Positions 1 through 42,025 of a DNA stretch of 42,025 nucleotides are shown here, piece after piece (the first letter of the stretch is position 1; each line of letters starts with the position of its first letter). The translations under genes and the position numbers were made by a program. The notes under the pieces were generated by a model. The model was not told the DNA's origin. It saw only the letters and a program-made list of their open reading frames with translations, and searched no databases. The DNA is from Lachnospiraceae bacterium (GTDB lineage: Bacteria; Bacillota; Clostridia; Lachnospirales; Lachnospiraceae): positions 1-42,025 of the forward strand of contig JAIKXN010000197.1 in NCBI GenBank assembly GCA_024684055.1, given 5' to 3'.

Positions 1-2585
1 GCACGTGAAGGTGTAATCATGTGATTAGCCTTAACGATGACATTTCCGTCTTTATCACAGATCGTCTCGCATGAGAATCTGCCTTTAATTCTGTTCTGAA
101 GGCTTTCAATAACTTTCTTTCCGTCAACAAATGCCGAAACGGATCTGCCGGGGATGAAGTCCTTGCCTTCACAGCAGTCAACTTCTCTGATAATGAGTTC
201 CTGACAAACGTCAACCATTCGACGTGTAAGGTAACCGGAGTCGGCTGTACGAAGAGCCGTATCGGAAAGACCTTTACGTGCACCGTGAGCTGACATGAAG
301 TATTCGAGTACGTCAAGACCTTCACGGAAGTTTGACTTGATGGGAAGTTCGATCGTACGACCGGTTGTATCAGCCATAAGGCCACGCATGCCGGCGAGCT
401 GCTTCATCTGCTGTTCACTACCACGGGCACCGGAATCAGCCATCATCTTGATGTTGTTGTACTGATCAAGTCCGTTCATAAGTTCTTTTGTAAGTCTTCC
501 GTCGATGTCTTCCCAAACCTTACATACGCCCTTGTATCTTTCTTCTTCGGTACACTGTCCACGACGGAACTTCATCTGAAGTTTGTCCACGTTCTCCTGT
601 GCTTCTGCAAGAAGCTCGGGCTTCTTTGCAGGAACTACCATATCGGAGATCGAAACGGTAAGTGCGGCACGTGTTGAATACTTGTAACCGATAGCCTTTA
701 CAAGGTCAAGTACTTCTGCTGTCTTTGTAGCTCCGTGTGTATTGATAACCTTTTCAAGGATCTGCTTAAGCTGCTTCTTTCCCACAAGGAAATCAATTTC
801 GGGAGCAACGAGGTTGTCAGGGTTCGATCTGTCTACGTATCCGAGGTCCTGAGGAAGGATTTCGTTAAAGAGAAGTCTGCCGAGTGTTGTTTCAACGATA
901 CCGGATACAACTTCTTCGTCGGAAATCTTCTTCTCTGCTCTGACTTTGATACGAGCATGTAATGTAATGATGCCGTTTTCATATGCGAGAATGGCTTCAT
1001 TGATATCCTTAAAGTATTTGCCTTCTCCCTTGGCTCCGGGCCTCTCTTGTGTAAGGTAGTAGATACCGAGAACCATATCCTGTGAAGGAACCGCAACGGG
1101 TGCACCGTCCGAAGGTTTAAGAAGGTTATTGGGTGAAAGAAGTAAGAAACGGCACTCTGCCTGAGCTTCCACACTCAAAGGAAGGTGAACAGCCATCTGG
1201 TCACCGTCGAAGTCAGCGTTGAACGCCGTACATACGAGGGGATGAAGCTTAATAGCCTTACCTTCGACAAGGATGGGCTCGAAAGCCTGAATACCAAGTC
1301 TGTGAAGTGTCGGAGCACGGTTTAACATAACAGGATGCTCGCAGATGACGTCTTCAAGAACGTCCCATACTCTTACATCAAGTCTTTCAACCATTTTCTT
1401 TGCATGTTTGATGTTAGGGCTTAATCCTCTTCCTACAAGTTCTTTCATAACGAAAGGCTTGAAGAGTTCGATAGCCATTTCCTTGGGAAGACCGCACTGA
1501 TAAATCTTAAGTTCGGGTCCCACAACAATAACGGAACGTCCTGAGTAGTCAACACGCTTGCCGAGAAGGTTCTGACGGAAACGTCCGGACTTACCTTTGA
1601 GCATGTCTGAAAGAGACTTGAGTGCTCTGTTCGAAGGTCCTGTGACAGGTCTTCCTCTTCTGCCGTTATCAATAAGTGCATCAACAGCTTCCTGAAGCAT
1701 TCTCTTCTCGTTACGAACGATGATATCGGGTGCACCGAGTGTAAGAAGCTTTGCAAGTCTGTTGTTTCTGTTAATGATTCTTCTGTATAAATCGTTTAAG
1801 TCACTTGTAGCGAAACGTCCGCCGTCAAGCTGAACCATGGGACGAATATCGGGAGGAATTACAGGGATAACATCAAGTATCATCCATTCGGGCTTGTTGC
1901 CTGACTCACGGAATGCCTCGATCGCCTCGAGTCTCTTCATGAGTTTTGACTTCTTCTGGCCCTTTGTGCTGTCCTCATCAAGTTCGTTCTTGATCTCTTC
2001 ATATTCCTTCTCAAGGTCTACTCCCATGAGCAATTCCTTGACTGCTTCAGCGCCCATTCCAACACGGAATCTGTCGCCAAACTCTTCTCTTGCATTCTGA
2101 TATTCCTTTTCGGAAAGAACCTGCTTGAATGCAAGCGAAGTATCTCCGGGATCGAGAACAACATAGCATACGAAGTAAAGAATCTTCTCGAGTGCCTTGG
2201 GGCTTAAATCAAGGATTAAGCCCATTCTCGAAGGAATACCCTTGAAATACCAGATGTGAGAAACGGGAGCAGATAATTTGATGTGTCCCATTCTTTCTCT
2301 ACGAACACTGGCTTTTGTAACTTCTACGCCACAACGGTCGCAGACAACGCCTTTGTAACGTACTTTCTTATATTTACCGCAATGACATTCCCAGTCCTTG
2401 CTCGGTCCAAAAATCTTTTCACAGAACAAACCGTCTTTTTCGGGCTTTAAAGTTCTGTAGTTGATGGTCTCGGGCTTTTCAACTTCGCCTCTTGACCATT
2501 CAAGTATTTTTTCCGGTGATGCCAAACCGATTTTGATCGAATCAAAAGTTATCGGTTCATATCCATCTCTTCTTAAATCAGACAT
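1..2585 (-). CDS. rpoC: RNA polymerase subunit beta' (RpoC), N-terminal 861 residues, cut by window edge
   Basis: This is the catalytic beta' subunit of RNA polymerase. The ATG at 2585 (protein begins [14 protein letters not shown]) is preceded by an AAGGAGAG ribosome binding site. The N-terminal zinc ribbon is visible with cysteines at about residues 67, 69, 82 and 85. The active-site motif [12 protein letters not shown], whose three aspartates hold the catalytic magnesium, begins at about residue 456 (DNA 1194-1220 covers NADFDGDQM). The reading frame stays open to base 1, so the C-terminal part lies outside the window. It follows rpoB after 35 bases and is surely cotranscribed with it. No frameshift or odd insertion is seen in the visible part. 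Confidence 0.98.
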
Positions 2586-2620
2586 TTCCTGGCTCTCCTT
2601 TTTCTATGGGTTAACATTAA

Positions 2621-5600
2621 CTACTCGTCGTCTCCACCAAAATCATCAGTAGTGTCGCCTTCGTCGTACACGTATTCTTCTTCAATGGAAGAATCATCAT
2701 CCTCGCCTATTGTGTGTTCCGTGAATCCCATCTCTGCAAGTCTGCTGCTCTCGTAATCGTTCTCATCGGAATCATCACCCATTTCAGCGCGATATGTACC
2801 TGTATTTGTTTCTGTATTCTCAAGAAGTTCAACTTCGTTGCCGTCTTCATCAAGAACCTTAACGTCAAGACAAAGTGACTGTAATTCCTTGAGCAATACC
2901 TTGAATGATTCGGGAATGCCGGGTGTAGGAATGTTCTCGCCCTTAATAATCGCCTCATATGTCTTAACACGTCCTACAACGTCATCGGACTTAACTGTCA
3001 GGATTTCCTGAAGCGTATAAGATGCACCGTAAGCTTCCAGTGCCCAAACTTCCATTTCACCGAAACGCTGTCCGCCGAACTGAGCTTTACCGCCGAGAGG
3101 CTGCTGCGTAACGAGTGAGTACGGTCCGGTTGAACGTGCATGGATCTTATCGTCTACCAAGTGGTGGAGCTTAAGATAATGCATGTGACCGATGGTAACG
3201 GGTCCGTCGAAGTATTCGCCTGTACGTCCGTCACGAAGTCTTACTTTACCGTCTCTGGAAATGGGAACCCCCTTCCATAACTCTCTGTGATCTCTGTTGT
3301 TGTATAAATATTCAAGGATGTCGGGAAGAAGAACGTCTTTGTATTTCTTTTCGAAATCTTCCCATGTACCGTTAACATAGTCGTTGGCCATGTCAAGGGT
3401 ATCCATGATATCGTTTTCGTTTGCACCGTCGAATACGGGAGTTGCAATATTGAAGCCCAGAGCCTTTGCAGCAAGTGAAAGGTGGATTTCAAGCACCTGA
3501 CCGATATTCATACGGGAAGGAACACCCAGAGGGTTAAGCACGATATCAAGAGGACGTCCGTTGGGAAGGTAAGGCATATCTTCAACGGGAAGGACTCTTG
3601 AAACAACACCCTTGTTACCGTGACGACCTGCCATCTTGTCTCCGACGGAAATCTTTCTCTTCTGTGCAATGTAAATTCTGACCTTCTGGTTAACTCCGGG
3701 AGAAAGTTCGGAATCGCCCTGAGCACGTGAGAATACTTTTGCGTCTACTACAACGCCGTATTCGCCGTGAGGAACCTTAAGAGATGTATCTCTTACTTCT
3801 CTTGCCTTCTCACCGAAGATAGCACGAAGCAGTCTCTCCTCAGGTGTAAGCTCTGTTTCTCCCTTGGGAGTAACTTTACCTACGAGGATATCACCGGCAC
3901 GAACCTCGGCACCGATACGGATGATACCGTTTTCGTCAAGGTCCTTACGCGCATCTTCACCGACACCGGGAAGATCTCTTGTGATTTCTTCCGGTCCGAG
4001 TTTTGTATCTCTTGCTTCTGTTTCATATTCTTCAATATGAACCGAAGTATAAACATCTTCTTTTACGAGACGCTCTGAAAGAAGTACGGCGTCTTCGTAG
4101 TTGTAACCTTCCCAGGTCATGAATCCGATAAGAGGGTTCTTACCGAGTCCGAGTTCTCCGTTGGCGGTTGAAGGACCGTCAGCGATAACCTGTCCTGCAG
4201 CTACGTGGTCACCCTTGAATACAATGGGCTTCTGGTTGTAGCAGTTGCTCTGGTTACTTCTGGTGAACTTGGAAAGCTTGATGCTTTCTTCCTTGGATTC
4301 ACCGTCATATATAATTCTGATTTCGTCGGAAGCAACATATGTAATCGTTCCGGCTTTCTTTGCTACCTTGCATACACCTGAGTCAACGGCAGCCTTGGCT
4401 TCCATACCTGTACCTACAACGGGTGCTTCGGTAAAGAGAAGGGGAACCGCCTGACGCTGCATGTTCGATCCCATGAGGGCACGGTTTGCGTCGTCGTTCT
4501 CAAGGAAAGGAATAAGAGCTGTAGCTACAGAGAATACCATCTTGGGCGATACGTCCATGTAATCGAACATAGCCTTGGGATATTCATGAGTCTCTTCTCT
4601 GTAACGACCGGTAACCATCTTTCTTACGAAATGACCTTCCTCGTCAAGCTTTTCGTTAGCCTGTGCTACATGATAATTATCTTCTTCATCAGCAGCCATA
4701 TATACTACTTCAGAAGTTACCTTGGGATTTTCGGGATCTGTCTTGTCGATCTTTCTGTAAGGTGCCTCGATGAATCCGTACTCATTGATTCTTGCATAAG
4801 AAGCAAGTGAGTTGATAAGACCGATGTTGGGACCTTCAGGTGTCTCGATAGGACACATTCTTCCATAGTGTGTATAGTGAACGTCTCGAACTTCGAATCC
4901 GGCACGATCTCTTGAAAGACCGCCGGGTCCCAATGCGGAAAGACGTCTCTTATGTGTAAGTTCGCCGAGAGGGTTGTTCTGATCCATGAACTGTGAAAGC
5001 TGCGAGGATCCGACAAACTCTTTCATTGCTGCCTGTACGGGCTTGATATTTACAAGGCTGGATGCGGAAACATCATCAGCGTCATGTGTTGTCATTCTTT
5101 CACGAACAACTCTTTCCATTCTTGAAAGACCGATTCTGTACTGGTTCTGGAGAAGTTCTCCGACAGCACGGATACGTCTGTTGCCCAAATGGTCGATATC
5201 GTCTTTGTTGCCGATACCGTACTCAAGATGGAAGCAGTAGTTGATGGAAGCAAGGATGTCTTCCTTTGTGATATGCTTGGGAATAAGATCAGTGATATTA
5301 TTCTTGATCGCATCACCGAGTTCCTCGGGTCTGTTTGCATATTCTCCGAGAATTGTCTGGAGAACAGGGAAGTAAACAAGTTCGGTTACGCCGAGCTCTT
5401 CCTTGTCACAGTCTACCCATTCAGCAATATCAACCATCATATTGGAAAGAACCTTAACGTTTCTTTCCTCAGTCTGGATAATAACCCAGCGAACTGCCGA
5501 GTTCTGAATTTTGTTGGCTGTTTCCTTATCGATTACATCGCCTGCTTTAGCGATGACTTCGCCTGTGTATTTGTTGAAAACATCCTTCGCAAGAGTATGT

Positions 5601-6610
5601 CCTACGATTCTCTTGTTGAAATGGAGTTTCTTATTATATGTATAACGTCCAACCTTTGCGAGATCGTAACGTCTGGGGTCAAAGAACATGGATGTCATGA
5701 AGTTTTCGGCATTCTCAACACTGAAAGGCTCGCCGGGACGAAGTCTTGCGTAAAGTTCTCTTAAGCCTTCCTGATAAATGGTTGAAGAATCCTTGGCGAT
5801 CGTCGCCATAACCTTGGGATCGTCGCCAAAATAGAATCTGATATGATCGTTATTTCCGTCCTTGGGGAAATGACTTTCTTCAAATTCTTTCTTGGATACT
5901 CCCAACTCTTCTCTGAATTCTTCGAGTTCTTCCTCAAATTCCTTGGGATCGATCTCTTCTCTTCCGATAAGCGCACGAATAAAAGCCGTAATGGGCATCT
6001 TCTTGTTTCTGTCTACGTGAACGCTTGCGATATCGTTGGAATCAGTCTCATATTCAAGCCATGCACCACGGTTGGGAATAACTGTGGATGCGAAAAGCTT
6101 CTTTCCGAGTTTATCATGTGTATAATCGTAATAAATGCCGGGAGAACGAACGAGCTGGCTGACAATAACACGTTCCGCACCGTTAATAACGAATGTGCCT
6201 GTCTCTGTCATGAGCGGGAAATTTCCCATAAAAATGTCAGATTCCTTAATTTCAAACTGACCTGTCTTGTTGCCGTTCTTGTCTTTCTCGGGTACATAAA
6301 GACGCGCTTTAACTCTCAAAGGTGCTTCGTAAGTAAGATCTCTTTCCTTGCACTCTTCGATTGTATGCTTTGCTTCATCCTCTGCCAGAGTAAAATCAAC
6401 AAAGTCAAGACGCATGTCACCGCCAAAGTTTGTGATAGGACAGATATCGTCGAAAGCTTCCTTAAGACCTTCTTTGAGGAACCATTCGTACGACTTCTTC
6501 TGCACTTCAATCAGGTTGGGTATTTCGAGCACTTCTTCCTGTCTTGAATAGCTTATCCGCAAACTGTTACCGTTGTACACCGGACGAATTCTTTTCTTTT
6601 CCATTGACAT
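2621..6610 (-). CDS. rpoB: RNA polymerase subunit beta (RpoB)
   Basis: This is the beta subunit of RNA polymerase, 1329 residues, longer than the roughly 1190 of Bacillus. The rifampicin-binding region (about residues 530-600; [15 protein letters not shown], then [20 protein letters not shown]) is intact, with the usual Ser after KRRL and no known resistance change that I can recognise. Extra length comes from a Glu/Lys-rich stretch at about residues 215-270 and a very acidic C-terminal tail of about 50 residues. Two in-frame ATGs compete for the start (6610 and 6604). The only SD-like sequence, GGAG, sits 4 bases before the first and 10 before the second, so the start is uncertain by two codons. 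A terminator-like hairpin separates it from rplL upstream. Confidence 0.98.
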
Positions 6611-6732
6611 TCTGCTCCAATCTTTTGATAATCACTACGCAAATGAGTGGTAAACACTTGATTTTACCCGATTTTAAGGTAATAAAAACACAAATGGGCC
6701 ACGTCACCCACATTAGCGCATTTTCCATCATA

Positions 6733-6775
6733 TCAAAAAAACGACCGGAAGTCAAACACTTTTTTCCGGTCGTTT
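6733..6775 (-). terminator. Strong intrinsic terminator or attenuator between rplL and rpoB
   Basis: A perfect 12-bp inverted repeat (arms 6739-6750 and 6764-6775, core ACGACCGGAA) encloses a 13-base loop. On the minus strand it is followed directly by a run of seven T. It lies 25 bases after the rplL stop, so it ends or thins transcription before rpoB. The arms also have A/T runs on both sides, so the hairpin could work in both directions, but no plus-strand gene needs it. Confidence 0.85.
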
Positions 6776-6800
6776 CTATTTTTTTGTTGAAATAACTAAA

Positions 6801-7181
6801 TTACTTTAATGTAACCTTAGCGCCAGCTTCTTCAAGTTTCTTCTTGAGATCTTCAGCTTCTTCCTTGGAAGCGCCTTCCTTGATTACCTTGGGAGCTGCT
6901 TCAACGAGGTCCTTAGCTTCCTTAAGTCCTAAGCCTGTAGCTTCACGAACTACTTTGATAACTTTAACCTTTTCAGCACCGAACTCTGTAAGTTCTACAT
7001 CAAATTCTGTCTTCTCTTCTGCTGCACCTGCTGCATCGCCTGCACCTGCTGCTGCAACTACTACGCCTGCTGCTGCGGATACACCGAATTCTTCTTCGCA
7101 AGCCTTTACAAGATCATTTAATTCCAATACGCTGAGCTCTTTAATAGCAGCGATAAATTCTTCTGTTGTTAATTTAGCCAT
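6801..7181 (-). CDS. rplL: 50S ribosomal protein L7/L12
   Basis: This is the stalk protein of the large ribosomal subunit, which recruits translation factors as dimers bound to L10. It has 126 residues, normal for the family. The N-terminal dimerisation helices (residues 1-35) are followed by an Ala/Gly-rich hinge (about 36-55) and the conserved C-terminal domain with [20 protein letters not shown]. It follows rplJ by 32 bases, and the pair is controlled by the L10 leader. A strong terminator-like hairpin follows its stop codon. Confidence 0.98.
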
Positions 7182-7213
7182 TTTTTAATCCTCCATAAAA
7201 ATGTTAATACTGA

Positions 7214-7702
7214 TTATGCTCCCTGCTTCTCAGCGATCTGATTAAGCACACGAGCAAGATTCGAAATAGGTGACTGAATGCTTCCGAGCAATTTGCCGAG
7301 CAATTCTTCTTTTGAAGGTACTGTTGCAATCTTAGCAATACCATTCGCATCATAAGCCTGTCCTTCTACAACACCGGCTTTAACCTCAAGCTTGGGAGCT
7401 TCCTTAGCAAACTTGCAGATAACTCTTGCAGGAGCTGTTGCATCCTCAGTAGAAATTGCGATAGCTGTAGGTCCCTCAAGGTAAGGCGCAAGAGCTTCGA
7501 ACTCTGTTCCCTTGATCGCAAAGTTGATCATTGTGTTCTTGTATACTTTGTAAGTAACGTTGTTCTCACGAAGAGTCTTACGAAGCTTTGTATCCTGCTC
7601 AACTGTAAGTCCGCGGTAGTCAACTACAACAACTGACTTTGCATCCTTGATGCTTGATTGAATTTCTTCAACTATGGGTTTCTTTAATTCAACCTTTGCC
7701 AT
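7214..7702 (-). CDS. rplJ: 50S ribosomal protein L10
   Basis: L10 is the base of the ribosomal stalk: its N-terminal domain binds 23S rRNA and its C-terminal helix carries the L7/L12 dimers. It has 162 residues, typical for Firmicutes. Conserved L10 segments include VVVDYRGLTVEQDTKLRKTL near residue 25 and EGPTAIAIS near residue 78. The ATG at 7702 follows an AAGGAGGAAAAAAG ribosome binding site. In Bacillus subtilis the L10-L12 complex is known to bind its own leader and attenuate transcription, and the leader elements at 7740-7875 fit the same control here. Confidence 0.98.
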   Translation of the reverse strand: MAKVELKKPIVEEIQSSIKDAKSVVVVDYRGLTVEQDTKLRKTLRENNVTYKVYKNTMINFAIKGTEFEALAPYLEGPTAIAISTEDATAPARVICKFAKEAPKLEVKAGVVEGQAYDANGIAKIATVPSKEELLGKLLGSIQSPISNLARVLNQIAEKQGA

Positions 7703-7739
7703 TCTTTTTTCCTCCTTCTTAAATTGATTGCCGAAAGAG

Positions 7740-7875
7740 TTTTGCCGATAAATAAAAAACTCCCGCGTCGAAGCGAGAGAATAGAATTCTTATCAAAACT
7801 TTTCTCCTCGGTAGGCGGCACAGCTTACGTCTTTCGACACCTACTGTCTTCGGCATTGGTCATGACGACCTTTTC
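7740..7875 (-). promoter_or_regulatory. Ribosomal protein L10 leader (autoregulatory RNA)
   Basis: The minus-strand RNA between the rplJ promoter and rplJ carries the elements I associate with the L10 leader family: a CCGAAGACAGUAGGUG stretch (about 7837-7855), then a UAAGCUG segment, then CCUACCGAGGA (about 7806-7818). AGUAGGUG can pair with CCUACCG to close a stem. A terminator-like hairpin with a T run (7751-7779) follows it and lies before the rplJ ribosome binding site. This fits transcription attenuation by the L10-L12 complex. The family call is from remembered sequence features, not a covariance search. Confidence 0.85.
7751..7779 (-). terminator. Attenuator hairpin in the L10 leader
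   Basis: On the minus strand CTCTCGC pairs with GCGGGAG (7 bp with one G-U) around a UUCGA loop at 7759-7779, followed by a T6 run and more T-rich sequence. It stands before the rplJ ribosome binding site, as expected for an attenuator controlled by the L10-binding element upstream. Confidence 0.8.
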
Positions 7876-7876
7876 T

Positions 7877-7905
7877 AATTTATCATCATGATATTTATTT
7901 GTCAA
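7877..7905 (-). promoter_or_regulatory. Sigma-A type promoter of rplJ-rplL
   Basis: On the minus strand a perfect TTGACA (-35, 7900-7905) and TAAATT (-10, 7877-7882) are separated by exactly 17 bases. The expected start, near 7870, falls at the 5' end of the L10 leader. The stretch 7906-8104 upstream, back to the rplA terminator, holds nothing I recognise; a 98-codon open frame there runs through this promoter and is not credible. Confidence 0.85.
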
Positions 7906-8104
7906 TACTTTTTTATCCTGTCGAATGATCTTTTGAATCTTTCCTTCTTTATCAAATGAAATGAACTGCCGATCGTTTGTCCCGGTCCGAAAGAATATTT
8001 TGGACAACGGTTTCCATCCATCTGTTTTAATAAAATGTCCGGTCTGCTGTTTATCCGGATCAGGCCGAGTCTTACTATGATCCGCATTTATTCTTCGGGA
8101 TAAA

Positions 8105-8138
8105 AAGATGTCCGATACCAATCTGTACCGGACATCTT
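8105..8138 (-). terminator. Intrinsic terminator after rplA
   Basis: Arms 8105-8114 and 8129-8138 (AAGATGTCCG and CGGACATCTT) pair perfectly. The stem extends inward by four more pairs (GUAC with GUAU) to leave a 6-base loop, and the minus strand continues with T5. It lies 12 bases after the rplA stop, so rplK-rplA and rplJ-rplL are separate transcription units. Confidence 0.9.
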
Positions 8139-8149
8139 AATCTTACAAA

Positions 8150-8842
8150 TTATAAGTACTTAAGTGTGCTAACCTTTACGCCGGGGCCCATTGTGCTTGT
8201 AAGAGTGATGCTCTTTAAGTATGTACCCTTAAGTGATGAAGGTTTAGCTTTTACAATAGCGTCCATGATAGCCTTGAGGTTATCAGCAAGCTGCTCTTCC
8301 GTGAAAGAAGCCTTTCCGATAGGGCAGTGAACGATGTTGGACTTATCAAGTCTGTATTCGATCTTACCTGCTTTAATATCGTTGATAGCTTTTGTTACGT
8401 CCATTGTAACTGTGCCGGCCTTGGGGTTAGGCATTAAGCCCTTAGGTCCGAGAACCTTACCTAAACGACCAACAACACCCATCATGTCAGGTGTAGCAAC
8501 TACTACGTCGAAATCAAGCCAGCCTTCGTTCTGAATCTTGGGAATGAGTTCATCTCCGCCTACGTAATCAGCGCCTGCTGCTTCAGCTTCGTTAACCTTG
8601 TCACCCTTTGCAAAAACGAGTACTCTTACTGTCTTGCCTGTTCCGTGAGGAAGTACTACAGCACCTCTGATCTGCTCTTCAGCATGACGTCCGTCGCATC
8701 CTGTTCTGATGTGAAGTTCTACGGTCTCATCAAACTTGGCCGTAGCTGTTTTCTTAACCAATGCAACTGCATCTGCAGGATCGTATAATGTAGCTCTGTC
8801 AACCTGCTTTGCAGCTTCGTTGTATTTTTTACCGTGTTTCAT
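8150..8842 (-). CDS. rplA: 50S ribosomal protein L1
   Basis: L1 binds 23S rRNA at the E-site stalk and is the usual translational repressor of its own rplK-rplA mRNA. The 230-residue length is standard. Typical segments are present: [54 protein letters not shown] and the C-terminal STMGPGVKV. It follows rplK after 52 bases and ends at a strong terminator. Confidence 0.98.
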
Positions 8843-8894
8843 TATAAATTTACCTCCTTGTGGTTAAATGCAATAATTGCTCCCACTTTTTCAA

Positions 8895-9320
8895 TTAATC
8901 TTCTACTACAATACCCATTGAACGAGCTGTACCTGCGATCATGCTCATTGCCGCCTCGATGCTGGCTGCGTTAAGATCCGGCATCTTTAACTCTGCAATT
9001 TCTCTGATCTTGTCTTTTGAAATAGTAGCAACCTTATCCTTGTTGGGCTTAGCGGATGCACTCTTCAAATTGCAAGCCTTCTTCAATAATACTGCTGCAG
9101 GAGGAGTCTTTGTAATAAAACTGAAACTCTTGTCTGCATAAACTGTGATAACAACAGGAATGATAACATCACCCTTATCTGCTGTCTTTGCGTTGAACTG
9201 CTTTGTGAATTCAACGATGTTAACACCATGCTGACCTAAAGCAGGTCCAACAGGCGGTGCCGGTGTTGCTTTGCCGGCAGGAATCTGTAACTTAATAAAA
9301 CCTGTAACTTTCTTTGCCAT
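8895..9320 (-). CDS. rplK: 50S ribosomal protein L11
   Basis: L11 forms the GTPase-associated centre with 23S rRNA and is needed for RelA-type stringent sensing. It has 141 residues. The conserved N-terminus ([20 protein letters not shown], then [15 protein letters not shown]) and the [16 protein letters not shown] segment are clear. The start at 9320 has an AGGAGGT ribosome binding site. It lies downstream of nusG, with a probable L1-binding stem in the gap. Confidence 0.98.
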
Positions 9321-9342
9321 TTTGGCTACCTCCTAATAAAAT

Positions 9343-9372
9343 GTGGTTCGGCGCCGCTTATGCGGCTCCCAC
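9343..9372 (-). promoter_or_regulatory. Probable L1-binding leader stem before rplK
   Basis: On the minus strand an outer helix GUGG/CCAC (9369-9372 with 9343-9346) encloses an inner helix GCCGC/GCGGC with an AUAA loop. The GUGGGAG start, the asymmetric purine-rich internal loop and the place just before the rplK ribosome binding site resemble leaders through which L1 represses the L11-L1 mRNA. The assignment is by resemblance and position only. A short palindrome (GAACAA-6-TTGTTC, 9413-9430) precedes it after the nusG stop. Confidence 0.5.
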
Positions 9373-9437
9373 TGCCCATAAAACTTCTATAATAAAATAG
9401 GAAAGTTCCTATGAACAACCTTAATTGTTCCGGCGGA

Positions 9438-10016
9438 TCAAACTTTCTTGATATCCGCAAATCCGATCTCAACAGGTGTCTCACGACCGAAGAGTTCTAC
9501 GTTGATAGTAACTACCTGCTTGTTCTCATCAACTCTCTTGACTACGCCTTCAGTACCTACCCAGACGCCCGCAATAACGTTAACCGTATCACCTTCGGCA
9601 ACGTCAACATGGATCTTTTCAGGTCCTTCGAAGCTGAGAGCTTTCATTTCGCTTTCCGTAAGAGGAACCGGTTTGCTTCCCGGGCCTACGAAACCTGTAA
9701 CGCCTCTTGTGTTTCTGACAACATACCATGCTGCATTATCGTCAGCGTCCATATGGATCAGAACATATCCGGGGAACATCTTTTTCTCCGATGTTTTTCT
9801 TGTTCCGTTCTTTACTTCCGTAACTTCCTGCATGGGAACCTTAACTTCAAGAATTGTTTCTCTGAGTTCAGGTCTGTTCTCTATGGCTTTCTCAATATTG
9901 GTCTTAACCTTGTTTTCATATCCCGAATAAGTATGAACTACATACCAGCCCATTCCTTTACCCGATTTATTATCGCTTTGACCAATATCGTATTCTTCTT
10001 CAATATATCCTTCCAT
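9438..10016 (-). CDS. nusG: Transcription termination/antitermination factor NusG
   Basis: NusG binds the RNA polymerase clamp and links it to Rho or to the ribosome. The 192-residue protein has the NGN domain (WYVVHTYSGYENKVKTNIE, then KMFPGYVLIHMDADDNAWYVV-type sequence with one extra Ala) and a C-terminal KOW domain (GDTVNVIAGVWVGTEGVVKR). The ATG at 10016 with a GGAGGT site 5 bases upstream gives a 22-residue N-terminal extension, rich in Glu/Asp, before the usual start of the NGN fold. It sits between secE and rplK, the common arrangement. Confidence 0.97.
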   Translation of the reverse strand: MEGYIEEEYDIGQSDNKSGKGMGWYVVHTYSGYENKVKTNIEKAIENRPELRETILEVKVPMQEVTEVKNGTRKTSEKKMFPGYVLIHMDADDNAAWYVVRNTRGVTGFVGPGSKPVPLTESEMKALSFEGPEKIHVDVAEGDTVNVIAGVWVGTEGVVKRVDENKQVVTINVELFGRETPVEIGFADIKKV

Positions 10017-10162
10017 TTATACCTCCGGTTGCACGTTTCGTTTCCGTCACTTTCAAAGACTGTGTTCCGCTTAAGCGTAATAACAATCCCAAATCATTAT
10101 GATCACAATCCGATCGTGGCTTCAATAATTCCTGTAACGCAACAATTCAGTCCGATTCCGTA

Positions 10163-10390
10163 TTACATACCGAGACCGGTGAGGAAATTGAGTCCGTACT
10201 GAATTCCTAAATCTATAAATGCAATAAGCACAGCAACAACAACAGTAATGATGCTCACTACCACTGTCTGCTTGATAACATCGTCTCTGGTCGGCCACGT
10301 AATCTTCTTGAATTCGGATCTAACGCCCTTGAAAAAGTTTCTCTTATGCTGTTTTTCTTCTTGGGGGGCTTTCTTCTCTGTATCTGCCAT
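10163..10390 (-). CDS. secE: Preprotein translocase subunit SecE
   Basis: SecE is the small essential clamp subunit of SecYEG. It has 75 residues with the conserved amphipathic segment FFKGVRSEFKKITWPTRDDV just before a single membrane span (about residues 44-70). Length and single-span layout match the short Gram-positive type. It lies 34 bases after rpmG and 146 bases before nusG, and that gap shows no clear terminator or promoter. Confidence 0.96.
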   Translation of the reverse strand: MADTEKKAPQEEKQHKRNFFKGVRSEFKKITWPTRDDVIKQTVVVSIITVVVAVLIAFIDLGIQYGLNFLTGLGM

Positions 10391-10424
10391 ATTTGCTACC
10401 TTTCCGGATCAAGCCGAATAACGA

Positions 10425-10574
10425 TTACTTTGTTTCCTTATGTAAAGTATGAGCCTTGCAGAATCTGCAGTACTTCTTGGTTTCCATTCTGTCGGGATGG
10501 GTCTTTTTGTCCTTTGTAGTATTGTAATTTCTCTGCTTGCATTCTGTGCATGCCAATGTGATTCTTGTACGCAT
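10425..10574 (-). CDS. rpmG: 50S ribosomal protein L33
   Basis: A 49-residue protein beginning [17 protein letters not shown] and containing [16 protein letters not shown] at the end. The two CxxC pairs mark the zinc-binding (C+) form of L33, and the length is normal. The ATG at 10574 has a GGAGGT-type site just upstream. As in many Firmicutes it opens the rpmG-secE-nusG run and is preceded by a good sigma-A promoter. It is easy to miss because of its size. Confidence 0.96.
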
Positions 10575-10673
10575 AATTTATTACCTCCGTTACCGATAAT
10601 TCACGTTTTGTATTCGCAACAGCCGTTTTTAGAGTGCATAAAAAAAAGACCTAAAAACCAATCTTGCCCTAGT

Positions 10674-10702
10674 AGAATATCACAACAAATGTTTGTAGTC
10701 AA
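10674..10702 (-). promoter_or_regulatory. Sigma-A type promoter of rpmG-secE-nusG-rplK-rplA
   Basis: On the minus strand TTGACT (-35, 10697-10702) and TATTCT (-10, 10674-10679) are separated by exactly 17 bases. The start would fall near 10667, about 90 bases before rpmG. The leader contains a T8 run but no convincing stem before it. Confidence 0.8.
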
Positions 10703-10831
10703 CAAATTTTTTCTTCAGCCTTTTTCCACAAAATACGGTTTCTTTTCCTATAATATATACCACTTCTTGTAAAAATGACAGAAAAACCTTGAAAAACAGG
10801 CATTTTTCCGTTATTTTTCATAAAAAAATTA

Positions 10832-10860
10832 TTGTTTTTTCTTTACGGTTATGATACTAT
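10832..10860 (+). promoter_or_regulatory. Candidate sigma-A type promoter of the FliD-like gene
   Basis: On the plus strand TTGTTT (10832-10837) and TACTAT (10855-10860) are 17 bases apart in an AT-rich stretch, divergent from the rpmG promoter. I find no flagellar sigma-28 pattern (TAAA-N15-GCCGATAA) nearby. The -35 is a weak match. Confidence 0.5.
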
Positions 10861-10874
10861 ATATTTGTAATAAT

Positions 10875-10933
10875 AGCATAAGTCTATGCTCATACCGTGG
10901 GTGACGGATACCCGGATGCTGAGGCATCGGTAT
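10875..10933 (+). promoter_or_regulatory. Structured 5' leader of the FliD-like mRNA
   Basis: Two structures precede the ribosome binding site. First, a hairpin AGCATA-4-TATGCT (10875-10890). Second, a compact three-way junction: ATACCG (10892-10897) with CGGTAT (10928-10933), GGGT-7-ACCC (10899-10913) and GATGC-4-GCATC (10915-10928, sharing one base with the closing stem). The GGGT hairpin exposes GGA in its loop. I match it to no riboswitch family known to me. Confidence 0.5.
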
Positions 10934-10960
10934 ATTTCAAGGAAGAAAGGAGGGAGCAGG

Positions 10961-12262
10961 ATGGCTTATTCAGTAGCATTAAATAACGTCTATAATAACT
11001 ATCTCACTACGTACGCGCCTAAAGCCAGCGGTCGTTACGATGCGCATAAAAAGAGCGAACTTCGCGGCGTGTATAATTCCATAGTTAAATTAAATAAAGA
11101 ATCTCCCCTTTCTATTATTGATGAAAGCATACAGTCGCAGTCTTATGCTGTCAAAATGAAAGAAAACGCAAGAGAACTTCGTAATACCATCGCTTCTCTC
11201 GGCGGTCTGGATGAGGAAGAACTTCTGAATCAGAAGACTGCTTACTCGAGTTCCGATGATATTGTCAGCGTTAAATATATAGGAGACGGAATCTCACAGG
11301 AAGGAGAAAACGAATTCTCGCTCTTTGTCGAGAAACTCGCCGCTTCGCAGATCAATACGGGAACCACTCTTCCCGACGAAAAAATAGATCTTCCTCCGGG
11401 AACCTATTCTTTCGACGTTTCCATTAATAATATGAACTACGAGTTCCAGTTTAATATTAATGACGGGGAGACAAATACAGAACTTCAGGAAAAACTTTCA
11501 AGACTTATAAATAACTCGAATATCGGACTCAAGTCGGAAGTAACTCATACCGAGGAAGGAAGCTATATCTCACTCGAAACCACTCTGACCGGTATCGAAG
11601 ACGACCGCCAGCTTCTTTTCGAAGTAGGCGATTCAAATACAAGCAAGACTTCGGGTGCGGTTGCTTATCTCGGACTCGATAAGGTATCGCAGCTTCCGGA
11701 CAATGCAAGATTCTATCTTAACGACGAGCCGCACGAATCCTATTCGAATCACTTCACGGTAGCAAGAACCTTCGAGCTTAACCTGAACAAAGTTCAGGAA
11801 ATCGGGGCAGAGCCGATTAAAATTGGACTTAAAGCCGATACCGATTCAATGAAGGAAAATGTATCGCGATTTGCGATGGGATATAACGAATTCATAAGAA
11901 ACACTTCCGAATTCCTTGCTTCGCAGCCAAAGACCGGATATCTCTTAAATGAGATGAACCGTATAACGAATACATATAATCAGGATCTGAATAATCTGGG
12001 AATTTCATTTGATGAAGACGGATTAATGCAGGTGGATGAATCAAAGCTTACGGACAACATGACAAGCACCGACGCACTTGAATCTCTCTCGAGCGTAAGA
12101 AAGTTCACCAACTCCGTTTTGAACAAAGCAAATCAGGTTTCACTCAATCCCATGGATTACGTGAGCAAGAAGATCGTTGCTTACAAGAATCCCGGAAAGG
12201 AATTCGTAACTCCGTACATAACAAGCCAGTATTCCGGCATGATGTTTAACGGATACTGCTAA
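10961..12262 (+). CDS. FliD-like flagellar filament cap/hook-associated protein
   Basis: A 433-residue protein that I read as a divergent FliD (HAP2) relative. The start is ATG 10961 (MAYSVALNNVYNNYL) because AAGGAGG lies 7 bases upstream; an earlier in-frame codon lacks a site. The central part has FliD-like strands (GTYSFDVSINNMNYEFQFNI, then GSYISLETTLTG). The C-terminal third has the typical NLGISFDEDGLMQVDESKL pattern followed by a helical region with FTNSVLNKANQVS. The usual FliD N-terminus (SGLDT-type) is missing, and the protein ends in FNGYC. It is the only clear plus-strand gene and stands alone between two terminated units. It could instead be an accessory or secreted FliD paralogue. 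Confidence 0.65.
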   Translation: MAYSVALNNVYNNYLTTYAPKASGRYDAHKKSELRGVYNSIVKLNKESPLSIIDESIQSQSYAVKMKENARELRNTIASLGGLDEEELLNQKTAYSSSDDIVSVKYIGDGISQEGENEFSLFVEKLAASQINTGTTLPDEKIDLPPGTYSFDVSINNMNYEFQFNINDGETNTELQEKLSRLINNSNIGLKSEVTHTEEGSYISLETTLTGIEDDRQLLFEVGDSNTSKTSGAVAYLGLDKVSQLPDNARFYLNDEPHESYSNHFTVARTFELNLNKVQEIGAEPIKIGLKADTDSMKENVSRFAMGYNEFIRNTSEFLASQPKTGYLLNEMNRITNTYNQDLNNLGISFDEDGLMQVDESKLTDNMTSTDALESLSSVRKFTNSVLNKANQVSLNPMDYVSKKIVAYKNPGKEFVTPYITSQYSGMMFNGYC

Positions 12263-12264
12263 AA

Positions 12265-12294
12265 AAACTTGCCGCTTTTGCAAACGACAAGTTT
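12265..12294. terminator. Bidirectional terminator between the FliD-like gene and ptsH
   Basis: AAACTTG (12265-12271) pairs with CAAGTTT (12288-12294), with two further C-G pairs inside, and the stem is flanked by A7 and T7. It therefore serves both converging genes, whose stop codons lie 3 and 20 bases away. Confidence 0.9.
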
Positions 12295-12313
12295 TTTTAT
12301 TTCTTAAAATTTC

Positions 12314-12592
12314 TTATTCTGTCTGAGGCAAGTCTCCGAGGCCTTCTTCGATGATCCTGGAAATATTCTCCATTGCTTCTTCTTCATCATCGCCTTCACA
12401 GATTAACTCTATGGAATCTCCCTGCTTTACGCAGGCTGCCAGCACGCTTAACACGCTCTTTGCATTCGTATTGTTATTTCTGTAATTAAATGTAATCCTG
12501 GATTTGTACTTAACTGCCTCTTTGCAAAGATTGCCCGCCGGTCTTAAATGCAAACCGGTCGGATTGTTAATAACAACTGTCTTAGTAAGCAT
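12314..12592 (-). CDS. ptsH: HPr, phosphocarrier protein of the PTS
   Basis: HPr passes phosphate from enzyme I to sugar permeases and in Firmicutes is also a catabolite-repression signal. The 92-residue protein has the phosphorylatable His15 in PTGLHLRPAG and the HPr-kinase target Ser46 in NAKSVLSVL, both at the standard positions. The motif is GLHLRPA rather than the common GLHARPA, and the segment after Ser46 differs from the usual SIMGVM. It could be a second HPr-like protein rather than the main one, since ptsI is not adjacent. It has its own promoter (12641-12669) and a GGGGGG-type ribosome binding site. Confidence 0.88.
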   Translation of the reverse strand: MLTKTVVINNPTGLHLRPAGNLCKEAVKYKSRITFNYRNNNTNAKSVLSVLAACVKQGDSIELICEGDDEEEAMENISRIIEEGLGDLPQTE

Positions 12593-12640
12593 ATGTATCC
12601 CCCCGAATTCATATCTTAATAATTTGTTTAGTAATACTTT

Positions 12641-12669
12641 ATTATACCATTCAGACGCTCAAAACTCAA
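12641..12669 (-). promoter_or_regulatory. Sigma-A type promoter of ptsH
   Basis: On the minus strand TTGAGT (-35, 12664-12669) and a perfect TATAAT (-10, 12641-12646) are separated by 17 bases. The -35 overlaps the stop codon of cdaR, so ptsH can be transcribed separately from the c-di-AMP operon. No terminator lies between cdaR and ptsH. Confidence 0.85.
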
Positions 12670-13961
12670 GTTTCTTCTTCTTTGTAAATCTTAATTCTCA
12701 GTCTTACCGTATCTTCTGTTTCGAGCTTATCGGGAAGGTCAACTTTTACGGGAATCGAGTAAATACCCGCCTGAACATTTTCCACGTTGTTTTCTTCAAT
12801 CCATTTATTGAAATCCGCTTTAAGATTTATGTTTGCGGCGGTAACATTTTCAAAATCTTTGGAAAGACCGTGAACCTTAAGTTCAACTCTGTTATCCGTT
12901 ACGCTTTCAGCACCGTTTACGATTTCTGCCTTAAATCCGTCAGGAACATCATTGAGATCAATTCTTGTTGTATAAATATTGTAGACTTTCTCGATCTCTT
13001 TTTCGATTCCGACCGTAACGAGTACATTTCCTCTGAAATCATCATCGCAGGATTCAAGTCCCGAAGGAAGGTAATTGAAAACGTTTACCGACGTTCTGTA
13101 ACTCGATGTCTGCTCGGATATATTAACCACATTTGAAGGAATGTTGATCGTATTGATATTGTCGAGAACGCTCTTCGGTCCCGCCAGCTTGATCTCCGAA
13201 GGATTCAGTACAACAACTCCGTTGGCCTTGTATCCTTCTGCAGCCTCGCCGCTCGGAACACAGGCAAGCGATACGGTCTTTGTATAAAGAATTTCCTGGC
13301 TTACGCTGATGTTGTCGATGTTCATCTTAAGTCTGGACGAATCGATTATCTGTCCCTGAGCATCGTAAAGAACGATGGGTGCGGATGCCGAAACGCTGTT
13401 GGTAGCGCCTTCAACATCTATCTGGACCTTTGCGGTCTGAACCAGATCGATGATCGATTTCGGTCCTTCGATGTTTACACGGTTTAAGCTTAAAGAATAG
13501 TTTCCTTTAATATATTCATCCGCGGGATTTCCGATCGTTTCAACCTGAATGATCTTCTGTATTTTCTTAAGGTCTTCGATATTGAGTTTAACCTTGTCAA
13601 ACGAAAGTTTGATATTTACGATGTCGTCGGCATATTTATTGGAAGTTGCCTTGATGCTGATGCAGCTGCTGTCGTCAAGCGAGCTCATGTCCGCAACGGC
13701 ATCGATATTTTCTTTTGAGATCTCCTCGATAACGGATCTTCTGCCGCTTACCGTGACATCCACATATTCCTGGCCGGGCTCGATCTCGTATACTTTATTC
13801 TGCTTGGTAAGAAGATTCTCGTTTTTAACCCTTATCGGTACATTGTCAAACTGAACATTCTTTACCGGGTCATCGATATTTACAACGATCACCCAGATAA
13901 TAATGGAAAAGAGAACGGCAAGGACCTTCAGATTAAGATTGTGCGTCAGTTTTTGCTTCAT
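12666..13961 (-). CDS. cdaR: CdaR, YbbR-domain regulator of c-di-AMP synthase
   Basis: CdaR is the membrane-anchored partner that modulates CdaA. The protein has a short basic N-terminus, one membrane span (LKVLAVLFSIIIWVIVVNID) and an extracytoplasmic part with about four YbbR-like repeats (recurring patterns such as NRVNIEGPKSIIDLV and SEIKLAGPKSVLDNI). I choose ATG 13961 (MKQKLTHNLNLK, 431 residues), which has a GGGGGAGGG site and overlaps the cdaA stop by 29 bases. A longer frame to 14033 would add 24 basic residues without a site. The gene pair cdaA-cdaR is standard, but the usual glmM does not follow; ptsH does. Confidence 0.92.
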   Translation of the reverse strand: MKQKLTHNLNLKVLAVLFSIIIWVIVVNIDDPVKNVQFDNVPIRVKNENLLTKQNKVYEIEPGQEYVDVTVSGRRSVIEEISKENIDAVADMSSLDDSSCISIKATSNKYADDIVNIKLSFDKVKLNIEDLKKIQKIIQVETIGNPADEYIKGNYSLSLNRVNIEGPKSIIDLVQTAKVQIDVEGATNSVSASAPIVLYDAQGQIIDSSRLKMNIDNISVSQEILYTKTVSLACVPSGEAAEGYKANGVVVLNPSEIKLAGPKSVLDNINTINIPSNVVNISEQTSSYRTSVNVFNYLPSGLESCDDDFRGNVLVTVGIEKEIEKVYNIYTTRIDLNDVPDGFKAEIVNGAESVTDNRVELKVHGLSKDFENVTAANINLKADFNKWIEENNVENVQAGIYSIPVKVDLPDKLETEDTVRLRIKIYKEEET

Positions 13962-14826
13962 CTTTTTTGCCCTCCCCCTTCTTTGATTTTGTTTTCTTGG
14001 GTTTAGCTTCCCTCTTGTCCTGGATGACTTCAAGCTTCTTTCTTAAGTCGATAACATCAAGACATCTGTAAAGCTCACCGTTTTGTGCAACGCTGACTTT
14101 ACCCGTTTCTTCGGAAACAATTATAACCAGAGCATCAGTAACCTCAGAAATGCCGACGCCCGCACGGTGTCTGGTACCGAGTTCCTTGCTTAAGCTTCTG
14201 TTATCCGAAAGAGGAAGATAACAGGTTGCCGAACGTACTCTGTCACCCTGAATGATAACGGCTCCGTCGTGAAGCGGAGTATTGTGTTCGAAAATGTTTA
14301 CAAGAAGCTGGCTCGAAACGATACCGTCAACGGTAATACCGGTGCGTTCGTACTCTTCAAGCGGAGATTCCGCTTCAATCACAATAAGCGCACCTGTCTT
14401 GGCACGCCCCATTTCAAAACTTGCACTGATTATTTCATTGATCGTTTTGTCGGAAAATCTTCCCTCATTCTGCCGGTCCCCCAACAGAAGAAGGCTTGTA
14501 AGAAGGTTATTCTTGCCCAGATCCTCAATAAGCCTTCGAATCTCGGGCTGCAGGGCAACGATTATTGCCACGGCGCCCAGTGTAAACAGGCTCTTTCCTA
14601 TCCATATAATGGTAGTCATGTCAAAAATCTCGGCAACGGCCATGAAAACAAGAATAACGGCAAGGCCTTTGACAACGGCCCATGCTCTCGTATTCTTCAT
14701 CCACTTCATAGCTTGGTAAAGAAGAAATGCGAGAATAATCATTTCAAGTACGTCCAGAATCCTGACGCGCGGGAGCCTGAACGCATTTATATATGCACTT
14801 GCGAAATCGAATATTCTCTGAAACAT
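13933..14826 (-). CDS. cdaA: CdaA, membrane-bound diadenylate cyclase
   Basis: CdaA makes c-di-AMP from two ATP. The 297-residue protein has three N-terminal membrane spans (about residues 20-92, with the conserved ALQPEIRRLIEDLG just after) and a DAC domain carrying the catalytic DGA at 187-189 (NTPLHDGAVII) and RHR at 219-221 (GTRHRAGVG). A Lys-rich tail of about 30 residues follows. It overlaps cdaR by 29 bases and follows an unknown membrane protein after 15 bases, so the two upstream membrane proteins are probably in its operon. Confidence 0.96.
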   Translation of the reverse strand: MFQRIFDFASAYINAFRLPRVRILDVLEMIILAFLLYQAMKWMKNTRAWAVVKGLAVILVFMAVAEIFDMTTIIWIGKSLFTLGAVAIIVALQPEIRRLIEDLGKNNLLTSLLLLGDRQNEGRFSDKTINEIISASFEMGRAKTGALIVIEAESPLEEYERTGITVDGIVSSQLLVNIFEHNTPLHDGAVIIQGDRVRSATCYLPLSDNRSLSKELGTRHRAGVGISEVTDALVIIVSEETGKVSVAQNGELYRCLDVIDLRKKLEVIQDKREAKPKKTKSKKGEGKKDEAKTDAQS

Positions 14827-14841
14827 TACTTTACCCTTTTA

Positions 14842-16179
14842 TCACTTGTCCTGATCTTTAGTCAGTCTCTCTTCAAGTTTTCTTCTCTGATAAGCCATTC
14901 TGCGGCTTAATCCCAAATCCGAATCTTCTTCCTGAACGATCGTATCATTTTCTCTCTGGGAAGATTCCGCATTTCTCATTCTTTCTTCTCTTCTTCTCTG
15001 AGCTTCCCTTCTTCTGGCTATCTCGGCCTGTCTGGCTTCATATGCCGCTTTTTCTCTGGCAAACTCATCTTCATACGAATTCGAGGAACTTCTTCTTGTT
15101 CCTTTTCCTGCCGGCGCTTCTTTTCCCGATTCTCTTGCCGGCTTTCTGGCTGTTCTTTCTTCTTCCTCATCTTCACGTTCCGAAGCATCGGACTGCATTA
15201 CTCTTGCAGCTCTTTCTTCGACGCTATGTTTCGAAACCTGCTTCTTTGCTCTTCTCTTTGAGCCTTCCTCGGAAGAATCTTTTATCGTACCCGCCGTAAT
15301 CTTGGGTACCGCTTTAACATAGTAATAATAATCGTCGTCCTCGAACTGAACTTTTTCCGTTCGCGAATAATCGACATCGAATACAAGGAACTGGATTACC
15401 TTGACCACTCCGCATGCAAGAATCGTTCCGATAATAAGTCCGACGATCGAAATGTTGGTGTTGTACATTACATCGCCTACAAGGATTATCAGGATTCCCG
15501 TAAGTGCTCCGACGATCATGGCGATCGTCCATGCGTAATTTATCGAAAGTCTTCTGACTATATAAACCACAAGTACCGTAAGCGCAAAAGCAAATGCGCA
15601 GATGAGCATTTCCTTGTTTTTCAGAAGTCCTTCAAGCAGTGCACGAAGTCTGTCGAGAAGATCTTCGACTCCGCTTTCGTCAAAAGCCTTCTGCGCCGAA
15701 ACCATGTATTTGAGCACGTAGAAAACGATCGTTCCGCATGCAACCGAAATCGCACTGGTCGGCGATCCCACAAGTCCGAACGACATCGGGATCGTGTAGG
15801 GAATCTTAAATACAAAGCAAAGCGGTGTAAGCAATACCGCTATATGGTCTTTTGGCGAGAACCTGAAGAACAGCAAAAACATTATCAGATAAACCACGCC
15901 AAGCACTATCGCAAATTCCATCGATATGGCATAAGCATGCAAAAGCGTAAGGCCCGCTCCGATAACAGTAATGATGCTCAAAGGCATAAATGAGCAGAAT
16001 AATGATAAAATGACAGCCAAAGGGAGTTTGGCTATCTTTGTCATATATCCGAATTGTGAATTGATCGTGCAGAATACGATCATGGCAAAAATGAATTTGC
16101 CTGCAGGAATCAGATAAGCTTCAAACCTGTTGATGAAAACCACAACCTGAAGTCTGATTTCTCTTAACTTATTCATCAT
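14842..16179 (-). CDS. Unknown polytopic membrane protein in the c-di-AMP operon
   Basis: I do not recognise a named family. The 445-residue protein has about eight hydrophobic spans between residues 20 and 268, a soluble insertion near 160-185 (FDESGVEDLLDRLRALLEGL), then an acidic-aromatic stretch (QFEDDDYYYYVKAVPKI) and a 140-residue tail very rich in Arg, Glu and Ala with a likely coiled coil (REKAAYEARQAEIARRREAQ). The start is placed at ATG 16179 because GAGGAAG lies just upstream; it overlaps the preceding gene by 11 bases, which suggests translational coupling. The position directly before cdaA suggests a role linked to c-di-AMP or osmotic control, but this is only context. Confidence 0.75.
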   Translation of the reverse strand: MMNKLREIRLQVVVFINRFEAYLIPAGKFIFAMIVFCTINSQFGYMTKIAKLPLAVILSLFCSFMPLSIITVIGAGLTLLHAYAISMEFAIVLGVVYLIMFLLFFRFSPKDHIAVLLTPLCFVFKIPYTIPMSFGLVGSPTSAISVACGTIVFYVLKYMVSAQKAFDESGVEDLLDRLRALLEGLLKNKEMLICAFAFALTVLVVYIVRRLSINYAWTIAMIVGALTGILIILVGDVMYNTNISIVGLIIGTILACGVVKVIQFLVFDVDYSRTEKVQFEDDDYYYYVKAVPKITAGTIKDSSEEGSKRRAKKQVSKHSVEERAARVMQSDASEREDEEEERTARKPARESGKEAPAGKGTRRSSSNSYEDEFAREKAAYEARQAEIARRREAQRRREERMRNAESSQRENDTIVQEEDSDLGLSRRMAYQRRKLEERLTKDQDK

Positions 16180-16597
16180 CGTCTTCTTCCTCAAAGTCTT
16201 CTTTTCTTCCGTAATGCGACAATAACTTTTTCAGATTCTTGGAAAAAATTCTTTTATATCTTACCGCTTTGTTATATTTAACAAAGAACGCAATCGCAAC
16301 AATTGAAATATACGCAACAACAAAACCGATATAATACAATATCAGTTTCCTTGCTTCGTCCAGTAAATTGATTCTGTAAAAATCTGCAAGCAGCTGTTCT
16401 GAATTGCAGGCCAGATACAAACCGATGATAATAAGGAAAACCGCTGTGGCGCAAATAATCGAGGTAAGTACCTTCAGGCCGATGTAATCGGATCTGAAAT
16501 ATCTTGCCACGGGTTCGTTTTTCTTTCCTTCCGTCTTCTCGTAAATGGCAATTCGTGTCATGAGACGAATTTTCTTTTTTCTTTCTTCGTTTATCAT
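16169..16597 (-). CDS. Unknown small membrane protein with two spans
   Basis: A 142-residue protein of no family known to me. It has a basic N-terminus, two hydrophobic spans (about residues 43-63 and 86-106, with GLKVLTSIICATAVFLIIIG and LYYIGFVVAYISIVAIAFFV), then a basic stretch and a very acidic end (FEEEDDDE). It lies 8 bases after yvyF, and its end overlaps the start of the next membrane protein, so the two are probably made together. Both termini are predicted to face the same side of the membrane. Confidence 0.7.
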   Translation of the reverse strand: MINEERKKKIRLMTRIAIYEKTEGKKNEPVARYFRSDYIGLKVLTSIICATAVFLIIIGLYLACNSEQLLADFYRINLLDEARKLILYYIGFVVAYISIVAIAFFVKYNKAVRYKRIFSKNLKKLLSHYGRKEDFEEEDDDE

Positions 16598-16605
16598 ATC
16601 ATTCC

Positions 16606-17007
16606 TTAACCGAGGAACCTCATTTTAGGATTGTGTTTTGTAGGTCCGTCGGGTTGTAAATTTTCCGCTTTCTTCTCGGGAGCAAGACCGCGCGCAAGCT
16701 CTGCTTTGCACTTATCGCAGTATCTTCCGCTCTTGATCATCGCACCGCAGTATTCGCAGTCGATTCCGACAACCGAGTCCGCTGCGAATACAAGACGTTC
16801 TTCGCGAACCCATTGTTTGATCTGCTTTTCCGTTACGTCGCAGGCTGAACAGATAACTGCAATACCTGCATCTTTATTATCTCTTACAAATTCCCTTACT
16901 TCCTGGAACTTTTTCTCTGCCTCTTCCTTACATGCGGGGCAGATAGGCGGCATGCCGGCAACATAGTTGTAAAGCTTTCCGCATCTTTTACAGTTTCTTA
17001 CTTCCAT
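16606..17007 (-). CDS. yvyF: YvyF-like flagellar operon zinc-ribbon protein
   Basis: A 133-residue cytoplasmic protein with zinc-ribbon cysteines (C6/C9 in NCKRCG, C23/C26 in PICPACK) and a second cluster near residue 83-100 (CEYCGAMIKSGRYCDKCK). Between them is a helix-turn-helix-like segment (DVTEKQIKQWVREERLVF). This layout and the position right after comFC match YvyF, which in Bacillus sits between comFC and flgM. Here no flgM or flgK follows; two membrane proteins and cdaA do. The molecular role is not established. Its ribosome binding site is GGGGGT-like. Confidence 0.75.
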   Translation of the reverse strand: MEVRNCKRCGKLYNYVAGMPPICPACKEEAEKKFQEVREFVRDNKDAGIAVICSACDVTEKQIKQWVREERLVFAADSVVGIDCEYCGAMIKSGRYCDKCKAELARGLAPEKKAENLQPDGPTKHNPKMRFLG

Positions 17008-17031
17008 AACGATACCCCCTTGAGTAATTAT

Positions 17032-17724
17032 TTATACGTCTGTCCCAATAGCGACAGTCAGATAATAAATCTTTGTAATCCCTCTTGATAAAAGTGCTTT
17101 GGCCGCTTCGTCAAGTGTAGCTCCTGTAGTATATACATCATCGACCAGAATAACTTTTTCTAATTTTACACCTTTTTCCGACATATGAAAAGCCCCCACA
17201 AGATTCTTTTGCCTTTCCGTGTCGTTCAGTTTTTTCTGTTCTTTTGTCTTTTTTACCCTCTTAAGGCAATCATTCAGAACGGGGATTCCCGTGCGCTTTG
17301 AAATTTCGTTTGCAAGAAGCTCCGACTGGTTGTATCCCCTCTTTTTGTACTTTGATATGTGAAGGGGAATCGGAATCAGCGCATCCGCCTCGAATTCTTT
17401 AATAGTTTCGCCAAGATATTTTACAATGTTTTCCGCATAATATTCCGCATATTCCGGACGCGAAGCGTTCTTGAAATTGTTGAGCGAATCCTTCACGCTG
17501 TCGTATTCGTACAGTGCAACACCCCTTGTAAAAAAGTGCCTGTCCCTGTTACAGTCCCTGCAGAATTCCTCATTTGAATCATCTATGTTTTTTCCGCATT
17601 TCATGCATCGGGGCGCGGGCACAAGGCGCGGTATTCCGACACAGTTTTCGCAGATCTTTTTGTCTCCCGCAATGAAGTCATCACAAATCGGACATCTTCG
17701 CGGGAAAAGAAACCTTTCTAACAA
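17032..17724 (-). CDS. comFC: ComFC-type phosphoribosyltransferase-fold competence protein
   Basis: A 230-residue protein with an N-terminal double zinc ribbon (CPICDD, CENC, CMKCGK, CRDC) and a C-terminal phosphoribosyltransferase-like domain with the PRPP-loop motif VILVDDVYTTGAT and the family signature KKRGYNQSELLA. In competent bacteria ComFC helps DNA uptake or processing. The start is a TTG at 17724, preceded by GGGGGAT at a good distance; no ATG precedes the first cysteine pair. comFA is not adjacent, so a role outside transformation is possible. yvyF follows after 24 bases. Confidence 0.88.
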   Translation of the reverse strand: MLERFLFPRRCPICDDFIAGDKKICENCVGIPRLVPAPRCMKCGKNIDDSNEEFCRDCNRDRHFFTRGVALYEYDSVKDSLNNFKNASRPEYAEYYAENIVKYLGETIKEFEADALIPIPLHISKYKKRGYNQSELLANEISKRTGIPVLNDCLKRVKKTKEQKKLNDTERQKNLVGAFHMSEKGVKLEKVILVDDVYTTGATLDEAAKALLSRGITKIYYLTVAIGTDV

Positions 17725-17784
17725 ATATTATCCCCCAAAACAAATTCCATGCTTTTTCCGAATTTTTTATATTCCATAGTCAAT

Positions 17785-17882
17785 CGGTTCAGCATGTTTT
17801 CATCTGATTGCCTTACGCTTTCACAAATCTTCAAAGCCGTCGGAAAACTGCCGGTTCAGCATGTTTTCACCTGATTGCCTTA
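17785..17882 (-). repeat. 31-bp direct repeat, two copies 67 bases apart, after recD2
   Basis: Copies at 17785-17815 and 17852-17882 are identical at 30 of 31 positions (T/C difference at position 19). The second copy contains the recD2 stop codon. Sequence beyond the shared block is more weakly similar, as if the end of recD2 had been duplicated in tandem and then drifted. On the minus strand each copy holds an ATG that opens a micro-ORF (13 codons at 17821-17862, 25 codons at 17718-17795). Confidence 0.9.
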
Positions 17883-20117
17883 AACTTCCATAACTTCTTT
17901 AAGTCTTTGCGAAAAGTCCGTAAATCTCTTTCTTTCGCCGTCGTTTCTGACCATTTCCTTTATTTTTTCGCTGCTGCCGAGGATCATCACACACTTTGTG
18001 GCACGGGTTATCGCAGTATAAAAAAGGTTGCGCGAAAGAAGCTGTCTCGGCGTGTCAAGGATCGGGATGATGATTGCCGGATATTCGCTTCCCTGGGATT
18101 TGTGGATCGTGATCGCATAAGCCAGTTCAAGTTCATCCATGTCATCTCTCGAATAAGTTGCTTCACGGGTTTCGTCAAACGTTACCGTGATGGTTTTGTC
18201 AAAACCGTTTATCCTCGTGACTATTCCGATGTCGCCGTTATATACGCCTTCGCCTTTTTCGACGGTTATATCGTTAAAGCCCCTGCAGATCCAGGGCATG
18301 TCGTAATTGTTCACCACCTGCATGACCTTGTCGCCGAGGCGGAAAATGCTTTCGCCTCTCATTATCTCAGGCTTGCCGTCCTCTGCAGGGTTAAGGTAAT
18401 TCTGCAAAACCCTGTTCATGTTCTCAACACCGAGTTCGCCTTTTCTGGCGGGTGCGAGAATCTGGATTTCCAGCATGTCTGTTTTGAATTTTGCCGGAAT
18501 CCTGTTTTTCATAAGTTCTATAACATCTCTGAAGATTGCTCTTTTGTCGGACCGCTCCAGAAAGAAGAAGTCTTCGCTTTCACCGTTTTTGTCAAGCGCG
18601 GGACATATGCCCTTGTTTACCTCATGGGCATTTAAGATGATCCTGCTGTTCTCGCTCTGGCGGTGAATCTTTTCGAGTGTTTCGCTCTTAAAATATCCGC
18701 AGTTTAAAAGATCCCTGAAGATATTGCCCGGTCCGACACTGGGCAGCTGATTGACATCGCCCACAAGAATAACTCTCGAGCCGACGGGAACTGCATGAAG
18801 AAAAGACGCAAAAAGAAATACATCCACCATGGACATCTCATCCACGATGTAAACTTCCGCTTCGAGAGGATTGTCCTCATTTCTTGCGAATCTTGCTTCC
18901 TCGCTGTCGTTTTTCACGGCACTCGCTTCAAGAAGTCTGTGAAGTGTTTTGGCTTCAAATCCCGTTGTTTCGCTCATGCGCTTTGCAGCTCTTCCGGTGG
19001 GTGCCGCAAGAACAACGTCCTTGTTGCAGTCGTAAAAAAATTCGATAAGAGCCTTTATGATCGTGGTCTTTCCGGTTCCCGGTCCTCCGGTCAAGAGGAA
19101 GATACCGTTGTTTATTCCCGCATCGATTGCTTTTTTCTGTGAATCGTCGAGTTCAAATTTATATCCCGAAATGATTTTTTCGAGTTTGTTGTCAAGATAT
19201 TCCTTATCGGCATCGCTAAGCGATTTTTCGTAAAAGGAATCCTTTAAAATCTTGAGTTTTGCCGCGCAGAAAGCCTCCTCGCGGTATACGCCTTTAAGAA
19301 ATACTTTGTCGGGATTCTTAAAAGTGAGTTTGTTGGAAAGGCAGAGATTCATTATTCCGTCTTCGACCAGATCAGGCGTTACGGCAAGTATCTCGGAGCC
19401 TCTTTCTTTAAGCATTTCTTTGGGAAGATAAGTGTGACCTTCCTCAAGTGCAACAAGAAGCGTGTGCTGTATTCCGGCTTCGATTCTCTCGGGAGAATTC
19501 TCTTTTATGCCGACGCTCTTCGCGATCTCATCCACAGTTTTAAAACCGATGCCTCTTATGTCTTCGGCAATCCTGTAAGGGTGTTCCCTGACTATCGCAT
19601 ACATCTTTTCGTCGTAGCGCTCATAGATTTTGGCTGCAAGTGTATTGGAAATGTTATACTGCTGCAAAAACATAATGGCATCGCGCATGTTCTTCTTTTC
19701 CGCATACTCTATGGCAAGATTTCTCGCCATATTTTCGCTTATTCCCTTAACTTCGCTTAACCTCTCGGGCTCATTTTCAAGGATTTCAAGTGTTTTCTCT
19801 CCGAAAGTCGTAAAAATGCGCACGGCAAGTTTGGGACCGATTCCTTTAAGTGCTCCCGAAGCAAGATATTTAATTACCGCATCTGTATCCGTGGGCTGAA
19901 TTGCCCGAAAAGACGTCATCTTGATCTGTTTGCCGTAAACGGGATGGATGACTTCATTGCCCGTTACTTCGATATAATCCCCTTCTGAAAGACCAAAAAC
20001 ATTGCCTGTAACGGCAATGTTTCCATCTTCTGTATCCCGGGAAGCAAGGATGAATATTCCGTAATGATTTGTATCATTGATGTATTTAAACGAATCGACT
20101 GAACCTTTTAAAACCAT
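17880..20117 (-). CDS. recD2: RecD2-type ATP-dependent DNA helicase
   Basis: A 745-residue 5'-3' helicase of superfamily 1B, of the RecD2/YrrC type found in bacteria without RecBC. It has an N-terminal OB-like domain (about 1-80), tandem helix-hairpin-helix elements (KGIGPKLAVRIFTTFG, EVKGISENMARNLA, DIRGIGFKTVDEIAKS), Walker A GGPGTGKTT at about residue 342, Walker B VDEMSMVD, and the C-terminal helicase motif AYAITIHKSQGSEYPAIIIP. The length is typical. Its ATG is only 2 bases after the stop of the FlgJ-like gene, so it is translated from the same message as flagellar genes. Confidence 0.94.
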   Translation of the reverse strand: MVLKGSVDSFKYINDTNHYGIFILASRDTEDGNIAVTGNVFGLSEGDYIEVTGNEVIHPVYGKQIKMTSFRAIQPTDTDAVIKYLASGALKGIGPKLAVRIFTTFGEKTLEILENEPERLSEVKGISENMARNLAIEYAEKKNMRDAIMFLQQYNISNTLAAKIYERYDEKMYAIVREHPYRIAEDIRGIGFKTVDEIAKSVGIKENSPERIEAGIQHTLLVALEEGHTYLPKEMLKERGSEILAVTPDLVEDGIMNLCLSNKLTFKNPDKVFLKGVYREEAFCAAKLKILKDSFYEKSLSDADKEYLDNKLEKIISGYKFELDDSQKKAIDAGINNGIFLLTGGPGTGKTTIIKALIEFFYDCNKDVVLAAPTGRAAKRMSETTGFEAKTLHRLLEASAVKNDSEEARFARNEDNPLEAEVYIVDEMSMVDVFLFASFLHAVPVGSRVILVGDVNQLPSVGPGNIFRDLLNCGYFKSETLEKIHRQSENSRIILNAHEVNKGICPALDKNGESEDFFFLERSDKRAIFRDVIELMKNRIPAKFKTDMLEIQILAPARKGELGVENMNRVLQNYLNPAEDGKPEIMRGESIFRLGDKVMQVVNNYDMPWICRGFNDITVEKGEGVYNGDIGIVTRINGFDKTITVTFDETREATYSRDDMDELELAYAITIHKSQGSEYPAIIIPILDTPRQLLSRNLFYTAITRATKCVMILGSSEKIKEMVRNDGERKRFTDFSQRLKEVMEV

Positions 20118-20119
20118 TA

Positions 20120-20458
20120 CTATTCGTAATTTCTCCTCATCTGTTCATAAAGGCTTTGCGCAAGTCCGGAGCCGCCTCTTTCCTCGACCGTTCTCTCAGC
20201 TATTTCCGAAAGAGCCATGTCTTTGAAATAATCCACAAGGGCCGAATTCTCGCCATCGCTTTTAGGAACCGTTTTCATCATTTCCTTGTAAACACGCTCG
20301 GTGAAATAAGCTTCGAACTCCTTGCATACTTTCATGAGTTCTTCATCTTCCGCTTTATCGCCGTTTGCGAGTTTTCCTTTTATACTTTCTGCCTTCTGAG
20401 CTCCTGCTGCCGATGTGGCATAATCGGCCATAAATGAGCTGATACCTGAAACATCCAT
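20120..20458 (-). CDS. FlgJ-type rod-binding protein (short form)
   Basis: A 112-residue protein corresponding to the N-terminal rod-binding domain of FlgJ, without the muramidase domain. The diagnostic segment is CKEFEAYFTERVYKEMMKTVPK, followed by YFKDMALSEIAERTVEERGGSGLAQSLYEQMRR. It probably helps rod assembly across the cell wall. It lies 128 bases downstream of flhP and ends 2 bases before recD2. The ribosome binding site is weak (AGAGG). Confidence 0.85.
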   Translation of the reverse strand: MDVSGISSFMADYATSAAGAQKAESIKGKLANGDKAEDEELMKVCKEFEAYFTERVYKEMMKTVPKSDGENSALVDYFKDMALSEIAERTVEERGGSGLAQSLYEQMRRNYE

Positions 20459-20482
20459 ATTCGCTGCCTCTTTCGGATCGAT

Positions 20483-20595
20483 CCGTCAGTCAAAACCTTA
20501 AGTTAACGTTCATTGTCTTCTCAAATGATTTTTCTTTTATTCAAGCATACCGACCGCCAAAGCCTTAAGTTAAAGATCATTAATCATTATCTTCT
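20483..20595 (-). repeat. Degenerate duplication after flhP, 67 bases apart
   Basis: The block around CCTTAAGTTAA (20496-20506) recurs at 20563-20573. The flanks align too: CCGNCNGNCAAANCCTTAAG to the left, and to the right TCATT and CTTCT-NN-TGATT after an 8-base gap. The inner copy overlaps the flhP stop codon (20587), the same arrangement and the same 67-base step as after recD2. Confidence 0.6.
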
Positions 20596-21402
20596 GAGCT
20601 GATTAGCCTGACTCATCATTTCGTCAGTTGCCTGGATAGCCTTCGAATTGAGTTCGTATGCTCTCTGTGCAACTATCATGTTAACCATTTCGTCCGCTAC
20701 CTGAACGTTTGAACCTTCCAGATAGCCCTGTCTTAATTCGCTCTTTATAAGTCCGTTTGTAGTGGCCTCGTTCATGGCCTGACCGCTTGCGCCGGTAGCT
20801 GCGAACAAACTGTCGCCCATTTTTTCAAGTCCCGAAGGATTGTTAAACTGCCATACACCGATTGTGATTCCGAGCGGCTGAACATTGTTGTTTTCATCGG
20901 GATAGCAAAGTTCGCCCTTACCATTTACTACAATTTTGCTCGATACATAGGAACCGCCGAGTTCAATGGGTTTTCCGGTCGAATCAAGTACGAGGTTGCC
21001 GTCGCTTGTTGTAAGTGCAAGACCTGTCCCGTATGTGGAAAGATGGAAGTCACCGTTTCTTGAATAGTATGTATTTCCGTCCTGTCCGCGGATTCCGAAG
21101 AAACCGTCGCCGCCTATGGCAAATGCAAGGTTGCTGCTTGATTCATAGAAACTTCCCTGTGTAAATCTTGATGTTACGGATGAGTTTCTTACACCAAGTC
21201 CGACCTGAGCTCCGACGGGCTTTGTCTCGCCGTTGCCCGAGGTTGTCTTTGCCTGTATATCCTGATAAAGAAGCGATTTGAATTCCGCTACTTCTGTTTT
21301 GTATCCTGTAGTATTTACATTGGCAAGGTTGTTGGCAATTGTATCTACGTTATTCTGCTGTGCGATCATTCCTGATGCCGCTGTCCATAAAGATCTGACC
21401 AT
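20587..21402 (-). CDS. flhP: FlgG-type flagellar distal rod protein (FlhP)
   Basis: A 271-residue rod protein of the FlgF/FlgG family. The N-terminus (MVRSLWTAASGMIAQQNNVD then TIANNLANVNTTGYK) carries the conserved ANNLANVNTTGYK motif, and the C-terminus has the other half of the rod coiled coil (QGYLEGSNVQVADEMVNMIV, AQRAYELNSKAIQATDEMM). The central domain is about 150 residues. Following FlhO and Mbl, it matches the mbl-flhO-flhP order of Bacillus. GGGAGGAC is its ribosome binding site. Confidence 0.92.
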   Translation of the reverse strand: MVRSLWTAASGMIAQQNNVDTIANNLANVNTTGYKTEVAEFKSLLYQDIQAKTTSGNGETKPVGAQVGLGVRNSSVTSRFTQGSFYESSSNLAFAIGGDGFFGIRGQDGNTYYSRNGDFHLSTYGTGLALTTSDGNLVLDSTGKPIELGGSYVSSKIVVNGKGELCYPDENNNVQPLGITIGVWQFNNPSGLEKMGDSLFAATGASGQAMNEATTNGLIKSELRQGYLEGSNVQVADEMVNMIVAQRAYELNSKAIQATDEMMSQANQLRR

Positions 21403-21430
21403 ATACTACGTCCTCCCTGAAATCGGTGAA

Positions 21431-22222
21431 TTATAATTTTCCAAGTCTGTTAACCGCTATTTCAAGCGATGTGTCATAAGTCTGGATTATTTTCTGGTTC
21501 GCTTCGTACTGTCTTGTTATCGAAATGAGATTAACCATTTCTTCCACGGTCTGTACGTTGCTCTGCTCGAGATAACCGCTGATAACCTGCGCATCGGGTT
21601 CGATGGCTTTTGCTCCCTCTACGGGAACAAAGCAGTTCTCGCCGTATCTTTCAAGATAATTGTAATCTTCAAAATCGGAAACCCTTATCTGACCGACCAC
21701 GATATCGTTCTGGACGATTCTTCCCGAACGGTCTATCGCTGCGGGAAGATTGGGATTGAGTTTGATATGTCCCATGCCGCCCGTTGCATTGGTTCCGATC
21801 ACGAAATCTCCGTCCTTGGTAACCAGATAGCCTTCTTTGGTAAGTGAGAAATTACCGTCCCTGGTATACATCGTCTTTGTATTTCCGGCTTTATCGGTAA
21901 ACTCTATATTAAAAAATCCTTTTCCCGATATTGCAACGTCAAATGTATTTCCTGTCTCTCTGAAAGAACCCTGCGAATAATCCACATAATTCTCGCCGAT
22001 CTTTACTCCGGGAGTGCCGACACCGATACGGACGTTATTCCAAAGTCCGTTGCCTTCCATGTCTTTGATCCTGTACGCAAGCACATTGTCAAAGCCCTGC
22101 GATGTACTGCCTTCTTTTTTGAATCCGACAGTAGCCGAGTTGGCAAGGTTGTTCGTCAAAACATCCATTCTGTTCTGCTCATTGAGCATTCCGGTATAAG
22201 CTGTGTAAAGACCTTTAAGCAT
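21431..22222 (-). CDS. flhO: FlgF/FlgG-type flagellar rod protein (FlhO)
   Basis: A 263-residue paralogue of FlhP. The N-terminal rod motif reads MDVLTNNLANSATVGFKKEG, less canonical than in FlhP, and the C-terminal half reads SGYLEQSNVQTVEEMVNLIS with ITRQYEANQKIIQTYD. It probably forms the proximal or distal rod with FlhP. It starts 13 bases after the mbl stop with a CGGGAG site and is followed by flhP after 28 bases, so the three are one operon. Confidence 0.9.
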   Translation of the reverse strand: MLKGLYTAYTGMLNEQNRMDVLTNNLANSATVGFKKEGSTSQGFDNVLAYRIKDMEGNGLWNNVRIGVGTPGVKIGENYVDYSQGSFRETGNTFDVAISGKGFFNIEFTDKAGNTKTMYTRDGNFSLTKEGYLVTKDGDFVIGTNATGGMGHIKLNPNLPAAIDRSGRIVQNDIVVGQIRVSDFEDYNYLERYGENCFVPVEGAKAIEPDAQVISGYLEQSNVQTVEEMVNLISITRQYEANQKIIQTYDTSLEIAVNRLGKL

Positions 22223-22235
22223 ATTTTACTCCCGT

Positions 22236-23231
22236 TCAGACTTCATAGTATTTGGTGTCAAGATATTCCACATACTTTCCTGTACCGATAGCCACGCATG
22301 TAAGAGGTTCGTTGGCCGTATTGGTATCGATACCGGTCTTTATCTCGATAAGGTCTTCAAGTCCGCGAAGCATCGAACCGCCGCCGGTAAGAACTATGCC
22401 TCTTTCTGCGATATCCGCCGAAAGTTCGGGCGGAGTTTTTTCGAGAACGGAATGGATCGCATCTACGATCTGAGTTGTTGTTTCTTTTAATGCCTCTTCC
22501 ATTTCCGTTGAGGTAACCTTAACCGTGTTGGGAAGTCCGGAAAGAACGTTAAGTCCTTTTACTTCCATTGAATCCTCTTCGAGTCTTCTGTATGCAGAAC
22601 CTATTTTTATTTTGATATCCTCGGCTGTTCTTTCACCGATGGATAAATTGTGTTTTCTCTTAATGTATCTGGCAATTGCTTCGTCAAAATCATCGCCTGC
22701 GATCTTGATCGATTCGCTGACAACGGTTCCGCCGAGTGAAATAACTGCGATATCCGTTGTACCTCCGCCGATATCAACGATCATGTTTCCGCAGGGTTTA
22801 CTGATATCGATACCTGCTCCGATCGCTGCAGCGATTGGCTCTTCTATAATGGAAACGTCTCTTGCGCCTGCCTGGTATGTAGCATCGAGAACCGCTTTTC
22901 TTTCAACTTCGGTAACTCCCGAAGGAACACATACGGCAACTCTGGGCTTTCTGAACATTCTTCTTCCGACAGCCTTCTGAATGAAGTATTTCATCATCTT
23001 CTCGGTAACTGTATAGTCTGAAATAACTCCGTGTCTTAAAGGTCTGATCGCCTGAATGGTACCGGGTGTTCTTCCGATCATTAATCTTGCTTCTTCACCG
23101 ATAGCCCTTATTTTATTTGTATCTTTATCAAAAGCCACAACAGACGGCTCTTTTAAAACGACGCCCTTGTTTTTAACATATACAAGTACGGACGCTGTGC
23201 CTAAATCGATTCCCAAATCTGAATTCTGCAT
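22236..23231 (-). CDS. mbl: Actin-like cell shape protein Mbl/MreB
   Basis: A 331-residue bacterial actin that forms membrane-bound filaments and guides lateral wall synthesis. It has the phosphate-1 loop (DLGIDLGTASVLVYVKNKG), the phosphate-2 loop (NMIVDIGGGTTDIAVISLGG) and the adenosine motif (GIVLTGGGSMLRGL). I prefer Mbl over MreB because flhO and flhP follow directly and because mreC/mreD do not, but sequence alone does not settle it. The start follows a double AAGGAATTAAGGAA site. Confidence 0.93.
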   Translation of the reverse strand: MQNSDLGIDLGTASVLVYVKNKGVVLKEPSVVAFDKDTNKIRAIGEEARLMIGRTPGTIQAIRPLRHGVISDYTVTEKMMKYFIQKAVGRRMFRKPRVAVCVPSGVTEVERKAVLDATYQAGARDVSIIEEPIAAAIGAGIDISKPCGNMIVDIGGGTTDIAVISLGGTVVSESIKIAGDDFDEAIARYIKRKHNLSIGERTAEDIKIKIGSAYRRLEEDSMEVKGLNVLSGLPNTVKVTSTEMEEALKETTTQIVDAIHSVLEKTPPELSADIAERGIVLTGGGSMLRGLEDLIEIKTGIDTNTANEPLTCVAIGTGKYVEYLDTKYYEV

Positions 23232-23321
23232 TTCCTTAATTCCTTTCTTTCGTATAAAATCTATCCGGTTTTCCTGTCTTTATCCGGTATACGACATAAT
23301 TTCGCATAATAATCTATGATG

Positions 23322-23327
23322 ATTATA
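23322..23327 (-). promoter_or_regulatory. Candidate -10 element upstream of mbl
   Basis: A perfect TATAAT on the minus strand about 90 bases before mbl. The matching -35 region is only T-rich (TTTTAT at 17 bases), so the promoter is tentative. Confidence 0.4.
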
Positions 23328-23365
23328 CTCTAAAGAAATGCAAAATAAAAGTGATAAATGCACAT

Positions 23366-23395
23366 AAAAAAGGAGACTCTTAAATTGAGACCTCC
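23366..23395 (-). terminator. Second hairpin with T run between uvrA and mbl
   Basis: On the minus strand GGAG-CTC pairs with GAG-CTCC (23372-23395) with a small internal loop, followed by T6. It stands 20 bases after the main uvrA terminator and before mbl. Confidence 0.6.
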
Positions 23396-23414
23396 CTGTC
23401 TACACTTATTATAT

Positions 23415-23446
23415 CGAAAAAAGAGAGGTTTTCTTTAACCCCTCTT
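23415..23446 (-). terminator. Intrinsic terminator of uvrB-uvrA
   Basis: AAGAGGGGTT pairs with AACCTCTCTT (arms 23437-23446 and 23421-23430; ten pairs, one G-U) around a six-base loop, followed on the minus strand by T-rich sequence. It lies 13 bases after the uvrA stop. Confidence 0.9.
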
Positions 23447-23459
23447 TTTCATTTTGCTT

Positions 23460-26309
23460 TTATTTTTTTCCTTTGAGCATTTTTTTGATGTAAAGTCCGG
23501 TATATGACTTTTTGTTCTTCGCCACTTCTTCCGGCGTGCCGGTGGCAACTATCGTACCGCCGCCGTCTCCGCCTTCCGGTCCGAGATCGATAATGTAGTC
23601 GGCTGTTTTTATCACATCCAGATTATGCTCGATAACGATGACCGTGTTGCCCGCATCAGTGAGTCTCTGAAGAATGTCAACGAGTTTGTGCACATCCGCG
23701 AAATGAAGTCCGGTTGTGGGCTCGTCGAGAATATAAATCGTATTGCCCGTCGAAGAACGGCTTAATTCGGTCGCAAGTTTGATTCTCTGCGCCTCGCCTC
23801 CGGAAAGCTGTGTCGAAGGCTGTCCGAGTCTGATGTATGAAAGTCCGACTTCATCAAGCGTCTTCATCTTTCTCTTGATCGAAGGGATCGCATCAAAGAA
23901 ATCAACAGCTTCAGCAACGGTCATTTCGAGAATGTCGGAAATGCTCTTTCCCTTGTATTTGACTTCAAGTGTTTCTCTGTTGTATTTCTTCCCGCCGCAG
24001 ACCTCGCAGGGTACATACACATCGGGAAGGAAGTGCATCTCGATCTTTACGATACCGTCACCCGAGCAGGCTTCGCATCGTCCGCCTTTTACGTTAAAGG
24101 AAAATCTTCCTTTCGTATATCCCTTAGCCTTGGCATCCTTGGTCTGTGCAAAAAGATCTCTGATAAGATCGAATACACCTGTGTAAGTCGCGGGATTGGA
24201 TTTCGGTGTACGTCCGATGGGCGACTGGTCGATATCTATTACTTTGTCGAGTTTCTTTATTCCTTTTATATTCTTGTGTCTGCCGGGTACGCACTGCGCA
24301 CGGTTTAAATCCCTTGCGAGACGTTTGTAAAGTATCTCGTTGATAAGAGAACTCTTTCCCGAACCCGAAACACCCGTTACGCAGGTGAACACTCCGAGCG
24401 GAATGTCGACATCTATATTCTTCAGGTTGTTTTCGCAGGCGCCCTCAATGGTTATGAAATCCTTGGGTATTCTTCGCTCTGCCGGAACGGGTACGAAAAG
24501 GTCTCCCTTAAGATACATGCCTGTCAGAGAATCCGGACATTTCATGATATCCTCCGCTGTTCCGCATGCAACGACTTTTCCGCCCTTCTCGCCCGCCTGA
24601 GGTCCGATATCCACGATGTAATCGGCCTGAAGCATTGTATCTTCATCATGTTCGACTACTATAAGGTTGTTTCCGAGGTCGCGGAGTTTTTTGAGAGAAG
24701 CAAGAAGTTTGTCATTGTCTCTCTGATGCAGACCTATACTCGGTTCGTCGAGAATGTACGTTACTCCGACAAGTCCCGAACCGATCTGAGTCGCAAGACG
24801 GATTCTCTGTGCTTCACCGCCCGAAAGAGTCGCCGTCGGACGCGAAAGCGCAAGATAGGAAAGTCCCACATCTTTTAAGAATCCCAATCTCGCCCTGATT
24901 TCCTTTAAAATCTGATTTCCGATCAGTGCCATGTTGCCGTCGAGTTCAAGATCGTTTACAAAATCATGAAGTTCGCCGAGAGGCATCATGGTAATGTCAT
25001 ATATATTTTTGTCAGCCACGGTAACTGCAAGCGAAGTCTTTTTAAGTCTCTTTCCGTTACACTCGCTGCAGGGCGTATCGGACATGTATTTTTCATACTC
25101 TGCCCTCGCCTTTTCAAATGGAGTCTGTCTGTATCTGTCGACCACGTTCTGCAAGAGTCCTTCAAACTGAGTCGGATATACTCCTCTTCCTCTTGAGCTT
25201 TCGTAAACAACGTCAACATATTCATCCGTACCGTTTATGATGATGTCCTGAATCTTTTCGGGAAGATCTTCAAAAGGCGTATCAAGCGAAAACTTGAAAT
25301 GTTCGGATAAAGCCTTGAGAAGCTCGTTTGAAAACGAACCGTCCTTTTTGCTGTTTTTCCACCCGATAACCTGGATTGCGCCTTCGGATAAAGAAAGCGA
25401 TCTGTCGGGTATCATAAGGTCGAGATCGAATTCTCTTTTAAATCCGAGACCGTCACAGACGGGGCACGCACCGAAGGGATTGTTGAAAGAGAAACTTCTG
25501 GGTTCAATTTCCTCAATGCTCGTTCCGCAGTCGGGGCACGAGAAAGACTGGCTGAAATTCCATTCGTTTCCTTCGGAATCCGCTACCGTCAAAAGTCCTT
25601 CGGATAAGTTCAAAGCACTTTCGACGGACTCCGTGAGTCTGCTCTGAATATCTTCTTTTACGACAAGTCTGTCGATGACAATGTCGATGTTATGCTTAAT
25701 GTTTTTATCAAGTTTGATCTCCTCGTCGAGTTCGTACATGTTTCCGTCGATTCTCGCACGAAGATATCCGTTCTTCGAAGCCTTTGAAAGAAGCTTTTCG
25801 TGCTCGCCTTTTCTGCCTCTGATAACGGGGGACAATATCTGTATTTTAGTTCCTTCCTTAAGCGAAAGAATCTTGTCTACCATTTCGTCAACCGACTGTT
25901 TTGAAATCTGTTTGCCGCAGACGGGACAGTGAGGGATTCCGACTCTCGCATAAAGGAGTCTTAAATAATCGTAGATTTCAGTAACGGTGCCGACCGTGGA
26001 TCTCGGGTTTCTGTTGGTAGATTTCTGGTCGATGCTTATCGCAGGCGAAAGCCCTTCAATGATTTCCACATTGGGTTTTTCCATCTGTCCCAGGAACTGT
26101 CTCGCATATGAGGAAAGAGATTCCATGTATCTTCTCTGACCTTCCGCATATATCGTATCGAATGCGAGCGATGATTTTCCCGATCCCGAAAGACCTGTGA
26201 TCACCACAAATTTATTTCTCGGGATATCTACATTTATCCCTTTAAGGTTGTGTTCTTTTGCCCCGACGATTCTTATGACGTCTCCCTTGGGCAGCATTTT
26301 GTTTGCCAT
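23460..26309 (-). CDS. uvrA: UvrABC excinuclease subunit A
   Basis: UvrA is the damage-recognising ATPase of nucleotide excision repair. The 949-residue protein has two ABC-ATPase units: Walker [10 protein letters not shown] at 39-47 and GVSGSGKSS near 648, with signatures [13 protein letters not shown] near 493 and [13 protein letters not shown] near 838. Zinc modules are visible ([42 protein letters not shown]). The start has an AGAGGTG site. It follows uvrB after 56 bases and is in the same SOS-controlled operon. Confidence 0.98.
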
Positions 26310-26365
26310 TGTACACCTCTGTTTCGAACCGGGTTAAAGTTCGTGACTTAATGCTTTATCTCTGT

Positions 26366-28366
26366 CTAATTCTGTTTTTCGAGTTCCTCGATCTCATTTC
26401 GTATCTTTTTGAGTTCGACAAGCTGATCTCTGTAAACTGCAGCATTTTCGAAATCAAGATCCGTTGCCGCTTTCTTCATCTGCTTCTCAACGGATGCGAT
26501 AAGCGAAGTAATTTCTGCGAGGCTCATGCTCTCGGGCTCTTTCTTCCAGTTGGTTTCCGCTTCGGCAACCTTTCTCGAAATCGAAATGACATCTCTGACA
26601 GCCTTCTTGATAGTGGTCGGAGTAATGCCGTGTTCTTCGTTGTACTTCATCTGAATCTCGCGACGGCGTCTCGTCTCTTCGATCGCGATGTGCATCGAAT
26701 CGGTTATCGAATCGGCATACATTATAACATGACCTTCGGAGTTTCTTGCCGCTCTTCCGACGGTCTGAATAAGCGATGTTGCAGAACGAAGGAAGCCTTC
26801 CTTGTCGGCATCGAGGATCGCAACAAGACTGATCTCGGGAATATCAAGACCTTCTCTTAACAGGTTGATTCCGACCAAAACGTCGAAGACATTCAGTCTC
26901 ATGTCTCTGATTATCTCGGCTCTCTCGAGCGTATCGATATCCGAATGAAGATATTTTACTCTGATTCCGACATTGTTGAGGTAGTTGGTAAGGTCCTCTG
27001 CCATCCTCTTTGTAAGTGTCGTGACAAGGACTTTGTTTCCATCTTTTGTAACCTTGTTTATCTCGGAAATAAGATCGTCAATCTGCCCTTCAGTGGGTCT
27101 TACAAATATCTCGGGATCGAGAAGCCCGGTCGGTCTTATGATCTGCTGCACGCGTAAAAGCTCATGCTCTTCCTCATACTTTGAGGGCGTGGCTGAAACG
27201 CATAAAAGCTGATCGATACGATCTTCAAATTCGTTAAATGAAAGCGGTCTGTTGTCGAGCGCACTCGGAAGTCTGAAACCGAAATCCACGAGTGTGTTTT
27301 TTCTCGCTCTGTCGCCCGCATACATACCGCCGATCTGCGGGATCGAAATATGCGACTCATCGATTATCATCAGGAAATCATCCTTGAAGAAATCCATGAG
27401 ACAGTGAGGCGGATCTCCCGGCTTTAATCCCGCAAGCACGGGAGCATAGTTTTCGATGCCGGAACATACGCCCGTTTCTTTCAACATCTCAAGATCGAAA
27501 GTTGTTCTCTCAAGAATTCGCTGTGCCTCGACGAAACGTTCCTCGCTCTTGAAATATTCAACTCTTTCACGCATTTCTTCTTCGAGTTTTTTGCATGCGA
27601 TCTCTATTTTATCTTTTGATATAACATAATGTGATGCGGGGAAGATTGCCACATACGAAAGGATCGATTTTTTCTTCCCCGTAACGGGATCGATTTCCGC
27701 GATCTCTTCTATTTCGTCTCCCCAGAAAGAAAGTCTTATCACTCCCTCACCGCCCTCGGCTTTGGCTATCTCAAGCGTGTCGCCGCGTACTCTGAAAGAC
27801 GAACGCGTAAGGTCCATGTCGTTTCTCTCATACTGCATCTCGACAAGTCTTGCGATTATCTCGTCTCTGTCTGCCTGCATGCCCGGTCTTAACGACATGA
27901 TCATGCTTTCGTAATCTTCAGGGCTGCCCAGACCGTAAATACAGGATACGCTGGCCACGACAATAACGTCCCTTCTTTCCGAAAGAGATGCTGTTGCAGA
28001 AAGACGGAGTTTGTCAATCTCCTCGTTAACGGATGAGTCTTTTTCAATATATGTGTCAGTCGAAGGAACATATGCTTCGGGCTGATAATAATCGTAGTAG
28101 GAAACAAAATACTCAACGGCATTCTCAGGGAAAAACTCTTTCATTTCGCTGTAAAGCTGTCCTGCCAGAGTTTTGTTGTGGCTGATAATCAGTGTGGGCT
28201 TGTTAAGCTGTGCTATGACATTCGCCATCGTAAAAGTCTTACCCGAACCGGTAACACCCAAAAGCGTCTGGCACTGATTTCCCTTTTTGAATCCTTCGAC
28301 TAATTTTTCTATGGCCTGCGGCTGATCACCGGTAGGCTTGTATTCCGAGTGAAGCTTAAAATTCAT
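26366..28366 (-). CDS. uvrB: UvrABC excinuclease subunit B
   Basis: UvrB is the helicase-like subunit that verifies damage and recruits UvrC. The 666-residue protein has Walker A GVTGSGKT at 37-44, the beta-hairpin segment [20 protein letters not shown] near residue 87, [18 protein letters not shown], helicase motifs near 540 ([16 protein letters not shown]) and the C-terminal UVR motif ([20 protein letters not shown]) that contacts UvrC. A GGGAG site lies 10 bases before the ATG. It is driven by a sigma-A promoter with an SOS box. Confidence 0.98.
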
Positions 28367-28403
28367 TTATAAAAAACTCCCTATGTCTTTAACGGCAAGT
28401 TTC

Positions 28404-28432
28404 AGTATATCATTTTAGCAATTGTTTGTCTA
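28404..28432 (-). promoter_or_regulatory. Sigma-A type promoter of uvrB-uvrA
   Basis: On the minus strand TAGACA (-35, 28427-28432) and TATACT (-10, 28404-28409) are separated by exactly 17 bases, with the start expected about 30 bases before the uvrB ATG. Confidence 0.8.
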
Positions 28433-28440
28433 TAATTTTG

Positions 28441-28454
28441 TGAACATATGTTCG
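28441..28454 (-). promoter_or_regulatory. LexA (SOS) box upstream of uvrB
   Basis: The minus strand reads CGAACATATGTTCA, which matches the Gram-positive LexA consensus CGAAC-N4-GTTCG at all but the last base. It ends 8 bases before the -35 of the uvrB promoter, so LexA bound there would touch the polymerase site. Confidence 0.85.
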
Positions 28455-28472
28455 CTTTATTTTTACGGAATA

Positions 28473-28535
28473 AAAAAACGGTTCCGGACTGTTTTCAGAC
28501 CTCAATAAGCGCCCTTTACACACGAACCGTTTTTT
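28473..28535 (-). terminator. Terminator-like inverted repeat after the YidC-sulfatase gene
   Basis: A perfect 12-bp repeat (AAAAAACGGTTC at 28473-28484 and GAACCGTTTTTT at 28524-28535) begins 2 bases after the stop codon and ends in a T7 run on the minus strand. The loop is long (39 bases) with only weak inner pairing. Confidence 0.7.
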
Positions 28536-28537
28536 CT

Positions 28538-31321
28538 TTATCTCTCGTCTTTTATGACCCTCCAGTTGTTTTTGTCACGCATGTCTTTTTCGACCGAAAG
28601 CCAGAGCCCCGGAAGGAATTCCGTTCCGTTGTTCTCGTCGACAACCCATTTGTCGGAACCGAGAACGTACTGGGGACCTGCAAACTTTGCATCATTGTTG
28701 ATCGGATTTCCGGTGAACGGGTTCACAGGATTTTCAATCAGCCCTTCAAGCGCATAAGTCGGAACATCCGCGTTGGTCATGAACTCATCGCTTATCGTAA
28801 ATTCCCTCTGATCAAAATCCTTAATGAGAAGGATGGGATAATATGCTTCGATATCCATGAATTCGTCGCTTCCGTCGTCAAGGTGATATTTGTCGTTAAG
28901 ATGAAGTGCTCTTCCGTGGTCGGCCGTGATAATGATACGCGTGTTGTCGTAAACACCTTCTTCCTTAAGATAATCAAGCCATCTTCCGACCGAAAGGATC
29001 GCAGCCATATTGGTCTGATAGAACTGATAACTCTCGACGGAGCCCATATTAAGAGTCACTCCGTCAACGGTATATCTGTCTCTGTTCGCTTCTTCGTAAG
29101 CGGTATTGTCAACGTCATATGCTATCTCGTAGGAAGGTTCCTGGAAAAGCTGGGGATCGTGTGTCGAATCATTTTCAAGAACGAAATAATTGTCGGACGA
29201 ATCATCCTTTACTACGGTCATCGTATTTAGATTCTGAAGCGTTGCATAATCCCACATGAAATTGTCGTAAATGCCCTGCGCAACAAACGAATTGACGATT
29301 CTTTGTCCGTGGCCGCTCGTAATCTCATCGGCAAAATCATTCGTAACCATGTTTTCGTTGTAAAAGCCTTTGTCGTAAAAATGATTCTGCAGAATGATCG
29401 GTGCCGTTTTCATAATCGAGTAGCAGAAAAAGTTTCTGTAATTTCTGTCAGATACGCTGTCCTTGTGAGCGTCCCAGAAATAACCTTTAGTATTGTATGC
29501 CCTGATATCGGGATAATCATCGAATATGGACAGATCCGGATACCACTGATAGTTGGCATAAGGCGCGTCGCAGACGGTTACGTCAAAACCGTTTTCATCG
29601 AAAACCACAGGAAGCATTTTCAGCGCTTCGTTGTGTTTATCCACAAGCAGCCTGTCGTTTCTTTCATTCATTGCCGCGGGCGTGTATTCGTATCCGCCGA
29701 AGATTTCGGGCGAACCAAAATTGGTGTAGGCGCCGTATGAGATTGTATTGGGATAATAAGTGAAGCCTGCGTACATTTCCTTTAATTCGGGTTTTTCGTT
29801 TATAAAATAAGGCATGTACATTCCGGGTGCTTTATCGAGCATGATAACTATGACGTTCCGACCGTTCTTACTTAATGTACAGGTTGGCATCTCATCGCTT
29901 ATTCTTGAAAGTTTTTCCCTGCTTGCCTCCGTAACCTTTATTATCTTTCCGGTATTGAAAACGGATATTCCGGTAATTGCAAGACAAAGAACAACCGCTG
30001 CCCATTTAAGATTGTTCTTTAAAAACCAAAAGAGCAGAAGCAGAACTATCAGTACGATAAACAGTACACCTAAATTCAGCGCTTTTTCTTTCATGGAAAC
30101 CGTAAACTCTTCCGTATATCCGAGGCTGGAATTAAGCACAGCCCTGTTTTTGCCGAATACCATGTAGTTAACCGTCATGATTCCGGCCAAAACCCATGCA
30201 AGACAGTTTAATACCACTCTGAATTTCTCTTCTGCGAGTGCATAGAAAACTCCGAACCAGACAACGAAAGTTCCGAGCGCCATGCAGAACGAACTGACCG
30301 CAAACCAGAGGGGCGATCTGAAATGATAAAGATCGATAAACTCTTCGGTTGACGATGCGATAACCGCAGACGGAATAAGAAGTCCGATAAGTATAGTTAA
30401 ATAAATCCCGCAGGATAAGAACATTGCGTAGCTGCTTTTGAAACCGTATTTTTCAAAGAAAACAAATTCCTTGAATTTCTTCTTTTTCGTTAAAGATATG
30501 ATCAGCGGGCAGAAACTGATCATCGCAAAAAGTGCCACTATGAGCAGAAACGATTTGCTTCCGGTGATCTTAATTCTGATCAAAGGTATGGAGGCGATCA
30601 AAAGAACGCCTGCTGCCGCAAAGAGAACATCAAGCACTTTTCTTGCTTTTTCGGATTTAAAGTATATTGTTTTTCCAAGTGAAAAAAGATTGTTTAAAGT
30701 CCAGTAGAAAACCAGTCCAGAAGGCGATTTATACAGGAAAAAGAGGAAAAATGCCGCCATGCCGTAAAGCTGGATCTTGGTACGAAGCGGATATCCTTTG
30801 GTGAAGATCACGCATGAAATCATATTGATCGCAGTCATCAGTATCGGAAGGATATTTATAGAAATCGCGCCTAAAGATATGAGTGCATCCGGTGTGCCGA
30901 GATCCGCTATCGGTCCGAACGAAACTCCGTTTAAAAGGGTAAGTCCCGATAAAAACCTGTATGCTGCAACAAAGAAAGGAATTTCCAAAAGAAGCGAAAC
31001 GGAACCCTTGAAAACATCGGTCGGTCTGTATCCGTTCTGACGGTAATACGTCTGAAGCATCATCATCTTCTCGTCGCCCTTAAATGTCTTTCTGATGTGT
31101 GCAACGCCTTTTCGAAGTCTGTTCTCAATATCCCTCTCCGCATCCTGAACTTCATCCGCACGTTTGTAAAGCGGAAGAACCAATATGTTCATCGACAGAC
31201 TGAGTGCGATAATGGATAGACCGGGATTAAAAGACCCTTTCTGGGCAACAGAAAAAACGTATTCAAAGAATACCTGCAAAGGACGTATTAAAATTGTGTA
31301 AAGTATCTGAAAAAAGTTCAT
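28538..31321 (-). CDS. YidC/Oxa1-like domain fused to an LTA-synthase/sulfatase-type domain
   Basis: A 927-residue fusion. Residues about 25-225 look like YidC/Oxa1: LSIIALSLSMNILVLPLYKR, a charged cytoplasmic hairpin (DAERDIENRLRKGVAHIRKT, then YYRQNGYRP), SLLLEIPFFVAAYRFLSGLT, and SGLVFYWTLNNLFSLGKTIY. The groove arginine of Gram-positive YidC (in LIRLLILPL) is replaced by Asn45. About five or six further spans lie between 230 and 455. Residues 485-927 form an alkaline-phosphatase-superfamily domain with metal ligand D496 (IVIMLDKAPG), probable catalytic T533 (GAYTNFGSPEIFGG) and D801-H802 (IIITADHGRA). By analogy with LtaS-type enzymes it would act outside the membrane on a phosphoglycerol-type substrate. 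It starts 3 bases after the glycerophosphotransferase gene. Confidence 0.85.
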   Translation of the reverse strand: MNFFQILYTILIRPLQVFFEYVFSVAQKGSFNPGLSIIALSLSMNILVLPLYKRADEVQDAERDIENRLRKGVAHIRKTFKGDEKMMMLQTYYRQNGYRPTDVFKGSVSLLLEIPFFVAAYRFLSGLTLLNGVSFGPIADLGTPDALISLGAISINILPILMTAINMISCVIFTKGYPLRTKIQLYGMAAFFLFFLYKSPSGLVFYWTLNNLFSLGKTIYFKSEKARKVLDVLFAAAGVLLIASIPLIRIKITGSKSFLLIVALFAMISFCPLIISLTKKKKFKEFVFFEKYGFKSSYAMFLSCGIYLTILIGLLIPSAVIASSTEEFIDLYHFRSPLWFAVSSFCMALGTFVVWFGVFYALAEEKFRVVLNCLAWVLAGIMTVNYMVFGKNRAVLNSSLGYTEEFTVSMKEKALNLGVLFIVLIVLLLLFWFLKNNLKWAAVVLCLAITGISVFNTGKIIKVTEASREKLSRISDEMPTCTLSKNGRNVIVIMLDKAPGMYMPYFINEKPELKEMYAGFTYYPNTISYGAYTNFGSPEIFGGYEYTPAAMNERNDRLLVDKHNEALKMLPVVFDENGFDVTVCDAPYANYQWYPDLSIFDDYPDIRAYNTKGYFWDAHKDSVSDRNYRNFFCYSIMKTAPIILQNHFYDKGFYNENMVTNDFADEITSGHGQRIVNSFVAQGIYDNFMWDYATLQNLNTMTVVKDDSSDNYFVLENDSTHDPQLFQEPSYEIAYDVDNTAYEEANRDRYTVDGVTLNMGSVESYQFYQTNMAAILSVGRWLDYLKEEGVYDNTRIIITADHGRALHLNDKYHLDDGSDEFMDIEAYYPILLIKDFDQREFTISDEFMTNADVPTYALEGLIENPVNPFTGNPINNDAKFAGPQYVLGSDKWVVDENNGTEFLPGLWLSVEKDMRDKNNWRVIKDER

Positions 31322-31324
31322 CCT

Positions 31325-32575
31325 TTATTTCTCTTTCCTGTCAGTCAGTTCATCGTATTTTGAAACGAGATAATCAACCGTTTTTACGGCACCCTCGCCG
31401 TAGCACTGCCAGCATTCGTTTCTGACTTCGTTTCTGCCTTCGGCATATTCAGGTCTGCTTAAGCATTCGTCTATTATTTCCTTAACGTTTCCGAGATTCT
31501 CTTCGGTAAGTTTCTCGCCCAGTTTCGGAAGTGCCGTAAGTGTCCAGACCTCATCTTCCATCCACCAGTAATCATAAGGTGCCCTGTCGAAATTTGTTTC
31601 CGTATAAATAATCGGTTTGTCGTAGACGAGTGCGAAATCAAATACCACGGCAGAAAAATCCGAGATAAGAATATCCGCGAGTTTGAGCACTTCGAAATTA
31701 TCGACATCCCTGTTCCATTTTAATTTTTCCGAATCCGGATATCGGGCCATAAGTCTGTCAGTCATTTCTTTTTCGGAAACAAATGACTGCGGATGCGGTC
31801 TGATGATGATGTTGTATCCCGTGGCAATAAGATTGTCGATGACCTTCTCGCCGAATCTGTTCAGAAGCGAACTCGGTCCCCATGAAGGTGCAAGAAGAAC
31901 AGTTCTTTCATGCTCTTTGGTTTCGCCGCTTGATTTTAATCTTTCAACCATTCTGTCCATATAGGGAAGTCCCCCGTAAGGAACTTCCTTTTCGGGAAGG
32001 TTACGGAGTTTCTCAAGTTCGCGAACGTGTTTTATCAGATGTTCGCCCGCTACGAGGATCGAATCATAATAATCGATCCCGAACATTCTGTACAAAGCAA
32101 CTTCGCCTGCAGAATGCGGGATGTGAACATAAAAATCAACGTCTCTTGAGCGTTTCCACTGATATACGTCAAGTCCGGGAGTCGTTGCCAGAACTATATT
32201 GGCATTAAGAAAATTGAGTTTCGAAAAGGTGCGATTGCCCTCTCCGAGGAATTTGCTTTTTACGTGAGGATATTCACATTTAAGCCCTGGATCGTCACCC
32301 GATGCGGTAAGATATTCCACATCTATTCCGCGCCTGTCAAATTCGGCGCAGATCGGTTCAAAAACAGGCCAGTATCTTTTATCGTCGGCAAAAATAACAT
32401 AAGGAATTTTATTTCCCGATATTTCTTCTTTTTTGCCGCTTGTAATCTTAAAGCGTATTTTAACCCAGGCCATCCTTATGAGGTATCCGACTGCACCGAA
32501 TACACCAATAAGAACAGCAAAAAGCATGCTGCCCGTGCCGGGATCTATATAAAGCAGTATATTCTCTGAGTGCAT
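31325..32575 (-). CDS. Membrane-tethered CDP-glycerol glycerophosphotransferase family protein
   Basis: A 416-residue protein. Its N-terminus has YIDPGTGSMLFAVLIGVFGA leading into one membrane span (about 8-36), then a cytoplasmic GT-B type domain of the TagB/TagF family: HIPHSAGEVALYR near 151, LLAPSWGPSSLL near 227, IIIRPHP at 256-262 and ISDFSAVVFDFALVYDKPII from 304. Such enzymes move glycerol-phosphate from CDP-glycerol to a lipid-linked or teichoic-acid acceptor. A GGGAGAGGA site precedes the ATG. It ends 3 bases before the YidC-sulfatase fusion, so the two are translated as a pair. The acceptor cannot be told from sequence. Confidence 0.88.
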   Translation of the reverse strand: MHSENILLYIDPGTGSMLFAVLIGVFGAVGYLIRMAWVKIRFKITSGKKEEISGNKIPYVIFADDKRYWPVFEPICAEFDRRGIDVEYLTASGDDPGLKCEYPHVKSKFLGEGNRTFSKLNFLNANIVLATTPGLDVYQWKRSRDVDFYVHIPHSAGEVALYRMFGIDYYDSILVAGEHLIKHVRELEKLRNLPEKEVPYGGLPYMDRMVERLKSSGETKEHERTVLLAPSWGPSSLLNRFGEKVIDNLIATGYNIIIRPHPQSFVSEKEMTDRLMARYPDSEKLKWNRDVDNFEVLKLADILISDFSAVVFDFALVYDKPIIYTETNFDRAPYDYWWMEDEVWTLTALPKLGEKLTEENLGNVKEIIDECLSRPEYAEGRNEVRNECWQCYGEGAVKTVDYLVSKYDELTDRKEK

Positions 32576-32617
32576 CAGTTCCTCTCCCTGAGATTGGCTG
32601 TGTCTTAATTTAAGCGC

Positions 32618-32649
32618 AACAAGATGACCGCTTTCACGGTCATCCTGTT
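32618..32649. terminator. 13-bp hairpin between the glycerophosphotransferase gene and ctp
   Basis: A near-perfect stem (arms 32618-32630 and 32637-32649, one G-U pair) closes a 6-base loop. It begins 22 bases after the ctp stop codon. No clear T run follows on the minus strand, so it may be a weak terminator, an mRNA end-protecting stem or a Rho-assisted site. Confidence 0.55.
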
Positions 32650-32671
32650 TATATCATATTTCTTTAATTTG

Positions 32672-33934
32672 TTACTTAAGCTTGTCTTTGATAAAATCAA
32701 CGGCTGCATTAAGCTGATTATCGGTTTCATCCTCAAGATATTTTTCCGAATCGAATTCTACTTCAATGTCAGGTTCGATTCCGATCTTGTGAATATTGTT
32801 TCCAAGCGGTGTGTAATACTTGCTTGTTGTGATCTTTATCGCAGAACCGTCAGGCAAAGATCTCATGCTCTGAACAATGCCTTTTCCGTAAGTCTTCGTT
32901 CCGATAAGAGTACCTATACCATAATCCTTTATCGCTCCGGCCATGATTTCCGATGCCGATGCCGAACCGCCGTCAACTAAAACCGCAAGCGGAACATCCA
33001 GCTCGTTTTTGCCGTCGCTCTTATACTCTTCACGCTTACCGTACTTGTCTTCCGTGTAAACGATAAGTCCTTTCGGAAGAATCTCTCCGCATATGTCGAC
33101 TACGGTATCAAGGGAACCTCCGGGATTTCCTCTGAGGTCAATGATAAGTCCATTCATTCCGTCTTCCTTGGCCTGTCTTAATGCATTGTCAAACTGACCT
33201 GTGGTTATCGCATCAAATTCGCTTATCTGAATATACCAGATACCCTCTTCCTTTTCTTCTGCTTTAACGGTAGGCGTATCGATTTTTCTTCTTTCAAGAG
33301 TAATTTCGTATTTGCCATTCGGACCTTCCATGGTAAGCTTAACCGTTGTGCCCTCAGGTCCTCTGACTTTGGCTACGACTTCATCGAGATTCTGTCCGTA
33401 AACATCTTCGCCGTCAACTTCAATGATAAAATCTCCGGCAGAAAGTTCTTCACATTCCTTTGCGGAGCCGCCTTCGATGAAATCATAAACGAAGGGATAT
33501 CCCTTATCGTCGTCTTTTCTTAAATACGCACCGATACCTTCGTAATTTCCCTGAATTCCTTCCATCATGTCCTTGAATTCTTCAGGTGAATAGTAACATG
33601 TATAAGGATCGCCCACTCCGGACATAATGCCGTAGTAAAGACCGTTTTTAAGATCTTCTTCATCTACATCTTCATAGTAAAATGCATCGATATATGAAGC
33701 CAGATCGTCTATTTTCTCGAGTGTCTCAGCATCAACAAACTTGCTGGTCTTTGCAATAGCCTCAAGTTTCTTTGAGTTAAGATCAAAAATTCCTACCAGT
33801 ACCACCAGCAAAAGCGCTATTGTTCCTATCGTACCGACAATAATGCCCAATATGAGGAAAAGCAGTGCTTTAATTACTCCCCATGGGCTTTTTTTCTTTT
33901 TTTCAGCCGGTTTATTCAATTCTTTATTGTCCAC
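32672..33934 (-). CDS. C-terminal processing protease (S41 family, Ctp)
   Basis: A serine protease with a Ser-Lys dyad that trims extracytoplasmic proteins. It has a basic cytoplasmic N-terminus, one membrane span (IKALLFLILGIIVGTIGTIA), a PDZ domain (GGSAKECEELSAGDFIIEVD) and the S41 domain with LIIDLRGNPGGSLDTVVDI, catalytic Ser in VDGGSASASEIMAGAI and Lys in GTKTYGKGIVQSMRSL. I place the start at a GTG (33934), which has GGAGG 6 bases upstream; an ATG at 33985 has no site. This gives 420 residues. Its place after ftsE-ftsX and an M23 hydrolase suggests it regulates wall hydrolases. Confidence 0.93.
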   Translation of the reverse strand: MDNKELNKPAEKKKKSPWGVIKALLFLILGIIVGTIGTIALLLVVLVGIFDLNSKKLEAIAKTSKFVDAETLEKIDDLASYIDAFYYEDVDEEDLKNGLYYGIMSGVGDPYTCYYSPEEFKDMMEGIQGNYEGIGAYLRKDDDKGYPFVYDFIEGGSAKECEELSAGDFIIEVDGEDVYGQNLDEVVAKVRGPEGTTVKLTMEGPNGKYEITLERRKIDTPTVKAEEKEEGIWYIQISEFDAITTGQFDNALRQAKEDGMNGLIIDLRGNPGGSLDTVVDICGEILPKGLIVYTEDKYGKREEYKSDGKNELDVPLAVLVDGGSASASEIMAGAIKDYGIGTLIGTKTYGKGIVQSMRSLPDGSAIKITTSKYYTPLGNNIHKIGIEPDIEVEFDSEKYLEDETDNQLNAAVDFIKDKLK

Positions 33935-34117
33935 TTCAAACCTCCGAAACGATCGGATCCGTAAATCCGTTCGTTTGTCATTCATTAAATCTTATTCCGT
34001 AAGAATCTTCCCGTTTACATGAATCCGGGAGTAACATTTTCTGCCACCCCTGTCCGCTTTCAGATAAACAACAAACGGCAGTCTCTCACGAAACAAATCA
34101 ATTATAATTCGCAATTG

Positions 34118-35407
34118 TTAAGGTTTTGTGATGTAGTTCCATGGCGATACATATTCACCGTTCACCCTGACACTGAAGTGAAGATGCGGTCCGGTACTTC
34201 TGCCTGTCGATCCGACAAAAGCAATAACGTCGCCTCTTTTAACTTCCTTACCCTCCGAAACATTCAGTTTGGAAGCATGCATATAAACGGTATAAAGTCC
34301 GCCGCCGTGATCAAGCATTACATAATTGCCCATTGCAGCCGTATATGATGCCGCAACAACTTCGCCGTCATAAGCAGCCAGGATATTGCTTCCCGAGGGC
34401 GCTGCAAGGTCCACTCCGTTATGGAAAAGCTGCGAACCGAGAATCGGATGTTTTCTGTATCCGAAATCTGATGAAACCCTTGTATAAGAAGGGCAGGGCC
34501 AGCAGAATGCTCCGCCGTCGTATACTCTCATGTTGTCGAGTTCTTTTTTGGCGTTGGCGAGGATTCTTTCGAGTTCATCGATCATCGCATTCTGTTCTGC
34601 GATCTCAGCCTCGTATTCCCTGAGTGCCGCTTCCTTGTCGGCTATTTCGCTGGAAACCGATTCTATTTCGATCCTCTTCTGATCCATCAGTTCTTCCACG
34701 GCCTTCTGCTCGTCTTCTGCAGCCTTCTTTGTCTCCTGTAAAAGTGCCTCTTCCTCTTCAAGCTGTGCTTCACACACTTTTACGTACTCAACCGTGGCCG
34801 AGTATTCCTTGAACATTTTGTCATCATATCTCGAAAGGTCTTCCACATAATCCATCTGGTTAAGGAAGTCTCCGAGTCCGCCTGCATTCAAAAGAAGTTC
34901 GAGATAGAAATTGTCACCCTGTTCGTAAACTGCCTGAACCCTCTTTTTCATACAATCGTACTGATTGTCTTTTATCTCAATCGCCTCGGCAAGTTCTGCC
35001 TTGGTTTCTTCGATCTGTCTTTCTTTTTCCTCGATGTCGAGATTAAGCTGTTCTATTTTTTCTTCTATTTCGGCAACCTGTGCGTCAAGTTCCGTAATGT
35101 AGTTTGTCAGTCCGGCCTTGTTGCTTTCAAGCTGACGTTTAACTTTTTCAACGTCAGTTTTGCCTTTTGTCAAATTGCTCTTTTCTTTTTGCGCATTCGC
35201 GATCTGCTGCTCTTTTTCCTTTATGGATTTCTGCAAAGAAGCCATGTCCTGTTTCTTCTTGTCTTTTCCGGAATCTTCTGATTCCGCAGATTCATTCGAA
35301 CCCGTTGCAAAAACATTTGCCGACATGGGTGCAGAAAATAAAAGTGCGAAGGTCGAAGCCGCAATGACGATCCGTCCAACCAGTTTTTTTCCCCTAAAAC
35401 TCAGCAT
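34118..35407 (-). CDS. Secreted coiled-coil M23 peptidase (EnvC/FtsX-partner type)
   Basis: A peptidoglycan hydrolase of about 429 residues. It has a signal peptide (basic start, IVIAASTFALLFSAPMSA; cleavage likely near VFA), a long coiled coil (about 55-290) and a C-terminal LytM/M23 domain. Numbered from the upstream TTG at 35413, the zinc ligands are H331 and D335 (FHNGVDLAAP) and H412 (GPHLHF), with H379 and H410 as further active-site residues. A CWPC pair opens the catalytic domain. The coiled coil followed by a peptidase, encoded right after ftsX, fits a hydrolase activated by FtsEX in division. I choose ATG 35407 over the TTG; the GGAG site fits either imperfectly. Confidence 0.92.
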   Translation of the reverse strand: MLSFRGKKLVGRIVIAASTFALLFSAPMSANVFATGSNESAESEDSGKDKKKQDMASLQKSIKEKEQQIANAQKEKSNLTKGKTDVEKVKRQLESNKAGLTNYITELDAQVAEIEEKIEQLNLDIEEKERQIEETKAELAEAIEIKDNQYDCMKKRVQAVYEQGDNFYLELLLNAGGLGDFLNQMDYVEDLSRYDDKMFKEYSATVEYVKVCEAQLEEEEALLQETKKAAEDEQKAVEELMDQKRIEIESVSSEIADKEAALREYEAEIAEQNAMIDELERILANAKKELDNMRVYDGGAFCWPCPSYTRVSSDFGYRKHPILGSQLFHNGVDLAAPSGSNILAAYDGEVVAASYTAAMGNYVMLDHGGGLYTVYMHASKLNVSEGKEVKRGDVIAFVGSTGRSTGPHLHFSVRVNGEYVSPWNYITKP

Positions 35408-35425
35408 TTGCAATCATCTCCGTAA

Positions 35426-36316
35426 TCATACTCGTAAATGTTTTCTTACCGTAAAGAAGCTTCCCACAAAACCGATCCCCACACCGATAAGGAGTGAAAA
35501 AGGAATGAGATACTGAAAAATATCGAGTGCGGGAAGGAATTTGAGAAACGAAAGGAATGAAAACTTTTCGCTTATCAGTTCGGTAGCCAGGCCGTAAAGG
35601 TAATACAAAAGTCCCATCGGAATGGCAGAGCCGATTATTCCAAGCATCATGCCTTCGAAAACGAAAGGAGCTCTTACGAAAAAGTCCGTTGCACCGATAT
35701 ATTTCATGATCGTGATCTCTTCTTTACGAACGGATATACCCATGGTAACCGTATTGCTGATAAGGAAAATACTTACCGCAAAAAGAATAAGGATAATACC
35801 TATGAAAACGTAAACAAGCACAAGGTTTATTCCCGAAAGAGTATCAGCCGTGAAATCCGATTTATTGATCTTTCTTACGCCTTCAACACCTTCAAGATAA
35901 CTTACCAGCTGATTCTGCTTCGAAACATCGTTAAGATAGATCTGATAGTTTGCACAGTTTTCAAGCGGGTTTTCAGTAAAGCCTTCCGCATATTCGCCGA
36001 GTTTGACACTGAAGTCTTCCCATGCCTGTTCAGCGGAAACATATTCATATCTGCCGACTTCTGAACGGCGTGAAAGGATTTCTCCGATCTCCTCTATTCT
36101 TTCCTCTGTAATATCTTCATCAAAGAATATAGTAACGGATACGTTCTCTTCGGCCTTCTGAACGATATTTGCGATATTGAAAGCTATCGCATAAAAAATT
36201 CCAAACACAAAAAGACATGCCGAAATGGTAGCTATCGTCGCAACCGAAAACCATTTGTTTTTAAATATACCAACGACGCCCTGTTCGATGGTGTAAAAGA
36301 AAGTTCTAATCTTCAT
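35426..36316 (-). CDS. ftsX: Cell division protein FtsX
   Basis: The membrane half of the FtsEX complex, which drives septal wall hydrolases. The protein of 296 residues has an N-terminal span (WFSVATIATISACLFVFGIF), an extracytoplasmic domain of about 120 residues (VSVTIFFDEDITEERIEEIG) and three C-terminal spans of the FtsX/MacB permease type. ATG 36316 (MKIRTFFYTIEQG) is chosen because GGAGG precedes it; it overlaps the ftsE stop by 11 bases. A longer frame to 36349 adds non-conserved residues. Confidence 0.95.
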   Translation of the reverse strand: MKIRTFFYTIEQGVVGIFKNKWFSVATIATISACLFVFGIFYAIAFNIANIVQKAEENVSVTIFFDEDITEERIEEIGEILSRRSEVGRYEYVSAEQAWEDFSVKLGEYAEGFTENPLENCANYQIYLNDVSKQNQLVSYLEGVEGVRKINKSDFTADTLSGINLVLVYVFIGIILILFAVSIFLISNTVTMGISVRKEEITIMKYIGATDFFVRAPFVFEGMMLGIIGSAIPMGLLYYLYGLATELISEKFSFLSFLKFLPALDIFQYLIPFSLLIGVGIGFVGSFFTVRKHLRV

Positions 36317-37046
36317 CGAAATATCCTCCGTTCTCGGCATCGCTGACAATCATACCCTGCTTAATGGTAACTACACGTTTTTTCATATCATTGACCAGTT
36401 TGTCATTATGAGTAACAACCACAACGGTCGTTCCTTTTTCGTTTATGGTCTCAAGAAGCTTCATGATCTCTGCGGTGTTGTAAAGGTCGAGGTTACCCGT
36501 AGGTTCATCCGCAAGAAGAAGTTTCGGCTGGTTGACCAGCGCTCTTGCAAGAGCAACTCTCTGCTGTTCACCGCCGGCAAGCTGCTTGGGTTTTGCTTTG
36601 TATTTTCCCGCAAGTCCCACAAGTGACAACATGCTGGGTACGTTTCTTCTGATTTCCGATTCGGACTTCTGCGCCACTCTCTGAGCAAAAGCAACGTTCT
36701 CGTAAACATTTCTGTCTTTTAAAAGACGGAAATCCTGGAACACTACTCCGAGTGTTCTTCTGAATTTGGGAATTCTTCCGTGCTTAATGGTCATAAGGTT
36801 AAAACCGTTAACAAAGACCGTTCCGCTGTCAGCTTTGAGTTCCCTCAAAAGAAGTTTGATCAAGGTTGATTTTCCCGCACCGGAAACTCCGACTATGAAT
36901 ACGAATTCTCCGTGCTTTACCCTAAGATTGATATTTGAAAGAGCAGGTACGCCATCCGAGAATGTCTTGCTGACATCCTCAAGATAAATGGCATATTCGG
37001 ACATGGGATTTGATTCCGCGCTCTTTTTTCTTTTTTTTTCAGCCAT
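36306..37046 (-). CDS. ftsE: Cell division ATP-binding protein FtsE
   Basis: The ABC ATPase of FtsEX, 246 residues. It has Walker A GVSGAGKST (the family norm is GxSGAGKST), Q-loop VVFQDFRLLKDRNVYENVAF, signature LAGGEQQRVALARAL, Walker B KLLLADEPTGNLD and switch His in VVVVTHND. A Lys-rich N-terminal extension (about 14 residues) precedes the usual start MSEYAIYLEDVS. GGGAG is 7 bases before ATG 37046. It starts 14 bases after the PucR-type regulator gene. Confidence 0.96.
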   Translation of the reverse strand: MAEKKRKKSAESNPMSEYAIYLEDVSKTFSDGVPALSNINLRVKHGEFVFIVGVSGAGKSTLIKLLLRELKADSGTVFVNGFNLMTIKHGRIPKFRRTLGVVFQDFRLLKDRNVYENVAFAQRVAQKSESEIRRNVPSMLSLVGLAGKYKAKPKQLAGGEQQRVALARALVNQPKLLLADEPTGNLDLYNTAEIMKLLETINEKGTTVVVVTHNDKLVNDMKKRVVTIKQGMIVSDAENGGYFDED

Positions 37047-37060
37047 TTTTTTCTCCCGGA

Positions 37061-38149
37061 TTAATATTCAAGCGTCTCCATGTATTTCATATATTTGACT
37101 ACCATAAGAGCGATTCTGAACGTTATGGCGTCTTCAAATATTCTTAAATCGAGACCTGTGTTTTTCTGAATTTTGTCAAGTCTGTATACCAGAGTGTTTC
37201 GGTGAATGAAAAGCTGTCTTGAAGTTTCGGAAACGTTTAAGCTGTTCTCAAAAAACTTCTTGATCGTAATAATCGTTTCTTCATCAAATTCTTCCGGATT
37301 GACATTGTCAAAAATCTCTTTGATAAACATTTTGCAAAGAGGAATGGGAAGCTGGTAGATAAGTCTTCCGATTCCGAGTTCGCCGTAAGCAATGACATTT
37401 CTGTCCTCAAAGAAAATACCGCCAACATCAAGCGCCATTTTGGCTTCCTTGTATGAACGGCTGACATCCTTGATCTCGCTTACCACGGTACCGTAGGAAA
37501 TTCTTATATTCTTCGCATTCTCCTTTGAAAGAAGTTTATGAATGCCTGCAATTGCGGTATCGATCTCCTTCTGGGCATTGTCACCCTGAATCTCTTTGAT
37601 GACCACAACATTTTTTTCATCGATCGCACTTACAAAATCATGCTTGTCAGAGTTCATGTTCTCCTTAACTATCGAAAGACAGTCAAGATCCTTGTTTTCG
37701 GAATTGTCGATAAGAAGAACGACTCTCGATGCATCAAGCGGGATATGCAGTCTTTTCGCATAACCGTAAATATCCACAAGAAGAAGGTTATCAAGAAGGA
37801 GGTTCTTGATAAAGTTATCCTTGTCAAATCTCTCTTTATAAGCAACAGCCAGACTCTGAATCTGAAAAGCGGCCATCTTTCCGACAAGATATGAATTCTC
37901 GCCGCTGCTTGCGCAGATTACGATGTACTCAAGATTCTGCTCATCATAGATCTTAAAATACTGACTGCTCTGAATTTCCTGGCTGTCCGCAGGGGATTTG
38001 ACAAACTCCTGAACCTGAGCCTGGAAATTGCTCGAACCCGTCATGGTACTTGCTATGGTCTTTCCTTCCGCATCGGTAACGCAGAGATCGACTCTTGAAA
38101 TAGTTTTTATACCTTCTATTGACTGCTGTAAAATTTGGTTAGAAACCAT
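37061..38149 (-). CDS. PucR/CdaR-type transcriptional regulator
   Basis: A 362-residue regulator of the family named for sugar-diacid and purine-catabolism control. The N-terminal part (about 1-130) resembles the diacid-recognition domain (MVSNQILQQSIEGIKTISRV), the middle has a GGDEF-like fold seen in this family (RISYGTVVSEIKDVSRSYKE), and the C-terminus has the PucR helix-turn-helix (NVSETSRQLFIHRNTLVYRL, DKIQKNTGLDLRI). The start follows a TAGGAGTG site. It is the first gene of the ftsEX operon. Its ligand and targets are unknown; it may control its own operon. Confidence 0.87.
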   Translation of the reverse strand: MVSNQILQQSIEGIKTISRVDLCVTDAEGKTIASTMTGSSNFQAQVQEFVKSPADSQEIQSSQYFKIYDEQNLEYIVICASSGENSYLVGKMAAFQIQSLAVAYKERFDKDNFIKNLLLDNLLLVDIYGYAKRLHIPLDASRVVLLIDNSENKDLDCLSIVKENMNSDKHDFVSAIDEKNVVVIKEIQGDNAQKEIDTAIAGIHKLLSKENAKNIRISYGTVVSEIKDVSRSYKEAKMALDVGGIFFEDRNVIAYGELGIGRLIYQLPIPLCKMFIKEIFDNVNPEEFDEETIITIKKFFENSLNVSETSRQLFIHRNTLVYRLDKIQKNTGLDLRIFEDAITFRIALMVVKYMKYMETLEY

Positions 38150-38318
38150 TGTTTTTCACTCCTATGCAAAACTCACAAACAAAATTAATACAATTTATTA
38201 ATTTTTACTTCACCCAATTACATAGTATAATAAATTTAACAATGAAATTCTACTGTTTTTATATATTTTGTCCTTAAAAAGTTTGTCTTTTTTATAACAC
38301 AAGCCCCTGAATATGGTA

Positions 38319-38359
38319 AAAATGCACAAAAGCCCTTGTTGGGAGCCCTTGTGCATTTT
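38319..38359 (-). terminator. Intrinsic terminator of the CvfB-like gene
   Basis: AAAATGCACAA (38319-38329) pairs with TTGTGCATTTT (38349-38359). The hairpin overlaps the last codon of the gene and continues into T5 on the minus strand. The loop holds a direct repeat of ACAAGGGCT. Confidence 0.8.
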
Positions 38360-39200
38360 ATTTTCGTCCTTTTATATAAATTACTTTTTCGTCGATTTCG
38401 ATCAGTCCCTGTTTTAACAGATGGCCGACAGCCCTCTTGAACTGATTTTTGCTCATATTGCATTCGCGCTTGATGATCTCAGGCGACACTTTGTCGTTGA
38501 AGGGAAGAACACCGTCGTAAGAATTGATCACGTACATCACGTAATCCGCATCCTTGTCGATGGTCATATAGGCTTTGTCCCTGAGTGCGAGATTGAGTCT
38601 GCCGTCATCAAGAACACCCGTTACTCTCGCTTCGAATGTATCGTTTACTCTGAGTTCGCGGGTAAGTTCTTTCTTCGGGACAAGAGCCGAATATTTATCG
38701 TCAACTGCGCAGAAAGCACCGAAATTATCGGATATTTCATATACTCTTGCATTCACCCAGTCGTCTTTCTGATAATCGCTGTCCGTCGCAAGGTATTTAT
38801 AAAGCTTCATTGAAGCGCAGAGTCTGTCGGATTTGTCGGTATATGCCCTGACGAGTACTTCTTCTCCGACTTCAACTTTTTTAGTCTGTTCTTTAAAGGG
38901 AAGAAACAGGTCTTTCTCAAGTCCCCAGTTTAAGAATGCTCCGATCTTCGTAACGGAAGAGACGCTTAACAAAGCGATTTCTCCGACCGCTGTTTTAGGG
39001 ATTCTCGTTGTGGCTATAAGTCTGTCGCTTGAATCTTTGTAAAGAAACAGATCCAGCTTATCTCCGATCTGTAAATCCTTCGGAACTTCCTTTTTAGGAA
39101 GCAGAACTCTCTCTTCACGATTTCCTTCTTCGGAAAAGTATACACCGAAATCCACCGTTTTAACTGCAGTGAGATTCTGCCTTCTTCCTATTTCAAACAT
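38358..39200 (-). CDS. CvfB-like S1-domain RNA-binding protein
   Basis: A 280-residue cytoplasmic protein of the CvfB/YitL type: three S1-like OB folds in a row (about 1-65, 68-140 and 145-212; SVTKIGAFLNWGLEKDLFLP is typical) and a C-terminal winged helix (SPEIIKRECNMSKNQFKRAV, GHLLKQGLIEIDEKVIYIKG). CvfB binds RNA and affects virulence factor expression in Staphylococcus; the exact role here is unknown. It starts 12 bases after the DUF1189-like gene and ends in a terminator. Confidence 0.9.
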   Translation of the reverse strand: MFEIGRRQNLTAVKTVDFGVYFSEEGNREERVLLPKKEVPKDLQIGDKLDLFLYKDSSDRLIATTRIPKTAVGEIALLSVSSVTKIGAFLNWGLEKDLFLPFKEQTKKVEVGEEVLVRAYTDKSDRLCASMKLYKYLATDSDYQKDDWVNARVYEISDNFGAFCAVDDKYSALVPKKELTRELRVNDTFEARVTGVLDDGRLNLALRDKAYMTIDKDADYVMYVINSYDGVLPFNDKVSPEIIKRECNMSKNQFKRAVGHLLKQGLIEIDEKVIYIKGRK

Positions 39201-39212
39201 GTTTTATCCGTC

Positions 39213-41294
39213 CTAAAAAATATTGTTGCCGAATCCTCCGCGGGGCTTGTTAAACTCTTCGGCATATGTTTCTCTCTCCCATGCCGCAAAGTCGTCCGCA
39301 GAGTATCTGTTCACTGTCTTTCCGTTCTTCTTAACAGTTATAGGCTCATTTGAAGCGCCGCTTCTGGGAGGATTTGAAAGATAAAATCCGCCGTTGCCCG
39401 CTCCGAAAGGAGTACTTCCTTCCTTGGTCGTAAATGTCAGATGTGACTCACCTGAAGGTGCAGGCGATGAATATGACTGTCTTGAGGGTTTCTCCGTACC
39501 CTGGCTGACCGTAAATACAGTTCCGCCTGCCGGTGAAGCCGATGCCGTCGATGTCTGGGGCTTGTTGGCAAGTACCGATGAGAACGGATTGGATTCTTCC
39601 GTTCCGCCGATCGTCTTTCCGTAAAGACCGCCTCTGTCAAGAAGCGTTCCGGAACCGTAGTTGCTTTCATAACTTTCTTCGCTGTCCGAACCGCTGTAGT
39701 ATAAACCGTTGTATGCATCGGGAGCCGTAATCGGTCTTGCATATTTGGGTTTGGATTTCTTTGCGCCCGAAAGTGTCTGTCCTACGCCGCCGAACGTTGT
39801 AAGGTCGCTCTTGATGATTGCCGGAGCAGGTTCGGGTTCGGGTTCGGGTTCGGGTGCAGGCGCGGGTGCAGGTGCGGGTGCACCGGCTGCCACGGGCGAA
39901 GGAATCTTACCTTCAACCTCGTCGAAGATAGATCCGGGTTTTGAATTGTAAACAGCTTCCGAGAATGCGGACGCTGCCGTCGCGCTTTCCGTGTATGCCG
40001 AAGAAGCGGATGTATCGTAAGTCTCTGCCGAAGCATATGAAGATGTGTCGGCAGTGCTGTATGAAGTGCTTTCCGTCGAATACGAAGGAGCCGCCGTTGT
40101 GTAAGACGATGTCGTATTTGAGGAAGATGATGCTGTCGTAAATGTTGTCGAAGAGGTTGTCGATGAACCTGTGTATGATGAGGTCGTTGCAGTGCTGTAC
40201 ATAGAAGCAGCCGTTGCAGCCGATGACTGTTCCTCACCGGATGTACTCTTCGCTGTAAATACCGTATGAGACTCTGAAACCTTGGGAGTCGGAGCCACGG
40301 GAACAACAGATGAATTTGAAGGTTTTGAACTTCCTGTCGATCTTGTAAACATGGGAGCTTCACCGTTTGCCTTTCTTTCAAAAGGATCCGGAGGAGCAAT
40401 TTCTTCAAGTGTCTGTTTTGCACCGGGCTTGTTAAATACGATGGTACTTGTAGGTCCTGCTTCTTCCGTGGAACCGACCATCGCAAAGAACAGATAAGCC
40501 GTTCCGACGAGCAGGAAAATAATGCTTAAAAGCCAGAAAGGAATCGGAAGCGGCGAAGCCATGATCGCCATCTTAAGAATTGTTGTAATACCTGTAATGT
40601 ATAACGAAATTCTTACAAGTTCCTTATACGTATAAGGCTGCTTTACGATCTTGTTGATTCCCCAGCCTGCAAGACCGAAAATAAATCCGCTGGCTACAGC
40701 CTTGAGAATAAACACAATCATTGAAACACCGGCAACCACAAGGTAGTAAACCATGAAGTTTCTTTCCATGGAGCCGTTAAATCCTTCTCTGTTAAACATG
40801 CTGGGAAGCCCGAGAGTTTCTGCAACCTGCTTGTTGGAGAATGAGAATTTGAGACCTCTTAATACAGGTCTTACATACATTTCTTTTTTGTTAAATACCA
40901 CAAGCGAATATCCCACACCCCAGTCAGTGTAGATTTCATCCTTGCTTACGCTTGCGGCATCAGACTTATCGATTTCCGAATTAAATACGAAATAAATATT
41001 GAACGGTCCGAGGATAAAGTCCTTTTTCTCAAAATTAATCTCGCCGTCGCTGTATGAAAACTGCGGCATATTTGAAATGGCTCTCTTTGTCTGAGCAATA
41101 AATCCTTCGGGGCCGAGGCATCTTAAATACATAATTCCCCAGAATACAACTGCGGAAATAAGTGCCATAACAAATACATATACGCCGAGTCCGATCGCGG
41201 ACGGATTAGCCATTCGGTTAAAATAACGAGGCTTGACTACACCTTTAAAAGCATTTTTAAACTGACCAAATAAACCTATTCTGTTGCCTTCCAT
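39213..41294 (-). CDS. DUF1189-like membrane protein with long Ser/Thr and Pro/Glu-rich tail
   Basis: A 693-residue protein. Residues 1-275 resemble DUF1189 membrane proteins: basic start with KPRYFNRMANPSAIGLGVYV, a span at 34-57, a soluble domain of about 120 residues (YSDGEINFEKKDFILGPFNI), then spans near 181-205, 226-246 and 251-274. The rest is low complexity: Ser/Thr/Tyr/Ala-rich (about 318-450), a Pro-Ala/Pro-Glu run (472-491), then Gly/Ser/Tyr-rich sequence to NNIF. No sorting signal is visible. The start follows an AAGGGGAC site. The function is unknown; CvfB-like follows in the same operon. Confidence 0.75.
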   Translation of the reverse strand: MEGNRIGLFGQFKNAFKGVVKPRYFNRMANPSAIGLGVYVFVMALISAVVFWGIMYLRCLGPEGFIAQTKRAISNMPQFSYSDGEINFEKKDFILGPFNIYFVFNSEIDKSDAASVSKDEIYTDWGVGYSLVVFNKKEMYVRPVLRGLKFSFSNKQVAETLGLPSMFNREGFNGSMERNFMVYYLVVAGVSMIVFILKAVASGFIFGLAGWGINKIVKQPYTYKELVRISLYITGITTILKMAIMASPLPIPFWLLSIIFLLVGTAYLFFAMVGSTEEAGPTSTIVFNKPGAKQTLEEIAPPDPFERKANGEAPMFTRSTGSSKPSNSSVVPVAPTPKVSESHTVFTAKSTSGEEQSSAATAASMYSTATTSSYTGSSTTSSTTFTTASSSSNTTSSYTTAAPSYSTESTSYSTADTSSYASAETYDTSASSAYTESATAASAFSEAVYNSKPGSIFDEVEGKIPSPVAAGAPAPAPAPAPEPEPEPEPAPAIIKSDLTTFGGVGQTLSGAKKSKPKYARPITAPDAYNGLYYSGSDSEESYESNYGSGTLLDRGGLYGKTIGGTEESNPFSSVLANKPQTSTASASPAGGTVFTVSQGTEKPSRQSYSSPAPSGESHLTFTTKEGSTPFGAGNGGFYLSNPPRSGASNEPITVKKNGKTVNRYSADDFAAWERETYAEEFNKPRGGFGNNIF
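39823..39892 (-). repeat. Hexanucleotide repeat encoding Pro-Glu and Pro-Ala units
   Basis: In the plus-strand reading, GGTTCG units repeat about four times, followed by variants of GGTGCA/GGCGCG. They encode the Pro-Glu and Pro-Ala dipeptides in the tail of the DUF1189-like protein. Such a tract can change copy number in frame. Confidence 0.9.
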
Positions 41295-41380
41295 TCTGTC
41301 CCCTTAAAAGTCTCGCAAAACATAAAGTTTCGCTTTATTCTTTTCCAGCATATTAATCCAGCAAAATTAAAAAATAAAAG

Positions 41381-41405
41381 AAAAAAATCGGTTAAAAATA
41401 AACCG
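41381..41405 (-). terminator. Candidate terminator after the right-edge gene
   Basis: On the minus strand CGGTT and AACCG pair around a 7-base loop (41389-41405) and are followed by A then T7. The stem is short. It lies about 130 bases after the stop of the right-edge gene and upstream of the DUF1189-like gene. I see no good -35/-10 pair in the rest of the gap. Confidence 0.55.
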
Positions 41406-41534
41406 TCCCTTTCACGCACGATCCTTAAGTAAACTATAAACAGTTTTATTTTAACAATCCGACGTCCGAAAAAAACGTGCAGACTTTGCTTTATAATAAC
41501 AGAAAAAAACAAAAAATTAAACAGAAAAATGAAA

Positions 41535-42025
41535 TTATTTCTTTATTATGTAAATCACTTCGTAAAATCCGTTATTTTTTGTTTCATATGTCATATAATT
41601 GTCCCTTAACCAGTTGTAAATGTATTCATTCTCGTTTGAATAATAGTAAGCAGGGTTAACATCAAACGATGCATCACGAACGATAATATCGGGTTCTTTC
41701 TCGGGAAAAGTTTCATAATAACGCGAATACATCTCGTTGAATACCGTGGTTCCCTGCACCGACGGAACAGTCACCCTGTCACAGAATGTAACGTAAAAAA
41801 GCTGTTCCTGGCCTATATACAGAACATTCTCATTTCCTTTTATCAGGCTTTTTAATTCATCATATGAAAAGTTCCAGGCTTTTGCCTGATCCGCAAGGAT
41901 ATAAATTCCGGCAGCCGGTCCCTTTTCAACTTTTTCAAGGTCGGCTTTAAGCGTTACGGGGAGACACCCGTTTACCCTCAAAAGTACCATCCTGCAAGCA
42001 AACATGCAAAGAAGGATTCCTGCCA
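41535..42025 (-). CDS. C-terminal part of an unidentified membrane protein, cut by window edge
   Basis: The frame is open to the right edge, so only about 163 C-terminal residues are seen. The visible start is hydrophobic (AGILLCMFACRMVLL), probably the end of the last membrane span. A soluble domain follows with GIYILADQAKAWNFSYDELK near its start, many Tyr residues and a basic end (EVIYIIKK). The layout, spans followed by an outer C-terminal domain, is common in envelope polysaccharide and glycosyltransferase-type proteins, but I recognise no motif. The ATG at 42005 inside the hydrophobic segment is unlikely to be the true start. Confidence 0.6.
   Translation of the reverse strand, partial: AGILLCMFACRMVLLRVNGCLPVTLKADLEKVEKGPAAGIYILADQAKAWNFSYDELKSLIKGNENVLYIGQEQLFYVTFCDRVTVPSVQGTTVFNEMYSRYYETFPEKEPDIIVRDASFDVNPAYYYSNENEYIYNWLRDNYMTYETKNNGFYEVIYIIKK

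Follow-up and report, generated by a model that had tools for sequence, protein, structure and literature searches.

A YidC-AlkP fusion and its PF04464 partner: a possible route for head groups to the bacterial surface

Described systems that bear on the locus considered here include the YidC/Oxa1/Alb3 insertases (PF02096), with YidC having its C-terminus in the cytoplasm; AlkP-superfamily enzymes such as LtaS/LtaP, MCR/EptA/PptA and PbgA, among which LtaS and MCR use Glu as the first metal ligand and have five helices; and the PF04464 enzymes TagB, TagF and TarL. Also relevant is three-component glycosylation, which involves a GtrB-type transferase, a flippase and an outer GT-C transferase. 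For the tailoring of surface phosphonates via PntC, the export and transfer steps are called 'enigmatic' in the abstract of PMC6697681, and the terms YidC, sulfatase and glycerophosphotransferase are absent from its main text.

In the window, i.e., the whole stretch of 42,025 nucleotides of Lachnospiraceae DNA that was analysed, a YidC/Oxa1 domain and an AlkP-superfamily domain are joined in one protein, and a PF04464 protein is encoded next to it. No published description of such a YidC fusion is among the matches listed for the open PMC literature on YidC fusions, surface phosphonates and transport.

The fusion gene

The features, all on the minus strand, are:

28538..31321 (-), YidC-AlkP fusion gene, 927 aa, ATG start
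30647..31321 (-), YidC/Oxa1 domain, aa 1-225 (Pfam 60KD_IMP, aa 34-222)
31187..31189 (-), Asn45, which aligns with the groove arginine of E. coli YidC (residue 366)
29882..30646 (-), membrane region, aa 226-480, for which AF2 secondary structure and hydropathy give about seven predicted TM helices
28541..29881 (-), AlkP-superfamily (sulfatase/LtaS fold) catalytic domain, aa 481-927 (Pfam, AF2, Foldseek)
29834..29836 (-), D496, predicted metal ligand, invariant in alignment A1 and also in A6 with four type-B neighbours
29723..29725 (-), T533, predicted nucleophile, invariant in A1 and A6
29159..29161 (-), H721, active-site candidate, invariant in A1 and A6
28916..28921 (-), D801-H802, predicted metal ligands in an ADHG motif, invariant in A1 and A6
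31325..32575 (-), partner, PF04464 (CDP-glycerol glycerophosphotransferase-like), 416 aa, with an N-terminal YIDPGTGSML membrane anchor

That the 927-aa frame is a single real gene, and a conserved one, is confirmed. It has no internal stop and runs from the YidC/Oxa1 domain through about seven further membrane helices to the AlkP-superfamily domain. The genome scan gave 13 relatives, and in 11 of them the match spans the YidC part into the AlkP part; contig ends cut two of the scan relatives (L016 and L018) and the frame of another (L014) is broken near its 3′ end. All three parts (YidC, TM and AlkP) have a dN/dS of 0.03-0.09 among six close homologs, values that are rough in many TM and AlkP comparisons where dS exceeds 1, and purifying selection acts across the whole fusion. 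The concern voiced in the initial annotation, that a sequencing error might have joined two genes, was pursued and is ruled out by the full-span relatives together with these dN/dS values.

Does either half exist alone? Among 299 Lachnospiraceae genomes, of which 16 carry the fusion, no stand-alone relative was found of the remainder after the YidC domain (alignment A2, 13 rows, without L014; E <= 1e-10) or of the YidC domain (A3, 12 rows; E <= 1e-40), the best three and best nine candidates per genome respectively being scored, such that distant ones could escape. All A2 and A3 matches are in frames of 801-1087 aa, except for pieces on the contig-cut C247.

The YidC/Oxa1 assignment made initially was borne out by both profile and fold. 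Pfam 60KD_IMP (PF02096) matches aa 34-222 with 78.8 bits (cut-off 35, E 6e-22), and TIGR03592 (yidC_oxa1_cterm) gives 80.8 bits, just under its cut-off of 84.3. The AF2 model of the domain alone is of low confidence (pLDDT 61), and with it a YidC fold was found by Foldseek for the first 225 residues: all six matches at E <= 0.001 are YidC, the best having E 2e-5 and probability 1.00, and their TM-scores to the query being 0.55-0.64. The seventh match (E 7e-3, probability 1.00) is chain OX of the human membrane-bound mitoribosome, which we take to be OXA1L, and the eighth has a probability of only 0.16. The likeness to insertases in profile and predicted fold includes the long cytoplasmic hairpin. 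Unlike them, the fusion adds an AlkP domain and is an extra copy, distinct from the housekeeping YidC for which the window's genome has a separate gene between ribonuclease-P-protein-like and trmE-like genes (names by eye). It is also the YidC domain that is the fusion's most conserved part, mean column identity being 84% there (A3) versus 68% in the remainder (A2), with row sets that differ slightly.

At the groove position, with identical rows merged and matches below 60 bits dropped, the 37 distinct domains of the window's type (type A below) have Asn (35) or Gln (2), whereas 27 canonical YidC have Tyr (13, all from the window's genus), Arg (10) or Lys (4). Loss of the groove arginine was considered as proof of lost insertase function and rejected, since in this genus even the housekeeping YidC carries Tyr at that site; with 13 of the 27 canonical proteins having Tyr there, a positively charged residue is not family-defining.

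The C-terminal domain had at the outset been assigned to the AlkP superfamily/sulfatases, and this has held. Pfam Sulfatase matches aa 488-855 with 38.0 bits (cut-off 25, E 1.6e-9), and the full-length AF2 model (pLDDT 74, pTM 0.60) has structural matches to MCR-1, PbgA/YejM, LtaS/LtaP, phosphonate monoester hydrolases and sulfatases at E ~1e-6 to 1e-5, though their TM-scores, taken relative to the target, are modest (0.33-0.54, best 50 rows). D496, T533 and D801-H802, the active-site residues originally proposed, are invariant in 15/15 aligned homologs (A1, made without the contig-cut L016 and L018, and with L014 aligned as read), as is H721, which is added here. The formylglycine motif [CS]xPxR is absent from the fusion, with Thr at the nucleophile position. 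Given the cytoplasmic C-terminus of YidC, about seven TM helices would place the AlkP domain outside. Its fold, the Thr, the DH pair and this predicted outer location behind a membrane region are shared with LtaS/LtaP, MCR/EptA/PptA and PbgA; unlike LtaS and MCR it has Asp as first ligand (D496, 15/15), about seven helices, a YidC in front and a link to nucleotide-activated groups.

The partner and a reciprocal arrangement

The partner gene ends 3 nt before the fusion start. Its product matches PF04464 with 43.7 bits (cut-off 22.1) and so shares the catalytic family of TagB/TagF/TarL. Unlike them, it has the conserved YIDPGTGSML anchor (invariant in 16/16 aligned), with about five residues preceding the first hydrophobic stretch, is far below the cut-offs of the NCBIfam TarB, TarF and TarL equivalogs (14.4-17.8 bits against 500-1000), and in other genera is in an AEP (2-aminoethylphosphonate) or choline neighbourhood. 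At E <= 1e-60 it is present in 15/16 fusion genomes and 0/283 others (299 Lachnospiraceae genomes; Fisher p 2e-24). The YIDPGTGS-PF04464 gene is thus a near-obligate partner of the fusion, and the suspicion in the initial annotation that the upstream gene belongs with it, for which a co-occurrence survey of the family had been suggested, was well founded. In the sole fusion genome without the partner, the fusion runs into a contig end. One genome, G004, has three fusions, none with a partner in the fetched stretch, and both of its partners are on other contigs.

The window's genus also has a reciprocal arrangement (type B, six loci), with YidC in front of a PF04464-like domain, which surfaced only via a Pfam YidC model search of 41 relatives. 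In the two proteins tested 60KD_IMP gives 98.7 and 99.2 bits; Glyphos_transf gives 45.2 bits in one, and the other did not pass E 0.001. Directly upstream, in 4/5 loci with that side visible, is an AlkP-type gene without detectable YidC, and in four such neighbours the D, T, H and DH residues line up with those of the fusion (A6); L168 has a different upstream gene, and there is no AlkP gene on its 4.5-kb contig. No YIDPGTGS anchor was seen in the type-B sequences read. The swap is then of YidC-AlkP plus an anchored Glyphos_transf (type A) versus YidC-Glyphos_transf plus an AlkP without detectable YidC (type B). As to whether the YidC domains of the two types had one origin or two, a tree of 37 type-A, 6 type-B and 27 canonical rows is inconclusive, with support of 0.285 for type A as one side and 0.953 for canonical versus the rest. 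A search for plasmid carriage gave no match for a type-A or type-B protein at E <= 1e-20.

Head-group chemistry

What might such a system handle? Genes for AEP or choline-type phosphate and for nucleotide activation are found in the same genomes as the system, and in many genera at the same loci. Outside the ctpA-uvrB setting, the stretch fetched around the fusion includes a PEP mutase or a LicC/PntC-like nucleotidyltransferase at 11 of 21 loci; in the window's setting, between ctpA and uvrB, the count is 0/11 (stretches of 5-42 kb). The tally excludes L067, whose contig is as long as the record of L013, and the window genome's own 3.2-kb contig C247. Neighbours in other genera include PEP mutase, AEP transaminase, choline kinase-nucleotidyltransferase and LicD genes. 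At L060 the fusion, the partner and a complete AEP set are in succession on one strand; phosphonate genes adjoin the fusion at L013 and L059; and at L127 a YIDPGTGS gene is between AEP genes. Two of the six reciprocal loci are accompanied by AEP or choline-type phosphate and activation genes, and at L165 the AlkP and YidC-Glyphos genes are inside an AEP operon. LicD, present in two loci, could use such nucleotides directly.

Across the 299 genomes a nucleotidyltransferase or PEP mutase is present in 15/16 with the fusion versus 85/283 others (p 4e-7), and in 8/9 versus 85/283 (p 6e-4) without the seven query-seeding genomes, this combined test having been chosen after both single results were seen. 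PEP mutase (E <= 1e-40) is in only 6/16 fusion genomes, and therefore the head group must differ between species; it is also in 26/283 genomes without the fusion, and therefore other routes exist. Same-genus fusion genomes without PEP mutase are G698, G701, G705 and G710, many genomes being incomplete. In the window's genome PEP mutase, phosphonopyruvate decarboxylase and AEP transaminase each score higher than the NCBIfam cut-off; their genes are on another contig than the fusion. The head group in this organism is most likely AEP.

PEP mutase, AEP transaminase and LicC/PntC-like nucleotidyltransferase genes, and AEP bound for the cell surface, are in common with PntC phosphonate tailoring, though there, in the part of PMC6697681 available, it is LicD-like phosphotransferases and glycosyltransferases that are named as neighbours.

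A possible route and other readings

A two-gene, three-activity system for decorating the surface, with a head group going to a lipid carrier, then through YidC and on to AlkP transfer, is in our judgement evenly poised. In this scheme CMP-AEP, CDP-choline or a nucleotide of that kind would be the donor from which the cytoplasmic PF04464 enzyme loads a phospho- or phosphono-head group onto a carrier lipid in the membrane, either diacylglycerol or a polyprenyl lipid. The hydrophilic groove of the YidC fold, open to lipid and cytoplasm, could then offer the head group a way to the outer leaflet. There T533 of the AlkP domain would attack the lipid ester, forming a covalent intermediate of the sort proposed for LtaS, and the AlkP domain would hand the group to a surface polymer with release of the lipid. 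Support is good for the module and the class of chemistry; that YidC passes the lipid is what we infer. In favour of the scheme are the pairing, the partner swap, the co-located head-group genes, the AEP genes of the window's genome and the high conservation of the YidC domain. Against it are the 0/11 count between ctpA and uvrB, the separate contig of those AEP genes, the PEP mutase figures (6/16 and 26/283), the exceptions L168 and G004, the one type-B protein without a Glyphos_transf match, the undecided tree and the LicD genes at two loci. The fuller proposal is that an Oxa1-superfamily domain was recruited specifically to take a lipid-linked phosphonate/phosphate head group across the membrane, from nucleotide donor to lipid to YidC to AlkP, supplying the steps after CMP-AEP in surface phosphonylation, in two alternative fusions of the same three parts; it is advanced tentatively, with somewhat less than even confidence. 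Cytosolic lipid loading, flipping and outer transfer would be as in three-component glycosylation, with the differences that other protein families are involved and that the groups are phospho/phosphono ones, not sugars.

According to PMC10491306, E. coli YidC scrambles lipids in vitro; the same is reported there for many insertases, so this does not single out a lipid-passage role. The role for YidC with a lipid-linked substrate envisaged at first is strengthened, though not proven, by that scrambling (PMC10491306) and by the partner swap. The fusion, its partner and the phosphonate genes that are often in their company suggest a new route for decorating bacterial surfaces, and the two proteins are candidates for the export and transfer steps of surface phosphonates. 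Since the YidC fold is joined here to what may be a head-group transferase, and its counterpart in relatives to a putative cytoplasmic loading enzyme, the gene would offer a natural case for a direct test of lipid passage by an insertase fold.

Could the YidC domain instead be a built-in insertase or chaperone, for the partner's short N-out anchor or the fusion's own seven-helix region, and have no part in the movement of a lipid substrate? The family's established role is to insert proteins, short N-out anchors are the kind of substrate YidC handles, and both count for this, as do the few residues before the partner's first hydrophobic stretch and a fold search that points to YidC. However, in type B YidC is fused to the PF04464-like enzyme itself, where the YIDPGTGS anchor was not seen, and the genome already has a housekeeping YidC, and we regard this explanation as unlikely. 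Alternatively, the YidC domain might be only a scaffold on which the cytoplasmic transferase meets the outer enzyme or SecY, with another flippase moving the substrate. A shared scaffold would show the swap between the two enzymes as well, and one neighbourhood (L060, judged by eye) has a flippase-like gene; but the AlkP part comes with helices of its own, and there is no need for conservation to be highest in a simple scaffold, which makes this reading quite improbable.

Least probable is a lipoteichoic-acid-type synthase, in which the partner would use CDP-glycerol to prime with glycerol phosphate and the AlkP domain would polymerise phosphoglycerol from phosphatidylglycerol, since, despite the partner's TagB/TagF family and LtaS/LtaP being among the matches of the AlkP model, the partner scores only 14-18 bits for TarF, TarL and TarB, PEP mutase, AEP transaminase, choline kinase-nucleotidyltransferase and LicD genes are the neighbours in other genera, another Sulfatase-family membrane protein (851 aa, 87 bits) is encoded elsewhere in the window's genome, and the fusion occurs in Schwartzia, a diderm genus. 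For these reasons of neighbourhood, second protein and occurrence, the 'LTA synthase' part of the LtaS-type label first given is probably wrong, while the AlkP fold, Thr and DH pair behind it stand. The fusion is also present in other Lachnospiraceae and a Ruminococcaceae MAG, and in a wider phylum sample A2 matched in at least 3 of 398 genomes (G000, G261 and G613), with the best two candidates per genome scored.

Fold and integrity of the fused protein

Two genes concern us here:

28538-31321, minus strand: single open frame of 927 aa, the fusion (type A) of YidC with an alkaline-phosphatase-superfamily (AlkP) domain
31325-32575, minus strand: its partner, a PF04464 (Glyphos_transf) protein with an N-terminal YIDPGTGSML anchor

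The initial annotation placed YidC and AlkP-type domains in one 927-aa protein, and both profile and fold searches bear this out. Pfam assigns aa 34-222 to 60KD_IMP (78.8 bits, E 6e-22) and aa 488-855 to Sulfatase (38.0 bits, E 1.6e-9), each above its curated cut-off; the NCBIfam YidC C-terminal model scores 80.8 bits, its cut-off being 84.3, and in a PDB sequence search aa 32-216 align with E. coli YidC (E 2e-5). A model of the YidC domain only, of low confidence (pLDDT 61), has six structural matches at E <= 0.001, all to YidC; the seventh is a mitoribosome-bound chain, OX (E 7e-3, prob 1.00), which we take to be OXA1L, and the eighth has a prob of only 0.16. The full-length model (pLDDT 74) has matches of modest TM-score, at E 1e-6 to 1e-5, to MCR-1, PbgA, LtaP/LtaS, phosphonate monoester hydrolases and sulfatases. 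Between the two domains the model and hydropathy give about seven helices (aa 224-477). The C-terminus of YidC is inside, and so, the helix number being odd, the AlkP domain should lie outside. The residues earlier picked out as its active site, D496, T533 and D801-H802, are invariant in all 15 aligned sequences, as is H721; the fusion sequence has no formylglycine motif and is thus not a classical sulfatase.

Could a sequencing error have joined two genes, as was initially allowed for? Among 13 related loci found in one scan of 84,980 species genomes, which detects close relatives only, 11 have a match that runs on from YidC to AlkP sequence, and dN/dS is low throughout: in 15 pairwise comparisons among six close homologs it is 0.030-0.054 in the YidC domain; the membrane region gives 0.044-0.090 and the AlkP domain 0.028-0.074, each with one undefined pair, and these two ranges are rough, as dS exceeds 1 in many of their pairs. 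The fusion is not an artefact. In two loci it is interrupted by contig ends (L016, L018) and in L014 the frame is broken near the 3' end. The fusion is carried by, among others, Lachnospiraceae MAGs, Lachnospiraceae bacterium G41, Ruminococcaceae bacterium UBA3751 and Schwartzia succinivorans DSM 10502. Conservation is highest in the YidC domain, with a mean column identity of 84% (alignment A3) against 68% for the remainder (A2).

The fusion is also distinct from the housekeeping YidC. PF02096 matches the window's genome at three places: a 142-bit match adjoining ribonuclease-P-protein-like and trmE-like genes (named by eye), the fusion, and the start of a further fusion on contig C247, of 3.2 kb. 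The order on that contig (L020, 1-3184), fusion end, partner, fusion start, means that the fusion-partner unit is tandemly repeated, as it is in L008, L009 and L010, the last with three fusions. For all 14 comparable pairs among the six close homologs, the YidC part has a lower dS than the AlkP part, which may reflect gene conversion between tandem copies. The missing groove arginine was considered as a sign of altered function and rejected, since canonical YidC of the same genus has Tyr there (13 sequences: L021, L146, L148, L149, L151-L159); the 14 canonical sequences from the order's other families carry Arg or Lys. Six same-genus genomes carry single frames of 502-517 aa that PF02096 matches in two separate places, as though the YidC domain had been divided by a long insertion (G694:C41, G696:C8, G698:C81, G699:C188, G704:C65, G713:C135).

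The partner gene and its exchange of domains

The start codon of the fusion lies 3 nt past the stop of the partner, a PF04464 protein by Pfam (43.7 bits) whose YIDPGTGSML start is invariant in 16 of 16 aligned sequences. A survey of Lachnospiraceae for co-occurrence, as earlier proposed, shows the two to be near-obligate partners. Across 299 family genomes 16 have the fusion's YidC type (E <= 1e-40) and 15 its C-terminal part (E <= 1e-10); the partner (E <= 1e-60) is in 15 genomes, all of which have the fusion; none of the 283 genomes lacking the fusion has a partner at that threshold (Fisher p 2e-24, with a profile built from fusion neighbours and a search that was itself genome-wide). In the one fusion genome without a partner, G215, the fusion runs into a contig end, and in G004 two partners are on contigs other than those of its three fusions. 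Several large membrane proteins lie beside the second partner of G004 (L128, among L064, L065, L066, L127 and L128).

A PF02096 search of 41 relatives gave further frames of ~640 aa in the same genus. In the six such loci read (type B), of which L168 is truncated at a contig end, a YidC domain comes before one that aligns with the window's partner (26-29% identity). The two proteins tested by Pfam, L164 and L165, score 98.7 and 99.2 bits for 60KD_IMP; Glyphos_transf gives 45.2 bits in L164 and does not pass E 0.001 in L165. The gene upstream is visible in five loci, L163 being cut on that side, and in four (L164, L165, L166, L169) it is of AlkP type, with Pfam Sulfatase scores that exceed the cut-off of 25 bits in two (38.9, 44.5) and fall a little short of it in two (23.9, 21.3); in L168 it is a different gene, of 364 aa, and there is no AlkP gene on that 4.5-kb contig. 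D, T, H and DHG of these AlkP neighbours align with the window's residues, and none of the four has a BLAST match to either YidC query at 1e-4; L166 and L169 have longer N-terminal parts. Three parts thus occur in two forms, anchored PF04464 with YidC-AlkP, and YidC-PF04464-like with AlkP. This two-way gene swap is the strongest argument that YidC, PF04464 and AlkP would act in one process. A YidC-domain tree splits canonical from fused forms (support 0.953), while types A and B are too weakly separated in it to tell one origin from two.

Phosphonate- and choline-type neighbourhoods

Among neighbours of fusion loci, Pfam and NCBIfam identify PEP mutase with cytidylyltransferase, phosphonopyruvate decarboxylase, 2-aminoethylphosphonate (AEP) transaminase, LicD, LicC/PntC-like nucleotidyltransferases and fused nucleotidyltransferase-choline kinases. 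LicD, present in two of the loci, could take the nucleotides as direct substrates. Immediately upstream of the module, L056 (5268-7073) encodes a nucleotidyltransferase joined to an aminotransferase-fold domain that resembles CobD; the best NCBIfam match of this domain, threonine-phosphate decarboxylase CobD, is below cut-off (183 bits, cut-off 290.6), and the fused protein possibly supplies ethanolamine- or aminopropanol-phosphate. Of 32 type-A loci, C247 being left out, 11 share the window's ctpA/uvrB setting (WIN, the window's own locus, L007-L012, L016-L019), and in these stretches of 5-42 kb there is neither nucleotidyltransferase nor PEP mutase; one or other is in 11 of the remaining 21 (stretches of 11.6-20 kb; 18 genomes, with two loci from G261 and three from G004). 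In L060 fusion, partner, nucleotidyltransferase, AEP transaminase, PEP mutase and phosphonopyruvate decarboxylase are consecutive on one strand, and phosphonate genes adjoin the fusion in L013 and L059. In the latter (3984-11047) PEP mutase, an iron alcohol dehydrogenase and a phosphonopyruvate decarboxylase-like gene precede it, and that genome may make hydroxyethylphosphonate rather than AEP. Type-B locus L165 is an AEP operon containing both AlkP and YidC-PF04464-like genes, and in L163 phosphonopyruvate decarboxylase is the adjacent gene; the remaining four type-B loci show no AEP- or nucleotidyltransferase-type genes. A YIDPGTGS gene in L127 is flanked by PEP mutase and AEP transaminase. 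The window's genome has its AEP pathway, a nucleotidyltransferase included, on contig C244:

PEP mutase: NCBIfam 414.3 bits (cut-off 319.6)
phosphonopyruvate decarboxylase: NCBIfam 464.5 bits (cut-off 312.5)
AEP transaminase: NCBIfam 456.5 bits (cut-off 360.8)

By genome, the nucleotidyltransferase (profile A5, E <= 1e-25) is in 13/16 with the fusion against 76/283 others, PEP mutase (E <= 1e-40) in 6/16 against 26/283, and either in 15/16 against 85/283 (p 4e-7), a combination picked once the single-gene results were known. With the seven query-seeding genomes removed the last becomes 8/9 against 85/283 (p 6e-4), and A5 alone, without its six seed genomes, 7/10 against 76/283 (p 0.007). As just six of the 16 have PEP mutase, the head group likely varies. 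Among 24 other same-genus genomes, a type-A or type-B frame is present in 13 (called from its length and score, only part of them read), PEP mutase in 10, both in eight and PEP mutase alone in two, an overlap that is suggestive only, as many of the genomes are incomplete.

A candidate route for head groups

What might these parts do together? For LtaS-type enzymes, attack by Thr on phosphatidylglycerol, releasing diacylglycerol and leaving a GroP-Thr intermediate, is suggested in PMC4192460, and PMC10434233 places PptA, which decorates with choline or ethanolamine phosphate, in the same superfamily. PntC makes CMP-AEP, the phosphonyl tailoring steps being termed 'enigmatic' in that account (PMC6697681), and E. 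coli YidC, like other insertases, is reported to scramble lipids in vitro (PMC10491306). Together with the partner swap, the simplest chain would run from activated head group via PF04464, lipid and YidC to AlkP: the PF04464 enzyme would load the nucleotide-activated head group onto a lipid, the YidC fold would give the lipid-linked head group passage across the membrane, and the AlkP domain would transfer it. The open full-text literature on such fusions and on surface phosphonates and their transport gave no description of a YidC-AlkP fusion or of the partner swap among the matches listed. The window's genome encodes another Sulfatase-family membrane protein (851 aa, 87 bits) on contig C235 (L022, 6154-8709), and the window itself, at 39213-41294, a 693-aa protein whose N-terminal part matches DUF1189 (59 bits).
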